Shown: piece after piece, positions 1 through 64,000 of the stretch
Position numbering within the stretch: position 1 is the stretch's first letter
Layout: each line of letters begins with the position of its first letter
Assembly: GCA_902523435.1 (NCBI GenBank)
Contig: CABYZM010000002.1
Coordinates: forward strand, 1 to 64,000
DNA from: an uncultured SAR116 cluster alpha proteobacterium
Lineage (GTDB): Bacteria > Pseudomonadota > Alphaproteobacteria > Puniceispirillales > Puniceispirillaceae
Length of the DNA: 64,000 nt
Direction of reading: 5' to 3'
The notes under the pieces: generated by a model
The model's input: only the letters and a program-made list of their open reading frames with translations
The model's database searches: none
Told to the model about the DNA's origin: nothing
Translations under genes and position numbers: made by a program

Positions 1-2
1 TG

Positions 3-587
3 CGGGTACTGATCGCGGCTGCCGAAAATGCGATTTCTGCGCAGTCTATGCGCCCGCTTGATGTAATTGACACAGCGGCCGGGATCCCTGTCGAGGTTGG
101 AAATACAGATGCAGAAGGCCGACTTGTGCTAGCTGATGCGCTATATCATGCTTTGCATGATGATGACCATCCAGAGCCTGACTTCCTACTTGATTTTGCC
201 ACACTGACAGGTGCCGCCCGCATTGCATTAGGCACCGAATGTCCTGCCCTGTTCTGTAACCTAAAACAGACCGCCCGTGACATGATGGATCTTAGCGAAG
301 ATGTTGATGATCCAGTGTGGCAGCTGCCTTTATTTGATGCGTATGATCGCTATCTTGATGCTGGTCAGGCAGGCCTATCCAGTACAGGAAATGCAGGCGG
401 TTATGGTGGGGCTATCACAGCAGCTTTATTCCTGAGACGTTTTATAGGCAAAGAGGTAAACTGGGCCCATATTGATGTTATGGCGTGGAATTTATCTGCG
501 AGGCCAGGAAGGCCAAAAGGCGGCGAAGCGATGGGTCTTCGAACCAGCTTTGCTTATATCAAACGGCTTGCAAAAGTCGGTCAGTAG
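3..587 (+). CDS. pepA: Leucyl aminopeptidase (M17 family), C-terminal part; 5' end lies outside the window
   Basis: NTDAEGRLVLADAL signature of M17 aminopeptidases; reading frame is open upstream to the window edge (RVLIAAAENAISAQSMRPLDV...). Confidence 0.9.
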   Translation, partial: RVLIAAAENAISAQSMRPLDVIDTAAGIPVEVGNTDAEGRLVLADALYHALHDDDHPEPDFLLDFATLTGAARIALGTECPALFCNLKQTARDMMDLSEDVDDPVWQLPLFDAYDRYLDAGQAGLSSTGNAGGYGGAITAALFLRRFIGKEVNWAHIDVMAWNLSARPGRPKGGEAMGLRTSFAYIKRLAKVGQ

Positions 588-1522
588 CCCCTGACCTTAT
601 CAACAATATGTTCAGGTTGCCCTCCAGCCAGAACTATTGAAATAGCCTGAGCAACTTGATCAGCGGCTGTATCGGGGTTAGTTTGCGCAGCAACATGAGG
701 CCAGATGGCAATGCGGGTTTCTTTCCAGAACGGATGTGTGTCTGGCAGCGGTTCTTCGACAAAAACATCCAACGCTGCCCCAGCAAGATGACCTGTACGG
801 ACAGCGTTTAGCAGGGCATCTTCTTCTACCTGATGGCCACGTCCAGCATTGATAAAATAAGATCCAGCCGGCATCGCTGCAAAAACATCCGCTGAAAATA
901 GGTTTGTTGTATGCGCAGTCAGAGGCAGAATACAGATATGAGCTCTACAGCTGGACACTATGTTTTGAAAACCCTGCTCACCGTGATAAGTATGTATAGA
1001 TCGCCCCAAATCACGGGGGCGGCGTGACCAACCTTGCACAGCAAACCCGAGGGCCGCCAGACGATGGGCAATCACTCTGCCAATCGCCCCAAGCCCATAA
1101 ACCGCAACAGGCATTTGTGCTGTCTGGCGTTGAGGCAGACTGTCAAAACGGCGTTCTGCAGCAGCCAATCTGTAGGCAGGCCCATCACGCAGATGATCTA
1201 GTAGGGCCAGAATTACCCAGTGCGACAGTGCATGTGACATATCTGGGTCAACTAGCCGCACCACAGGCACGTTATCAGGCAAATGCGGGTCACTGAACAA
1301 ATGGTCAACCCCCTGACCAAGAGAGACAATCAGGCGCAATTGGTTTAGCTGGCGCAAGCGTCCTGCAGGTGGACGCCAGACCAGCGCGATATCAGCATTT
1401 TCCGCATGTGGGGCGGACAGCGGTACCAGCCTGATATGCTTCAGACGTGCGGTCAGCCGTTCTGCCCATAAGATCTGTTTTTCATTCTCTGGCGTGCCAT
1501 CATGATAAGCAATGGTAATCAT
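581..1522 (-). CDS. D-2-hydroxyacid dehydrogenase (glyoxylate/hydroxypyruvate reductase A-like)
   Basis: NAD-binding motif VYGLGAIGRVIAHRLAALGF, FINAGRGHQVEEDAL, AALDVFVEEPLP, PHVAA. Confidence 0.85.
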   Translation of the reverse strand: MITIAYHDGTPENEKQILWAERLTARLKHIRLVPLSAPHAENADIALVWRPPAGRLRQLNQLRLIVSLGQGVDHLFSDPHLPDNVPVVRLVDPDMSHALSHWVILALLDHLRDGPAYRLAAAERRFDSLPQRQTAQMPVAVYGLGAIGRVIAHRLAALGFAVQGWSRRPRDLGRSIHTYHGEQGFQNIVSSCRAHICILPLTAHTTNLFSADVFAAMPAGSYFINAGRGHQVEEDALLNAVRTGHLAGAALDVFVEEPLPDTHPFWKETRIAIWPHVAAQTNPDTAADQVAQAISIVLAGGQPEHIVDKVRGY

Positions 1523-1564
1523 CTTAACTGCCTAAGCTTTCAATATGATTTAAGACAAACTCAT

Positions 1565-2353
1565 TTAGTTGATCACATCAAGTGCAGCTTTATGCAGCTC
1601 AGGCGTAGCTGCCACCAGGAGCGAGCCATCAGAAGATAAATCAGGCGGCTGCCCGGACCAGTCTGTCACAATAGCTCCAGCCCCTTTTAAAACTGGGATC
1701 AATGCCATGAAATCATGTGTTGCCAATTGATGTTCCATCACCAGATCAAGATGCCCTGCGGCTAGAAGCGCATAATTATAACAATCACCACCATAATGGG
1801 TTGATCGGCAGGTCTTGCCCAATCTGTTAAACCTATTAAGACCTTCTGTTGTGAATGCCTCTGGGCTGGTGGTGGCTATCTGAGCCTGGTCAAGCTCGCG
1901 GCAACTGCTGACAGATAGAGCTGACTGTGTTGCCCCCATGATAAGGTAGCTGCGCTTATCTTGGGTTAAGTAAGTTTCATTTAGGGCCGGCATGTCAATA
2001 AGGCCAGCAAAAGGTTGGCCATCGCAGGCAACACCAACAAGGGTGCCAAATAACGGTTTGCCAATCACAAATGCACGAGTCCCGTCGATCGGGTCAATCA
2101 CCCAGCAGATTTGCCGATCCGCAAGACCACCTTGTTCTTCGCCAATAATTGCATGATGAGGAAACGCCGCTAAGATAGCCTGTCTCAATTCAGTTTCAAC
2201 AGATTTGTCCGCAATAGTAACTGGGCTATTATCAGCTTTTTGTTCAACGGAAAAGTCAGAACGGAAATGCCGGTCGATTAAAGGGCGGCTGAGGGAGGGA
2301 AGCGTCAACAAAAACGAATCTATCTCTACCCAATCCGGCCTTTTATCTGTCAT
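1565..2353 (-). CDS. hisN: Inositol monophosphatase family protein, probable histidinol-phosphatase
   Basis: IGEEQGG, WVIDPIDGTRAFVIGKPLFGTLVG and GGDCYNYALLAAGHLDLVME motifs. Confidence 0.8.
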   Translation of the reverse strand: MTDKRPDWVEIDSFLLTLPSLSRPLIDRHFRSDFSVEQKADNSPVTIADKSVETELRQAILAAFPHHAIIGEEQGGLADRQICWVIDPIDGTRAFVIGKPLFGTLVGVACDGQPFAGLIDMPALNETYLTQDKRSYLIMGATQSALSVSSCRELDQAQIATTSPEAFTTEGLNRFNRLGKTCRSTHYGGDCYNYALLAAGHLDLVMEHQLATHDFMALIPVLKGAGAIVTDWSGQPPDLSSDGSLLVAATPELHKAALDVIN

Positions 2354-2916
2354 TGGGCCTCAGCAGCTATCTCATCACTAGTCGGCAACGCTGCTGGCTG
2401 GTCAGCCTTACTACGCATATAGGCAATCAGATTGGCCCTGTCTGCCGGCTTTTTCAGGCCAGCGAAATTCATCTTTGTGCCTGAGATGTACGCTTTTGGC
2501 TTGTAAAAGAATTGGTTCAGAGACTGATAATCCCATTCCCCGCCAAACCCGGCCAGTGCTTCAGAATACGCATAGCCATCGATTTGACCCTTACTTGTAT
2601 TTACAATGTTCCATAGGGCAGGCCCAACTTTGTTCTGACCACCCTTGTCAAACACATGACAGGCTGTGCATTTCTTGGCAACTTTCTGCCCAGCGGCAAT
2701 ATCAGCATCCGCTAGCATAGCCAAAATTGGTTCAGGACCAACAGGTGCGGCACCAGCGGATGAAGATGCAAGCTGTTCGGTGATTTGAATCGGATACGAA
2801 TTTTCCGCCAGCTTCTGATGCGGGACCAGAATTTCTGCAATTTTATATCCGCCCAAAGCGATTAGGCCAGCCATAAGAAAACCAGCTGCAGCTTTATTAA
2901 ATTTTAAATCATCCAT
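2350..2916 (-). CDS. Membrane-anchored cytochrome c (c552/CycM-like)
   Basis: N-terminal TM segment, CTACHVF heme motif, KVGPALWNIV, GTKMNFAGLKKPADRANLIAYM; start moved to internal Met (MDDLKFNK); ORF extends to 2994. Confidence 0.85.
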   Translation of the reverse strand: MDDLKFNKAAAGFLMAGLIALGGYKIAEILVPHQKLAENSYPIQITEQLASSSAGAAPVGPEPILAMLADADIAAGQKVAKKCTACHVFDKGGQNKVGPALWNIVNTSKGQIDGYAYSEALAGFGGEWDYQSLNQFFYKPKAYISGTKMNFAGLKKPADRANLIAYMRSKADQPAALPTSDEIAAEAQ

Positions 2917-3148
2917 ACTTTTGTATTCCCCAGAGCTGTTAAAGAACAGTTGAAACCAGTGTTCAAGCTGATTATCTCTCGCGCTTAAAAACATCTCCTG
3001 TCAACGCAGGCGTTCCTCATGAGTTTTGTGATACCGCAATTTTCAGATTGTCTCAAGTCCTGCAAGCCAATCAGCACTGGTCCTTTTTCTTTGCCAGCCA
3101 GACCAAAATATGAAACCTTATGTTCAGCTTCATTAGCAATTTAATTGA

Positions 3149-3907
3149 TTGAAAAAACAGCCTGTTATGACGACTGATATTCTCACACTTATACCTGCTC
3201 GCATAAAGGCAACAAGACTCCCAGGAAAACCGCTAGCGGAAATTGCTGGAAAACCTATGATTTGCCATGTGTGGGAAAAGGCTGTAAAGGCTGATTTAGG
3301 GCCTGTATTTGTGGCCACAGATAGTCCAGAAATTGTTCAAACCATTGAGGCAGTTGGTGGGCAGGCTGTATTGACAGCTGCAAGCCATCCTTCAGGATCT
3401 GACAGAATCTATGAGGCATTATGCCACATAGATTCTGAAGGCAGGTATGAGGAGGTCATTAATCTGCAGGGGGATTTACCTGAACTGGACCCGGCGCTAT
3501 TGGAAAAGCTGGCTGAGATGCTGCGTGACCCAAACTGGGACTTAACCACCCTTGCCGCCCCCGCCAGCCAGGAAGAGGCTGTCAAATCGCAGATTGTTAA
3601 AGCTGTTGTTAGCTTTACAGATAACAGCAAGCGCGCCGGCCAAGCCCTTTATTTCAGCCGCGCAGCTGTTCCAGATGGGCCAGAGGGTTTTCTACATCAT
3701 ATTGGCCTTTATGGCTGGCGGCGAAAGGCCCTTTCCACATTTGTCAAACTGCCACCTTCGCCACTGGAATTATCTGAAAAGCTGGAACAACTTCGTGCAT
3801 TGGAAGCAGGCATGAAAATTGGCATTGCCGTAGTTGACCATGCGCCTGGCGGCATTGATACGGCGGATGATCTAGCGGAAGTCAGACTGCGCCTAGGAAC
3901 AGATTAA
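3149..3907 (+). CDS. kdsB: 3-deoxy-manno-octulosonate cytidylyltransferase
   Basis: LIPARIKATRLPGKPLAEIAGKPMI, VFVATDSPEI, INLQGDLPELDP. Confidence 0.93.
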   Translation: MKKQPVMTTDILTLIPARIKATRLPGKPLAEIAGKPMICHVWEKAVKADLGPVFVATDSPEIVQTIEAVGGQAVLTAASHPSGSDRIYEALCHIDSEGRYEEVINLQGDLPELDPALLEKLAEMLRDPNWDLTTLAAPASQEEAVKSQIVKAVVSFTDNSKRAGQALYFSRAAVPDGPEGFLHHIGLYGWRRKALSTFVKLPPSPLELSEKLEQLRALEAGMKIGIAVVDHAPGGIDTADDLAEVRLRLGTD

Positions 3908-3975
3908 ATAGTGGATTTGAAAAGCCTGTTAAAAAAGCGTAAAAAAAGCGCAGATGAAGGAAAAAGAGGCTGGAC

Positions 3976-4815
3976 ATGGCAGATAAGAGAAAAATAGCCT
4001 TCCAGGGTGTACCTGGGGCTTATTCCCATATGGCCTGCAACACACATGCGCCTAAGCACATACCGCTGCCTTGCGAGAGTTTTTCAGAAATGATCGCTGC
4101 AGTACAGAACGGCGACGCCGAACTGGCCATGGTTCCAGTAGAAAATTCTACTGCTGGACGTGTAGCTGATATTCACCATCTACTTCCTGAATCAGGCCTT
4201 TACATTATCGATGAGCATTACCAACCTGTTCACCATAAGCTGTTGGGTCTCAAAGGCGTCAGACCAGAGCAAATAACAGAAGTACACAGTCATGAGCAGG
4301 GGCTGGCTCAATGCCGTAAATCCTTGCGGGCTCATGGCATAAAACCAGTTATTCACACGGATACAGCAGGAGCGGCCAAGGATATTGCAGCCCGTGGCGA
4401 ACCGCATATTGGGGCAGTTGCGTCTGCATTAGCCGCAGAGATTTACAACCTTGATATTCTAGATGCAGACATTCTGGATGAAAACACAAACACAACACGC
4501 TTTCTTATTATGTCACGTGATTTCCAAAAGGCCCCTGACCCGACTTTGCCTACCATAACGACACTTATTTTTGAGGTCAGGTCAGTTCCTGCTGTCTTAT
4601 ATAAATGTCTCGGCGGATTTGCGACCAACAATATCAATTTAACAAAGCTAGAATCGTACATGCTAAACGGGTCATTGAAAGCGGCTCGTTTCTATGCTGA
4701 TTGTGAAGGACATATTGACAGTCCAGCAATGAAACAAGCGTTGGAAGAGCTTCAATTTTACTGCACAGATGGAGGTATCACTGTGCTGGGAAGCTATCCT
4801 GCTAATCGCGACTGA
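3976..4815 (+). CDS. pheA: Prephenate dehydratase with ACT domain
   Basis: AFQGVPGAYSHMAC, MVPVENSTAGRV, NTTRFLIM, TKLESYMLNGSLKAARFYADCEGH. Confidence 0.92.
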   Translation: MADKRKIAFQGVPGAYSHMACNTHAPKHIPLPCESFSEMIAAVQNGDAELAMVPVENSTAGRVADIHHLLPESGLYIIDEHYQPVHHKLLGLKGVRPEQITEVHSHEQGLAQCRKSLRAHGIKPVIHTDTAGAAKDIAARGEPHIGAVASALAAEIYNLDILDADILDENTNTTRFLIMSRDFQKAPDPTLPTITTLIFEVRSVPAVLYKCLGGFATNNINLTKLESYMLNGSLKAARFYADCEGHIDSPAMKQALEELQFYCTDGGITVLGSYPANRD

Positions 4816-4857
4816 AAAAACTTGTTTATGCAGTACATTTCAAGCATAATTTGGAAC

Positions 4858-4949
4858 GGAAGGTTGGGTGGACGAATGGACAGGGTGACTAGGCCAGGTC
4901 CGAAAGGAAGCAGCCACAGTCTGCACCAAGCGGGTCATCCAGCCTTTCA
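4858..4949 (+). ncRNA. ffs: Signal recognition particle RNA (4.5S type)
   Basis: Conserved core GGCCAGGTCCGAAAGGAAGCAGCC; flanks AAGGTTGG and CCAGCCTT pair as a terminal stem; located upstream of dnaX. Ends approximate. Confidence 0.88.
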
Positions 4950-5083
4950 TGCTTTGCCACATGATTTACGATATGAACTGCCCGACCATCTGACCTTTCT
5001 GCCGAAAAAATACGAGATGAGGGCTAACCGCAAGGCAGAACAGGATCTGGTCAGGCCAGCAATAAACCGATAGTCTTTTCCCT

Positions 5084-6823
5084 ATGAAAAACCTCGCCAA
5101 CCAGCCTTACCGTGTTCTAGCCCGCAAATACCGCCCTGCCACTTTTGAGCAAATGATCGGCCAAGATGCGCTTGTGCAGACACTGACGAATGCAATTGCT
5201 CTAGGAAGGTTGGCGCATGCCTTTATTCTCACTGGCGTGCGCGGAATTGGCAAAACATCAACGGCTCGCATCTTGGCAAAAGGTCTGAATTGTGAGGGAG
5301 CAGACGGGGCAGGCGGGCCTACTATGTCGCCCTGCGGGACCTGCAACCCATGCAAGGATATTAATGAAGGGTGCCATATTGATGTTCTGGAAATGGATGC
5401 CGCCAGCAACACAGGCGTTGATGATGTGCGCGATATTATTGATGGTGCGGCCTACAGACCTGTATCCGCCCGTTTTAAAATTTATATCGTCGATGAAGTT
5501 CACATGCTGTCACGCAATGCGTTTAATGCCTTGCTGAAGACGCTTGAAGAGCCACCAGATAATGTGAAATTTATCTTCGCCACAACTGAAATCCGGAAAG
5601 TGCCTGTGACCATCCTGTCCAGATGTCAGCGTTTTGACCTACGCCGAGTTCCCGTTGATGTGATGACACATCACCTGCAGACCATTGCAGACTCAGAACA
5701 GATAAAGGCGGCGGCAAACACGCTTGTACATATTGCCAAAGCCTCTGAGGGCTCTGTCAGAGACGCTTTGTCCCTACTTGACCAGGCCGCAGCGATGAAT
5801 GCCGATGAAATTTCAGAACAGGCTGTTCTGGATATGCTGGGCCAGGCCAATACTGATTTGGTCCTGAAGACCCTGCAAGCCTGTCTTAACGGACAGACGG
5901 CAGCGGCACTCAACCTGTTTGCAACAGCAGATGCTTGCGGAGCAGAACCTGATGTCTTTATCGCTGATATGCTAGATAATATCCATCTGGCCAGCCTGAT
6001 AGCAGGCGGGGCAGGCTCATCTGACCAGCCTGAAGCGCAAAGTCAGATGCTTACAGCAATCGCAACCGCAGGCATTGCTCGTCTAGGGCGGGCCTGGCAG
6101 TTACTGCTGAACGGACACCATGAAATCAAAGACGCACCGAACCCGAAAACAGCTGCTCAGATGGTTCTGATCAGGTTGGCCCATATAGCGCCTATGCCGA
6201 CTCCAGCTGAAATTATCAAGTCTCTCACCGAGGAACCAATGGACGCCCCTGCCGCGCAGACACCAACAGCAATATTGTCATCCGAGGCACCGCGCACAGA
6301 ATCTGAACTCGTTCCCGCTCAGGTTGCGCCTACTCAGATACCACAGACAGAAACGTCCCCGGTAGAAACTGACATCCCTTCGCAACTTGCTAATGAGAAG
6401 AACAGCCCAGCAGGAACAGTATTTTCCAGCCTGCAGGATATTGCCATAAGCCTAAATGAGGCTGGAGAGAAAATTCTGGCCGCACGCCTACGCCAACATC
6501 TGCGCCCTGTCAGTCTTGCAGATGGTAAGTTGGAAGTGCAAATAGATGGCGATGTGAAACACGAAAATTTTCTGGGTGACCTGGCCCGATTCATGAGTCA
6601 GAAAAGCGGTCAGCCCTGGCTGGTCTCCCAAGCATCTCAAGGGGGCGGGCAAACATTGGCAGAGCTGGACAGCCAGGCAGATGAGCAGAAAAAAAAGGCC
6701 GCAGCTGAACATCCTATTGTTGCTGCGATTCTGGACAAATTTGATAGCGCTGAAATCACAGCTGTGCGCCCACAAAACGCCGAAGACGAAATACATTCAG
6801 ATGATGAGGTGAAAAATGCGTAA
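5084..6823 (+). CDS. dnaX: DNA polymerase III subunit gamma/tau
   Basis: YRVLARKYRPATFEQMIGQDALVQTL, GVRGIGKTSTARILAKGLNC, zinc-binding cysteines, VDEVHMLSRNAFNALLKTLEEPP. Confidence 0.95.
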   Translation: MKNLANQPYRVLARKYRPATFEQMIGQDALVQTLTNAIALGRLAHAFILTGVRGIGKTSTARILAKGLNCEGADGAGGPTMSPCGTCNPCKDINEGCHIDVLEMDAASNTGVDDVRDIIDGAAYRPVSARFKIYIVDEVHMLSRNAFNALLKTLEEPPDNVKFIFATTEIRKVPVTILSRCQRFDLRRVPVDVMTHHLQTIADSEQIKAAANTLVHIAKASEGSVRDALSLLDQAAAMNADEISEQAVLDMLGQANTDLVLKTLQACLNGQTAAALNLFATADACGAEPDVFIADMLDNIHLASLIAGGAGSSDQPEAQSQMLTAIATAGIARLGRAWQLLLNGHHEIKDAPNPKTAAQMVLIRLAHIAPMPTPAEIIKSLTEEPMDAPAAQTPTAILSSEAPRTESELVPAQVAPTQIPQTETSPVETDIPSQLANEKNSPAGTVFSSLQDIAISLNEAGEKILAARLRQHLRPVSLADGKLEVQIDGDVKHENFLGDLARFMSQKSGQPWLVSQASQGGGQTLAELDSQADEQKKKAAAEHPIVAAILDKFDSAEITAVRPQNAEDEIHSDDEVKNA

Positions 6824-7139
6824 TTTTGGTGGCATGATGAAAAAGGTTCAGGAAATGCAGAGCCGCATGGAGGAAATAACCCGTGAAATCGAATCTAGCC
6901 GGTTCCAGAGTTCAGTAGGCGGCGGCGCTGTCGTTGCCACCCTGTCTGGAAAAGGCGAGATTATCGCGTTGGAACTCTCGCCAGAGCTGATGGCTGACGG
7001 TGATGCAGATACGCTTGCTGAACTTGTTATGCTGGCAGTGAACAATGCCAAGTCGGAAGCGGATGCCAAAAAGGCGGATGCCTTAAAAGAAATGACAGGC
7101 GGCTTGCCTTTGCCACCAGGCCTGTCGCTACCTTTTTGA
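6816..7139 (+). CDS. ybaB: YbaB/EbfC family nucleoid-associated protein
   Basis: Position between dnaX and rec[16 protein letters not shown], ...[15 protein letters not shown]. Confidence 0.92.
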
Positions 7140-7167
7140 GCCACCCATCCGGAAAAGGGATATTTTT

Positions 7168-7827
7168 ATGGCCCAGCACCCACTTGACCAGCTGATCCAA
7201 AGGCTTTCCCGCCTTCCTGGGCTGGGCCCGCGTTCTGCCCGACGGACAGCTTTATATCTTTTAAAAAACCGGGACCAGGTTATGCTGCCTCTGGCAAATG
7301 AGCTTGATCATGCTGCTCGTAAGGTACGAACCTGTGTAGATTGCGGGAATCTCGATTTAAGTGATCTCTGCACAATTTGCCAGGATAGTCGGCGTGATAG
7401 CCGACGCATCTGTGTGGTTGAGGATGTGTCAGATTTGTGGGCAATTGAACGAGCTGGTATTTATTCAGGCCTTTATCATATTCTTGGGGGCACATTGAGC
7501 GCACTGGACGGTAGGGGTCCGAGTGAACTAGGCATCGACAGACTAGTTCAGAGAGCGAGCCATTTATCTGAAAGCCAATCTGATGGCCAGTTTGAAACAA
7601 TAGAGCCCCTATCAATAGACCGTCTTTCAGCTCAGATGGGTGAGATTATTCTAGCAACATCTGCAACTGTAGATGGCCAAACCACCGCCCATTATATTGC
7701 CGAAAGGCTTGAAAACCTGCCAGTTCAGATTACCCGTCTTGCACATGGCGTTCCTGTTGGTGGCGAGTTGAATTATCTGGATGATGGCACATTAGCTCAA
7801 GCCATGAAGGCCAGAAGCCGCCTATAA
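7168..7827 (+). CDS. recR: Recombination protein RecR
   Basis: [24 protein letters not shown], zinc-finger cysteines, [32 protein letters not shown]. Confidence 0.95.
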
Positions 7828-7831
7828 TGGC

Positions 7832-8965
7832 TCAGACAGTTTTGTCAGCAGCCTTTGTGTCTGTTTCGTCTGGCAGCAGATCAGCCTGTGCGGGCAGGAC
7901 CGAGCCAGGCGGAGTTTCTGAAACCTCATAATCTTCGATACGTTTCCCTCTGGAAGTGATTTTGCCAGTTGAGGTTTTGATCTCTCGCACATCGCGCTGA
8001 GCCAAATCAAAATGCTTGTCCAAATTATCTACCCGCTTATCCAGACGTTCGATATCTGTAATCAGAACACCGATTTCCTTTTGAATAAGCGCCGTCTGTT
8101 CACGCATCCGCGCATCACGCAAAACAGCCCTCACTGTGTTTAATGTTGCCATCATTGTTGTCGGGGAAACAATCCAGACGCGGGAACTATAAGATTTTTC
8201 GACGATATCCGGAAGATGAGCATGAAGTTCGGCGTAGACCGCCTCTGAGGGCAGAAACATACAGGCTGACTCAGCTGTTTCACCAGTAATAATGTAGCGC
8301 TCATGGATATCACGAACGTGTTTGAGAACATCTGCACCCAGCTTTTTACGAGCAGCCCGCCGCGCTGCCTCATCGTCCGCCTGCCGCAGGTGATGCCAAG
8401 CCTCTAGCGGAAACTTTGAATCAATAACAATATCCCCAGGTGGATTCGGCAATTTCAGCACACAATCTGCCCGCTTCCCATTGGACAGCTGAACCTGAAA
8501 GTCATACGCATTGGGCGGCAGGACGGTCCGCACTAAATTTTCCAGCTGCACCTCGCCAAAGGCTCCCCGATCTGTCTTGTTCGCCAAGATATTATGAAGC
8601 TGTGTAACCTGCCCAGTCAGCTCACTAATCTTCGCATTCGCCGCATCTATGACTGCCAGCCGTGCGGAGAGGTCGGTTAAGTTCTGATGTGTTTTTTCTG
8701 TCTGTTGCTGCAGCGACTGGCCCATCCGCTGGGACATCCCAGCAAGCGATTCCTCAAGCCTCTTTGACAACGCAGACATTTGCTCAATCTGGGCTTGCTG
8801 CTGTTGCTGGCTGGTCTGACTTAACATGGACAGCTGGCCCCGCAAATCAACTAGTTCAGGAGCAGTAGTCCGAACATCTGTCCCGCGCTTAGCAAGCACA
8901 AAGAAAAAGCCAACCACACAGCCGCCCAAAAGCCCCCAGGGCAAAATAAGAAGAAAATCTGTCAT
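7832..8965 (-). CDS. rmuC: DNA recombination protein RmuC
   Basis: GAFGEVQLENLVRTVLPPNAYDFQVQ, VIDSKFPLEAW, MFLPSEAVYAEL; start moved to MTDFLLILPWGLL (ORF extends to 9037). Confidence 0.9.
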   Translation of the reverse strand: MTDFLLILPWGLLGGCVVGFFFVLAKRGTDVRTTAPELVDLRGQLSMLSQTSQQQQQAQIEQMSALSKRLEESLAGMSQRMGQSLQQQTEKTHQNLTDLSARLAVIDAANAKISELTGQVTQLHNILANKTDRGAFGEVQLENLVRTVLPPNAYDFQVQLSNGKRADCVLKLPNPPGDIVIDSKFPLEAWHHLRQADDEAARRAARKKLGADVLKHVRDIHERYIITGETAESACMFLPSEAVYAELHAHLPDIVEKSYSSRVWIVSPTTMMATLNTVRAVLRDARMREQTALIQKEIGVLITDIERLDKRVDNLDKHFDLAQRDVREIKTSTGKITSRGKRIEDYEVSETPPGSVLPAQADLLPDETDTKAADKTV

Positions 8966-9117
8966 GACACTTAGTCTATCAGCATTATGTCTGCGTTTCA
9001 TCTGAAATGACTGTCTGGCGATGCTTGCACAATCCAAGACAAATCTTCATAGTGCGGTTATTTACAGTATAGGCCGATTTGGTCTGAACTTATTTTTAAG
9101 GAAAAGGTCTCTTTCCC

Positions 9118-9633
9118 ATGGCCGTGATGTCTCTTGTTCTGCTTCCCCAGCCTGTCTTGCGTCAGGTTGCGCAGCCTGTTGATGATATTACAGATGAAAT
9201 TCTGCAGCTTGCAAATAACATGGCAGAGACCATGTATGCTGCACCGGGAATTGGTCTTGCTGCCAACCAAGTTGGCTTGCTGAAGCGCGTGATCGTGATG
9301 GACTGTGCGCGTGATGATGAGCCGCCAGCCTTATGGAAAATGATTAACCCAGAAATTATTTGGCTTTCAAAAGAAAATACAAAAATGGAAGAAGGCTGCT
9401 TGTCGATACCTGGTCACAATGCCGAAGTGGTGCGGCCATCTGAAGTTCACGTATCCTATCTTGATATTGAAGGGCAGAAGCAGGAGATGCAGGCAACAGG
9501 CTTGCTAGCCGCCTGTGTTCAGCATGAGATTGATCATTTGAACGGCGTTTTGTTCCTTGACCATCTCTCCCGGCTGAAACGTGATATGATTATGCGCAAG
9601 GTAATAAAGGAAAACCGCACACAAAATGACTAA
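9118..9633 (+). CDS. def: Peptide deformylase
   Basis: GIGLAANQVG, EEGCLSIPG, QHEIDHLNGVLFLDHLS. Confidence 0.95.
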   Translation: MAVMSLVLLPQPVLRQVAQPVDDITDEILQLANNMAETMYAAPGIGLAANQVGLLKRVIVMDCARDDEPPALWKMINPEIIWLSKENTKMEEGCLSIPGHNAEVVRPSEVHVSYLDIEGQKQEMQATGLLAACVQHEIDHLNGVLFLDHLSRLKRDMIMRKVIKENRTQND

Positions 9634-10645
9634 ACAGCTTCAGACTGAACCAATAAAGCCAGCTGACAGCCTATCGGTGATTTTCATGGGAAGCCCGGCT
9701 TTTTCTGTACCCAGCCTGCAACGTCTGGCAGACAGATATTCTGTAAAGGCTGTGTATACCCAGCCGCCCCGCAAATCAGGTCGCGGCATGAAGTTACGGC
9801 AAACAGATGTTGGCGCAGCCGCCGAGAAAATGGACCTGCCCTGCTTCTGGCCAGAAACGTTGAAAGATTCGGCCATATGCGAAGAGCTGGCTGCCCATGA
9901 GGCTGATATTTTTGTGGTGGTAGCTTACGGACTTTTATTGCCACAGGCGATTCTGGACCTGCCCAGATTCGGGTGTGTAAATGGTCATGCGTCTCTTCTG
10001 CCCAGATGGCGCGGAGCCGCTCCCATCCAGCGGGCGATAGAGGCAGGAGACCGCAAGACAGGCGTCTGCACAATGCTAATGGAAAAGGGGCTTGATACCG
10101 GCCCAGTATTTGATTGTTGTGAGACAGATATACCAGCTAATATAACAGCTGGTCAGCTGCATGACCGTCTCTGTCTAATAACAGCTGATTTGTTATGCAC
10201 AACACTGGATAAAATTGCTGCAGGAACAGCCATGACCACACCCCAGGCTGCAGATGGAGTAGTCTATGCCCCTAAAATATCAACTGAAGAAGCGCGTCTT
10301 GACCTTACCCTGACAGCAGGGCACCTACAGGGTAAGATCAATGCCTTTAACCCATCACCAGGCGCGTTCATTGACACAGTTTTAGGTCGACTAAAACTAC
10401 TTTCAGGACAAAGTGTATCTGAGGCTTATTCTGTTTTACCTTCAGGATGCTTTTTACCAGGATACTTTCTAGGCCTTTCTACCTCTGGTGGCCTGATCCT
10501 TTCCTGTGGCGGGCAAACAGCCCTTGAGATTAACACGCTGCAACCTACAGGAAAACAGGCTATGGCTGCCCGTGACTGGCTGAATGGCGTTCAGCTATCT
10601 CCTGGACAACTACTTGTCACACCTCTCCAGGGCGGTTTGGCATGA
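9626..10645 (+). CDS. fmt: Methionyl-tRNA formyltransferase
   Basis: VIFMGSPAFSVPSL, VNGHASLLPRWRGAAPIQRAIEAGD, overlaps def. Confidence 0.95.
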   Translation: MTKQLQTEPIKPADSLSVIFMGSPAFSVPSLQRLADRYSVKAVYTQPPRKSGRGMKLRQTDVGAAAEKMDLPCFWPETLKDSAICEELAAHEADIFVVVAYGLLLPQAILDLPRFGCVNGHASLLPRWRGAAPIQRAIEAGDRKTGVCTMLMEKGLDTGPVFDCCETDIPANITAGQLHDRLCLITADLLCTTLDKIAAGTAMTTPQAADGVVYAPKISTEEARLDLTLTAGHLQGKINAFNPSPGAFIDTVLGRLKLLSGQSVSEAYSVLPSGCFLPGYFLGLSTSGGLILSCGGQTALEINTLQPTGKQAMAARDWLNGVQLSPGQLLVTPLQGGLA

Positions 10646-11415
10646 CCTATACCAACCCTGCCCGAGCTCTACAACGTATGCTCATTCGCGTCGAATATGA
10701 CGGCACCGGTCTTGTGGGCTGGCAACGCCAAGATAACGGGCCATCTGTTCAGGCCATCCTTGAGCAGGCTGCCGAAAAACTCACAACACAGCCAACCCCA
10801 GTGCAGGGATCAGGACGCACAGATGCCGGTGTACATGCAACTGGACAAGCTGCCCACCTTGATGTGCCCACCCAACTTACAGCGACAGATGTCATGCGTG
10901 GTCTGAATGCCTTGCTGGAAACACATCAGGTCTCTGTTGTTTCAGCACAGCCTGTTGCAGCCGCGTTCAACGCGCGATTTGATGCGGTTCAGCGCAGCTA
11001 TCTTTACCGTATCCTGACCCGTCCCGCCCCCTCAGCGCTGCGCCGAAATGCAGTCTGGCATCACCGTGCAAAACTGGATGCTACTGCGATGCATGAAGCT
11101 GCACAGACCCTGATCGGCAGATTTGATTTTTCCAGTTTCCGGGCAGCCGGTTGTCAGGCCGATTCGCCTATCAGGACAATGGATTATCTGTCTGTTCTGC
11201 AGGCAGATGATGAAATACACATTACCGCTAGGGCCAGATCCTTTCTGTATCACCAAATCAGAAATATCACCGGAAGTCTGGTTCAGGTCGGTATAGGCAA
11301 ATGGGATGTCTCCGCCTTTACCCGGGTTCGTGATGCGAAGGATCGGGCTGAAGCTGGCCCCACAGCCCCGCCACAGGGCTTGTATCTGACGCACATTGAT
11401 TATGAGCTAGACTGA
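10642..11415 (+). CDS. truA: tRNA pseudouridine(38-40) synthase
   Basis: RVEYDGTGLVGWQRQ, GSGRTDAGVHATGQAAHLD, FLYHQIRNITGSLVQVG. Confidence 0.95.
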   Translation: MTYTNPARALQRMLIRVEYDGTGLVGWQRQDNGPSVQAILEQAAEKLTTQPTPVQGSGRTDAGVHATGQAAHLDVPTQLTATDVMRGLNALLETHQVSVVSAQPVAAAFNARFDAVQRSYLYRILTRPAPSALRRNAVWHHRAKLDATAMHEAAQTLIGRFDFSSFRAAGCQADSPIRTMDYLSVLQADDEIHITARARSFLYHQIRNITGSLVQVGIGKWDVSAFTRVRDAKDRAEAGPTAPPQGLYLTHIDYELD

Positions 11416-11435
11416 TATCAGGTCGAAAAAATAAA

Positions 11436-11999
11436 TTAACCAAGTCCAATTCCAGTCTGCACACCTGCCAGCAACCCAATGGCCAGTTCCACTGCAAAAC
11501 GGCCAACCACAAAGCAAATTGCCGCAAATGTACTGACACCTATTTGGTCACGTGCTAGCCTGAACAGCCAAATCAAAATCCAGACCGCAACAGGCAGAAT
11601 CACAATTTGTAACATGCCAATTCCTGTCATCTGCATGGCTATTGTGATGAGCCCAAACAGCACCACCTGAAGTGATCCTACCCATAAATACGGTACAAGA
11701 AATCGGGTAAACCGATCTGCCTTACCCATCCAGACCAGCGCATGCCACACCATCAGTGCATATAAAAGGATTGATACCAAAGAGATGATCACGAATAGAA
11801 CAATAAATTTGACGCCCAGGGCAAACAGGGGAAAAACAGCTAGAACAATACCCAAAATCCAGTTGCCAAAGACAGCTTGCCAGAAACCATAAGCAGAAAA
11901 ATCAAAAACATCATCAGGCTTCACCCGCCCGGCAACCACATCAAAGGCGGAGGTCAAACACTGAACAACGGAATGCGGTGAGTAGGGATTTGTCTGCAT
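11436..11999 (-). CDS. Multi-span membrane protein (YIP1/DUF-type), function unknown
   Basis: About 5 predicted hydrophobic segments; conserved neighbourhood next to dapE/truA. Confidence 0.6.
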   Translation of the reverse strand: MQTNPYSPHSVVQCLTSAFDVVAGRVKPDDVFDFSAYGFWQAVFGNWILGIVLAVFPLFALGVKFIVLFVIISLVSILLYALMVWHALVWMGKADRFTRFLVPYLWVGSLQVVLFGLITIAMQMTGIGMLQIVILPVAVWILIWLFRLARDQIGVSTFAAICFVVGRFAVELAIGLLAGVQTGIGLG

Positions 12000-12003
12000 A
12001 ATG

Positions 12004-13158
12004 CTAGCTGTCCATCTGCCTGATCATTTGAAAATATATCTCTGTTAATGTTTCAATATCCGCCAGCCTGACATGTTCATCAACCTGATGCATGGTCTGA
12101 CCAACCAAACCAAATTCCGCTACCGGACAAATTTTTGCGATGAACCGGGCATCTGACGTGCCGCCTGTAGTTGATAAGTCTGGTTGCTGACCCGTAACTT
12201 GTTCAACCGTTTCTCTAACAATATTTAAATGGTCACTGGCTTCAGTGATGAATGGCAAAGCATTCGACCAGAATTGCGCCTCATAACTCACCTGTAACTT
12301 TTCTGCTAAACGGCCAAAATGTTCATCCAGCCATCCTTGCAAGCTGTCAACGGTATGTTCAGTGTTAAAACGGATATTGAACTGTGCTGTCACCTGATCA
12401 GGAATAACATTGCTAGCTGAATCGTTGATTTTGAGGCCCGTGACCTCTGCTGTGCTGGGGCCAAAATAAGCCGTGCCATTATCAAGTTCGGTAGAATTGA
12501 CAGGGGCCAACATAGCAAACAGGGCCGGTATCGGATTATTCGCGAGATGCGGATATGCGACATGACCCTGACGACCTGTAACTGTCAGTTCACAGCTGAG
12601 TGACCCGCGCCGTCCATTCTTGATAGTCTGTCCCATAACAGAAGGGTTTGTTGGCTCACCCACCATACAAAAGTCAGGAATATTCTCTGTTACAGTCATC
12701 CAGTCAACCATCTTCACGGTGCCATTGACTGCTTCAGCTTCCTCATCCCCTGTAATAATCAGGCTGAGACTGCCATTTAGCTGTTCTGCTTCGAGATAAC
12801 GTTTGGCGGCAGCAACAAAGGCAGCAATTCCGCCTTTCATATCCGCAGCCCCGCGTCCATAAATACAACCATCCTTTATATCACCAGAAAACGGTCCATA
12901 TGACCAGGCTGCTTCGTTCCCAACAGGCACAACGTCAATATGACCAGCAAACGCAAAATGCGGACTTGCCGAACCCAGACGCGCAAATAGGTTATCAATG
13001 CGGGCCGCCCCTTCACCAAAAGGCAGACGCGTGCATTCAAACCCCATATGGCCTAACTCAACCTGCAACAGGTCAAGTGCACCACCTTCTTTCGGGGTGA
13101 CAGACGGGCATCTAATCAAATCCCGCGTCAGCCTGATTTCATAAGGCATTTCGGCCAT
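12004..13158 (-). CDS. dapE: Succinyl-diaminopimelate desuccinylase
   Basis: FAGHIDVVPVG, GRGAADMKGGIAAFVAA, TGDEEAEAVNGT, TTGGTSDARF. Confidence 0.94.
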   Translation of the reverse strand: MAEMPYEIRLTRDLIRCPSVTPKEGGALDLLQVELGHMGFECTRLPFGEGAARIDNLFARLGSASPHFAFAGHIDVVPVGNEAAWSYGPFSGDIKDGCIYGRGAADMKGGIAAFVAAAKRYLEAEQLNGSLSLIITGDEEAEAVNGTVKMVDWMTVTENIPDFCMVGEPTNPSVMGQTIKNGRRGSLSCELTVTGRQGHVAYPHLANNPIPALFAMLAPVNSTELDNGTAYFGPSTAEVTGLKINDSASNVIPDQVTAQFNIRFNTEHTVDSLQGWLDEHFGRLAEKLQVSYEAQFWSNALPFITEASDHLNIVRETVEQVTGQQPDLSTTGGTSDARFIAKICPVAEFGLVGQTMHQVDEHVRLADIETLTEIYFQMIRQMDS

Positions 13159-13176
13159 TACGTTTTGTCCTGCCTT

Positions 13177-14037
13177 TCAGTCACGCAACAAATCATTAAC
13201 AGAAGTTTTCGACCGTGTCTTCTCATCCACCTGTTTGATTATCACAGCACAGGACAGAGACGGAGAGACGCTGCCATCAGTGCGGGTCTTGCCAGACAGA
13301 GACCCTGGCACAACCACTGAATAGGCAGGTACACGTCCTATATGAATTTCACCTGTTTCGCGATTCACAATTTTTGTTGAAGCGCCAATGAATACGCCCA
13401 TTGACAACACCGCCCCTTGTTCCACAACCACGCCTTCAACGACCTCTGAGCGGGCACCTATGAAACAGTCATCTTCAATAATCACCGGGCCAGCCTGAAG
13501 TGGTTCAAGCACGCCGCCAATACCAGCCCCACCTGATAAATGCACATTCTTGCCAATCTGCGCGCAAGACCCCACGGTTGCCCAAGTATCTACCATTGTG
13601 CCTCTATCTACATATGCCCCTAAATTCACAAAACTGGGCATGAGAACGACAGACGGCGCAATGAAGGCAGATTGTCTGACAACTGAACCGGGAACAGCTC
13701 TAAAGCCAGCCTCTTCAAAACGGGCAGCGTCCCAGCCGCTGAATTTTGAAGGTACCTTATCCCACCAGACAGACTGACCTGCATCCGGATGGCTGGCTCC
13801 ACCGCCCATAACGACCATGTCATTCAGACGAAAGGACAGAAGCACAGCTTTTTTTAGCCACTGATTGACTTGCCATTGGTGATTCCCAACCGACTCTGCC
13901 ACGCGGGCCTGACCAGCATCAAGGCGGGCCAGCGCCTCAGTAACCGCGTCCCTTATTTCACCTTTAGTCTGGGCATTCACCATGTCTTTTTCGTCAAACG
14001 CCTTGTTTATGACAATTTCAAGATCTGTGTTGCTCAT
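13177..14037 (-). CDS. dapD: 2,3,4,5-tetrahydropyridine-2,6-dicarboxylate N-succinyltransferase
   Basis: Hexapeptide-repeat protein with [50 protein letters not shown]. Confidence 0.95.
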
Positions 14038-14097
14038 GATTGGGGTCTCCTGTGAGTTAAAAACATTTCGGCAGCTACGCAGCTCTGCGTCTATGGG

Positions 14098-14826
14098 TCA
14101 CGTCAAATCTGACAGACATTGTTTTACATCATCTGCAATAAAGTGGACAAAGTTATTCTCCGCTCCCCTTGCTGCCCAGTCATGATCGCTAACCAGCCAG
14201 ATGGTCTGCATGCCCAAAGCAGCGGCCGGTTCAAGATTGCGGGCCATATCTTCTATCATGACAGATGTGTGAGGAACAATACCACTCTGTTCAACAAAAA
14301 GAGCATAAGGTTGCGGGTTCGGTTTGGGGATATGATCGGATGCCACAATATCAAAAATAAAGTCAAAATGACCCCGGATGCCAAAGGCGTCCAGAATGCG
14401 CGTTGCATGGCGGACAGTGCCATTAGTATAAATATGTTTGCGCCCGCCAAGACGAGCTAGCAGACTGTCCAGTTCTGGATCAGCCACCACATCAGATAAG
14501 TCAATTTCATGCACAAAATGGAGAAATTCATCTGGTTCCATATCATATTCTGACATCAGGCCGCGCATGGTTGTTCCATAGGCCCGGAATAAGCGTGTTT
14601 TCATCTCAGCAGCTTCTTTCTCTGCCAGATCAAAATGGGCCATGATAAATTCTGTCATCCGTGCCGCAACTCTTGGAAACAGGCTGGATCGTGCTGGATA
14701 GATGGTATTGTCAAGATCAAACACCCAGTCTGTGACAACTGCAGCGTTCAGACCTGTAACAGCTTTGCCATTTTTTAAATCAGCAGTCATATTTATAACT
14801 TTATGTCCTTTTTTTCTGCTGATCAC
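14098..14826 (-). CDS. Pyrimidine 5'-nucleotidase (HAD family)
   Basis: WVFDLDNTIYPARSSLFPRV, IYTNGTVRHATRIL, PKPNPQPY, MIEDMARNLEPAAALGM; true start may be 14790. Confidence 0.82.
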   Translation of the reverse strand: MISRKKGHKVINMTADLKNGKAVTGLNAAVVTDWVFDLDNTIYPARSSLFPRVAARMTEFIMAHFDLAEKEAAEMKTRLFRAYGTTMRGLMSEYDMEPDEFLHFVHEIDLSDVVADPELDSLLARLGGRKHIYTNGTVRHATRILDAFGIRGHFDFIFDIVASDHIPKPNPQPYALFVEQSGIVPHTSVMIEDMARNLEPAAALGMQTIWLVSDHDWAARGAENNFVHFIADDVKQCLSDLT

Positions 14827-14937
14827 TTTAGCTGAGCTTCAGTCGCGAGAACAGATAGGTTATGCTAGCTGTCATATCAAGAACCAGATATTCATGCTGC
14901 TTGTGATATGAAGGTCTGAAGTTCTGTCTCACTTAAA

Positions 14938-15852
14938 CTAGTCTCTTGTGATCAGAGTGCCAATCCCATGCTCTGTAAAAAGCTCAACCAGAACAGCGTG
15001 GGGATCCCGGCCGTCAAGAATTACTGCAGCTTCTGCACCCTCGCGGACAGCGGCGATACAAGTTTCCAGTTTAGGAATCATACCACCCTGTACAGTGCCA
15101 TCTGTGATCAGCTGCTGTGCTGTATTAACGGTAAGGTGGGTGATGAGCTCACCATTCTTGTCTTTAACACCAGCTACATTTGTCAGCATCAAAAGCCGGG
15201 TTGCAGTCATCGCGCTGGCAACCGCACCAGCAGCTGTATCTGCATTTATGTTATAGGTCTGACCGTCAAGCCCAAGCCCCACAGGAGCTACAACAGGGAT
15301 CATCCCCACCCCGAGCAGAGCATGAAGAACAGTTGGATCAACCTTTTCCGGCCGACCAACAAAACCCAAATCAACGCGTTCAATTTCACTGTCTGACGGT
15401 TTTGAGAGCTCAGCCATTTTTGATACTGTTATCAGCTGACCATCTTTGCCAGACAAACCGACAGCCCGCCCACCGGCAGAATGAATCGCTGCCACAAGTG
15501 CTTTATTGATACCGCCTGCCAGCACCATTTCAACAACCGATATGGTGGCTGCGTCTGTTACCCGCAAACCATTCACAAAATTTGATTTAATCTGCAATCT
15601 GCTTAGCATATCGCCAATCTGCGGGCCGCCGCCATGCACAATAATCGGCTCTGCCCCCACCTGGCGCAGCAAGGTCATATCCGCGGCAAAACTCTCCACA
15701 TATTCCTGTTCTCCCATAGCGTGACCACCAAACTTCACCACAACAGGCTTGTTGGCATAGCGCTTCATGTAGGGTAAGGCTTCGATCAGAAGGCCTGCTT
15801 TATTCAGCCAGTCTTCGGAATGTGCTGATGTTTTTGCCTCCACCTTACTCAC
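14938..15852 (-). CDS. argB: Acetylglutamate kinase
   Basis: [44 protein letters not shown]. Confidence 0.95.
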
Positions 15853-15978
15853 TCTCTCTTTTTCTTTATTGTTACTCTACGGGCGTTATTGCTAAAACTA
15901 AACTCAAGGACCCAGCCTGACTATAATTTAGTCCTCAGCCAAATACCAGACAACAAATCTGCTACAGAAGATCCCTGC

Positions 15979-16638
15979 CTATCGGTCAGTCCGTGGCAGA
16001 CTGAGGCTAACTAGGTGCGCACGCAGATCTGCAATACCTGCACCAGTCTGCGAAGATATTTTCCAGATATGTGGATAGGCTGCCACATGGAGGCTGATCT
16101 CCTGCTGGGTTTTATCACAAATCTTTTGAAGCTGTTCCGACTTAATTTTATCTACTTTTGTTAACACAACAGCCCAGGAAACCGCAGAATCATCCATCAG
16201 TTTCATCATTTCCTTATCCGCCTGGCCAATCCCTCGCCTGCTATCAATCAACAGAAACATCCGCTGAAGGCTCTGCCGGCCGACTAGAAATTTACGGGTC
16301 AGCTTTGTCCAGGCTTTGATATCTGTCTTAGAAGCCTTGGCATAACCGTAGCCAGGCAGGTCAACAAGTTGCAGACGGCTTGCAAGGGAAAAAAAGATCA
16401 ATTGTCTTGTTCGGCCAGGGGTTTGCGATGTTCTGGCCAGTGTTGTACGGCCCGTCAAAGCGTTTACGAGAGATGATTTGCCAACATTTGAGCGACCTGC
16501 AAATGCTATTTCAGGTAAACTGATAGGCGGCAAAGCTGTCAGATTCTGAGCTGCAGCAATAAAATCACAGGGACCAGCAAACAAAAGCCGGCCTGCTTCT
16601 ATTTCTTCATCATCAAAAGTGAATAAATCCTCTTTCAT
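15979..16638 (-). CDS. engB: Ribosome biogenesis GTP-binding protein EngB/YsxC
   Basis: EIAFAGRSNVGKSSLVNALTGR, TSQTPGRTRQLIFF, LVDLPGYGYA, VLTKVDKI; ORF extends to 16695. Confidence 0.93.
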   Translation of the reverse strand: MKEDLFTFDDEEIEAGRLLFAGPCDFIAAAQNLTALPPISLPEIAFAGRSNVGKSSLVNALTGRTTLARTSQTPGRTRQLIFFSLASRLQLVDLPGYGYAKASKTDIKAWTKLTRKFLVGRQSLQRMFLLIDSRRGIGQADKEMMKLMDDSAVSWAVVLTKVDKIKSEQLQKICDKTQQEISLHVAAYPHIWKISSQTGAGIADLRAHLVSLSLPRTDR

Positions 16639-16652
16639 TAGAAGTGCCAGAG

Positions 16653-18404
16653 TCAGGCATTGCTCTGTTTTTCCAGATTTCTTGTAATCCACCACTGCTG
16701 AGCAATGGATAGGATATTATTCCATGTCCAGTAAATCACAAGACCTGCCGGAAACCCGGCAAGAAGAAAGGTGAAAAAAACCGGCATCCACTGGAAGATT
16801 TTCGCCTGTATTGGGTCAGGAGGAGGCGGGTTCAGACGCATCTGGACCGCCATGGAAATCCCCATCAAAATTGGCCAGACGCCTATGGACAGAAATTGTG
16901 GAATGAAGTCAGTTGAATAGGGCAAGAGTCCAAAAAGATTGAAAACAGAAGTTGGATCGACTGCTGACAAGTCCTGAATCCAGCCGTAAAAAGGCGCATG
17001 GCGCATTTCAATGGAAACATAAAGCACTTTATATAAAGCGAAAAATATTGGGATCTGAAGCAGGATCGGCAAACAGCCTGCAGCCGGATTGACCTTCTCG
17101 CGCTTATACAGCTCCATCATTTCTTTATTCAGACGCTGACGATCATCACCATAATCTTCGCGCATCTGCTGTATTTTTGGCGATAACTGGCGCATTTTTG
17201 CCATTGATTTATATGACTTATTGGCCAATGGGAACAAGAGCAGTCGGACAATAATTGTAAAGACAATAATCGCCAATCCAAAATTCCCAAACATACCAAA
17301 CAACCAGGAGATGGCGTAAAAGAACGGCTTAGTCAAAAAATAGAACCAGCCAAAATCAATCGCCAGATCAAAATTTGTAATGTTCAAATCTTCAGCATAT
17401 TGGTCAAGGGCCGTCACCTTTTTTGCTCCTGAAAACAGATATGTCTGCCAACTGATCTGCTTGCCGGGATCAAGGCGCATAACCTCACCAAGCATATCTG
17501 TTTGATAGATATCTTGTGGTCCGGTCGGCGTCGCTGAAGCAAAAGAACGCATCGAAAAATATGCTTTATTAGACTGAACTGGCATCAAAGCGGCCAGCCA
17601 GTATTTGTCTGTAATTCCTATCCACCCTCCAGGCTGTTGTGGTGAAAAGGTAAGGCCCTGACGCCCCGCATCACGCACATCATCATAATCCTCTTCGGAG
17701 AGGGTTTCATCGAAAACGCCAAGGGGGCCTTCATGTAGAATATAAAGCCCCAATGTATCTGGCGTATCAGAGCGGCGCAGCAGGCTGTAAGCACTAAGTG
17801 TGATTGAGTCATTCCGGTTAGACCTCACATTGTCTGTGACTGTAATTAGATAATCTTCATCAATGGAAAAAGTGCGGTAAAAAATCAGACCTTCATTATT
17901 ATCATAAGTCAATGTGACTGGTGAATCTGGTGACAGAATTTGGCTACTGGCCTGCCATAAGGTGGATTCATCAGGCAAAAGAATGGATTCACCAGAACTA
18001 GCAACCCAGCCAAATTCTGCAAAATATGGAGAGTCTGAATCGAAGCGCTTGAATAAATGAATTTGACTGGCATCATTATCTTGGGTTTCGTAATAGCCTT
18101 TGAGAACGACATCATCAAGACGTCCGCCCATTGTCGAAAAAGAGCCGGTGAGCTGCGGGGCTTCTATTTTTATTCTGACCCCACTGTCCTGAACGACCGT
18201 ATTTGTTGAAGTTTGTCCTGCTCCTACATCTGTTTGCGCGATCTGACCTGTTGTGGCTGTCTGGTTCTTCTGGGCTTGCTGCTGAGCTTCATAAGCGGCG
18301 CGATCAGCCTGGAGATCAGGTTCAACAACATAAAGCTGCCAGCCAATCAGGATCGCTAGTGACAAAGACATAGCGGCAATAAGATTTCGTGTTTCAGGTG
18401 CCAT
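16653..18404 (-). CDS. yidC: Membrane protein insertase YidC
   Basis: C-terminal Oxa1 core (YKSMAKMRQLSPKIQQMREDYGDDRQRLNKEMMELYKREKVNPAAGCLPILLQIPIFFALYKVLY) plus periplasmic domain. Confidence 0.96.
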   Translation of the reverse strand: MAPETRNLIAAMSLSLAILIGWQLYVVEPDLQADRAAYEAQQQAQKNQTATTGQIAQTDVGAGQTSTNTVVQDSGVRIKIEAPQLTGSFSTMGGRLDDVVLKGYYETQDNDASQIHLFKRFDSDSPYFAEFGWVASSGESILLPDESTLWQASSQILSPDSPVTLTYDNNEGLIFYRTFSIDEDYLITVTDNVRSNRNDSITLSAYSLLRRSDTPDTLGLYILHEGPLGVFDETLSEEDYDDVRDAGRQGLTFSPQQPGGWIGITDKYWLAALMPVQSNKAYFSMRSFASATPTGPQDIYQTDMLGEVMRLDPGKQISWQTYLFSGAKKVTALDQYAEDLNITNFDLAIDFGWFYFLTKPFFYAISWLFGMFGNFGLAIIVFTIIVRLLLFPLANKSYKSMAKMRQLSPKIQQMREDYGDDRQRLNKEMMELYKREKVNPAAGCLPILLQIPIFFALYKVLYVSIEMRHAPFYGWIQDLSAVDPTSVFNLFGLLPYSTDFIPQFLSIGVWPILMGISMAVQMRLNPPPPDPIQAKIFQWMPVFFTFLLAGFPAGLVIYWTWNNILSIAQQWWITRNLEKQSNA

Positions 18405-18475
18405 TGTGCACTTTCCCTATTTTCACTTTTTTAAAAGCAGACATGATACAACCCGCATCGTCAGCCTGGTTTTTG

Positions 18476-18724
18476 TCAAGGAACCGGGTCATGCCCAGAA
18501 CCACCAAACGGATGACATCTGACAATACGTTTAACGGCTAACCATCCGCCACGCAATGCTCCATATTTTTCAATTGCCTCTATTGTGTAGGCAGAACAAC
18601 TTGGTGTGAACCGGCAATTCACCCCAAGCAGAGGTGAGATTAAATAGCGGTAAATATATACAGGTGTAAGCAACACTCGTGCAATAAATTTTCTGAAGTG
18701 CGATGAACCTGTTTTAATGCCCAA
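18476..18724 (-). CDS. yidD: Membrane protein insertion efficiency factor
   Basis: YRYLISPLLGVNCRFTPSCSAYTIEAIEKYGALRGGWLAVKRIVRCHPFGGSGHDPVP. Confidence 0.94.
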   Translation of the reverse strand: MGIKTGSSHFRKFIARVLLTPVYIYRYLISPLLGVNCRFTPSCSAYTIEAIEKYGALRGGWLAVKRIVRCHPFGGSGHDPVP

Positions 18725-18729
18725 GGGCT

Positions 18730-19164
18730 TTACTCCTGAGCCGCAGTTTTAATAAGTTTTTTATGGATGCGCTTTGCTGCTATGGAGAAATCTGCCGACA
18801 ATTCTGTCCATGCTGCCTGAACAAGGCTGTGACGGGCCACAAGCACATAATCTGTGCCAGACGGCGCATGGTCACACTTCAGCTTGCGGAATAGGGCGCG
18901 CATTCGTCGCTTCGCCCTATTGCGAGCCACTGCATTGCCCACTTTTTTTGAGGCTGTTACACCCGTTCTGAAACTAAAAGCTGGCTGCGATGCCGTTGAA
19001 GCTGGTTTTACAGCCGCCTGCAGAATGAAATGAGTCATCACTTGACGGACGCCTTTTTGCTGTACAAACAGAAAATCGCGTCGCTGCCGCAATGCGCCAA
19101 AAAGTTGACTTTGCGATTTATTTTCTAATGTATGATTGATTTTGTCAAAACCGCTATCTGTCAT
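18730..19164 (-). CDS. rnpA: Ribonuclease P protein component
   Basis: TGVTASKKVGNAVARNRAKRRMRALFR. Confidence 0.93.
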   Translation of the reverse strand: MTDSGFDKINHTLENKSQSQLFGALRQRRDFLFVQQKGVRQVMTHFILQAAVKPASTASQPAFSFRTGVTASKKVGNAVARNRAKRRMRALFRKLKCDHAPSGTDYVLVARHSLVQAAWTELSADFSIAAKRIHKKLIKTAAQE

Positions 19165-19230
19165 AAGCTCGACCTGACCAAGCAGTGCTTTGCTGACCTT
19201 TATTTGTCAGCCGGACCAATAACAATCCTG

Positions 19231-19365
19231 TTAGGCAGACAATTTGGCACGACCCTTGGCACGGCGGGAACGTATCACGCGTCGTCCACCAACGGTGGCC
19301 ATTCTTGATCTAAAACCATGGCGACGTTTACGCACAAGTACGCTTGGCTGATAAGTGCGTTTCAT
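19231..19365 (-). CDS. rpmH: 50S ribosomal protein L34 (absent from the ORF track because it is short)
   Basis: Translated by hand: [44 protein letters not shown]; directly upstream of rnpA. Confidence 0.96.
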
Positions 19366-19480
19366 TTTGTCGCTCCTTTGTCTTTGGTTTCACTATTAAT
19401 TTATCAGCAAGCTTCTTACGGTGCATCAAGTAAATTGTCAAGATTATTTAGCTGATTTATTCCGAGTTCTAACAGATTGA

Positions 19481-19963
19481 CTAGGGCTGATTGTCAACCA
19501 ACGGCCGCGATGGACGCGGTTCAAGATCCCAGGGAAAGAAAATCCAAGTGTCCTGAGAAACTTCGGTAATAAATGTATCCACCACAGGCCGGCCAAGCGG
19601 TTTTGCATAAACTGTTGCAAAATGCGCCTTTGGTAGCAGTTGTCGTAACATCTTGCCGGTCTCACCTGTATCCACAAGATCATCAATGATGAGCCATCCT
19701 TCTCCATCACCTGCCATTTCGGGGGCTTTCATCACCTCAACTTCCCCTCTTTCTTGCGCTTGATATGACGCAAGACAAGCTGTCTCTAGGAGCCTAACTT
19801 CTAGCTCGCGCGCTACAATAGCTGCCGGCACAAGCCCACCTCTGGTCACCGCGATAATTCCAGTGAATGGGCCAAGTTCCAATAAACGCCAAGCCAATGC
19901 CTTTGAGGTCCTATGTAATTCCTCCCAAGAGACCGGAAAATTTTTGTTCTGATCATATGTCAC
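19481..19963 (-). CDS. gpt: Xanthine(-guanine) phosphoribosyltransferase
   Basis: [53 protein letters not shown]. Confidence 0.88.
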
Positions 19964-20134
19964 GCTTTACCCGCCTTTACCTCACTCAGTTGGACTTTTC
20001 CTGTCAGGGCCTTTTTACAACCAAAGCTCCTATCCTGTCCAAAATTTTATCTCAGAATTGAATCAAAGGCTCAATTTAAAACTGGACAGACAGTCGCATT
20101 GTGGATTATCGTCCCCCAATATTTCGAACAAGAT

Positions 20135-20211
20135 GCGCTCGTAGCTCAGCTGGATAGAGCACTAGACTACGAATCTAGGGGTCAGGGGTTCGAATCCTCT
20201 CGAGCGCGCCA
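20135..20211 (+). tRNA. tRNA-Arg(ACG)
   Basis: Cloverleaf read by eye: acceptor GCGCTCG/CGAGCGC, anticodon stem CTAGA/TCTAG with loop CTACGAA, T-loop TTCGAAT, encoded CCA. Confidence 0.95.
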
Positions 20212-20301
20212 ATTTCTATTTACAATTTAAATTCATTATCAACAAATATCATGATACTCTCTTCCTAATAAATCGACCTATCAGTCGAATAGGAGGAGCG
20301 A

Positions 20302-20763
20302 ATGAAAAAACATAGCATGCCATTTTTGCTTTTGTTGTGGTTCTGTCTTTGGTGGGCACCAGCAAACGCTGAAACAAATAAATTAGATAATATTGCTGCA
20401 TGTGCAGGCGTCATTATAGGCAATGGCGCAATCGACTTTTTCATGGGCGATGAAGCAGCTTTTGACGGGGCAGCTGACATAGCTTATTCAGCTTATTTAT
20501 CAGAAGTTTTCACAGGTCAAGCAGCACAAAACGACATACAAATTGCTGACCAAATACTCGCAAGTAATTTGGATAAAGTTATCGCAGCCTATAACAGCGA
20601 AACTTTTGATACTGAAATGTATGAAGAGGTAGTAGGTTGCTATCGAGCTTTATCGTTGCAATTGCTAAAAGCTGCTCAGGTTATTATTGATAATCAAGAA
20701 AAATGGAGTGAGATAAAAAGCACCTCAATAAAAACTATAAAAAGAGTGCTTAGTGCTGGCTAG
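20302..20763 (+). CDS. Hypothetical secreted protein
   Basis: Signal peptide MKKHSMPFLLLLWFCLWWAPANA; AGGAGCG Shine-Dalgarno-like sequence just before ATG; no recognised family. Confidence 0.6.
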   Translation: MKKHSMPFLLLLWFCLWWAPANAETNKLDNIAACAGVIIGNGAIDFFMGDEAAFDGAADIAYSAYLSEVFTGQAAQNDIQIADQILASNLDKVIAAYNSETFDTEMYEEVVGCYRALSLQLLKAAQVIIDNQEKWSEIKSTSIKTIKRVLSAG

Positions 20764-20826
20764 TTGTTACTCCATTAATGTTCAAGTATGCGTTATTTAG
20801 GTTAAACTAATCGCACTTCCCTTTAC

Positions 20827-20902
20827 AGTCGTTAAATGCATCTAGATAGAACACTAGAATCCGAATCTACGGTCAGGGGTTCCAATTCTCTCGAACGTAC
20901 CA
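20827..20902 (+). pseudogene. Degenerate tRNA-Arg copy
   Basis: Aligns over about 76 nt to the tRNA at 20135-20211 (shared ...GATAGA.CACTAGA..., CGAATCTA, GGTCAGGGGTTC.AAT.CTCTCGA) but acceptor and D stems no longer pair and the T-loop is TTCCAAT. Confidence 0.85.
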
Positions 20903-20963
20903 ATCTTGTCAAATTCTAGCCTCATTTTAGTTATCAGATATTGACGCAAGTTTTGTTACACAG

Positions 20964-21863
20964 ATGATGTTGATACTTATGAGAGCGTTAATTCGCACTA
21001 TTACGTTCGGCATAACGATATTATGCACGGCAGCTTTACAGGCACATGAAATTCCCGATTCATCCACCAGTGCTTTTTTGATTTCGGTTAAAAATTTAAA
21101 CAATTTAATAGATATAAAACAAACTGCAAACACAGTGAGCATAAAATCAAACGGCATTCCCAATCATGAAACTGGGGACTTTCCTAGACGAGGAAATCCA
21201 CACAAAATGAAGGAACAAACACACATTTTGTACTTCACTAAAAAACCCAAAAAAACGGGCTATTTAATCCCAAGCAAATTTTTTGGTGTCGCTGTGAATG
21301 GTGTCATGTTTGTACCCGAAACAGCAGAATGCTGGAGTCCTGAAAAACAGGCAGCTCAATCAATAACAAAAAAAAGGTTATCTGCTCCGAATAGAGCCAG
21401 ACCACGAACAAGAAACAATGGACCGTGCGGTTGGCGTGAGGAAGCGATTGTATCATCCCAAAAAAGACTAGGCTTAGATATGAATAATGCACATGTTCAG
21501 CCAAACGGAATGTATCATTATCACGGCTTACCCATAGGTCTTATTCAGACACAAAAAAAACCTGATGACTTAATTCATGTGGGATTTGCTGGCGACGGAT
21601 TTAAAATTTACGCATCTATGAAAAATAAATTTAAATCAAGTTATCAATTGAAAAAAGGTTCAAGAAGCGGAGGGCCTGGTGGTTTGCATGATGGAACCTA
21701 TACACAGGATTTTGAGTTTGAACATGGCGCTGGCGACTTAGATGAGTGCAACGGAATTAATACCAGTGAGCATGGATACATTTATTTAATCACACAAGAA
21801 TTTCCGTTCATCCCAAGATGCTGGAAAGGCTCCCCCCACCCATCATTCAAATCCCGTCCATGA
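20964..21863 (+). CDS. Secreted YHYH-domain protein
   Basis: Signal-like N terminus; NGMYHYHGLPIGLI motif and ...DECNGIN...TQEFPFIPRCWKG C-terminal pattern of YHYH proteins. Confidence 0.8.
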   Translation: MMLILMRALIRTITFGITILCTAALQAHEIPDSSTSAFLISVKNLNNLIDIKQTANTVSIKSNGIPNHETGDFPRRGNPHKMKEQTHILYFTKKPKKTGYLIPSKFFGVAVNGVMFVPETAECWSPEKQAAQSITKKRLSAPNRARPRTRNNGPCGWREEAIVSSQKRLGLDMNNAHVQPNGMYHYHGLPIGLIQTQKKPDDLIHVGFAGDGFKIYASMKNKFKSSYQLKKGSRSGGPGGLHDGTYTQDFEFEHGAGDLDECNGINTSEHGYIYLITQEFPFIPRCWKGSPHPSFKSRP

Positions 21864-21872
21864 AAAAGCCTG

Positions 21873-22025
21873 TTAAGCGCTTGTGTCTGTGAGCTTTGTC
21901 AGGCCGGGCATAACAACAATTTCATAGGTCAGAATAAATCCAGCTACAAGTCCACAGGATAATGCTGAAACGATTAATGAAGCATCGAACAAGGCTAAAT
22001 TATAAATTAATGTATTCGTTACCCG
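21873..22025 (-). pseudogene. Fragment resembling the N-terminus of a DUF1772/anthrone-oxygenase-type membrane protein
   Basis: Hand translation: ...NTLIYNLALFDASLIVSALSCGLVAGFILTYEIVVMPGLTKLTDTSA*; no ATG in frame and far too short. Confidence 0.4.
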
Positions 22026-22062
22026 ATATTATTCAGGGTCATCCTCAGTTAACCCTTTTTTG

Positions 22063-22248
22063 TCAGATAATGTAGGGCAGGTTTACAGCTGCTATTATAA
22101 CTGCACAAGTGATAGCCACTAGACTAAAGCGTTTTGTCCAATTTATGTCTTCAGGCGGCTGTTTAAGCATTTTTAATCCCATCTGCTCCTCGATAATATA
22201 ATCAGGCATCCAAAAAGTACAAGATGTAGTGGTTTGGGACGCGAGCAA
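22063..22248 (-). CDS. Possible small single-TM protein
   Basis: 61-aa ORF with hydrophobic C-terminal segment FSLVAITCAVIIAAVNLPYII. Confidence 0.3.
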   Translation of the reverse strand: MLASQTTTSCTFWMPDYIIEEQMGLKMLKQPPEDINWTKRFSLVAITCAVIIAAVNLPYII

Positions 22249-22372
22249 TGGTCACATGTGGTCAAAGCTACAGTATTCTAGATAATGAGGCTCTGCTTTT
22301 GCTCTATAGCTGTCTGTAGGCACATGATTGAAAAATCAATGCATTCAAATTGAGTAAAAAATTGTCTAATTT

Positions 22373-22560
22373 TCATATTCGACGTTGCGCTGCCAACCTA
22401 AAGGGGGCATTAGCTGCACCGAAACCGCGATAACCTGATCGTTGTTCAATGAATTCAAAGAACAAACCATTACCAGCGCAGGCCACGTCAAAGGGCCCAC
22501 ATTATAGCTTTGATGACACTCCGAAGGTTATGGCCTAAGAAAACTCACATGATGCTTGAT
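22373..22560 (-). pseudogene. Remnant of the C-terminus of a 4-hydroxyphenylpyruvate-dioxygenase-like (VOC) protein, possibly of the sugar-isomerase/HPPD fusion (3-dehydroshikimate dehydratase) type
   Basis: Hand translation: ...YDEIKHHVSFLRP*PSECHQSYNVGP / (frameshift) / FDVACAGNGLFFEFIEQRSGYRGFGAANAPFRLAAQRRI*; FFEFIEQRxGYxGFG is the HPPD C-terminal signature. Confidence 0.65.
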
Positions 22561-22679
22561 TTCATCATAGAGAGCCTAGACTTCTACACAAAAGATTACT
22601 GATTCTGCTTGAGCAAAATTATTCTAACAACTGTTGAATAGCTGAAGTCTTGGCATTAACCTGATAAAGCATATTTAGA

Positions 22680-23480
22680 TTATGCATCCATTGCCGCCCG
22701 AATATCCTCATCCGCCATCTCGCGACCCAAATAAGCTTCGACAACGGCCGGGTCACCCTTTACGAATTCCGGAGCACCTTCTGATATTTTTTGGCCATGA
22801 TCAAGCACACTAATTGTATCGCAGGTTGACATAACAACCTTGAGAATATGCTCGACCACAATGATTGTGAGGTTATAACGCTTCTTGAGAGTCATAATTG
22901 TCGACATAAGGTTGTCTACATTTACAGGCGAAAGGCCGGCCCCAGGTTCATCAAGGAGCAACATCTTTGGGCGCATCGCGATAGCCCGCCCAAGTGCCAA
23001 CAGTCGGCGTTGACCTCCTGACAATTCAGCAGCAGGAATCTCTGCATATTCAGCAAGGCCTATAAATTCCAGAAGCTCCTCCATTTCTTCACGAACGACC
23101 TTATCCTGTCGCCTCACCTCAGCGCCATTAATAAGTGGCGCTAGGGGCCCATATTTTGTATGTGGATGGTAGCCCACCATTACATTGTCTAGGACGCTCA
23201 ATTCGCCGTATAAACGAAGAAGCTGAAATGTCCTAGCTAGCCCAAGTTCAGCAATTTTATGCGCAGGACTCCTGGTAATATCTATGCCATTAAAGCTAAT
23301 ATGGCTGCCTTCATCCGGTTGATAAACTCCGGTAAGAAGGTTGAAAAACGTCGATTTACCTGATCCATTGGGCCCAATAAGTCCATGAACTGTATTTGGT
23401 TCAACCTTCAGGCTCACCTTATCGATCGCCTGCAAACCTCCAAAACTTTTACTAAGATTGCGAGTTTCTAGCAGTGCCAC
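22680..23480 (-). CDS. Branched-chain-amino-acid-type ABC transporter ATP-binding protein (LivG-like)
   Basis: GLIGPNGSGKSTFFNLLTG, LSGGQRRLLALGRAIAMRPKMLLLDEPGAGLSP. Confidence 0.92.
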   Translation of the reverse strand: MALLETRNLSKSFGGLQAIDKVSLKVEPNTVHGLIGPNGSGKSTFFNLLTGVYQPDEGSHISFNGIDITRSPAHKIAELGLARTFQLLRLYGELSVLDNVMVGYHPHTKYGPLAPLINGAEVRRQDKVVREEMEELLEFIGLAEYAEIPAAELSGGQRRLLALGRAIAMRPKMLLLDEPGAGLSPVNVDNLMSTIMTLKKRYNLTIIVVEHILKVVMSTCDTISVLDHGQKISEGAPEFVKGDPAVVEAYLGREMADEDIRAAMDA

Positions 23481-24543
23481 CTAACTTCTCCTCACTTCTC
23501 TTTATAAATCTGCGGTTCCGAAGCACGCCCTCGAACCAGCCACCAATCCCCCTTGGCATAAATAGCACCAACAAAACCATTGAAAGTCCGAAGACGAGCG
23601 GCTGAACAACTATGGGACGATCCATAAAATATACCACTAAATCTTTGGTCTGGTCGTAAGCAATAGTCACAACGATCGCGCCTATAACACCGCCCCAAAC
23701 ATTACCTATGCCACCTAAGACTACCATGAGCAGTAAAGTCACCATTTCAATTACTGTAAAATTGTTATGGTGAAGGTAACCTGGCGGCATATGAGCAAAT
23801 AAAGCACCAGCGAGGCCTGCGTAAATCGCGCTAAGTACAAATGCAAGTAGCTTGTATTTAATAACATTGATGCCGTTTACTGAAGCAGCAATGGTATCTT
23901 CCCGTATTGCCTGAAATGCTCGTCCTGTAGCCGAGCGCAGGATCGAAAAAGAGAAATAGATCCCAACAAGCGCAGCCGTCATTACCAAATAGTAATAGCT
24001 TGTGAAGGAATCGAAAACAAAACTGCCAATACTTGGTGCAGGGATCATCATCAAGCCTGTGCTAGATCCTAGTGCCGGAGTAACGGCAATAAAAATACGC
24101 ACTGACTCGCCAAGCCCAAGTGTGGCCAGAGCCAAATATGCGCCCTCTAGCCGGACAGAAGGCAACCCAACGATGAGACCGGCAAAGGCAGTTACTAGAA
24201 TTGCTATTGGAATTGATACCCAGACCGGCAGGCCAAATCCAAGCGCTCCCCCAAATCCCCCAGGCTCAAGTGATAGAACAGCCGAAGTAACTGCGCCGAT
24301 GGCGTAAAGGCCAATATGACCGACTGTAACTTGGCCACAAAATCCTTTAACAATATTTAGGCCAACTGCAAGCAAAATAAACAGACAAGCTCGGTTTGCT
24401 AAGTCGATTAAATAACTGTTGAAAAAGGTCGACATAATGAATGGAAGGGGTAGCAGCATGACATATGCAATCAACCAAGGCAGAAGTCTATGACGACTTG
24501 CAAGCGCATCTATGAGGTCAGCAATACGCGATAGAAATACCAT
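23452..24543 (-). CDS. Liv-type ABC transporter permease (LivM-like)
   Basis: LNIVKGFCGQVTVGHIGLYAIGA, GLPSVRLEGAYLALATLG, VVLGGIGNVWGGVIGA. Confidence 0.92.
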   Translation of the reverse strand: MVFLSRIADLIDALASRHRLLPWLIAYVMLLPLPFIMSTFFNSYLIDLANRACLFILLAVGLNIVKGFCGQVTVGHIGLYAIGAVTSAVLSLEPGGFGGALGFGLPVWVSIPIAILVTAFAGLIVGLPSVRLEGAYLALATLGLGESVRIFIAVTPALGSSTGLMMIPAPSIGSFVFDSFTSYYYLVMTAALVGIYFSFSILRSATGRAFQAIREDTIAASVNGINVIKYKLLAFVLSAIYAGLAGALFAHMPPGYLHHNNFTVIEMVTLLLMVVLGGIGNVWGGVIGAIVVTIAYDQTKDLVVYFMDRPIVVQPLVFGLSMVLLVLFMPRGIGGWFEGVLRNRRFIKRSEEKLGGTARNSQS

Positions 24544-24598
24544 ATGTAGCTGTTCCTTGTGGTGTATTTAAATATTAATTACTAAAAACAAAAAGAAA

Positions 24599-24625
24599 AT
24601 GGTCGGGAACACGTTTCCCGACCAT
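24599..24625 (-). terminator. Strong hairpin between substrate-binding protein and LivM-like gene
   Basis: 11-bp perfect inverted repeat ATGGTCGGGAA-CACGT-TTCCCGACCAT, T-rich on the minus-strand 3' side. Confidence 0.75.
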
Positions 24626-24638
24626 TGATTTTTTATGC

Positions 24639-25844
24639 TTACTCAAGTCCGAAATCAGGCTCCATCGTTACACGCGCAAGAACCTCAGTTTCAAAGTTCT
24701 CACCACCCTTGGTGTAACCAATGAGCACAGCAGTGCGGTTACCATCACGGCACTGTGGTGTCGGAGCAGCGCAGAAGCTGATTGGGCCTGAGGCTAAACC
24801 TTCATAACCCTCTACACTTGCAATTGCATCGCGTATAGCAGTTCGATCTTGTTTAAGTGACCACTGCTCTAATTGCAGGTCGGCGTTGTTCAGCGCAATT
24901 TCCATTATCCGAACGAGATCATAAGCCTGTGAGAAATCATGATCTGGCGCATGAATGCCATAACGCTTACGGGTCATCTCGTTAAACAATTTAGCGATTG
25001 GGCGATTGTCAGCAGCAGCATAGGCAGCTGTGAAGAACACGCCCTTAGCAGCATCACCTGCAATCTTCGGAACTGGCGCGTTAGAAGCTGAAGACGAACC
25101 AATACGGCGCACATCCTCACCAATGCCTGCTTCATAGGACTGTATGAGTGCTCGAGCCATAGTTTCAGCGAGAGCCGCAACTAAAATACCATCGACATTC
25201 ATGGACTTGATCTTCTGCATGTGGGAACGGAAATCCACTTCTTTTTCTTGCACATCAGCTCGGTAAGCAGGGTCGACCCCAAAGCGAGCGCGCATTTGCT
25301 TTTCCATGTTTGCGCAGTCACCCACAGAGGCTGCGTCAGCAGCACATATATAGGCTATCTTTGAACCAATGTTCTCACCAACATATTTTGCATTGACACC
25401 TCCGTAGTAACGGCCTGACACCGGAATACGGAATACCCATTCACTTCCTTTTTGTGTAATTTTTGCGTTAGTGGAATGCGGGATCATTTGCGGAACACCA
25501 GCCTTTGCTGTCACGTCAACAATCGGCAAAGACACAGATGAGCATGTTGAACCGATAAGAAGATGAATGTTTTCCTGGAAGATCAGCTTATTGGCGTTTG
25601 CTACGCCTTTGTCAGACTTACATTCATCATTCATAAGTGTGGCTTTGATCATATTGCCGTTGATGCCTCCAGCATCATTGATTGCCTTGATCTCATCCAT
25701 CACCATCTGGCCGTATGCTTGGCCATTTTCACTCACCATTCGCATTGTGATCCCAACACGAATGTCACCAGCAAAAGCAGCGGTAGTGGCAAGACCAACA
25801 CCTGTAGCTACTAAACCGGCGAAAACTTTATTCATTAGTTTCAT
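24639..25844 (-). CDS. Liv-type ABC transporter substrate-binding protein
   Basis: Signal peptide; DIRVGITMRMVSENGQAYGQ, type-I periplasmic-binding-protein fold pattern. Confidence 0.9.
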   Translation of the reverse strand: MKLMNKVFAGLVATGVGLATTAAFAGDIRVGITMRMVSENGQAYGQMVMDEIKAINDAGGINGNMIKATLMNDECKSDKGVANANKLIFQENIHLLIGSTCSSVSLPIVDVTAKAGVPQMIPHSTNAKITQKGSEWVFRIPVSGRYYGGVNAKYVGENIGSKIAYICAADAASVGDCANMEKQMRARFGVDPAYRADVQEKEVDFRSHMQKIKSMNVDGILVAALAETMARALIQSYEAGIGEDVRRIGSSSASNAPVPKIAGDAAKGVFFTAAYAAADNRPIAKLFNEMTRKRYGIHAPDHDFSQAYDLVRIMEIALNNADLQLEQWSLKQDRTAIRDAIASVEGYEGLASGPISFCAAPTPQCRDGNRTAVLIGYTKGGENFETEVLARVTMEPDFGLE

Positions 25845-25897
25845 GTTTTCCTCCTTTTAATTTTGGGCTTCGCCCGTATTCATAGCGAAACTAGCCG

Positions 25898-26809
25898 CTA
25901 TGCCTTTACTTTTGCCTCAACCCCAAACAAGCCTGATGGCCTGAACATCAAAACTAGGATTAAAAGCAAAAATGCGTAAATGTCTTTATGACTCGCTGAA
26001 ATATAAGCGGCGCCAAGATTTTCAAAAATGCCAACCATGATGCCGCCAAGTATCGCACCAGGAAGCGAACCAAACCCGCCAACAACAGCGGCAGCAAACG
26101 CTTTCATTAACATCAAGTAACCCATTTCCACCTGCACTGATTGCATTGGGCCAATCAACACCCCGGCGGCGGCGGCAAGACCGCAGGCAAGGCCAAAAAT
26201 CAGTGAAATCATCAAGGGTACATTTATGCCCATTAGATAAGCTATGTCCTTGTTATGAGCGACCGCACGAACAGCTAGCCCGGTCTTTGTGTGCCGCAAA
26301 AAATAATGTAGTCCAGCCATTAGTAATACTGAGATGATCGCTGTTAATACATAGCTTTCAGGAACATTGATATCTCCTGGAAAGGTTAACCGCGGTATGT
26401 AGTCAAGATTGGCTCGAAAGGGCTCTGCTTCTGCGCCAAAGAAAAAATAAGCAGCATTAACTAGAGCGACTGACATACCAAAACCGCAGATGATCATTCC
26501 CATACCGGCAACCGTATATCCACCACCAGCACGTGTAAGTCTTCGGTAGAAAACTCTTTCCACTAACATCCCAAGTATGGCCGTAAGTATCATCGCCCCA
26601 ATTAGTGCAACTGGGTAAGGCACACCAACGTTGTGTGCGAGCACAAGCCCAAAAAAGGCGCCAAACATATACATTTCACCATGAGCAAAATGCACAATAT
26701 CTAATCCAGAATAAATCAGCGAGATTCCAAGCGCCACAATTCCATAAACTACGCCAATGGTGACACCAAAAATAATGAAAGCTAGCAACGAGTTAAAATC
26801 AAATCCCAT
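25898..26809 (-). CDS. Liv-type ABC transporter permease (LivH-like)
   Basis: ALGISLIYSGLDIVHFAHGEMYMFGAF, VVGGFGSLPGAILGGIMVGIFENLG. Confidence 0.92.
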   Translation of the reverse strand: MGFDFNSLLAFIIFGVTIGVVYGIVALGISLIYSGLDIVHFAHGEMYMFGAFFGLVLAHNVGVPYPVALIGAMILTAILGMLVERVFYRRLTRAGGGYTVAGMGMIICGFGMSVALVNAAYFFFGAEAEPFRANLDYIPRLTFPGDINVPESYVLTAIISVLLMAGLHYFLRHTKTGLAVRAVAHNKDIAYLMGINVPLMISLIFGLACGLAAAAGVLIGPMQSVQVEMGYLMLMKAFAAAVVGGFGSLPGAILGGIMVGIFENLGAAYISASHKDIYAFLLLILVLMFRPSGLFGVEAKVKA

Positions 26810-26835
26810 AATTTTTAATTCCTACAATTAGCTGT

Positions 26836-27594
26836 CTAATTCCTAAGAGCTTTTGTGGTGTCAGACACAGAACCGCCAAGGAACGATTCCTTAACTGCTG
26901 GGTCACTAATTAGCTTTTTGGCTTCACCTTTCATCATAATCACTCCATCACGAATGATGTAACCATATTGGGCTAATATCAGTGCCATCCTGACATTCTG
27001 TTCAACAACCAAGACCGTCACACCAGATTTCGCGATCCGGTTGATATTAGCAAAAATCTCCAGAACCACTTTCGGAGCTAGTGCAGCGCTTGGCTCATCA
27101 AGCATAAGCATCTTTGGTGATGCCATTAGGCCGCGGCCAATTACCAACATTTGCACCTCACCACCAGACAGCGTTCCAGAAAGCTGCTTTCGTCGCTCGC
27201 GAAGAACTGGAAAAAAATCATAAACCTTTTGAAGATCAGCCTTTGTGGCCTCACGGTCTTTGCGTGTGTAAGCACCAAGGACGAGATTTTCCTCAACTGT
27301 CATAGCCGGGTAGGCTTCTTTTGCTTGGGTTACCTGAACGAGGCCAAGGCGCATGCGCTCGTGAGGCTTCAATTTCGAGACACTCACGCCATCAAAAATG
27401 ATCTCACCTTCCATCAGAGGGATCAATCCTGAAATAGCTTTAAGCAGAGTAGACTTTCCAGTGCCATTCCCTCCTAGGAGGGTAACAATACCGCCACTTG
27501 GCACTTGCATATCTATACCACGCAGGATTTTTAGATTGCCATAGCCCGCGTGCACACCCTTGATCTCAAGCAATATTCCCCCCTGCAGCTTCAA
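26836..27594 (-). CDS. Liv-type ABC transporter ATP-binding protein (LivF-like)
   Basis: LLGGNGTGKSTLLKAISGL, LSGGEVQMLVIGRGLMASPKMLMLDEPSAALAP. Confidence 0.92.
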   Translation of the reverse strand: MKLQGGILLEIKGVHAGYGNLKILRGIDMQVPSGGIVTLLGGNGTGKSTLLKAISGLIPLMEGEIIFDGVSVSKLKPHERMRLGLVQVTQAKEAYPAMTVEENLVLGAYTRKDREATKADLQKVYDFFPVLRERRKQLSGTLSGGEVQMLVIGRGLMASPKMLMLDEPSAALAPKVVLEIFANINRIAKSGVTVLVVEQNVRMALILAQYGYIIRDGVIMMKGEAKKLISDPAVKESFLGGSVSDTTKALRN

Positions 27595-27602
27595 AAAAAT
27601 GA

Positions 27603-27680
27603 ATACCTTTTTGAATTATTAATAGCTTAATTCAAGGTATACATTTAACTTTAAGAGTAAAATGATATGATACCTTTTGA
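27603..27680. promoter_or_regulatory. Candidate operator region: three ATACCTTTT(T)GA-like half-sites, two forming an imperfect inverted repeat
   Basis: ATACCTTTTTGAATTA (27603-27618), TAATTCAAGGTAT (27628-27640, inverted), ATACCTTTTGA (27670-27680), upstream of the LivF-like gene. Confidence 0.4.
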
Positions 27681-27755
27681 GATACGCAAACACTTATTTG
27701 ATGAAAAATCATCATTATTTCACACATAGAAAACCCAGCTTTTTTATAATGTTTA

Positions 27756-28589
27756 TTAGAAGGCAGAGTTCATCCTTTGTATGATTTCCTCTATCATCTT
27801 TTCGGCTGGAGTCTTCCACCAACGGTCACGTGAGAAAATTTCGACTTCAATTGGGCCAAAATAGCCAGCTGCTTCAATCATGTGGCGCCAGTCACAAAGC
27901 GCGATCTGGCCGTCGCCTGGCATTCCACGATCAAGCCGAAGATCCCTTGTGTCAGCAAGCCAATCGGAAACATGGTAATTCAGAATACGCCTACCAGCAC
28001 GTTTCAACTTTTCCTGCAAATCATGTTCCCACCAAAGGGCATAGGTGTCGATGGCAAGGCCTATGTCATGAGAATCATCCATTTGATCAAGAATATCGAG
28101 TGATTCTTGAAGAGTTGAGACAATTGACCGAAAGCCACAGACCATTGGGTGCAGAGGCTCAAAGGCCAGTCTGACCCGATAACTGTCAGCAAGCTCCGCT
28201 GCCAAAGCAAGCCGTTCTACTAATAAACTTCGGGCATAATCGATATCACCATCGTGGCCTGCAGACTTCAGTGCCTCAAATCCACCAGTAATTATCACAA
28301 GAGTTCGGGCACCAAACATATCAGAAAGATCAAGCTGCTCGCGAAGCAACGCTTCATCTTCGAAGAGGCATGCAACACAAAGAGACTCAGCCGTCATACC
28401 AGCGCTATCCCATATCCGTTTGGCTTCGGAAATACCACAAGAGTTGATCATTGGCGTCCATAGCGCGGTTCTTTTGATGCCTGCATTTCTAAGCACTGCC
28501 AGTGAATTAGCGAAATCACATTGGCCTGAAAGTGTCACTTGATGCACGCAAAGGTCATCAAGCTGCAGCTGACGAAGTGCGTTTACCAT
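27756..28589 (-). CDS. Sugar phosphate isomerase/epimerase (AP-endonuclease-2-type TIM barrel)
   Basis: RLAFEPLHPM, DIGLAIDTYALWW, NYHVSDWLADTRD, GMPGDGQIALCDWRHMIEAAGYFGPIEVEIFS. Confidence 0.85.
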   Translation of the reverse strand: MVNALRQLQLDDLCVHQVTLSGQCDFANSLAVLRNAGIKRTALWTPMINSCGISEAKRIWDSAGMTAESLCVACLFEDEALLREQLDLSDMFGARTLVIITGGFEALKSAGHDGDIDYARSLLVERLALAAELADSYRVRLAFEPLHPMVCGFRSIVSTLQESLDILDQMDDSHDIGLAIDTYALWWEHDLQEKLKRAGRRILNYHVSDWLADTRDLRLDRGMPGDGQIALCDWRHMIEAAGYFGPIEVEIFSRDRWWKTPAEKMIEEIIQRMNSAF

Positions 28590-29371
28590 GTGGCCCTCCC
28601 GCCAGTCACATCAAAAATTTGACCGGTGGTAAAACTGCATGCTGGGGAAGCAATAAACGCTGCTACACTGGCAATCTCTTCAGGTGTACATAGACGCCCC
28701 ATGGGGATCCGGCCTTTCTTATCTGCAATATATTCCGCACTCATCTCATCCAGCAAGTCCGTCATTGCCATCGAAGGCGCAATACAATTTACCGTAATCT
28801 CTGATGGTAGCAATTCACGCGCCAGCCCCTTCGCAAGTCCTATGACGCCGGCTTTTGCTGCGCCATAGGGCACGGCACCCGGGTTGCCTTCCTTTCCTGC
28901 GATAGAGGAAATAATGATAATACGGCCTCGTTCCCGTTCCCTCAAATGACCAAGAGCGGCCTGCACAGTCAGAAATACCCCTGTCAGATCAACCGACATC
29001 ACCATTTGCCATTCTGACAGCGAATAATCCCACAACGGTTTTGTTGGCCCATTCACCCCAGCATTTGCAATAACGCCATCAATATCACCAAGAGCTGCGA
29101 GGCTGGCAGCGAACCCCTCCTTTGTCTGCAATGGGTTGCTGACATCAACAATCTGACTGTCAGCGAAAACTGAATTGTTCTTCATACCAGAATCATCAAG
29201 ATCCCAACCAGAAACCTTTGCCCCTAGACTGTTAAAAAGCGAACTGATAGCTAAACCAATGCCTTTGGCTGCACCAGTTACAATGAAGTTTTGACCGGCA
29301 ATATCGACCAGACTTTTCAATTTGATCTCCCCATTTTGAGTTCCACTAGTAATTAGTTGTTCGGCACCCAT
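28583..29371 (-). CDS. SDR family oxidoreductase
   Basis: FIVTGAAKGIGLAIS, ANAGVNG, VPYGAAKAGVIGLAKGLA. Confidence 0.9.
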   Translation of the reverse strand: MGAEQLITSGTQNGEIKLKSLVDIAGQNFIVTGAAKGIGLAISSLFNSLGAKVSGWDLDDSGMKNNSVFADSQIVDVSNPLQTKEGFAASLAALGDIDGVIANAGVNGPTKPLWDYSLSEWQMVMSVDLTGVFLTVQAALGHLRERERGRIIIISSIAGKEGNPGAVPYGAAKAGVIGLAKGLARELLPSEITVNCIAPSMAMTDLLDEMSAEYIADKKGRIPMGRLCTPEEIASVAAFIASPACSFTTGQIFDVTGGRATW

Positions 29372-29784
29372 TGAAGAATATGGCTGGCAACCGCGACAAG
29401 CTCATCATTCTGATTCGTAACCTCAATACCAGCTGTCGACCGGCGCCGCACAACATCGATTTCGCTTACAGTATATGCGACGGTAATCGTATCGCCCAGG
29501 AAGACTGGCTTTAAAAATCTAACCTTGTCATACCCAACTGAGACCGGAGTTTCTTCTGCCTCACGACTATGAGCGATTATCTGGGTCGAGACTGTAGACA
29601 TAAATCCAATGATTAGAGCACCATGTGCCATCAACCGACCATAACTAGATTTTTCCATATAAGCCTTATTGACATGGTTTGGAGAAAAATCACCTGTTAT
29701 GCCCGCAAACTGGTAGACATCACTTTCTGAGACCGTCTTGGTGAAGCTAGTGGTATCGCCAATTTTAAGATAGAAATCCGTCAT
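29353..29784 (-). CDS. MaoC-like (R)-specific hydratase/dehydratase
   Basis: VYQFAGITGDFSPNHVNKAYMEKSSYGRLMAHGALIIGFMS. Confidence 0.88.
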   Translation of the reverse strand: MTDFYLKIGDTTSFTKTVSESDVYQFAGITGDFSPNHVNKAYMEKSSYGRLMAHGALIIGFMSTVSTQIIAHSREAEETPVSVGYDKVRFLKPVFLGDTITVAYTVSEIDVVRRRSTAGIEVTNQNDELVAVASHILQWVPNN

Positions 29785-29806
29785 TTTAATCCCTCCTAAA
29801 TTTCAT

Positions 29807-30868
29807 TTAATTTGAGAGTTGAATGCGCTTTCCACCCGTCGCTGCGCGCGCAGCTGCGAGTGTAGCATCAAGTGATCTGCTCCCATTTAGCGCATCGACA
29901 ATAGGTGTTTCATAGCCGCATGCAACGGCCCGCAAATGTTCGCACTGCGCCACATAGGCATCAATGAACGGCGCCTCAATTACTTCAGGCGCGATCTCCT
30001 GGTGCCAGTTACCATTATCATCAGCATGCTTCCACAGCACCAGATTCGGAAATTCCAGCGCACCTTGAACACCCAAAAAGCGAATGCTATTCATGCCAGT
30101 CTTAGGAAATTTTACACTTTCACCAAGCGCCATTTCCCAGGTCCAGGGGGACGGCGTTCGATCCGAAAGCAAAAAACTTCCAACCGCCTGATTGGCAAAT
30201 TTCAAGCTTATTGCAACCGCATCTTCCTTCTCAAAATTTTGATCATGATTAGTCATCTCAGCAGAAACCGACGCGATGTCACCACAAATAAAACGCAAGA
30301 GATCAATTTCATGAATTAGGTTGGTCAGAATTGGGCCAGCCTCGAAATTACGGCGCCACGCTGGAGCGAAATAGTCTTCATCCTTGCGCGTTGTCCACTG
30401 ACCAGTTACCGCCATAAGCCTGCCGATGCGGCCATTTTGAATAATATCTCGCGCTATTTGCGCGCAAGGATAATATCGCCTCTGATGGCCAACAAGAACT
30501 TGGCATCCCTGTTCAGCTGCATAGTTAGTCACCTCGTCAGCCTCTTTCGTGGTCGCAGTAATCGGCTTTTCAACCAATACCGTCTTGCGATACTTGAGAA
30601 CCATCATCAAATCAGCATGGTGACGCTCTGTTGGGGTGGCAATGATAACTGCATCAACATCTGTTTTTGAGAGCATGCTCTCAGCATTAGCAAAAGCCTC
30701 AAGGCCGCGAGATTCCGCAAGCTTTGCCGCTGCGGGCGCTGGGTCTGCAATAGCTACAAGCTCGATCAGCGCCAACTCATCAATGGCCTTAATATGCCTC
30801 GTGCCAATCGAACCAGCACCAATCAGCCCAATTCTGAATACATCCATTGACGGTCCCCACTTCATCAT
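29807..30868 (-). CDS. Gfo/Idh/MocA family oxidoreductase
   Basis: RIGLIGAGSIGTRHIKAI, VLVEKPITATTKEADEV, GPILTNLIHEIDLLRFICGDI. Confidence 0.9.
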   Translation of the reverse strand: MMKWGPSMDVFRIGLIGAGSIGTRHIKAIDELALIELVAIADPAPAAAKLAESRGLEAFANAESMLSKTDVDAVIIATPTERHHADLMMVLKYRKTVLVEKPITATTKEADEVTNYAAEQGCQVLVGHQRRYYPCAQIARDIIQNGRIGRLMAVTGQWTTRKDEDYFAPAWRRNFEAGPILTNLIHEIDLLRFICGDIASVSAEMTNHDQNFEKEDAVAISLKFANQAVGSFLLSDRTPSPWTWEMALGESVKFPKTGMNSIRFLGVQGALEFPNLVLWKHADDNGNWHQEIAPEVIEAPFIDAYVAQCEHLRAVACGYETPIVDALNGSRSLDATLAAARAATGGKRIQLSN

Positions 30869-32394
30869 TTTTTAAAATAATTACCGTCCATTTCAGACAG
30901 AGGTGAATTCATGTTTGGTACAAACCCCATTCGGTCAAGCAAATCTGTTTGCAAGTCAATTCCTGGGGCGATCTCAATTATGTGCAAGCCATTTTCTCGC
31001 AACTCAAAAACCGCGCGCTCAGTAATGTAAATAACTTTCTGACCTTGCACTAATGATTGGGGACCTGAAAAGGTTATCTGGTCGACCTTATCGACCAGCT
31101 TAGAGATCCGCCCATGCTCTGTCACTCGCATGACGCCAGAACCCACCTCAGTGCGGGCGCCACCTGTATCAAAAGTACCGCAAAACACCACCTTACGTGC
31201 GTTTTGGGCAATATCAATAAAACCACCCGGCCCAACAGTATTGCCACCGAGCTTGGAAACATTGACATTGCCGACAGCGTCTATCTCACCAAAACCGAGA
31301 AAGGCTATGTCCAGTCCACCGCCCGAATAAAAATCAAACTGCGAAGGACCGTCGATCATACAACTTGGATTCATAGCATACCCAAACAGATCTCCATCCA
31401 TTAGCCTGCCGCCATAGGTGCCATGCTCAATAGTCTGAAAATATCGCGCCGATTTGCCGTCATGGTCGATCAACTTGGCAATCTGGTCGGGGATACCGAA
31501 GCCAAAATTTATCACAGCATTATCATAAAGCTCCTGTTGAGCGCGGCGTGCTATTACCAAACGTGATGAAAACAACGGCTCAGGTTGAGCAAAACCCTCT
31601 CTACGTTTCTGACCAGACAACGCTGCGTCATAGACCACTTCGTAGCCCTGCTGCTGTGTTTCATCAACAACAACAGCATCGACCAGCGCTCCCGGAATAC
31701 GTACTTCGCGTGCCTTCATGCTATGGCGTGGAACCATTCCTCGTACCTGGAAAATTACTTTTCCACCACTGTTATGTGCTGCGGCGGCTATCGCATAAAT
31801 GTCAAGATTAGCCGGCTCTTCCTCCAATGAAATATTACCCTCTTCATCGGCGTAACTACCACGAAGAAGAGCTACCGTTACTGGAATTGGCAGATAGCGT
31901 AAATAATCTCTACCTTCTATGGTTATAATTTCCGTCAGATTTTGCTTTGCAGCCTCGTTCATGCGTCCACCATCCAGCCGCGGATCAACAAAGGTACCAA
32001 GCCCAACATGAGTGATTAACCCAGGACGACCAGCGGCTACCTCGCGCATCAATTGCATGATCACCCCACCAGGCAGCACATAAGCCTCAATATCGTTATT
32101 CCGCGCCATCTGCTGCATCCGTGGTGACCATACCCAATGCCCCCCAATCACACGGCTGGTCATGCCTACATGAGCAAATCGGTTCATGCCACGCTCCTGC
32201 CTATCGCCTATACCAAGCGCATGAATACAAGTTAAATTTTGGGGATGGCCAGTTTCAAGAAAACTTCGCTCCACAGCAGCATGTAGTGCGCTCGCCTCAA
32301 CCAAACCGCCACCGCCACCAGCAAGACCAATCGTATCACCATCCTTAATCATGGCTGCAGCTTCGTCCGCAGAAAGGAATTTTACTTTTGTCAT
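30865..32394 (-). CDS. Family I acyl-CoA:carboxylate CoA-transferase (propionate/acetate CoA-transferase-like)
   Basis: Fused alpha/beta CoA-transferase architecture; NFGFGIPDQIAKLI, FQTIEHGTYGG, GGGLDIAFLGFGEIDAVGNVNVSKLGG. Confidence 0.88.
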   Translation of the reverse strand: MTKVKFLSADEAAAMIKDGDTIGLAGGGGGLVEASALHAAVERSFLETGHPQNLTCIHALGIGDRQERGMNRFAHVGMTSRVIGGHWVWSPRMQQMARNNDIEAYVLPGGVIMQLMREVAAGRPGLITHVGLGTFVDPRLDGGRMNEAAKQNLTEIITIEGRDYLRYLPIPVTVALLRGSYADEEGNISLEEEPANLDIYAIAAAAHNSGGKVIFQVRGMVPRHSMKAREVRIPGALVDAVVVDETQQQGYEVVYDAALSGQKRREGFAQPEPLFSSRLVIARRAQQELYDNAVINFGFGIPDQIAKLIDHDGKSARYFQTIEHGTYGGRLMDGDLFGYAMNPSCMIDGPSQFDFYSGGGLDIAFLGFGEIDAVGNVNVSKLGGNTVGPGGFIDIAQNARKVVFCGTFDTGGARTEVGSGVMRVTEHGRISKLVDKVDQITFSGPQSLVQGQKVIYITERAVFELRENGLHIIEIAPGIDLQTDLLDRMGFVPNMNSPLSEMDGNYFKK

Positions 32395-33572
32395 CTTGCT
32401 TGTTCATAGATGTCGAAAAGGCCGACATCCCCCTTCATCATCTGTCGAGCCATAACCATACGGTGAATTTCTGAAGTTCCGTCATATATCCGCGCGATGC
32501 GCGCATCTCTGTAATAACGCTCAATCGGCAAATCACAGCAATATCCAGCACCACCATAGATTTGAACCGCTCGGTCAACAACCCGCCCAAGCATTTCTGA
32601 AGCCTGCACTTTTAGCATCGATATCGCACCCCGTGCCTCTTCTCCAGCATCAATACGGCTTGCCGTCTGCCAGAGGGCCAGTCGGCAAGCGTTGATCTCC
32701 ATCGCCGAGTCGGCAAGCATATGCTGGATCATCTGGAATTCCCCAATTGGTGAGCCAAATTGCCTCCTATCCTTAGAATAACGAAGACAGCTATCGAGGA
32801 TCATGCTGCCCCTGCCCACGGCTCGTGCGGACACCTGCGCTAACCGCACACGACCAAGAGTTGCTAGCGCCAACTTTAAGCCTTGGCCCTCCTTTCCAAG
32901 AAGGCAGCCTTCATTAAGTTTCACATTCTCAAAGTGCATTTCTACGTGTGAAGTACCCTTTAGCCCCATCATCGGCTGATCTCGACCAACGGTGAACCCT
33001 GCAAGCCCCTTGTCGAGAATAAATGTGGAAATTCCACGCGCACCTGCGTCGGGGTTTGTGACTGCGGTAACAATGAAGAAGTCAGAATACAAACCATCCG
33101 AGATGAAATGCTTGGAACCGTTCAGCACCCAACCGTCATTCTTTCGGACTGCTCTAGTTTTTATAGCAGCAGCATCAGACCCCGCCTCAGGTTCAGTGAA
33201 GGCTACAGAGAAGGTTCGGTCACCACGAACCGCAGGAATTAGATATGTCTCGATCTGCGCGTCTGTGCCTTCTAGCAAAATTTCGTAAACATTGCCGAAG
33301 GCACGGCGAACCAAAATGTCACTAGTGCGGCCAAACTGCTCTTCAGCGATCATCCAGTCCAAAACCGACAGACCACCACCGCCGTATTTAGTTGGAATAT
33401 TAACTGCATAAAGACCGAGTTCCTGTGATTTAGCTCGGATCTCAGAGGCCACATCATCAGCAAGTCGACCAGTCTTTTCGATGCCTTCCTCTAACGGCCG
33501 TAACTCAGACTCAATGAAACCTCGGATGCTAGAAACAAGCAGATGCTGCTCCTCAGACAAAGAAAAATCCAT
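32391..33572 (-). CDS. Acyl-CoA dehydrogenase
   Basis: AFTEPEAGSDAAAIKTRAV, MILDSCLRYSKDRRQFGSPIGEFQMIQHMLADS, QIYGGAGYCCDLPIERYYRDARIARIYDGTSEI. Confidence 0.92.
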   Translation of the reverse strand: MDFSLSEEQHLLVSSIRGFIESELRPLEEGIEKTGRLADDVASEIRAKSQELGLYAVNIPTKYGGGGLSVLDWMIAEEQFGRTSDILVRRAFGNVYEILLEGTDAQIETYLIPAVRGDRTFSVAFTEPEAGSDAAAIKTRAVRKNDGWVLNGSKHFISDGLYSDFFIVTAVTNPDAGARGISTFILDKGLAGFTVGRDQPMMGLKGTSHVEMHFENVKLNEGCLLGKEGQGLKLALATLGRVRLAQVSARAVGRGSMILDSCLRYSKDRRQFGSPIGEFQMIQHMLADSAMEINACRLALWQTASRIDAGEEARGAISMLKVQASEMLGRVVDRAVQIYGGAGYCCDLPIERYYRDARIARIYDGTSEIHRMVMARQMMKGDVGLFDIYEQAR

Positions 33573-34357
33573 TAAAAATACCCCTTTGTCGCGCCACCAT
33601 CTACAGCAATGCCCGCACCATGGATATGGCGTGCCTCGTTACTACAGAGAAATGCAACAAGCGCTGCAGTATCCTCTGGCTGCCCAAGACGGCGAATGCC
33701 TTCGGCCTGCATACGCTCAGCTCGGACATCATCGACGCTCCGATTCTCATCACGCGCCCGTGTCTCGAGAAGTTGTTGCAAGCGCTCGGTCTCCGTCTGA
33801 CCCGGATTAATCCAATTTACATTTACATCATCTTGAAGGCCTTGACCCGCCAGTGCCTTGCTGAAATTTGCAAGCGCCGCATTGACTGCACCACCAACCA
33901 TAAATTTGGCATCAGGATTGCGCGACGCGCCACCCACAATCATTATCACATTACCGCGCGCGGCAACAAGCGACGGCCAGAAGAGGCGTGACAGCCGGAC
34001 CCCGGCATGGAATTTAAGCGCAAAACCATCAATGAAATCAGTATCGTCTTGGTCAGGGAATACACCACCCTTAGTTGCGCCTGCGCTATGAACTAAAATA
34101 TCACAAGAATTAAAAGCTTTACCTTGCGCGTCGAACACAGACTGGCACCCTTCAAATGTTCGCAGGTCGGCAGCACAGGCCTCAACGCGGCCACCAGAAT
34201 TGGAAGCAATTCTCTTAACCGCTACATCGCAATTGGATTGACTGCTGCCGCTAACCATAACATCTGCACCTTCTCTTGCTAAACGCTCAGCGATAGCAAG
34301 CCCAATGCCCCTCGTTCCACCAGACACAAAGGCAGTCTTCCCTGTCAATAAACCCAT
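33572..34357 (-). CDS. SDR family protein with degenerate catalytic motif
   Basis: TGKTAFVSGGTRGIGLAIAERLA Rossmann motif; expected YxxxK region reads MVGGAVNAALANFSKALA. Confidence 0.85.
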   Translation of the reverse strand: MGLLTGKTAFVSGGTRGIGLAIAERLAREGADVMVSGSSQSNCDVAVKRIASNSGGRVEACAADLRTFEGCQSVFDAQGKAFNSCDILVHSAGATKGGVFPDQDDTDFIDGFALKFHAGVRLSRLFWPSLVAARGNVIMIVGGASRNPDAKFMVGGAVNAALANFSKALAGQGLQDDVNVNWINPGQTETERLQQLLETRARDENRSVDDVRAERMQAEGIRRLGQPEDTAALVAFLCSNEARHIHGAGIAVDGGATKGYF

Positions 34358-34360
34358 TTT

Positions 34361-35359
34361 TTATCCTCCCTCGCGGTGGTAAGAGCCGACATAATGTGTT
34401 TCGATACCCTTCACAAACCCATAAAGACTACGCAATGTTGGAACAGCGAGGCCAGCCTCGTCGGCAAGCTGCAGTGGCACGCCATAAATAAATTCGACTT
34501 CGCTAGGCCGGCGCGCCAACACATCCAAGCAAAGAGAAGATTTGTTGTCACCGGTACCGCCCGGTGCTGTCATCAACTCAAGTCCCTTTACCACAACGTC
34601 GCGATCAAGATTAATATCTTGAGAGCGCGCAATTGAAATTGCCTCGTCAAGCGCGGCATAACAGACTTTGCGGAGTGGCTCCAGTCTCAGGATTTCAACA
34701 CTAGTCAGATTAGTTACTCCAGAGACAGCACTCATCGCCATATTGCCAATAAGCTTTTTCCAGATGTCCATTCTGATGTCAGTACTCGCATATGTCTCCA
34801 ACCCGGCCGCTGTAAATGCAGCGGCAACCGCTTCAGCGCGCACAGAAATGCCGCCACCCCATTCACCAATGTAGGAAGGCACTCGGTCAAAATCGCGGAT
34901 CTGCCCAGGACCTGTTTGAGCGCCAGCCATCGAGGTCAACCCGCCCAGGACATTCTCAAGACCAAGAATGTCCGCAAGAACATCCTCGTTGCCTAGGCCA
35001 TTTTGAAAACTTATAAAAACGGCACCTGCATCTGCAAGATGCGTCATTGCAAGCGCCGCCTGATGAGTTGCTGTTCCCTTACATTGTACCAGCACAATAT
35101 CAGTTTGCTCAATCTGTTTAACGTCATGTGTTGCCTTCAGCATGAGCCGACTGTTGTCGCCATATCCAGAGACCAGAAGTCCATTCTTTTGAATTGCATT
35201 GATGTGTTCGCGATTAGTATCCACAAGCGTTACCTCAAGACCCCCTTCAGAGAGGATTGCGCCAAACAGGGCCCCCATACCACCAGCACCAACGACGGTC
35301 ACATGATGAATTTGTTTTGTCATGTCATCTTCCCTTTCTGCACGAGCTAGTTCACTCAA
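34361..35359 (-). CDS. 2-dehydropantoate 2-reductase (ApbA/PanE) family protein
   Basis: VTVVGAGGMGALFGAILSEGG, ISFQNGLGNEDVL, WKKLIGNMAMSAVSGVT. Confidence 0.88.
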   Translation of the reverse strand: MSELARAEREDDMTKQIHHVTVVGAGGMGALFGAILSEGGLEVTLVDTNREHINAIQKNGLLVSGYGDNSRLMLKATHDVKQIEQTDIVLVQCKGTATHQAALAMTHLADAGAVFISFQNGLGNEDVLADILGLENVLGGLTSMAGAQTGPGQIRDFDRVPSYIGEWGGGISVRAEAVAAAFTAAGLETYASTDIRMDIWKKLIGNMAMSAVSGVTNLTSVEILRLEPLRKVCYAALDEAISIARSQDINLDRDVVVKGLELMTAPGGTGDNKSSLCLDVLARRPSEVEFIYGVPLQLADEAGLAVPTLRSLYGFVKGIETHYVGSYHREGG

Positions 35360-35805
35360 GCCCCTTCTCTTTTTCGCAAGAGACGATGCACGGCATTAAG
35401 CCCCAAGTAAAAGGAGTCTGCACCAAACCCAACAACGCTGCCATCACTGACTCCTGCTGTAAGGCTCACCTGCCTGAAATTTTCTCGACTATCGTTGTTC
35501 GATAGATGTACCTCGACCTTAGGGCCATCAAACATTGCCAGCGCATCACGAAGTGCTATCGAAGTGTGCGTATAGGCAACCAAGTTGAACAGAATCGACG
35601 TGGCTTTATCGCGCGCCTCCTGAAGCGCAGTTACTAGAACTCCCTCTTCATTCGATTGTATGATTTCTATACTTCGGCCGAGCCGCTCAGCTTCAACGAC
35701 AAGCTCTTTCAAAATATCAGCCATGCTATCTGCACCATAAATTTCCGGTTCACGTGTCCCGAGAAAATTCAGGTTGGGCCCAAAGATGACCAGTATATCA
35801 ACCAT
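35356..35805 (-). CDS. Type II 3-dehydroquinate dehydratase-like protein (divergent AroQ)
   Basis: FGPNLNFLGTREPEIYG, QSNEEGVLV, AYTHTSIALRDAL, VEVHLSNNDSRENFR. Confidence 0.85.
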   Translation of the reverse strand: MVDILVIFGPNLNFLGTREPEIYGADSMADILKELVVEAERLGRSIEIIQSNEEGVLVTALQEARDKATSILFNLVAYTHTSIALRDALAMFDGPKVEVHLSNNDSRENFRQVSLTAGVSDGSVVGFGADSFYLGLNAVHRLLRKREGA

Positions 35806-35834
35806 TTTACTTTTATCCCCACTTTATATTCAGA

Positions 35835-36635
35835 TTATTCGAATGTTACTTTTATCTCGCCAAGCTCACCAAAATTAGCGTGTACATAATCTCCAGATGA
35901 AAAGGATTGTGGCACCGATGCAGCGCCCGTAGAGATAAAATCTCCTATCTGCAATTCGTAGCCACGCAACGCCAAATGATTAACCAGGTCGGCCGCGGCT
36001 TGCTCTGGAACACAACGCATTTCACCAAGGAAATTATCAGCAGGCGTGCCATCACTCACTGTAAGTTCGATTAGATGCTGTCGATAATCTATCCCCTGCC
36101 AATCTTCTACAGGGTCGCCGAATATAAAGCCTATGCCGCCGCCATTGTCTGCAATCGTCATAAGCGAAGTTTCTGCTTTTCTGGCATCTTCTAGCTTAAA
36201 GCGATTACCTATAATCTCTATCGCGGGATGAAGCACCATCATGGTTTCCATCTCAGAGGCAGTCCAAGGCTTCTGGCGAAGATGCGGTTTGGCAGTCAGC
36301 TGGAAGGCGAATTCAGCCTCGGCTCGAGCACTAGGAAAATATTTAATTGGCAGGTTATGATAAGCTCCAAAATAACTTCTGGACTGAAATATGCGACCAG
36401 GAATTACATCCTCATGACCGTCAAGCTCACGCATTCTTGCGCTAGTCGCGCCAACTTTCCAACCAACCACGCCCTGTTGGAGCTCCTCATACATACAATC
36501 CTGGACAAAATAGGCCTCTACTCGATTAAGTGGAAAAAAACGAGAATCAATATTGATGAAGTTTCCTGGATCACGCCATGAATTTGCTAGCATATTAGCT
36601 AACTCGACTAGTACGGGCTTACGCGTTTCTTCCAT
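35835..36635 (-). CDS. 2-keto-4-pentenoate hydratase (MhpD)/fumarylacetoacetate hydrolase-like
   Basis: VGWKVGATSARMREL, GRIFQSRSY, ARAEAEFAFQL, HPAIEIIGNRF, LRGYELQIGDFISTGAASVPQSFSSGDYVHANFGELGEIKVTF. Confidence 0.85.
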   Translation of the reverse strand: MEETRKPVLVELANMLANSWRDPGNFINIDSRFFPLNRVEAYFVQDCMYEELQQGVVGWKVGATSARMRELDGHEDVIPGRIFQSRSYFGAYHNLPIKYFPSARAEAEFAFQLTAKPHLRQKPWTASEMETMMVLHPAIEIIGNRFKLEDARKAETSLMTIADNGGGIGFIFGDPVEDWQGIDYRQHLIELTVSDGTPADNFLGEMRCVPEQAAADLVNHLALRGYELQIGDFISTGAASVPQSFSSGDYVHANFGELGEIKVTFE

Positions 36636-37205
36636 ATATTTGCCTCCTCAACAACCTAAATGGCTGTCGATAGTAAACTTCAAACGTACAGGCAATGTGC
36701 TGAGCTAGAAAGAGCAAATATGATGAAATAACATCATGACGAAATATTCGCTTGCAAATCATTAAATGCTGTGTGCTGAAGGCAAGTTTTCTGAATTTTA
36801 AACAGGAGATTCATTCAAGAATGTATCCTATCATTTCACTATAATCATAGACCAACTCATCGACCGCAGAAGCAGTGCGCTCCTTGTCATTCAAGCATCA
36901 ACCCCTCCGCCATTACTTATCCAACAGGAAAAATACAGATTCGAAAAGAGAAAAATGATCGCAAGAAATCAAGTGATGCCTGGGTCAGGCTCACTTAATC
37001 AAGTAAATTAACTTAGAGGCCATTCTTTATTAACGTCGAAGACGCGAGTGCAAGATGGCGGAGAAATGAGACAAGTCCTGAACCCGAATTTTACAATTCG
37101 GGATTTGTTGACTGCTCAAACCGAAACAGCTTGATTGCTTCTATGGTTTTGATACCGTTGATGATGGAGAGCTTTTGCATCTGCGCAACAGCAACGAGGT
37201 AATTT

Positions 37206-38741
37206 ATGTCAGCTGCGTTAGGCCCGCAAAAATACCGGCCAATTCATTTTATGCTCAACGGACAGGCGCATGAGATCGAAAGACTCCGCCCTGATACAAC
37301 CCTACTGCAATTGCTGCGCGGTCCGCATAACCTGACCGGTACAAAAGAGGGTTGTGCTGAAGGCGATTGCGGGGCTTGCACGATTTTGGTGGGGCGGTTG
37401 CAAGCAGGCCAGATAGTTTGGCAACCTGTGAACGCTTGCATACTGTTGCTCCCAATGGCTGATAAATCTGTCATCCGAACAGTTGAGGGTGTTGCAAAGG
37501 AAGATGGGACGCTACACCCGGTTCAACAGGCGATGGTAGACCATCACGGCTCACAATGCGGGTTCTGCACCCCAGGGTTTGTAATGTCTTTATATGGAGG
37601 CTGGCTAAACAGATCTTCTTTTAGTGCCTCTGACCTTGATGATTTGCTTGCAGGAAATCTTTGCCGTTGCACTGGATATGGCCCAATTATTAAAGCTGGC
37701 GAATCATTGGCAGGACAACCTCTTGCTGAATGGGAAACAGTTCTGCTAGATGAAGAAAAAGCCTATTTAGAGACATGTGAGGCACTTCCAGGGCTGGTTT
37801 ATGCGGCAGAAGGAGCCTCATTTATTGCTCCTCTTTCAAAGGATAGTTTCGCGCGAGCCTTTATGGAACAGCCTGGGGCACAGATTATCGCAGGGGCAAC
37901 AGATATTGGCTTATGGATCACTAAGCAAAATCAGAAATTGCTTTCATTTATATCTGTTCAGGATGTGAGTGGGCTGGATGATGTAACAGAGCAAAAGGAC
38001 GGCTTTTATATTGGCGCCGCCGCTACACATCATAAAGCAGCTGATTTTCTGGCGGCACATTTTCCATCTTTAAAGGAATTATGGCGACGTTTTGGTTCAG
38101 TCCAAGTAAGGGCAAGTGGGACGATAGGCGGCAATATTGCCAACGGCTCTCCAATTGGTGACCTAGCACCTGCCTTTATCGCTCTGGATGCCGACCTGCT
38201 TCTTCGACGTGGAAAAGAAGAGCGAAGGCTGAAACTAGAAGATTTCTTTTTGTCTTACGGTCAGCAGGACCGGCAACAAAGTGAATGGGTGGATGGCCTG
38301 TTTATTCCGAAATTATCAACGGATTGGAAATTCAATTGTTACAAACTTTCCCGTAGGTTTGACCAAGACATTTCAGCCGTAATGGGAGCTTTTGCTCTCA
38401 AAATAGAGGATGGCAAGATTACAGCTGCACGAATAGCCTTTGGGGGCATGGCCGGTGTTCCGCAACGCGCCCGCTCACTTGAAACAGCTCTTATTGGACA
38501 GGCTTTGGAGCCAGACAAGATAAATGAACCAGCAATCGATTCAGCCCTGGCAGATGATTTTACACCGATAAGTGATGTCAGAGCCTCAGCAGAGTATCGA
38601 TTGCTTGGCGCCCGCAATCTCTTACAGAAATGCCGTTTGGAAATGATAGTAGACAAGCCTGTAAGGCTCGCAGGAGAGGGATTAGCATCGGCAGGGTTGT
38701 CCCCCTTGTGCAGCATCGCCTCCAGCGAGGCAAGACAATGA
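37206..38741 (+). CDS. xdhA: Xanthine dehydrogenase small subunit (2Fe-2S plus FAD)
   Basis: [54 protein letters not shown] domain [32 protein letters not shown] upstream of ATG. Confidence 0.95.
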
Positions 38742-41056
38742 CCCTGCCTGTAAAATCCAGGCAAGTTCACGCAGCCCTACGCCATGAAAGTGCCGCCCTT
38801 CATGTCACTGGGCAAGCTCGCTATGTAGATGATATGGCCCTACCAGAAAACTCTGTACATATTGCACTTGGGTTAAGTGCTGTCGCGCATGGCCGGCTAA
38901 TCTCAATTGATGCTGAAGCTGCTTTGCGCATGCCAGGAGTGCGGGCAGTGCTTACGGCTGCTGATATTCCCGGAAAAAACGACTGCAGCCCGGTAAAGGG
39001 TGATGACCCTATATTTGCCAAAGATGAGATTATGTATCATGGACAGACGCTATTCGCGGTAGTTGCTAATACACGAGCACAAGCCAGAGACGCAGTAGAA
39101 CAGGTGAAGACTAAAATTACACCGCTTGCCCCTATCTTAAACATCGATGCAGCTATTGAGCAGGAAAGTTTTCTTGAAAAACCACTGACTCTATCATCCG
39201 GACAGGCAGATAATGCCTATGCGGCAGCCCCCTGCCAGCTGGCAGGAGAGCTGTATGCCGGTGGGCAAGAGCATTTTTATCTGGAAGGCCAGGCCGCCAT
39301 TGCCCAGGCAGATGAAAATGGAGGCATTCAGTTATTTGTATCTACACAGCACCCAAGTGAAATTCAGCATAAGGTTGCTGGCATGTTGGGGCTAACTTAT
39401 GGTGATATTCAGGTTGATGTCAGACGGATGGGCGGAGGCTTTGGAGGCAAGGAAAGCCAGAGCAATCTAACCGCCTGCATTGCTGCACTTGCTGCTCATA
39501 AAACAGGGCGCCCAGCCCGCCTTGTCTATGACCGAGATGATGACATGCGGGTCACAGGTAAGCGCCATGATATCAAGTTGGTCTATAAAGTTGGCTTTGA
39601 TCAGGATGGGCGATTAATTGCGCTAATTATTGACCAGTATCTGCGATGTGGAATGTCTTATGATCTGTCAAAGGCTATTGCCATCCGGGCGATGACACAC
39701 GCTGAAAATGCCTACGCCATCCCTCACACCCGCATTACCGCCCATTTATGCAAAACACATACCCCTTCGAATACAGCATTTAGGGGATTTGGCGGCCCAC
39801 AGGGCATGATCGGTATCGAACAGATCATGGATAAAATCGCTACTCATCTGAACTTGGACCCAATCGCCCTCAGACAGCTGAATTACTATCCTGATTATGA
39901 AGCCGGCACGCCGTGCTGCACACCCTATGGCCAGATTGTCAAAGATGGGCTGCTTGGAAAGATAACAAAACAGCTCTTAGAAACCGCTGATTATCAAAAC
40001 AGACGACAACAGATCGACACCCACAACCAGACTAATCCGGTGCTACGACGTGGCCTAGGATTTGCACCAGTTAAATTTGGGATCTCCTTTAACAGAACCA
40101 TGTTGAATCAAGGTGGTGCTCTTGTTAATGTCTATTCAGATGGCTCAGTGCACCTCAATCATGGCGGTACTGAGATGGGCCAAGGGCTACATACAAAGAT
40201 CATCCAAATTGTAGCTGATGTGTTTGGACTAGCACATGAAGATGTCCGAATTTCAGCCACGACCACAGGCAAAGTGCCAAACACATCTGCGACAGCGGCT
40301 TCATCCGGAACTGACCTGAACGGGATGGCTGCTGCACGCGCAGCTGATGCCATCAAACAGCGCATGACCGCCCATCTAGCTGAGCTTTATCAGTGTAAAG
40401 CGGATAGGATTACTTTTCAGGATAGACAGGTCAACCTGCCTTCTAGTGAATATCTGTCTTTTTCTAAAGCCGTCGGATTATGTTATGAGGGACGGGTCTC
40501 GCTCTCTGCAACAGGCTTTTATGCTACACCTGATATCCATTGGGATGATGCCAGCCTGACCGGCTCACCCTATTATTATTTTGCTTATGGTGCCGCATTA
40601 TGTGAGGTCGCGATTGACAGGCTAACAGGTGAGTCTCGAATCCTACGCACAGATATTCTTCATGATGCTGGTCATTCCATTAATCCAGCGCTTGATAAGG
40701 GCCAAATTGAAGGCGGGTTTGTTCAAGGCGCTGGCTGGCTGACCACTGAGGAACTTGTCTACGGACAGGATGGGGCGTTGCTGACACATGCGCCATCCAC
40801 CTATAAAATTCCAGCTTGTTCAGACAGACCTTATCTTCTCAACATCAACCTTTATGAAGGGGACGGTAATCGTTCAGAGACCATTCACAGATCAAAAGCT
40901 GTTGGTGAGCCTCCTTTCATGCTTGGAATATCTGTTTTTCTTGCCTGCGGGGATGCACTAAGAGGCCTGAGCTCAACAAAAAGCTACCCTGAGCTGCACG
41001 CGCCCGCTACTGCAGAACGTCTATTGATGGCTGCACAGGCGCAGCAAAAATTATGA
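38738..41056 (+). CDS. xdhB: Xanthine dehydrogenase molybdopterin-binding large subunit
   Basis: [54 protein letters not shown]; start placed at MTLPVKS giving ATGA overlap with xdhA. Confidence 0.95.
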
Positions 41057-41970
41057 AAATTGGCACTGTTTTGCAGAATTGGGCGCAGGCAGCGTTAGCG
41101 AAGCTTGACGAGGGCTATGTCTGTCTGGTTGCTGTTTGCGAAGCAAAGGGCTCTGCACCACGTGAAGCTGGGGCAGCCATGCTGGTATATAAGAACAATA
41201 TTGATGGCAGTATTGGAGGCGGTGAGCTCGAGTTTCAAGCCATCAAAACTGCCCGGAAAGATATACCGGAAACAGCTTTTGCGCGCGAAGTGAGATCCTA
41301 TCCTCTCGGGCCAGCGCTTGGTCAGTGCTGCGGCGGTCATGTCAAGCTAATGTTTGAATGGTATGGGCCGAGCAGCCAATCCGTTTTGGCGCAGCTTGCA
41401 GCACAGAAACAGGGTTACAGCCTGCATCCAGCCACTTCACAAGACAACCCAATAATTGCAATACATCCATCCGAAGAGATGCTGTGTCTGCCCTTATGCG
41501 CGCATCAGCAGCCTGTATTTTTATATGGTGCAGGTCATGTTGGCAGGGCTGTTGTTCAAATTGCCCGTCACCTGCCCTGCCAGATTTATTGGGTAGATAC
41601 AGATGATGAGCGTTTTCCGAAGGACATTGCTGAGGGGGTGACCAAACTGCCTGCGCGTCATCCAGAGACTATTGCACAACGCGCACCAAGTGACACTATA
41701 CATCTTATAATGACTTATTCCCATCAGCTTGATTTTGAAATTGTCTCCACAGTATTAAGTAACGGCAATTTTGCTAGATGTGCCCTGATAGGGTCAGAAA
41801 CCAAGGCAGCGCGGTTCAACAAGCGTCTGAGAGATGCAGGTGTAAAGTCTGATGCAGTAAAAAGGCTTACCTGTCCAATTGGTCTGCCTGAAATTAATGG
41901 CAAAAAACCTATCCAAGTTGCTTTATCAGTTACAGCACAACTTTCCAACTGGCTAATATCTTCAGATTAG
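41053..41970 (+). CDS. xdhC: Xanthine dehydrogenase accessory protein
   Basis: GSAPREAGAAMLVY, GSIGGGELEFQAI, LGQCCGGHVKLMFE, LYGAGHVGRAVVQI. Confidence 0.94.
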   Translation: MKIGTVLQNWAQAALAKLDEGYVCLVAVCEAKGSAPREAGAAMLVYKNNIDGSIGGGELEFQAIKTARKDIPETAFAREVRSYPLGPALGQCCGGHVKLMFEWYGPSSQSVLAQLAAQKQGYSLHPATSQDNPIIAIHPSEEMLCLPLCAHQQPVFLYGAGHVGRAVVQIARHLPCQIYWVDTDDERFPKDIAEGVTKLPARHPETIAQRAPSDTIHLIMTYSHQLDFEIVSTVLSNGNFARCALIGSETKAARFNKRLRDAGVKSDAVKRLTCPIGLPEINGKKPIQVALSVTAQLSNWLISSD

Positions 41971-42722
41971 TCAGCCTGACGTTCTGCCCATCCTGCAAAT
42001 ATACGTTCCAAAAAGACGACAACATAATAGAGTGCTATCCCCAAAATTGCCAAAGCAATCAGAACCGCAAACATTAGCGGATAATCTGAATTAGTTTTTC
42101 CACTGTCAAATAGAGCGCCTAAGCCTCTGCCGTGAGGCGAGACAATTTCCATCAAGTTTGTGCCAATAAATGCAAGGGTGACAGCTACTTTCAATGCTCC
42201 AAAAAATTCTGGAAGTGTTTTGGGCAGTGCAATTTTCCAGAAAATAGTAAATTTTGAAGCTCCAAGCGCCCGCAGAATATCACGATATTCTGGCTCCAAT
42301 GTAGACAAGCCAATAGAAACTGAAACAGCAATTGGAAAAAATGAAATCATAAAAGCGATCAAAACCGTATTCAGATCGTGCTGCCCAACAAACATTAGAG
42401 CAACAATTGGGACGACGGTTGCTTTCGGAATAGCATTAAAACCAACAAGAAGGGGATAAAGTCCCTCCCGGACAACCTTTGAAAATCCCATAACCATGCC
42501 CAACAAAACACCGATTATGATGGCAATAATTAACCCTAGGACAGTTCGCCATAAGGTTTCCCACCCAAAGGTAAAGAAAAGCCACTTGAAACGCCAAAAG
42601 GCAGGCCAAAGGTCACTGGGGGAGGCCATTTTGTAATTGGGCCAACCATTTACCCATACAAGCATTTCCCAAAACAAAAGAAACAGTATGATAGCAAATA
42701 AGGGAACAGCCAACTGTCTCAT
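41967..42722 (-). CDS. NitT/TauT-type ABC transporter permease
   Basis: TLWRTVLGLIIAIIIGVLLGMVMG, RALGASKFTIFWKIALPKTLPEFFGALKVAVTLAFIG. Confidence 0.9.
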   Translation of the reverse strand: MRQLAVPLFAIILFLLFWEMLVWVNGWPNYKMASPSDLWPAFWRFKWLFFTFGWETLWRTVLGLIIAIIIGVLLGMVMGFSKVVREGLYPLLVGFNAIPKATVVPIVALMFVGQHDLNTVLIAFMISFFPIAVSVSIGLSTLEPEYRDILRALGASKFTIFWKIALPKTLPEFFGALKVAVTLAFIGTNLMEIVSPHGRGLGALFDSGKTNSDYPLMFAVLIALAILGIALYYVVVFLERIFAGWAERQAD

Positions 42723-43522
42723 AATTTGTCCTCTTCATCTTTACGGGCAATTTTTATCTGCTCACGAAGAATATTCAGAGTTTCAATAGCCTTAGGCGTA
42801 TAGAGTTGGTCAAGACTTTTTGGCCCCCGCTGTTTTAATTTCTGACAATATTGAACAGTTGCTGGCCGCCCTGATAACACCACAACCTCATCAGCAAGAA
42901 AAATGGACTCACGTAAATCATGTGTAATCAGAACACCTGTGAAGGGTTCTTCCTCCCGAAGTCTGTGCATCGTCTGCCATAGGTCTTCACGAGTGAAAGC
43001 ATCAAGAGCACCAAAAGGTTCGTCCAGAATAAGCACTTCAGGCCGATGCACAAGTGCGCGGCATAAAGATGCACGTTGTCGCATGCCGCCAGATAATTCA
43101 GACGGTCGTTTCTGTTCAAAACCAGACAATCCAACCAATTTCAAAAGATCCTGCGCACGGGCCTCACGTTCTGCGGAACTCATCGCGTTTGGCACAATCT
43201 CAAGGGGCAGCATAACATTTTGCAATATTGTTCGCCATTCCAACAGAACAGGATTCTGAAAGGCCATACCAACAGTATCCCGCGGCTTATTTACTTTCTG
43301 CCCTTGCAACCAGACCGTGCCTTTATCTGGCTTGAGCAGCCCTGCCACCAAACGCGTCACTGTTGATTTACCGCAACCGGAAGGCCCAACAATTGCCGTA
43401 AAGCCATTTTTGGGCACACTTAGCGTCAAATCGTCAAGTACTGGGAGAACGCCGGTATCTGTATTAAACGTGTGAGAGACGTTTTCAATCCGAATAAGGC
43501 CTGTATTTTTTCTAACCGTCAT
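42719..43522 (-). CDS. NitT/TauT-type ABC transporter ATP-binding protein
   Basis: IVGPSGCGKSTVTRLVAGLL, LSGGMRQRASLCRALVHRPEVLILDEPFGALDAFTR; first ATG at 43522, ORF track start 43534 is TTG. Confidence 0.92.
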   Translation of the reverse strand: MTVRKNTGLIRIENVSHTFNTDTGVLPVLDDLTLSVPKNGFTAIVGPSGCGKSTVTRLVAGLLKPDKGTVWLQGQKVNKPRDTVGMAFQNPVLLEWRTILQNVMLPLEIVPNAMSSAEREARAQDLLKLVGLSGFEQKRPSELSGGMRQRASLCRALVHRPEVLILDEPFGALDAFTREDLWQTMHRLREEEPFTGVLITHDLRESIFLADEVVVLSGRPATVQYCQKLKQRGPKSLDQLYTPKAIETLNILREQIKIARKDEEDKL

Positions 43523-43536
43523 AAGACCAGCCAATC

Positions 43537-43573
43537 CATCAAAACAGCCTGCATTAAGCAGGCTGTTTTGATG
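43537..43573 (-). terminator. Very strong hairpin between substrate-binding protein and ATPase genes
   Basis: 16-bp perfect inverted repeat CATCAAAACAGCCTGC-ATTAA-GCAGGCTGTTTTGATG. Confidence 0.85.
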
Positions 43574-43579
43574 TTATTT

Positions 43580-44593
43580 TCAGTTTAAAGATATGCCGCT
43601 GGCTGGCAAATACTCGTCTGTGAAATATAGAGCTGCATTTGGTGCTGCTTTATATTCATAAGTTTCGCTGAGCTGCTCAATTGCTGCAGCGAAGCGCGAG
43701 GAGTCAACGCCACCCATACCATTTGCCCTCACATAGTCTGTCAGGACATTCGCATCAATGGCCAATTGAAGACGTCTCTGCTCTAATGCTGCGTCAGCTG
43801 CCGGATTACGTTTCACGAGTGCTGCTGCTGCTGCCTTTGGGTCTTTTATGGCATCTCTCCAGCCAGCCCCAATAGCGACAAGAAACTTTTTCACCATATC
43901 TGAGTTATTTTTTGCATAGTCAGTATTCACAATAACTGCATTGCCGTAGAGTTTTAGGCCATGGTCTGCCATCAGAATCGTTGAAATATCCTCTTCAGGT
44001 ACGCCAAGACGGACAAGGTTTAGATAAGAAGAAAAGGAAAACCCTGTGACTGAATCAACCTTACCTTCAGCTAGCATGGGCTCTCTAGTTGGGAACCCAA
44101 CTGGCTCGACTTTCACTTTACTAATGTCAATGCCATTTGCCTTAGCAAAAGATGGGAATTGAGCCCAAGCCCCATCAGGTGGAGGAGCGCCAAGAACTGA
44201 GCCTTCTAGGTCACCGGGCCCGCTTACACCTCTGGACTTTCTTCCAATCACAGCAAAAGGAGGCTTGTCATAGACCATCATAACGGCTGTTACAGGCGCG
44301 CCTGGGTTCTGATCAAGAAATTTGATAAGCGAATTAATATCTGCGAAGCCAAAAGGGAACGAACCAGTAGCAACCTTGGGGATGGCATCTAAAGAGCCCT
44401 TGCCCGGGGTAATTTCCACATCCATGCCTGCTGACTTGAAATGTCCTTTATCAATGGCAAGGAAGTAAGGTGCTGAGGGACCCTCAAATTTCCAGTCTAG
44501 AGCAAATTGCACTTTTGTATCCGCATGACTTGAGGCAGCCATCAACATTGAAGCTAGTCCGATCGCTAGATACTTAGTTATTTTATTTATCAT
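43580..44593 (-). CDS. NMT1/THI5-like ABC transporter substrate-binding protein
   Basis: Signal peptide; VQFALDWKFEGPSAPYFLAIDKGHFKSAGMDVEITPGKGS. Confidence 0.9.
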   Translation of the reverse strand: MINKITKYLAIGLASMLMAASSHADTKVQFALDWKFEGPSAPYFLAIDKGHFKSAGMDVEITPGKGSLDAIPKVATGSFPFGFADINSLIKFLDQNPGAPVTAVMMVYDKPPFAVIGRKSRGVSGPGDLEGSVLGAPPPDGAWAQFPSFAKANGIDISKVKVEPVGFPTREPMLAEGKVDSVTGFSFSSYLNLVRLGVPEEDISTILMADHGLKLYGNAVIVNTDYAKNNSDMVKKFLVAIGAGWRDAIKDPKAAAAALVKRNPAADAALEQRRLQLAIDANVLTDYVRANGMGGVDSSRFAAAIEQLSETYEYKAAPNAALYFTDEYLPASGISLN

Positions 44594-44813
44594 AATGTTT
44601 CTCCTGTATTTACAGCGTCCGTCAAAACGGCACTATAGTATTGGCAAATACTGAAGCATAATTGTACAGCGTTGAAATAACAGCTCTATGCTGAATTTTT
44701 TGCATCAGCAACCCAATTTAATGAGTGTCTCCTAAAAATTCTGAAATGTAAATGAAACGAGACAAATTCGAACGTTTCCTTAAATTCACTTATGCCTGTG
44801 ATAATATTGAGTA

Positions 44814-45299
44814 CTAATCTGTGATGATATAGGTTTCCTCAAACCAGTATTCTTCAAGATTCGTCCCTGACCCAATTCTATCAATAACAGAAAATCGTCC
44901 AGGCTTAGATAGAGGTGTAAGTACACCGTGCCAAATGTTGGCATGATAATTTACACCCATGTAAGGTTCAGTCAGGAACGCTATAGGGTGGCCAGGTCGG
45001 CCATTTTGGTCCTCAGCTACAGTCACCAAAAAAGATGCTTCGGTCATCGGCAAAAAGGCTTGTGAGCCGAGAGGGTGACGTTCCATCATTTCTAATCTGT
45101 AAGGCAATTGGCGAGGAACAGAATCAAACAGGCTAATGCCACTTTGCCCATCAATATGAGTGACCTTGGCGCGATCATGAAAACGACCACACATACCTTG
45201 ATTTATTATTTTGTCCGGTTTACCCGCAAAATCGAGTACATCGCCAAAAGGGGCAAAGCGAGTTGCTGTCAGCACTTCTGCCTTAATCTGAACAGGCAC
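44814..45299 (-). CDS. allA: Ureidoglycolate lyase
   Basis: FAPFGDVLDF, MMERHPLGSQAFLPM, GVNYHANIWHGVLTPL. Confidence 0.92.
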   Translation of the reverse strand: MPVQIKAEVLTATRFAPFGDVLDFAGKPDKIINQGMCGRFHDRAKVTHIDGQSGISLFDSVPRQLPYRLEMMERHPLGSQAFLPMTEASFLVTVAEDQNGRPGHPIAFLTEPYMGVNYHANIWHGVLTPLSKPGRFSVIDRIGSGTNLEEYWFEETYIITD

Positions 45300-45302
45300 A
45301 GG

Positions 45303-46127
45303 CTAAAGCTCCAGCTTGGCATGGCGGTTTACGTCTTTGTAAAGCAGATAGCGAAATGGCTCTGGACCGCCAGCATAGCAGGCTTGCGGACAAAAGGCCC
45401 GCAACCACATATAGTCACCTGCCTCAACCTCTATCCAGTTCTGGTTAAGATGATAAACGGCCTTTCCCTGCAAAACATATAAACCATGTTCCATGACATG
45501 TGTTTCAGCAAAGGGGATCACGCCACCTGGCTGAAAGGTGACAATATTCACATGCATATCATGGCGGATATCTTCTGGGTCAACAAAACGGCTTGTTGCC
45601 CAGACACCATTTGTATCCGGCATGTCAACAGCCTTTATATCCTGGTCTGAACTCACAAACGCCTCTGGTCGATCAATGCCTTCGATGCTCTGATAACGCT
45701 TCCGGATCCAGTGAAATCGGCAGGGATGTGAAGAACGGTTCTGAACAGACCAGTCTGACCCGGAAGGAACATAGGCATATCCACCTGTTTTCAGGTCATA
45801 TATATGACCATCAATAATTACTTGAAGCTCTCCCGACACAATGAATATAACCGACTGTGCCTCGCTGTCATTTTCAGGTCGCACGGAACCACCACCTGCA
45901 TCAACCACCATGATGTAATGTGAGAAAGTTTCCGCAAAACCAGTTAATGGCCGGGCCAATACCCACAACCGGGTTTTATCCCAAAACGGCAGGTAGCTTG
46001 TCGTAATGTCTGATAATGTGCTTTTCGGAATGAAGGCGTAAGCGTCTGTAAAAATAGCCCGGTCAGTCAGTAATTGTGACTGCGGCGGTAGTCCGCCATC
46101 TGGAGCATAATAAGGCGGTGAGGTCAT
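45303..46127 (-). CDS. allE: (S)-ureidoglycine aminohydrolase
   Basis: Bicupin; HYIMVVDAGGGS, ETHVMEHGLYVLQGKAVYHLNQNWIEVEAGDYMWLRAFCPQACYAGGPEPFRYLLYKDVNRH. Confidence 0.92.
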   Translation of the reverse strand: MTSPPYYAPDGGLPPQSQLLTDRAIFTDAYAFIPKSTLSDITTSYLPFWDKTRLWVLARPLTGFAETFSHYIMVVDAGGGSVRPENDSEAQSVIFIVSGELQVIIDGHIYDLKTGGYAYVPSGSDWSVQNRSSHPCRFHWIRKRYQSIEGIDRPEAFVSSDQDIKAVDMPDTNGVWATSRFVDPEDIRHDMHVNIVTFQPGGVIPFAETHVMEHGLYVLQGKAVYHLNQNWIEVEAGDYMWLRAFCPQACYAGGPEPFRYLLYKDVNRHAKLEL

Positions 46128-46159
46128 ATCTTTATTATGTCTTGTCTATCTATTTTTAT

Positions 46160-47620
46160 TTAGTTGATCTGCGCTGACATCTGGGCGAAAAAATCATCCA
46201 CACGCAATCGTGCTATTTTTTCAACCTGTTGGCAAGCCTCTGCAAATTCCTCTTCTTGTGTATTGTTTAGGCGTTGTTCAAAGATGGTTTGTATTTCCGG
46301 CGCTGACAGGCCCCTCACAGCGATGATAAAAGGAAAGGAGAATCTTTTTTTGTATGTGTCATTCAGATTTTTGAAAGCACCTTGCTGCTCTTGGGTTAAT
46401 AGGTCCAGACCAGCTGATGCCTGCTCAGCTGATGAGGCATCAGTCAGCTGTTTTGCTTTTGCAAGTTTGCCAGCCAAATCAGGATGTGCCATTAAAACGG
46501 AAAGGCGTTTTTCAAAAGAGGCTAAACGGAACTGCTGGCACAGTGCGGCATGCAAACCTGCAGGTGTATCCATGGCCGGGCTTGTTTCTGTATCATAGAC
46601 GTTTTCGGCAATCCAAGAGGAGTGTTCAAACACAGACCCAAATGCTGAAACAAAGTCTTTGTTTGACATTTGTGAAGGACGGTCGACTGGCTGATAAGGA
46701 TAAGCCGCTTGCCAGCATTCAGCAATAGACAGGCGACTTGCAAACCACACACCTGTTTTCTGAGCAGCATAATCTATAAAGGATTTAACTGCCTGCAACC
46801 TGCCTGGCCTGCCAGCAAGCCGGCAATGTAGACCAATATTCATAATCCGAGCCTTACCAGCTTTGCCTTCTGCATACAAAACATCGAATGTATCTTTTAA
46901 GTAGTCAAAAAACTGCTGTCCAGAATTAAAGCCCTGGGGTGTAGCGAAGCGCATATCATTCGCATCAAGCGTATAAGGAACCATCAGCTGTGGGCCTGAC
47001 GGAGTGTCCTGATAATAGGGCAAATCATCCGCGTAGCTATCTGCCTGATAGGTACAGATGCCCTGTTCAGCAACTAAATCAACTGTGTTTTCTGAGCAGC
47101 GACCTGTATACCAACCACTTGGTGGTGTGCCGACCACAGCTTCATGCATCCTTATCGCTTGCACAATTTCAGCTCGCTCTTCCGTAGGCGTATAGTCCTT
47201 GTAATCGATCCATTTCAGCCCATGCGAGGCAATTTCCCAGCCGGCCTGCTTCATCGCTGCAACCTGTTCAGGGGCACGTGCAAGCGCGGTTGCCACACCA
47301 AAAACAGTGACAGGTATATTTTGAGCTGTGAACAAATCAAAAAGCCGCCAAAAGCCTGTGCGTGCCCCATATTCATATATGGATTCCATGTTCCAATGCC
47401 GCTGGCCAGGCCAAGGTGCAGCACCGACGATTTCTGACAGAAAGGCTTCTGATTCAGAATCGCCATGTAAAAGACAGCGCTCACCCCCTTCTTCATAATT
47501 GACAACAAACTGGACAGCCAGTTTTGCATCATCTGGCCAAGGCGGGGCAGGGACATGTCTGCCAAAACCTGTCATATCACGTGGATAATAAACCATTGCT
47601 GTTTTGTCCCTATCTGTCAA
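46160..47620 (-). CDS. puuE-uraD: Bifunctional allantoinase (PuuE)/OHCU decarboxylase (UraD) fusion
   Basis: N-terminal polysaccharide-deacetylase-fold PuuE (YPRDMTGFGRHVPAPPWPDDAKLAVQFVVNYEEGGE) joined to UraD domain (SKDFVSAFGSVFEHSSWIAE-type, LMAHPDLAGKLA, RFSFPFIIAVRG). Confidence 0.93.
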   Translation of the reverse strand: MTDRDKTAMVYYPRDMTGFGRHVPAPPWPDDAKLAVQFVVNYEEGGERCLLHGDSESEAFLSEIVGAAPWPGQRHWNMESIYEYGARTGFWRLFDLFTAQNIPVTVFGVATALARAPEQVAAMKQAGWEIASHGLKWIDYKDYTPTEERAEIVQAIRMHEAVVGTPPSGWYTGRCSENTVDLVAEQGICTYQADSYADDLPYYQDTPSGPQLMVPYTLDANDMRFATPQGFNSGQQFFDYLKDTFDVLYAEGKAGKARIMNIGLHCRLAGRPGRLQAVKSFIDYAAQKTGVWFASRLSIAECWQAAYPYQPVDRPSQMSNKDFVSAFGSVFEHSSWIAENVYDTETSPAMDTPAGLHAALCQQFRLASFEKRLSVLMAHPDLAGKLAKAKQLTDASSAEQASAGLDLLTQEQQGAFKNLNDTYKKRFSFPFIIAVRGLSAPEIQTIFEQRLNNTQEEEFAEACQQVEKIARLRVDDFFAQMSAQIN

Positions 47621-47743
47621 TTTTCATCAAACTGTTGATAATATCGAGACAGACCAGCGCCAGTCAATCAAGAAAAAGATAGAAACCAATGGTTAAAAAC
47701 AGTTAAATGAGAGCAATGAAATTTGCAGCCTAAGGATATATCG

Positions 47744-48103
47744 ATGCAGACAGGTTTTTTGACTACCCATGTATTGGATACGGCACGGGGCAGTCCCGCA
47801 GGCGGCCTTCACATCACTTTATTCAGACTGGACAACCACAACTACAAAGCTGTCAGCACAGCAGTAACTAATGAGGATGGCCGCACAGACAGCCCTATCC
47901 TGGCAACTGACGACTTTCAAACAGGACAATACCGACTGGTCTTTCATGCCGGACCTTATCTGGATTTGCATTTTTCTGAACTTCCAGAACCAAAATTCCT
48001 TTCAGATATCCCAATAGATTTCGCGATAGCAGATGCGGCGTCTCATTATCATGTTCCCCTGCTGCTCTCGCCTTTCGGCTATTCGACCTATCGCGGCAGC
48101 TGA
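47744..48103 (+). CDS. uraH: 5-hydroxyisourate hydrolase
   Basis: TTHVLDTARGSPAGGLHITLF, HYHVPLLLSPFGYSTYRGS; AAGGATAT upstream of ATG at 47744 (ORF track uses TTG at 47723). Confidence 0.94.
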   Translation: MQTGFLTTHVLDTARGSPAGGLHITLFRLDNHNYKAVSTAVTNEDGRTDSPILATDDFQTGQYRLVFHAGPYLDLHFSELPEPKFLSDIPIDFAIADAASHYHVPLLLSPFGYSTYRGS

Positions 48104-48115
48104 CGGGGTTTTCAG

Positions 48116-49384
48116 ATGGATGCTGAACTGATTTACCTTATTGGATTGGACTGGGCTGAATTTGCCTTACGATGGCTGCATGTTGTCACCGCTATTGCCT
48201 GGATTGGATCCTCTTTTTATTTTATCGCTCTTGATCTGGGGCTGCGCAAGGGCAGCAATTTGCCTGATGGCGTTCATGGTGAAGAATGGCAGGTTCATGG
48301 AGGCGGCTTCTACCACATTCAGAAATATCTGGTTGCTCCAGCTGCCCTGCCTGAGCATTTGACCTGGTTTAAATGGGAATCTTATGCGACCTGGCTGTCC
48401 GGCTTTGCGCTAATGGTTGTGGTTTATTATTTAGGCGCTGACCTGTATCTGGTTGACCTAGATAAATCAGAGCTGCCTGCTTGGTCAGCCATTCTAATCT
48501 CGCTTGGCGTTCTAGCTGTTGGCTGGGTGGGATATGATGTTTTATGTAAATCCAGCTTCGGCCAGCAACCAACAGCCCTGATGCTTACTCTATATATTTT
48601 ACTGGTCATTATGGCTTATTCTCTGGATCAGATATTTACAGGACGGGCTGCCTTTTTGCACCTGGGCGCAGTTACCGCCACAATCATGTCTTTTAACGTA
48701 CTGATGATCATTATCCCTAATCAGCGTATTGTTGTTGCTGAACTGAAAGCCGGTCATACGCCTGATGCCCGCTATGGCCAGATCGCAAAACAAAGGTCAA
48801 CACATAATAATTATCTAACACTTCCTGTTATTTTCTTTATGCTGTCCAATCATTATCCGCTGGCCTATTCAACTGATTATAGCTGGGTTATCGCTGCATT
48901 GGTGTTTTTGATGGGCGTATCAATCCGCCATTATTTTAACAGCCGTCACGCTCGCCAAGGCAATCCGATCTGGACATGGGCCATAACCGCTGGCCTATTT
49001 GTCGCTATCATTATCCTATCGCTACTGCCTGCCTTTTTGGACAACAGTGAGGCAGAGAAGACGGCTTCAACCAAGCAAAAATTTACAACTGAACAAATTA
49101 CACTTGCCAATGCAGATGAATTTGAAGAGGTCAGGGATATTGTTCTTGGCCGCTGCAGCATGTGCCATGCGAGCGAGCCGTATTATGAGCGCATCCTCTG
49201 GCCACCAAAGGGGGTCATGCTTGAAACCGATCAGCAGATCATCACACAGGCAAAATCCATCATCATGCAGTCTGCCCTGTCCCATGCCATGCCACCTGCA
49301 AATGTCAGCTATATGGAACCAGAAGAACGCCGGATACTACTGCGCTGGTTTAAAGCCAGCCTATCATCACAAGCTAATCAGTAA
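48116..49384 (+). CDS. puuD: Urate hydroxylase PuuD (membrane urate oxidase with C-terminal cytochrome c domain)
   Basis: WLHVVTAIAWIGSSFYFIALDLGLR, multiple TMs, C-terminal CSMCH heme motif. Confidence 0.92.
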   Translation: MDAELIYLIGLDWAEFALRWLHVVTAIAWIGSSFYFIALDLGLRKGSNLPDGVHGEEWQVHGGGFYHIQKYLVAPAALPEHLTWFKWESYATWLSGFALMVVVYYLGADLYLVDLDKSELPAWSAILISLGVLAVGWVGYDVLCKSSFGQQPTALMLTLYILLVIMAYSLDQIFTGRAAFLHLGAVTATIMSFNVLMIIIPNQRIVVAELKAGHTPDARYGQIAKQRSTHNNYLTLPVIFFMLSNHYPLAYSTDYSWVIAALVFLMGVSIRHYFNSRHARQGNPIWTWAITAGLFVAIIILSLLPAFLDNSEAEKTASTKQKFTTEQITLANADEFEEVRDIVLGRCSMCHASEPYYERILWPPKGVMLETDQQIITQAKSIIMQSALSHAMPPANVSYMEPEERRILLRWFKASLSSQANQ

Positions 49385-49595
49385 GGTGAGGATGCAGTGT
49401 GTTTTTCATGGTGAACCCACAAGCAAAGACATGCCTTAAGCAGGCATAAACAAAGCCTATAAATGCTTTTGAAACGCTATTGCGCTGTCAGGACCACCCA
49501 AACTTGCATGGGGTTAAAAACAACACAAATGACGCTAGAGCATAAGAAAATAGGTCAGTGGTATTCAAGCTCAAACACTCGTCTTTCACGCTAAA

Positions 49596-49763
49596 TTAGT
49601 TTTTAAGATTATTGTGATAATCACTCTGTTTCTTTTTCTGATTTTCATGGAGGTATTCAATTAGATAGAAAAAGGCCATAACACCAACAAACCAGGCCAC
49701 AAACTGATCCTGCAGATGTTCCGTTAACACTGAATCATTCTTATTATTCTGGTCAGATGGCAT
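49596..49763 (-). CDS. Putative 55-aa single-TM microprotein
   Basis: MPSDQNNKNDSVLTEHLQDQFVAWFVGVMAFFYLIEYLHENQKKKQSDYHNNLKN*; its ATG overlaps the 3' end of the upstream GAF gene. Confidence 0.5.
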   Translation of the reverse strand: MPSDQNNKNDSVLTEHLQDQFVAWFVGVMAFFYLIEYLHENQKKKQSDYHNNLKN

Positions 49764-50223
49764 CTTCGACCCTGGCAGTAAACAAATCGCGCAGCAGGCT
49801 GTCCAACTTTTCTGCATATTGCTTGTTGAAAAAAGCATATTGATCAGAATCAATATCCAATACAGCAAACAACCGAGCTGAACTGTCAAAAATCGGTACC
49901 ACCAATTCAGATCGAGTGCTGCTAGAACAAGCTATGTGCCCGTCAAACTGATCAACGTCATCAACAATCTGTATCTGTTTTGATCTGGCGGCAGCCCCAC
50001 AAACCCCCTTATCAAAGGGAATAACAAGACAGCCATGACCACCCTGATACGGGCCAATTTTCAGGATATCTTTATCGACAAGTCGGTAAAACCCTACCCA
50101 ATCAAAGCCCTCTATCTGCTGATATAAATGACATGAAATTGTCGCCATCAGCGCAATTTCATCTGTCTCACCCGCACACAAAGATCTGACTTCATGAATG
50201 GTCTGTTGAAAATCAAGAGTCAT
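49753..50223 (-). CDS. GAF-domain protein, free methionine-(R)-sulfoxide reductase-like
   Basis: FDWVGFYRL, GPYQGGHGCLVIPFDKGVCGAAA, DVDQFDGHIACSSSTRSELVVPIFD; three conserved Cys. Confidence 0.82.
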   Translation of the reverse strand: MTLDFQQTIHEVRSLCAGETDEIALMATISCHLYQQIEGFDWVGFYRLVDKDILKIGPYQGGHGCLVIPFDKGVCGAAARSKQIQIVDDVDQFDGHIACSSSTRSELVVPIFDSSARLFAVLDIDSDQYAFFNKQYAEKLDSLLRDLFTARVEDAI

Positions 50224-50247
50224 CTTCCTGACCTATTCTTGTTGCAC

Positions 50248-50607
50248 CTAATCAGGCTTCGACAAGGTCTTGGGGTTTGCCTGCCAGCGCCGATGCATAA
50301 CATCACTTTTTAAATCCTCACGCAACTTATCATGGGAAACACTGATATCCTGTCTATCCCGAAGTGCTTTCGCAAGCTGAGAACTGGAAAAGGTCTGACC
50401 TGACAGCTTGAACTTATCATCTGCTTGTTCTCGGTTATCCAGCTGCAGATGTGCTGCTAATATTTCGAGGCTGCGTCTAATCATTGCAGCATTATATTTC
50501 TGATTTTCTGGCAATGCAGATGCGATCTGACCTGTGAAATCAGCATAAAGCGCATCTACAAGCCCTTTTATCTGCGAAGATTTTTTGTCTAGTTCATTTT
50601 CTACCAT
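50248..50607 (-). CDS. Hypothetical protein (DUF6285-like), linked to the phosphotransferase gene
   Basis: Size and position next to the APH-like gene and acyl-CoA dehydrogenase; KYNAAMIRRSLEILAAHLQL. Confidence 0.55.
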   Translation of the reverse strand: MVENELDKKSSQIKGLVDALYADFTGQIASALPENQKYNAAMIRRSLEILAAHLQLDNREQADDKFKLSGQTFSSSQLAKALRDRQDISVSHDKLREDLKSDVMHRRWQANPKTLSKPD

Positions 50608-50624
50608 AACGCAAACTCCCTTTC

Positions 50625-51713
50625 TCAGCTGTCAAGATCCGCCCATATGCCTTGTTCAATCTCATCAATCAGATTCAGCATATTCATCTCCATTTCTGGG
50701 ACGAGATAACCTGACAAGGCCAGTTCCAAGGATAATTCCTGTCCAGAATTGTTGCGGGCTGCCTGTTGCAGCGCAATAACTGCCCACCTTATTTCAGCCA
50801 TAACCTGCCAATAGCCGATTGCGGTTACATTCAATAACTGCCCACTTGCGGCTTCATAGGCTCTTTGGAAGGCTGAAAACGTGCCTAAGCCGCCAACAGG
50901 TAGCTTTTCATTTCCAAACCGCCAACATCGAGCACACAGCCAACCAATATCTTCATGCCGATCGCTCCAGCCAGCAAATTCCCAGTCAAGAAGAGCGGTA
51001 CATTTCCCATCTTCAATCAGAAAATTACCTGTTCTGAAATCACGGTGACACAAAACTGGCGAGGCAGCATCAGCCCAAATTGGGAGATGGTCCTCAAGCC
51101 AGTTCAAACTGTATTCCAAAACAGGATGAGCTGTTCCTAAACTATCAAGGGCCGCCCGCATCTGAGCGATTTGAAAACTGGCAGCAGACCCTTCATGGCG
51201 TGGCAAAAAAAACAACAAATCTTCTGATCCTAATCCCTTTGTCTTAAACTTTGTCTGCGGTGTAATTGAATGAAGCTTTGCCATAATATGGCCAAGCTGG
51301 GCTACAAGCTCCGAGCCCTGTTCTGCAAGTCCCGGACTGCGGACAAGCTTGCGGGCCTGTGCCTGACCAGGCATGGCTGTCATGATAAAAAATGGTTGGC
51401 CCAGAACGGCATTATCAGAACAAAAATACAAGGGCTCAGGAACAGTGACCCCCTGCAGAAAAGCTGCCCGCAGTAGCCTGAATTCATCTGGTCTGCTATT
51501 GGATACCGCTACAGCTGATGCCGCATCTGTTCGCAGCACCCAACTCTGGTGTCCGTCATGTGACCCCCCTGTAATCTGCAGCTCTAACAGCCAGTTTTCC
51601 TGAATCGCACCACCTGATAGTTTTTCAATGCGCAAACACTCAAGTCTATCAGCGCCTGTTCGAGTCTGCAGCCATGATAGAACAGGCCCACAATCCTCTG
51701 CCAAGCTGGTCAT
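50625..51713 (-). CDS. Aminoglycoside-phosphotransferase-like kinase family protein
   Basis: LSGGAIQENWLLEL, VLCHRDFRTGNFLIEDGKCTALLDWEFAGWSDRHEDIGWLC; start moved from 51860 to 51713 to avoid overlap. Confidence 0.85.
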   Translation of the reverse strand: MTSLAEDCGPVLSWLQTRTGADRLECLRIEKLSGGAIQENWLLELQITGGSHDGHQSWVLRTDAASAVAVSNSRPDEFRLLRAAFLQGVTVPEPLYFCSDNAVLGQPFFIMTAMPGQAQARKLVRSPGLAEQGSELVAQLGHIMAKLHSITPQTKFKTKGLGSEDLLFFLPRHEGSAASFQIAQMRAALDSLGTAHPVLEYSLNWLEDHLPIWADAASPVLCHRDFRTGNFLIEDGKCTALLDWEFAGWSDRHEDIGWLCARCWRFGNEKLPVGGLGTFSAFQRAYEAASGQLLNVTAIGYWQVMAEIRWAVIALQQAARNNSGQELSLELALSGYLVPEMEMNMLNLIDEIEQGIWADLDS

Positions 51714-51720
51714 ACCGATA

Positions 51721-52917
51721 TCAACCCCACTGCCAGTAATCATTGCCCTGTTCAGCATAGTGACGTGCCAGCACCATCTTATGCACTTCATCAGCGCCAT
51801 CAACAAGACGGGCCTGACGGGCGTAACGATAAATCCATTCCAGAGGTGTGTCCTTGGCATAACCCCGCGCCCCGTTCAGCTGTATTGCTGTGTCCACTGC
51901 CTTATGCAGAGTATTCGCGACATGAATTTTTGCTGATGATATTTCCTTGCGGGCAAAGCGACCCTCATCAAGACTCCAGGCCGCATGCATCACCAAGAGT
52001 CGGCCAATCTGAATTTCATGTGCCAGTTCTCCCATTTTGATTTGGATAGATTCGCGCTCAGCTAGCTTGATGCCAAAACCTTCGCGATGAGCTATATAAT
52101 CTGCCGCAATTTCCATGGACCGCTTGGCGAGGCCCAGCCAGCGCATGCAATGGGTTAACCGTGCAGGTCCCAATCTGATTTGAGTGACTTTCAGCCCGTC
52201 ACCAACCTCCATCAGCCGGTTTTCATCCGGTATCTCAAGTCCCTCAAAGATCAGCTCACAATGCCCGCCATGCTCTTCAGGCCCCATAATCGGGATGCGC
52301 CGCTTAATATGCCAGCCCGGCTGATCTTTGTGAAACAAGAAAGCTGTTAGGCCTTTTCGTGTGTCATTTGAGGTTCTGGCCACAAGAATAAAATGAGCCG
52401 CCTCTTCTGCACCTGTAATGTACCATTTATGGCCGTTTACAACCCATTTATCTCCTTTTTTTTCTGCCGTTGTTCGCATCATTGATGGATCAGATCCGCT
52501 GCCTGGTGCCGGCTCTGTCATGGCAAAAGATGATCTGACTTTCCCATCAATAACTGGCTGTAAAAACCAGTCCTTTTGAGCATCAGTTCCAATCTTGGAC
52601 AACAGATTGATGTTACCATCGTCAGGCGCGGCACAATTCAGGATGACCGGTCCAAAAATTGATCTATTGGCCTCCTCATAAAAGGCTGCCCACGCGCTGA
52701 CAGGCAAGCCAAGCCCACCTCTGTCTTTTGGAGCCTGCGGAGCCCAGAGGCCAGCTGCCTTTGCAGCAGCTCGCTTTTCTTCTAAAACTGGTAGTGCAAT
52801 ATTTTCATGATCATCATAATACGCACGGTCTTCTTCCAGATAAAGAACCTCATCTCCAATAAAGTCTCTGACTTGAGTGCGTAAATCTTCCCATTCAGGG
52901 GTGAGTGTAAAATCCAT
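51721..52917 (-). CDS. Acyl-CoA dehydrogenase
   Basis: FAMTEPAPGSGSDPSMMRTTA, GPARLTHCMRWLGLAKRSMEIAADYIAHREGFG, LNGARGYAKDTPLEWIYRYARQARLVDGADEVH. Confidence 0.92.
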   Translation of the reverse strand: MDFTLTPEWEDLRTQVRDFIGDEVLYLEEDRAYYDDHENIALPVLEEKRAAAKAAGLWAPQAPKDRGGLGLPVSAWAAFYEEANRSIFGPVILNCAAPDDGNINLLSKIGTDAQKDWFLQPVIDGKVRSSFAMTEPAPGSGSDPSMMRTTAEKKGDKWVVNGHKWYITGAEEAAHFILVARTSNDTRKGLTAFLFHKDQPGWHIKRRIPIMGPEEHGGHCELIFEGLEIPDENRLMEVGDGLKVTQIRLGPARLTHCMRWLGLAKRSMEIAADYIAHREGFGIKLAERESIQIKMGELAHEIQIGRLLVMHAAWSLDEGRFARKEISSAKIHVANTLHKAVDTAIQLNGARGYAKDTPLEWIYRYARQARLVDGADEVHKMVLARHYAEQGNDYWQWG

Positions 52918-52977
52918 TCTTTTAATTCCTGTTAATGCAATTGCACCCTTTTCTTTCTATCTGCCTGATAATCCGAA

Positions 52978-53904
52978 TTAAAACCCAACCTTATCTGCCC
53001 CTTTTAGTTTAAGCATGCCTCTGGCTTCGGCAGGAGTGGCAATTTCGAGCCCCATGCCTTCGATTAATTTCCTTACCTGTGTGACCTGTTCGGCATTTGA
53101 TGTAGCCAGCTGTTTTGGTTTAATCCATAAACTGTCCTCAAGGCCAACCCGCACATTTCCACCCATACCGGCAGCCATCGCCGCGATGCGCATCTGATGC
53201 CGTCCAGCCCCTATGACTGACCAGTGAAACTGATCCCCAAACAAGCGATCAGCTGTGCGTTTCATATGCATGACATCTTCAGGATCTGTGCCTATGCCCC
53301 CCAGAATGCCAAAAACTGACTGGATAAAGAACGGAGGTTTAACAATGCCCCGATCTGCAAAATGTGCCAGAGTATACAAATGGCCAATATCATAACATTC
53401 AATTTCAAAGCGAGTGCCATTTTCTGCACAGGTGGTCAGAATATATTCAATATCAGCGAATGTATTTTTAAAAATCAGATTAGTAGAGCCCGCCAGATAG
53501 GGCTCTTCCCAATCATGTTTGAATTCACTGAACCGGCTGAGCATCGGGTAAAGGCCAAAATTCATCGATCCCATATTCAATGAGGCTACTTCTGGCCTGA
53601 ATTGTTCTGCAGGACGCACACGTTCCTGAACCGTCATTGTTGGAGCGCCGCCTGTGGTGATGTTAACAACCGCATCTGTTGACTGTTTGACAACCTGCAA
53701 AATGGGTGCAAACGCCTCAGGGCTTTGATCAGGTCGGCCCGTTTCCGGGTCACGAGCATGAATGTGAACGAGAGCTGCACCTGCTTCTGCGGCTTCAATC
53801 GCTGCTGTAGCAACCTGCTGCGGCGTAATAGGCAAATGCGGAGACATAGAGGGAGTATGAATTGCGCCCGTAACCGCGCAGGTAATCATCACTTTTTTTG
53901 CCAT
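52978..53904 (-). CDS. Beta-keto acid cleavage enzyme (BKACE, DUF849)
   Basis: VMITCAVTGAIHTPSMSPHLPITPQQVA, ALVHIHARDPETGRP, NITTGGAP, VRVGLEDSLWI. Confidence 0.92.
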   Translation of the reverse strand: MAKKVMITCAVTGAIHTPSMSPHLPITPQQVATAAIEAAEAGAALVHIHARDPETGRPDQSPEAFAPILQVVKQSTDAVVNITTGGAPTMTVQERVRPAEQFRPEVASLNMGSMNFGLYPMLSRFSEFKHDWEEPYLAGSTNLIFKNTFADIEYILTTCAENGTRFEIECYDIGHLYTLAHFADRGIVKPPFFIQSVFGILGGIGTDPEDVMHMKRTADRLFGDQFHWSVIGAGRHQMRIAAMAAGMGGNVRVGLEDSLWIKPKQLATSNAEQVTQVRKLIEGMGLEIATPAEARGMLKLKGADKVGF

Positions 53905-53928
53905 GCACTCTCTCCTTCACCTGGGACG

Positions 53929-54864
53929 TTATACCTCTTCTTGGTTACGTTGTTTTTTCCATGCCGACAAGCTGGCCAAACGTTCGTTCCGCCACGCGGT
54001 ACGCCGCAGAATATCGTCCTTACCCAGCCTTGTCTGCCAGTTCTGAACAATGCTTTTGGTCACAGAAGGGTCAAACACTGTCTGCCCAGGAGGTTCTGCT
54101 GCCATATCGCGGAACAGACCGCAATAGCGCTGAAAATAATCTTCAGCCCCTTCAGGAGCATTCAGTTCTATGGTTTCAAACGGACCCATAAAGGCCCAGC
54201 GCATGCCCAGACCATCTTTCATAGTTTTGTCTAAATCCTCAACACTAATTACATCTTCATGCAGTAAGCGCAGGGCTTCTGCTAGCACAGCCCCTTGCAA
54301 ACGGTTAAGTACAAAGCCCTGCTTTTCGGATTTTATTCTGACAGGAACCATACCGCACTCTGCATAGATTTGATGAGCTTTATCCAGTATAGCTGATGAT
54401 GTCCAAGGCGAGCCGCACAGTTCAACAAGTGGAACCAGATGTGGAGGATTCACCGGATGCCCCACAAAACATCTATGCCGCCCAGATAGTTCTTCTGTAA
54501 ACTGAGATGCAATAATGGCAGATGTTGATGAGGCGATTGGTATATTAGACGGGGCTAGCTGGTCAAGTGCCTCAAACAAGCTGCGCTTTATTTCAATACG
54601 TTCAGGACCATTTTCCTGTATAAAATCAGCCCCTTTCAGAGCTGAAACCAAATCACCAGTAATCGTCAGCTTTTCTCGAACAGATTGAGGGTCTGCCAAA
54701 AGGCCATGCCGATGCAAAATTGCTGCTTCCTGCATTACGGTGTCTGATAGCTTATCTAGACAGGCCTCATTCGTATCCTGCATCACTACCTGATGGCCTG
54801 CATGCGCAAATACGACTGCCCAGGCACGCCCAATAAGTCCAGAGCCAATAATCGCAATTTTCAT
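53929..54864 (-). CDS. 3-hydroxyacyl-CoA dehydrogenase-superfamily hydroxyacid dehydrogenase (lambda-crystallin/carnitine dehydrogenase-like)
   Basis: KIAIIGSGLIGRAWAVVFAHAGH, IASSTSAIIASQF, GHPVNPPHLVPLVELCG, GFVLNRLQGAVLAEALRLL. Confidence 0.88.
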   Translation of the reverse strand: MKIAIIGSGLIGRAWAVVFAHAGHQVVMQDTNEACLDKLSDTVMQEAAILHRHGLLADPQSVREKLTITGDLVSALKGADFIQENGPERIEIKRSLFEALDQLAPSNIPIASSTSAIIASQFTEELSGRHRCFVGHPVNPPHLVPLVELCGSPWTSSAILDKAHQIYAECGMVPVRIKSEKQGFVLNRLQGAVLAEALRLLHEDVISVEDLDKTMKDGLGMRWAFMGPFETIELNAPEGAEDYFQRYCGLFRDMAAEPPGQTVFDPSVTKSIVQNWQTRLGKDDILRRTAWRNERLASLSAWKKQRNQEEV

Positions 54865-55021
54865 CATCTGTTCATCCTTATTATCTTCTGCTAACTCAGA
54901 CTGCACAACTGTCTCAGCTGATTGTCAACCATTTGACTTATGCCCGGCAAACAAACACAGTGAGATTGTCCTGTCAGACAGAACAGACATAAAAAATGTG
55001 AGAAGAAACAGGTGCGGAGAT

Positions 55022-55798
55022 ATGGAACTCGGGCTCAAGGGATTAAAACTATTTATCACTGCAGGGGCAAGTGGAATTGGCCGCCAAATTGTTGAAAGCT
55101 TTCTGTCTGAAGGTGCTGATGTGTCAACCTGTGACATTGACAACACTGCATTGGCTGAACTTAGGGCTGCACACCCATCTGTTTCGGCCCATCAGTGCGA
55201 TGTGTCCAACAGTTCAGCCATACAGGCCTTAATAAAGAACACGGCTGATGAGATGGGCGGGCTAGATTGCCTAGTGAACAATGCCGGCATTGCCGGGCCA
55301 ACAGCTCGCATCGAGGATATTGATGATGAGGCCTGGCATAACTGTGTCAATATCTGCCTAAGCAGCCAGTTTTACTGTATTAAGGCGGCTTTGCCCTACC
55401 TGCGTGACAGCAAAAATGCATCCATAGTCAATCTATCTTCTGCTGCTGGAAAATTTGGCTTTCCCCTGCGATCACCCTATGCCGCCGCAAAATGGGGTGT
55501 AGTTGGCCTAACAAAAACCCTGTCTATTGAACTGGGGCAAGATGATATTCGTGTGAATGCCATTTTACCCGGGCTTGTGGACGGCGACAGAATCAGACGC
55601 GTCATTGAGGCAAAATCTCAGCAGAGAGGGCTATCTTTTGCTGATGTTGAAGCAGAGGCTCTATCTTTTTCCTCAATAAAAGATTACGTCAGTCCGAAAC
55701 ATCTTGCTGACCAAATTCTTTTATTAGCAAGTACAAAAGGCCGCATGATAAGCGGGCAGGCTATTTCAATCGACGGAGATACAAAAATGCTTGTCTAG
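55022..55798 (+). CDS. SDR family oxidoreductase
   Basis: LFITAGASGIGRQIV, VNNAGIAG, SPYAAAKWGVVGLTKTLS. Confidence 0.9.
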   Translation: MELGLKGLKLFITAGASGIGRQIVESFLSEGADVSTCDIDNTALAELRAAHPSVSAHQCDVSNSSAIQALIKNTADEMGGLDCLVNNAGIAGPTARIEDIDDEAWHNCVNICLSSQFYCIKAALPYLRDSKNASIVNLSSAAGKFGFPLRSPYAAAKWGVVGLTKTLSIELGQDDIRVNAILPGLVDGDRIRRVIEAKSQQRGLSFADVEAEALSFSSIKDYVSPKHLADQILLLASTKGRMISGQAISIDGDTKMLV

Positions 55799-55911
55799 CA
55801 CCATTGAAAATTCACGTAACTGCCTGATGTTGAATTTTTGAGCAAAAAATTGGACTTCAAAAGTTCAATTGATTAGCCCTAGTATTGTCGAGTGACTGCT
55901 GTTCTAAATTT

Positions 55912-56805
55912 TTATCTCATGAGATCCGCAGCTTTCATCCCTTTTTGAATTTCATAAATAGATTTATTCATATCAGGCTGTGGCTGAGGGATGCGCAAAT
56001 GAATACTTTCTAGACGTGGTTCAAGAATTTGTTCACCGCATAGAATTTGTTGATTAAAATATTCTATATCCTTAAAGGCATCCATACTACCAAATATTGG
56101 AAAAGCATCGGAAGCCGTCATTTCAAAGAACATAAGACGGCGAGACCTATCAGACGTATTTTTTGCAGACCCATGCACGATTCGCCCATGGTGAATGGAC
56201 ACAGAGCCAGCAGGGCCTTTAAGCTCAACAGCGTCTTCTGACTTTAATCCAGCATCTAAAACACTCATACCACCTGCGAATACCCCATTGATGTGGTGGT
56301 TGTATATCGGCCCCTTATGCGTGCCTGGATAAACCATCAATGGTCCGTTTTTTGATTCCATATCATCGATAATAATACCTACCGCTAATACATCATCATT
56401 AGTATAGGGATAGAAAGCCAAATCCTGATGCCACTCAATGGGCGCACCATATTCAGCAGACTTCATGTTTAATTTTGTTGTCCGCAACCGGACATTTGGG
56501 CCAATCAGATCCCTAACAGGGGCAAGAATTGAGTCTGAATATAAAAGCTCTTTGACAACATCACTTTGTTTATGTGGCAACTTTATCCGCCGGATTCGTG
56601 GCACATCCGGCTCATGACTGTCTTCAAGATCAAACTTATCATCTGATTCCGTCATACCAACAGCTAGCAACTCCAGTCTAGCGATCTCGTTGCGAATATC
56701 CTGAATGACATCAAGTTCAAGGTGATTTTCAAGAACAAGATAGCCTGTATCATTAAAAAAACTGACCTGTTCCGCAGTGAGACATTCGCCTTGCATCTGA
56801 GTCAA
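55912..56805 (-). CDS. Phytanoyl-CoA dioxygenase (PhyH) family protein
   Basis: IEWHQDLAFYPYTNDDVLAVGIIID, MVYPGTHKGP, VSIHHGRIVHGSAKNTSDRSRRLMFF (HxD...H metal ligands). Confidence 0.88.
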   Translation of the reverse strand: MTQMQGECLTAEQVSFFNDTGYLVLENHLELDVIQDIRNEIARLELLAVGMTESDDKFDLEDSHEPDVPRIRRIKLPHKQSDVVKELLYSDSILAPVRDLIGPNVRLRTTKLNMKSAEYGAPIEWHQDLAFYPYTNDDVLAVGIIIDDMESKNGPLMVYPGTHKGPIYNHHINGVFAGGMSVLDAGLKSEDAVELKGPAGSVSIHHGRIVHGSAKNTSDRSRRLMFFEMTASDAFPIFGSMDAFKDIEYFNQQILCGEQILEPRLESIHLRIPQPQPDMNKSIYEIQKGMKAADLMR

Positions 56806-56864
56806 ATCTTCCTCCTACTCCTTTTAATAAGTCTTTTCGAACAAACAAGCTCTCCTTAAAAAAT

Positions 56865-58376
56865 CTACATCGTTGCACCAATTTGCCAAGGGACAAATTC
56901 GTAATCACCCAATCCCTGAGCTTCAGATTTTGATTGCTGTCCAGAGGCGACATCCAGCAGTAACTGATAGATTTCACTTCCTTTTTCTTCAAGGCTCAAA
57001 TTTTCAGTCAACATAGCACCGGCGTTAATATCCATATCGTCAATTAATCTTTTATACATCTCTGTATTTGTGGCAATTTTCACGCAAGGAGACGGTTTTG
57101 AGCCAAAGGCAGAACCTCTGCCAGTGGTGAAGGTCACAAGATTGCAACCACTAGCAATTTGACCAGTGACAGATGCCGGATCATAGCCTGGCGAATCCAT
57201 GAAGGTAAAACCTTTTGCAGTTACTGGTTCGGCATATTTATAGACCCCATTCAGCGGTGTTGTTCCTCCCTTCGCTGCTGCACCAAGCGATTTTTCTAGA
57301 ATGGTCGTTAAGCCACCTTTTTTGTTTCCAGGGCTGGGATTGTTATCCATGGAGCCCCTATTACGAGCCGTATAATCCTCCCACCATTTAATCAGCTGGA
57401 CCAATTGCTGGCCTGTTATTTCATTACAGGCCCGCCTTGTCAGCAGATGTTCCGCGCCATAAATTTCAGGAGTTTCCGCCAGAACAGCTGTACCGCCTTG
57501 TGCAACCAGCAAATCACACGCATAGCCAAGAGCTGGGTTAGCTGTAATCCCTGAAAGGGCGTCAGAGCCCCCGCATTGCAAAGCCACCATGAGTTCAGAT
57601 ACCGGGCACGGTTCGCGTTGGCATTTGTTCGCTTCCGGCAGCATAGTTCGAACCATTTCGATGCCTGTCTCAACTGTTTTAGCAAGACCTTGTGTATCCT
57701 GGATATTCATCGCTTTGAATAGAGGACCTTGTTTCAAACCATATGCTTCCAGCAGCCAGTCTATCTGGTTCATCTCGCACCCTAGCCCAACCATCACAAT
57801 ACCAGCATGATTTGGGTTGCGTGCATATCCCCATAACACCCTCTGTAGCGCATCAAAACCCTCACCCTGACCAGCCATGCCGCACCCAGTACCGTGAACA
57901 AAAGCAACAACGCCATCAACATTGGGATATTTTGTCATCTCATCCGGGCCAAAGGCGGAGGCAATCATCCGAGCGGCTGTTGCTGAACAATTTACAGATG
58001 TCAAAATGCCAATATAGTTTCGTGTGCCAACTTTACCGTTTCCCCGCCGATAGCCCATAAAAGCATCTCTGGACGTTTCAGGCACCACAGCCACGGACTG
58101 CAAGTCTGTGGCAAATTCGTAATCAGCTGAAGTGTTGCGAAAATCAACATTATGCGTATGCACATGTTCACCGGGCTGAATATCTGTACTGGCATAGCCA
58201 ATTATCTGTGAATATTTTCGAATGGCTTGGCCTTGCTTGATTTTAGCCGTGGCGATTTTATGTGTGCAAGGCACGAGACCCACTGTTATCACCTGCTCAA
58301 CCTGAACGCCGGAATCAAGCTCAGCTGTAACAGTCACCACATTATCTATCTCACTAAGACGGATAAAGTTTTTCAT
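56865..58376 (-). CDS. UxaA-family dehydratase (altronate/galactarate dehydratase-like, SAF plus catalytic domain)
   Basis: GTRNYIGILTSVNCSATAARMI, LQCGGSDALSGITANPALG, NLVTFTTGRGSAFGSKPSPCVKIATN. Confidence 0.9.
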   Translation of the reverse strand: MKNFIRLSEIDNVVTVTAELDSGVQVEQVITVGLVPCTHKIATAKIKQGQAIRKYSQIIGYASTDIQPGEHVHTHNVDFRNTSADYEFATDLQSVAVVPETSRDAFMGYRRGNGKVGTRNYIGILTSVNCSATAARMIASAFGPDEMTKYPNVDGVVAFVHGTGCGMAGQGEGFDALQRVLWGYARNPNHAGIVMVGLGCEMNQIDWLLEAYGLKQGPLFKAMNIQDTQGLAKTVETGIEMVRTMLPEANKCQREPCPVSELMVALQCGGSDALSGITANPALGYACDLLVAQGGTAVLAETPEIYGAEHLLTRRACNEITGQQLVQLIKWWEDYTARNRGSMDNNPSPGNKKGGLTTILEKSLGAAAKGGTTPLNGVYKYAEPVTAKGFTFMDSPGYDPASVTGQIASGCNLVTFTTGRGSAFGSKPSPCVKIATNTEMYKRLIDDMDINAGAMLTENLSLEEKGSEIYQLLLDVASGQQSKSEAQGLGDYEFVPWQIGATM

Positions 58377-58742
58377 CTAACAAACTTCCTAGATAGGCGA
58401 AATGACTGTCATTGTTACCTTACATAGTTTGAAACGTAATGTACAACGCAACAAAAATATTTTGTCGTATTGGAAACTCTGTAAAGGTTTCTTAGCCCCG
58501 ACCTGCTAATTCAGAGTAGCTGGTCCTAGTGTGCAGATCATTTTCAAAACGGTGCAAGATAAAAATGTTTTATGTTTAAAAACAATAGATAAATGAATTT
58601 ATCCAGTGCAATAAGTTTGCAAGGTAGAGCAAAGAACTGTACGACATTCTTCATAGTTGCGAGATTTTATTTGGTAGCGCCAAGCTGTAAAGTACCCATT
58701 TCATTGGTTTTGTTTGGCAAATGCTTTGCCTTTTGACTAAAT

Positions 58743-60044
58743 TCAAAACAAAGCCTCTGGTACAAGCAATACTATTTCCGGCCAAATAATTATAAACCCA
58801 ACTGTTAGCAGCATTGCCGCCACGAAAGGAAGAATTCCTCGATAGACATCCGCTAATTCTCCACGACCCCTAACAGCTTGAACTACATACAGATTCATTC
58901 CTACAGGTGGCGTGATTAAGGCTAGCTCCATCATAATTACTAGGAAGATACCAAACCAGACGGGATCGATTCCAAGATGTAGTATAACCGGCATCACAAT
59001 TGGGATGGTGCCCACCATCATCGATAAAGTTTCCAAAAAACACCCCATGACCAGATAAAACAATACGAGGATTAAAATCATTTGTGTGGCATTTAGGCCC
59101 AGATCAGTAACAGTCCTACTCATAGCTTGCGGAACTCCAAGCAAGCCAACTATGAAGTTCAAGAAAAATGCTGCAGTAATAATAAAAAGTAGCATTGCTG
59201 AAGTCTTTATTGTCGCTATGAAGGCTTCGTGTAGCATAGGAAAACTCAATTCACGATTAATTGCAGCAAGGCCAAATGCTAAGACGACCCCTAGAGCTGC
59301 CGCTTCTGTTGGAGTAGCCCAACCACCATAAATTGCACCCATAACGATTACAAAAATACCTAAGGGTGGAACGAGGTGCCGTAGACGAAATAGGCGCTCA
59401 TTTAATGGGGGTACTTCAGTAACTTGTTCGGCCAGTGATGGCTTCCAAAGAACCGCAATTACTATGATTGTCATGAAAACAACGGTAAGCAGGATCCCTG
59501 GCAAAATACCTGCTGCGAACAATTGGCCTATCGATGTATTCGTTAATGCACCATAAATAATTAGGTTGACTGAAGGAGGTATCAGAATCCCTAATGTAGC
59601 ACCAGCGGCAATTGAGCCTAAGACTAGAGGTTCATTGTAAGCGCGACGTTTGAACTCATCAAGTGCTACAGTTCCTATAGTAGCGGCTGTTGCAACTGAA
59701 GACCCTGAGACTGCCGAAAACATTGCACATGCTCCAATATTCGTATGTAAAAGACCACCAGGCATTCGGCTAAGCCAATCTGTAAGACTTTCGTACATGT
59801 TGCGAGTAATGCCAGCACGAAGCAAAATTTCTCCTAAAAGTACAAAGAGTGGAATAGTTGTTAGAAGAAAGTCATTCATAACTGCCCAAAGACTTGTTCC
59901 ATAAGAGAGCAGAACTGGTGGGCCAAAATAGATCATCGCACCGAGTACCCCTGTTGCAAGCATTGCTATGCCAACGTGCAGACCAACAAACATGAGACCC
60001 AACATTATAAAAAAACCAAAAACAGCTCCGGTAAGATCGATCAT
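58743..60044 (-). CDS. dctM: TRAP transporter large permease (DctM)
   Basis: Typical DctM: PLFVLLGEILLRAGITRNMYESL, CAMFSAVSGSSVATAATIG, LITPPVGMNLYVVQAV. Confidence 0.94.
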   Translation of the reverse strand: MIDLTGAVFGFFIMLGLMFVGLHVGIAMLATGVLGAMIYFGPPVLLSYGTSLWAVMNDFLLTTIPLFVLLGEILLRAGITRNMYESLTDWLSRMPGGLLHTNIGACAMFSAVSGSSVATAATIGTVALDEFKRRAYNEPLVLGSIAAGATLGILIPPSVNLIIYGALTNTSIGQLFAAGILPGILLTVVFMTIIVIAVLWKPSLAEQVTEVPPLNERLFRLRHLVPPLGIFVIVMGAIYGGWATPTEAAALGVVLAFGLAAINRELSFPMLHEAFIATIKTSAMLLFIITAAFFLNFIVGLLGVPQAMSRTVTDLGLNATQMILILVLFYLVMGCFLETLSMMVGTIPIVMPVILHLGIDPVWFGIFLVIMMELALITPPVGMNLYVVQAVRGRGELADVYRGILPFVAAMLLTVGFIIIWPEIVLLVPEALF

Positions 60045-60565
60045 TTGCGGACCTCTTCAATTTCTTCACTAATAGTAGGTGGGGCCAGCACATCTTCTGC
60101 TTCTTTGAGACCAATGCGAAGAGCCAAAACACCTCGAAATGCAGTCCATAATGCAGATAAACCGAAGATTATAAGGCCAGTCATCCAAAGTGATTGAGGT
60201 ATCCATAGAGGTACCTGAAGCGGACTCGAAGAAACTGATCCAAACGTAAGGCTCTCATCAAGAGTATGCCATCCCATATACCCCATAAAAGCAGCGCCAA
60301 TCCCTAATGCTATATATGAAATAAGGTTTAGAATAGCTTGAACCTTTTTTGGTAACCTAAAAAGTAGAACATCAATGCGCGTGTGAGCTCTTTCAACAGC
60401 TGCTAGTGCCATACCGAAGGTGCCTATGATAGCAACTACATAACCACCGATTTCATCCACTCCCTGAAGCGAGTGGTTGAAGAGTTTGCGTGCAATTATC
60501 TCAAAAAAAATTAAAAAGGATAAACCCAAACAGGCATATCCGCCACATATTCCAACAATGCGCAT
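60041..60565 (-). CDS. dctQ: TRAP transporter small permease (DctQ)
   Basis: Four TM segments; FFEIIARKLFNHSLQGVDEIGGYVV; overlaps dctM. Confidence 0.9.
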   Translation of the reverse strand: MRIVGICGGYACLGLSFLIFFEIIARKLFNHSLQGVDEIGGYVVAIIGTFGMALAAVERAHTRIDVLLFRLPKKVQAILNLISYIALGIGAAFMGYMGWHTLDESLTFGSVSSSPLQVPLWIPQSLWMTGLIIFGLSALWTAFRGVLALRIGLKEAEDVLAPPTISEEIEEVRK

Positions 60566-60582
60566 ATGAACTCTCTTATTTT

Positions 60583-60608
60583 AGAGGCGCGCACTACTGC
60601 ACGCCTCT
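60583..60608 (-). terminator. Hairpin between DctP and DctQ genes
   Basis: AGAGGCG ... CGCCTCT inverted repeat with inner GC/GC pairs. Confidence 0.65.
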
Positions 60609-60615
60609 TTGTTGT

Positions 60616-61659
60616 TTATTTTAATTCAATGCCCCGAACTGCTCCAACAGTAGCATTCCATACTTTAGAGCAATCTGCATAACCAGCATTACAACTCTCT
60701 GCCCAACCAGGCAAAACCTTGTCCATTGTGGCAGCTGTGACCTTGGCTTGATCTTCCGGAGTCGGTTCGACTAAAGTCATGCCAAATTTTGTATAGTTTT
60801 CACACCCATCACCTCCAGTGTTACAAGCAATAGCCCAGCCATTGTTTTGTTTGGCCAGCGCCCAAAAAGCATTCTGGAAATCAGTAAATTCATTCTCTAG
60901 TTTTGCTTTTTCTGCGTCCGAAAAACTATTCCATTTATCAAGGTTTATAAAATGTGCATTCACAGACCAAGAAATTCCAAGAGGTAAAAAGTGTGTTGTT
61001 ACTTCAGGCCAGTTTCCAGTGTTACCAGATGTTGGAGATGTAATAGCACAATCTACTAAACCACGTTGAAGTGCAGGGTAAACTTCTTTGAAACTCATAG
61101 TCACTGGCGTGGCACCTAAGGCTTCAATCAAAGTTGACATAGATGACGTGTAAGACCTAATTTTTAAGCCCTCGAAGTCATTTAGGCTCTTTATTTCGGC
61201 ATTACAGTAAAAAACCTGTGGGCCATAGGGCCACACTGCTAAAGGTTTAGCATTAAATTTTTCTGCAACACGTTTTTCTAATTGCGGCATAAAAGCTTTT
61301 ACAACTTCTTCTAGTTGATCCATCGAGGTTGATACACCGATAAGATCAATTCCTTCAAGAAATGCATCGTCACGAGCGGCCGCACCTACGGTACTTTGAA
61401 CAATATCAAATGCACCTGTCCTTACCATCCTCAAAGTATCCTGCATATCGACACCAACAACGTCTAAAGGATTAAAGTTTATTGCGAGGTCAATACCGGT
61501 TTTATCCTCTAGTTCGGCGTAAAATTGCTTTTCTAGAGCAGTGTGGAATTTATGCGTAGAAACGAGCCCTGTAGCGCGGATTGTAGTCTCGCCTACTGCA
61601 GGCATGGCGCTCATTACCAATGTTGCCACTAGTGCAAAGAAACTGTATGTAAATTTCAT
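60616..61659 (-). CDS. dctP: TRAP transporter substrate-binding protein (DctP)
   Basis: Signal peptide; NDFEGLKIRSYTSSMSTLIEALGATPVTMSFKEVYPALQRGLVDCAIT. Confidence 0.94.
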   Translation of the reverse strand: MKFTYSFFALVATLVMSAMPAVGETTIRATGLVSTHKFHTALEKQFYAELEDKTGIDLAINFNPLDVVGVDMQDTLRMVRTGAFDIVQSTVGAAARDDAFLEGIDLIGVSTSMDQLEEVVKAFMPQLEKRVAEKFNAKPLAVWPYGPQVFYCNAEIKSLNDFEGLKIRSYTSSMSTLIEALGATPVTMSFKEVYPALQRGLVDCAITSPTSGNTGNWPEVTTHFLPLGISWSVNAHFINLDKWNSFSDAEKAKLENEFTDFQNAFWALAKQNNGWAIACNTGGDGCENYTKFGMTLVEPTPEDQAKVTAATMDKVLPGWAESCNAGYADCSKVWNATVGAVRGIELK

Positions 61660-61677
61660 TCATTATCTCCATTTGAG

Positions 61678-62577
61678 TTAAGTTTTTGCTGTTTGAGATA
61701 CAGCTGCGAAGTGACGAGCTATGTCTATTCGACGCGCCCGCCAGATCTGAGCGTCTAAATCCGCCAGATATTCAAGAATTTTTGTAACAGCGCGAAATCG
61801 TGCAGGTCTGCCGCCTATACGCAGATGAAACCCGATCGATAATGTTGAAGACTTTCCTGCGCGCGCTTCAAGCAAAAGTTGCTCGACCGCATCACATACA
61901 TATTCATACATTTCCGCAGACCTAACAAAACCGTTAGGGTGAAAAAACTTCATATCATTAGTATCAAGATTATATGGAACAACGATAAGACCAGAACTAT
62001 CGTGGTAAGGTAAATCGTCATCAAAAGCGTTGGATGTATAAATATAGCCTTCATTTGCCAGAAGTTTTCGGGTCCAAGAACTCTCTGAACCCCGACAAAA
62101 AAATCCAACTGGTTTTTGACCAGTTGCCGCTTTAATCGCTTCACCAGCGCGAATCAGATCATTTTTTTCACTATCGATATCAGTGTAATCTGCATTCGGC
62201 CGCCATAACCATCCATGACATGCTGTTTCGTGCCCTGCGTCCGAGACAGCGCGAGCAAGTTGAGGGCTACGTTCGACTGCTCGTCCACACATGTAAAAAG
62301 TAGCAGGTGTATCGGTATTTTTTAATACGTCAAGAAAACGCCACAGACCGACTCGGGTGCCATAAGCAAAGATTTGCTCTTGACCTAGATCACGCTGCCC
62401 TTTTGGCACGACACTAATGATCTCCCCAACGAGTTCTGAAGCTGAATCACCATCTCCCACTTGAAGTTCGGCCCCTTCTTCGAAATTCACTACCACAGAA
62501 ATTGCTACGCGCGCTCCATTAGGCCAGATAATTTCTGGCCTAGAACCTGCGTATCCAATAAGATTTCGTTCAAACAT
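61678..62577 (-). CDS. Stand-alone polysaccharide deacetylase/PuuE-like hydrolase
   Basis: VNFEEGAELQVGDGDSASE, TPATFYMCGRAVERSPQLARAVSDAGHETACHGWLW, VPYNLDTNDMKFFHPNGF, IGFHLRIGGRPARFRAV; start placed at MFERNL giving ATGTTTGA overlap with upstream gene. Confidence 0.85.
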   Translation of the reverse strand: MFERNLIGYAGSRPEIIWPNGARVAISVVVNFEEGAELQVGDGDSASELVGEIISVVPKGQRDLGQEQIFAYGTRVGLWRFLDVLKNTDTPATFYMCGRAVERSPQLARAVSDAGHETACHGWLWRPNADYTDIDSEKNDLIRAGEAIKAATGQKPVGFFCRGSESSWTRKLLANEGYIYTSNAFDDDLPYHDSSGLIVVPYNLDTNDMKFFHPNGFVRSAEMYEYVCDAVEQLLLEARAGKSSTLSIGFHLRIGGRPARFRAVTKILEYLADLDAQIWRARRIDIARHFAAVSQTAKT

Positions 62578-63301
62578 CAAATAAGCGTCCCCAGCCATGG
62601 ATGGTTTTAGGTTCCCCTCCAGCCACCTTGATTGATTTCCAAAGTGCAGTTGAGACACTATCTAGAACTGTTATTCCAGTTTCTTCTTCAATAAGTGGAG
62701 CCAACTGGGCTCCTCTAAAGTTTGTACAAAAAATCAGTATTGCGTCGGGCTGTTCGTTAGCAACAGCTCGGCAAAGTTCTAGTATGTCTGCCTCGGCATA
62801 CGTTGCAAAAGAAAAATTACCAGGATCTCCAAGATGTTTTTCAGCAGCAATCTCATACCCTTCTAATCGATAGTTATTAAGGATTTTTTGTTGAATTTCA
62901 GTTAGGTAGGGCGTAACAAAACTAATCCTTTTTGCATTGAATTTCGCAAGCAACTCATTCATAGCTAAAATTGAAGAGCAAGCTTTGATACCGGTCCTGG
63001 CTTCGATCTCCGAAATTAAAGCAGAGTCTTTTTCAAAACCTAACCAGCCTGATGACGTACCATTCCAGCAGATAGATTGAACTTTCGCATCAGCTAGTAA
63101 ATCTGCTGCCTCTAACATTGGAACATTACTAAATTGGTCCACTGAGTCAGCTTCCAACGATATCTTTAGCACTCTGAAGCGGCTGAAATGGGCCGAGATG
63201 TCAGATTGATTGGCCAGCATAGAAAAAGTCAAAGGTTCAAGAACAGTGTTTGAGGAAGGCGTAAGCATTCCAAGACGAGTACTGGCCAAGTCAGATATCA
63301 T
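62570..63301 (-). CDS. Asp/Glu racemase superfamily (maleate isomerase/arylmalonate decarboxylase-like)
   Basis: LGMLTPSSNTVLEP, ICWNGTSSGWLGF, ISFVTPYL, ILIFCTNFRGAQLAPLIEEETGI. Confidence 0.82.
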   Translation of the reverse strand: MISDLASTRLGMLTPSSNTVLEPLTFSMLANQSDISAHFSRFRVLKISLEADSVDQFSNVPMLEAADLLADAKVQSICWNGTSSGWLGFEKDSALISEIEARTGIKACSSILAMNELLAKFNAKRISFVTPYLTEIQQKILNNYRLEGYEIAAEKHLGDPGNFSFATYAEADILELCRAVANEQPDAILIFCTNFRGAQLAPLIEEETGITVLDSVSTALWKSIKVAGGEPKTIHGWGRLFDV

Positions 63302-63318
63302 ATGAAATACTCCGTCCT

Positions 63319-63975
63319 ATGAAACCGGTTCTTATAATTAATCCAAATGGCTCCCAAAAAACGACACAAGACATGGTTGGCATAACCAGACGATATTTGC
63401 CTAATGTAATGGGCTGGACAAATCATAAGGGACCAGAAATGATTGTTGATCAAGACCAGCTTTACGAGGCCGCAAATCAAATATCTGAAGCAGTTTTTCC
63501 GGAGGCAAGTGCATTGATTGTGGCTGCTTTCGGCGATCCTGGTGCTAAGAGATTGGCTGGTAGTATGGATATTCCAGTAATAGGAATTGCAGCTGCTGCG
63601 GCGCGAGAAGCAGTGTTGAGTGGAGTGTCCTTTGCCGTAGTTACTACCACTCCAAAATTGGCCCCTTCTATAGATGAAATGATGCGAGCTGAGGGGGGTG
63701 ACACTTATCTTGGATGTCACACCACGGAGGAAGATCCATTGGTTCTGGCATCCAATTCTGATGCGTTGGATTATGCTTTGATAACTTCCTGTGAAATAGC
63801 GAAAAAAGCGGGAGCCAAGCGCGTTATCATCGGTGGTGGCCCACTTAGCCAAGCTGCGAGCAGAATTTCGTCTCAGGTAAAAGTTCCCTTGATACAGCCT
63901 TTGGTTGCTGCATGCAGCGAGGTAAGTGCTCTTATAGAACATCAGCTACCCCACGTTCAAGATATTGGCCGATAG
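63319..63975 (+). CDS. Hydantoin/allantoin racemase-like (Asp/Glu/hydantoin racemase superfamily)
   Basis: VLIINPNGSQKTTQDM, ALIVAAFGDPGAKRLAGSMDIPVIGIAAAAAREAV, FAVVTTTP, VIIGGGPLSQ. Confidence 0.85.
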   Translation: MKPVLIINPNGSQKTTQDMVGITRRYLPNVMGWTNHKGPEMIVDQDQLYEAANQISEAVFPEASALIVAAFGDPGAKRLAGSMDIPVIGIAAAAAREAVLSGVSFAVVTTTPKLAPSIDEMMRAEGGDTYLGCHTTEEDPLVLASNSDALDYALITSCEIAKKAGAKRVIIGGGPLSQAASRISSQVKVPLIQPLVAACSEVSALIEHQLPHVQDIGR

Positions 63976-64000
63976 GTGAGCCAATTGGCTGGCCGTCTTT

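Follow-up and report, generated by a model that had tools for sequence, protein, structure and literature searches.

The described systems closest to this locus are the quinate/shikimate-protocatechuate pathway with subsequent 4,5-cleavage (LigABC, LigI, LigU, LigJ, and LigK), the cyclohexanecarboxylate/cyclohexenecarboxyl-CoA routes of the Ali/Bad type, and inositol catabolism (IolG/IolE families). Here, we compare them with an operon in a 64,000-nucleotide stretch of DNA (the window) from an uncultured SAR116 cluster alphaproteobacterium, represented by a 1.5-Mb MAG that is 64% complete. The first system has AroQ in common with the operon, and its QuiC/lig cluster is adjacent in relatives and has left scars in the window. 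However, the operon encodes a Gfo/Idh candidate rather than a classical quinate dehydrogenase, with no quinate/shikimate dehydrogenase of a known family among its 15 genes, and further differs in its large CoA-thioester module, its Liv importer, the LacI regulator seen in relatives, and its persistence where the aromatic branch was lost. Routes of the Ali/Bad type offer a possible parallel, in which acyl-CoA dehydrogenase, hydratase, and SDR would act sequentially on a ring acyl-CoA, but the operon has a CoA-transferase instead of a ligase, carries AroQ, Gfo, TIM barrel, PanE, and MhpD in addition, and includes no crotonase among its 15 genes that could serve as a BadI-type ring-opening beta-ketoacyl-CoA hydrolase. 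Inositol catabolism shares the Gfo/Idh dehydrogenase and a xylose-isomerase-like TIM barrel, as well as LacI in relatives; yet the IolG score is 133.9 against a cut-off of 355, the TIM barrel is not IolE, and IolD, IolC, and IolB are all missing from the 15 genes. The Iad auxin operon showed no gene correspondence, and for mycosporine degradation we found neither a gene link nor a supporting paper. The component families are known and the aromatic branch is textbook; a literature search, with most subscription journals outside its scope, returned no paper describing this gene combination.

According to the ORF listing, positions 22680 to 36635 hold 15 consecutive, intact, co-directional ORFs on the minus strand. 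A preliminary description of the same DNA had counted 14 genes; that number was one short, while the co-directional, overlapping arrangement it reported stands. Most adjacent genes overlap or lie less than 30 bp apart, the wider gaps being LivF-TIM (161 bp), SBP-LivM (95 bp), and LivH-SBP (53 bp). In order of transcription, the features are as follows.

35835 to 36635, minus strand: MhpD-like protein (2-keto-4-pentenoate hydratase family, FAH superfamily), by profile match to 2wqt/1sv6
35356 to 35805, minus strand: AroQ, type II 3-dehydroquinate dehydratase, a second, catabolic paralog, by NCBIfam, structures, and its own clade
34361 to 35359, minus strand: PanE/ApbA-like 2-keto-acid reductase (TIGR00745 above cut-off, PF02558/PF08546)
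33572 to 34357, minus strand: SDR oxidoreductase 1 (PF13561)
32391 to 33572, minus strand: acyl-CoA dehydrogenase (PF00441/PF02770/PF02771; short-chain ACAD structures)
30865 to 32394, minus strand: fused family-I CoA-transferase, YdiF/FadX-like (TIEHG motif; 2ahu YdiF, E=3e-128)
29807 to 30868, minus strand: Gfo/Idh/MocA dehydrogenase, by family match; its true start is probably Met8, at about 30847
29353 to 29784, minus strand: MaoC-type (R)-enoyl-CoA hydratase (PF01575)
28583 to 29371, minus strand: SDR oxidoreductase 2 (FabG-like), by family profiles
27756 to 28589, minus strand: AP_endonuc_2 TIM barrel isomerase/dehydratase (PF01261; nearest structures 3ju2 and 3qc0)
26836 to 27594, minus strand: LivF ATPase, by family match
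25898 to 26809, minus strand: LivH permease, by family match
24639 to 25844, minus strand: type-I substrate-binding protein (SBP), by sequence, alignment, and predicted fold
24598 to 24626, minus strand: 12-bp perfect inverted repeat with T-rich tails, between the SBP and LivM genes
23452 to 24543, minus strand: LivM permease, by family match
22680 to 23480, minus strand: LivG ATPase, by family match

The enzyme and Liv importer families named in the preliminary description are borne out by Pfam, NCBIfam, and profile matches. The MhpD-like protein is divergent, having no Pfam match and a profile match to 2-keto-4-pentenoate hydratase at E=8e-17; it retains K60, E106, E108, and E140, invariant in the ortholog alignment, which we take to be the residues with a role in this family. 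Similarly, E144, D181, H206, and E250 of the TIM barrel are invariant among orthologs. The ten enzymes of the operon go far beyond what quinate requires, which counts against the quinate/shikimate reading proposed below. Nei-Gojobori dN/dS ratios between the window and a congener (G005) range from 0.03 to 0.26 for each of the 15 genes, indicating that they are under purifying selection. No operon promoter was identified, a promoter scan having given fewer sites than shuffled sequences, and the LivF-TIM intergenic region has an RNA fold z score of -1.67.

The arrangement is not due to chance, as five other SAR116 genomes have the complete set of 15 in collinear order (L014 in G005, L016 in G008, L019 in G023, L020 in G013, and L021 in G015), at protein identities of about 48 to 99%. 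Partial contigs of G004, G018, G024, and G016 agree with this order, with one exception in the G016 fragment, where PanE directly follows MhpD. Among named loci with this operon, the closest is that of the uncultured SAR116 cluster alpha proteobacterium AG-894-E05 (L076), whose contig is identical with G005:C1. Beyond the family, the importer and most of the enzymes recur with changed order and strand (L049/L056, L050, L051, L058, L062, and L065; further rearranged loci include L067, L070, L071, L077, and L083), so that co-occurrence of the gene set, the check proposed in the preliminary description, is seen in SAR116 and in other classes. A pattern-based scan of genome contigs, which gives a lower bound, recovered more than 50 loci with an SBP at 50% identity or above, spread over Alpha-, Beta-, and Gammaproteobacteria, “Deltaproteobacteria,” SAR324, and Methylomirabilota. 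Several of these have the importer without the enzymes, and in the marine relatives L089, L092, and L098 the CoA module occurs without AroQ nearby. A phylum-wide SBP search that scored at most four candidates per genome, and is thus a weak negative, added no orthologs. Other relatives of MhpD (approximately 30% identity) in the same order proved not to be orthologs, their contexts being different, and matches pointing to plasmid carriage were weak (at most 30% identity).

We propose, with a probability of about 58%, that the operon serves the catabolism of a quinate/shikimate-type hydroaromatic carboxylic acid. Central to this reading is the operon AroQ, which scores 172.9 bits against NCBIfam PRK05395.1-3 (cut-off, 171), matches PF01220 at 4e-47 and 39 DHQase structures, and reaches 153 against TIGR01088, below that model's 169.85. 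Aligned to 6smf, it keeps the motifs NLNFLGTREPEIYG, FNLVAYTHTS, and EVHLSNNDSRENFR, presumably the catalytic Asn/Arg/Tyr N-terminal motif, His/Asn, Glu-x-His, and Arg...Arg. In relatives carrying the operon it is a second copy, the other being located elsewhere in the genome. Operon copies from SAR116 group together in a single clade (96/93) separate from the housekeeping copies, and those of the non-SAR116 clusters L056, L061, L062, and L065 fall into another group. AroQ was thus recruited to the cluster at least twice, which argues that a dehydroquinate-like intermediate belongs to the pathway.

Neighboring genes, identified by clustering of adjacent ORFs and family scans, point to the same metabolic node. 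QuiC lies near the cluster in L016, L056, L058, L063, and L094 and is truncated in L021 and L086; AroE is part of the L056 cluster (365 bits; NCBIfam cut-off, 295), with a homolog at L095; and an extra AroQ is found among the operon neighbors in relatives. Among high-quality relatives, 5/5 genomes that have the operon and 8/35 that lack it contain QuiC (Fisher P = 0.002); for LigB the figures are 4/5 and 6/35 (P = 0.01). These tests ignore phylogeny, and the QuiC count includes the truncated G015 copy. Together with the LigABCUIKJ genes near the operon in relatives, these neighbors strengthen the hydroaromatic interpretation already raised in the preliminary description; its cyclitol and keto-acid alternatives are less favored.

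Directly downstream of livG, G005 carries a LysR-LigA-LigB-LigC-LigU-LigI-LigK-LigJ-QuiC cluster, in which LigB, LigK, and oxalomesaconate tautomerase exceed NCBIfam cut-offs, and LigA, LigC, LigI, LigJ, and QuiC are named by sub-cut-off matches, Pfam, or homology. In G013, an MFS gene, LysR, and LigABCUIJ occupy this side of livG. Aligned to G005, the window shows 93% identity through livG into the LysR C terminus. The alignment breaks at 22475-22479 and resumes, at 87% identity, within the QuiC C terminus; the G005 segment absent at this point measures 8,632 bp. At a further break, 36802-36804, the window lacks 1,159 bp including the LacI gene, which G005 has between mhpD and xdhA. Comparison with G005 identifies three remnants.

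36765 to 36802, minus strand: C-terminal stump of the LacI regulator
22479 to 22599, plus strand: C-terminal stump of the LysR regulator of the lost lig cluster
22379 to 22468, minus strand: C-terminal stump of quiC, next to the 8,632-bp deletion junction at 22475-22479

Both deletion flanks carry independent substitutions and the joints have no long repeat, so that, judging from the alignment, genuine deletions are likelier than misassembly. The preliminary description had taken the missing ring-cleavage gene as a sign that this is no textbook quinate pathway, but the cluster sits at this very spot in G005, and its absence here is best explained by the 8.6-kb deletion in the window lineage. 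Intact QuiC and LigB were not found in the window MAG (64% complete), and in G015 (96% complete) LigB was not found and QuiC is truncated; the aromatic branch therefore looks dispensable. Since the 15 genes remain under purifying selection, the operon is probably functional without this branch, making a further, nonaromatic route plausible.

The dehydrogenase expected upstream of AroQ may be the Gfo/Idh protein. G021, which does not have the operon, encodes an ortholog of 69% identity, as close as those of some operon-bearing genera, after LigJ at the end of a QuiC-LysR-LigABCUIKJ cluster. This location makes Gfo the best candidate for a ring-hydroxyl dehydrogenase, through a link consisting of one genome plus the operon. 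G011 keeps Gfo without this cluster, and G001 and G002 each have a lone homolog of 57 to 58% identity.

In the proposed pathway, the LivFGHKM-type importer would take up the hydroaromatic acid, as suggested by the SBP and by linkage, and a dehydrogenase, most likely Gfo/Idh, would oxidize a hydroxyl group on the ring, yielding 3-dehydroquinate or a near analogue. AroQ, whose family and catalytic residues are evident, would dehydrate this product to 3-dehydroshikimate. QuiC would then, in most relatives, form protocatechuate for cleavage by LigABCUIKJ, whose genes lie next to the operon in two genomes. Alongside this branch or in its place, the CoA-transferase, MaoC, SDRs, acyl-CoA dehydrogenase, and PanE-like and MhpD-like enzymes may break down a CoA thioester formed from the ring acid or from an attached side chain, PanE and MhpD as 2-oxo-acid enzymes suggesting a 2-oxo-acid product. 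The window species has probably lost the LacI regulator and, at this locus, the aromatic branch, but it retains the 15 genes, which suggests that the CoA branch suffices. We tentatively extend this to a nonaromatizing CoA-thioester route for quinate/shikimate-type acids, possible rather than probable, in which dehydroshikimate (or shikimate) would be loaded onto CoA, MaoC would hydrate the conjugated double bond, and SDR oxidation would precede opening to a 2-oxo-acid acyl-CoA, with PanE, MhpD, and acyl-CoA dehydrogenase completing the route without oxygen-dependent ring cleavage. Such a route would explain the loss of QuiC/Lig alongside the retained 15 genes.

The CoA enzymes could alternatively beta-oxidize the side chain of a conjugate, an acyl-quinate or side-chain hydroaromatic acid, leaving the ring to AroQ, QuiC, and Lig. 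The complete acyl-CoA dehydrogenase, hydratase, and SDR set adjoining AroQ is consistent with this, as are the enoyl-CoA hydratase family gene found as an extra neighbor in 14 loci (adjoining livG in some relatives) and the ability of Liv-type SBPs to bind hydroxycinnamates (4f8j and 4eyo). However, the 15 genes include neither a thiolase nor an esterase, and we consider a conjugate somewhat unlikely. A different polyhydroxylated ring or sugar-like acid, such as a cyclitol acid or mycosporine-type core, would have AroQ and Gfo acting on analogues and Lig/QuiC as a separate module of the same island. In relatives, the cluster is flanked by LacI-type regulators that carry sugar-binding domains (next to mhpD in eight SAR116 loci and next to the importer in others), Gfo and AP_endonuc_2 are characteristic enzyme families of cyclitol and glycoside pathways, and some clusters lack AroQ; nevertheless, the independent recruitment of AroQ at least twice and the linked AroE and QuiC make such a substrate distinctly improbable.

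For a quinate/shikimate-type acid, the SBP offers a further indication. The Liv/HAAT importer is complete, with an SBP, two permeases, and two ATPases. In E. coli LBP, Glu226 binds the alpha-ammonium group of the ligand; the corresponding position of the SBP is Ser251, invariant in 16 orthologs, and the Ser/Thr carboxylate motif is retained. These residues are compatible with a ligand that is a carboxylic acid lacking an amino group. Its predicted fold (pLDDT, 86) matches both amino-acid and hydroxybenzoate binders, so the fold search does not separate amino-acid from aromatic-acid ligands. An ordinary branched-chain amino acid importer beside an unrelated mixed acyl-CoA operon, a reading in line with leucine-binding proteins being the closest solved SBPs by sequence, is highly improbable given the replaced ammonium ligand and the joint retention of importer and enzymes across classes.

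For “Ca. Puniceispirillum marinum” IMCC1322, numerous ABC transporters for branched-chain amino acids have been reported, along with perhaps no workable pathway to degrade these amino acids (PMC11813361), and part of this annotation may represent the operon importer. Members of SAR116 abound in the surface ocean, and since the operon-bearing IMCC1322 is in culture, the proposal is directly testable. If it is true, the substrates of SAR116 importers that are routinely labeled branched-chain amino acid transporters would be alicyclic acids, about which little is known as a component of marine dissolved organic carbon, and there may be a hydroaromatic route that bypasses aromatization.

In and around the catabolic operon, which in the window consists of 15 minus-strand genes, gene content varies among relatives. 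Three marine relatives (loci L089, L092 and L098) carry, before the acyl-CoA dehydrogenase gene, a HIBADH-like and TIM-barrel pair (ORF clusters c17 and c15) in place of MhpD/AroQ/PanE/SDR1, and in L089 and L092 a PhyH dioxygenase gene is also present after livG. Genome G004 has a gene of the fatty-acid-desaturase family immediately upstream of mhpD (L015:5530-6675) that is absent from the window, and a protein similar to its product is encoded beyond LacI in another relative, G008.

Within the operon, the Gfo/Idh/MocA dehydrogenase gene is annotated from 30868, a start that is probably wrong: in G005, a congener with a collinear operon, codon 3 is a stop, and the true start is therefore likely Met8 (30847), as judged from this comparison. 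Between the substrate-binding protein gene and livM, at 24598-24626, lies a 12-bp stem without mismatches, flanked on each strand by T-rich tails, which could tune binding-protein expression.

Several features lie outside the operon.

Purine catabolism island, 37206-47620; all entries lie within this interval
xdh genes: xdhA, xdhB, xdhC
Importer: NMT1-type ABC
Further genes: ureidoglycolate lyase and cupin
Fusion: OHCU decarboxylase and polysaccharide-deacetylase domain in one protein

A BKACE (beta-keto acid cleavage enzyme) gene (52978-53904) belongs to a separate minus-strand group. Besides the intact tRNA-Arg at 20135-20211, a degraded tRNA-Arg-like copy lies approximately 0.6 kb away (20827-20898); this copy matches a tRNA-like stretch of G005 at 78% and is possibly an old integration site.

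Finally, at two relatives' loci (L021:16782-17780 and L086:13234-14232) the QuiC gene adjoining livG is 5'-truncated and lacks its middle part; here too the aromatic branch has apparently been lost, although the neighbouring operon is intact.
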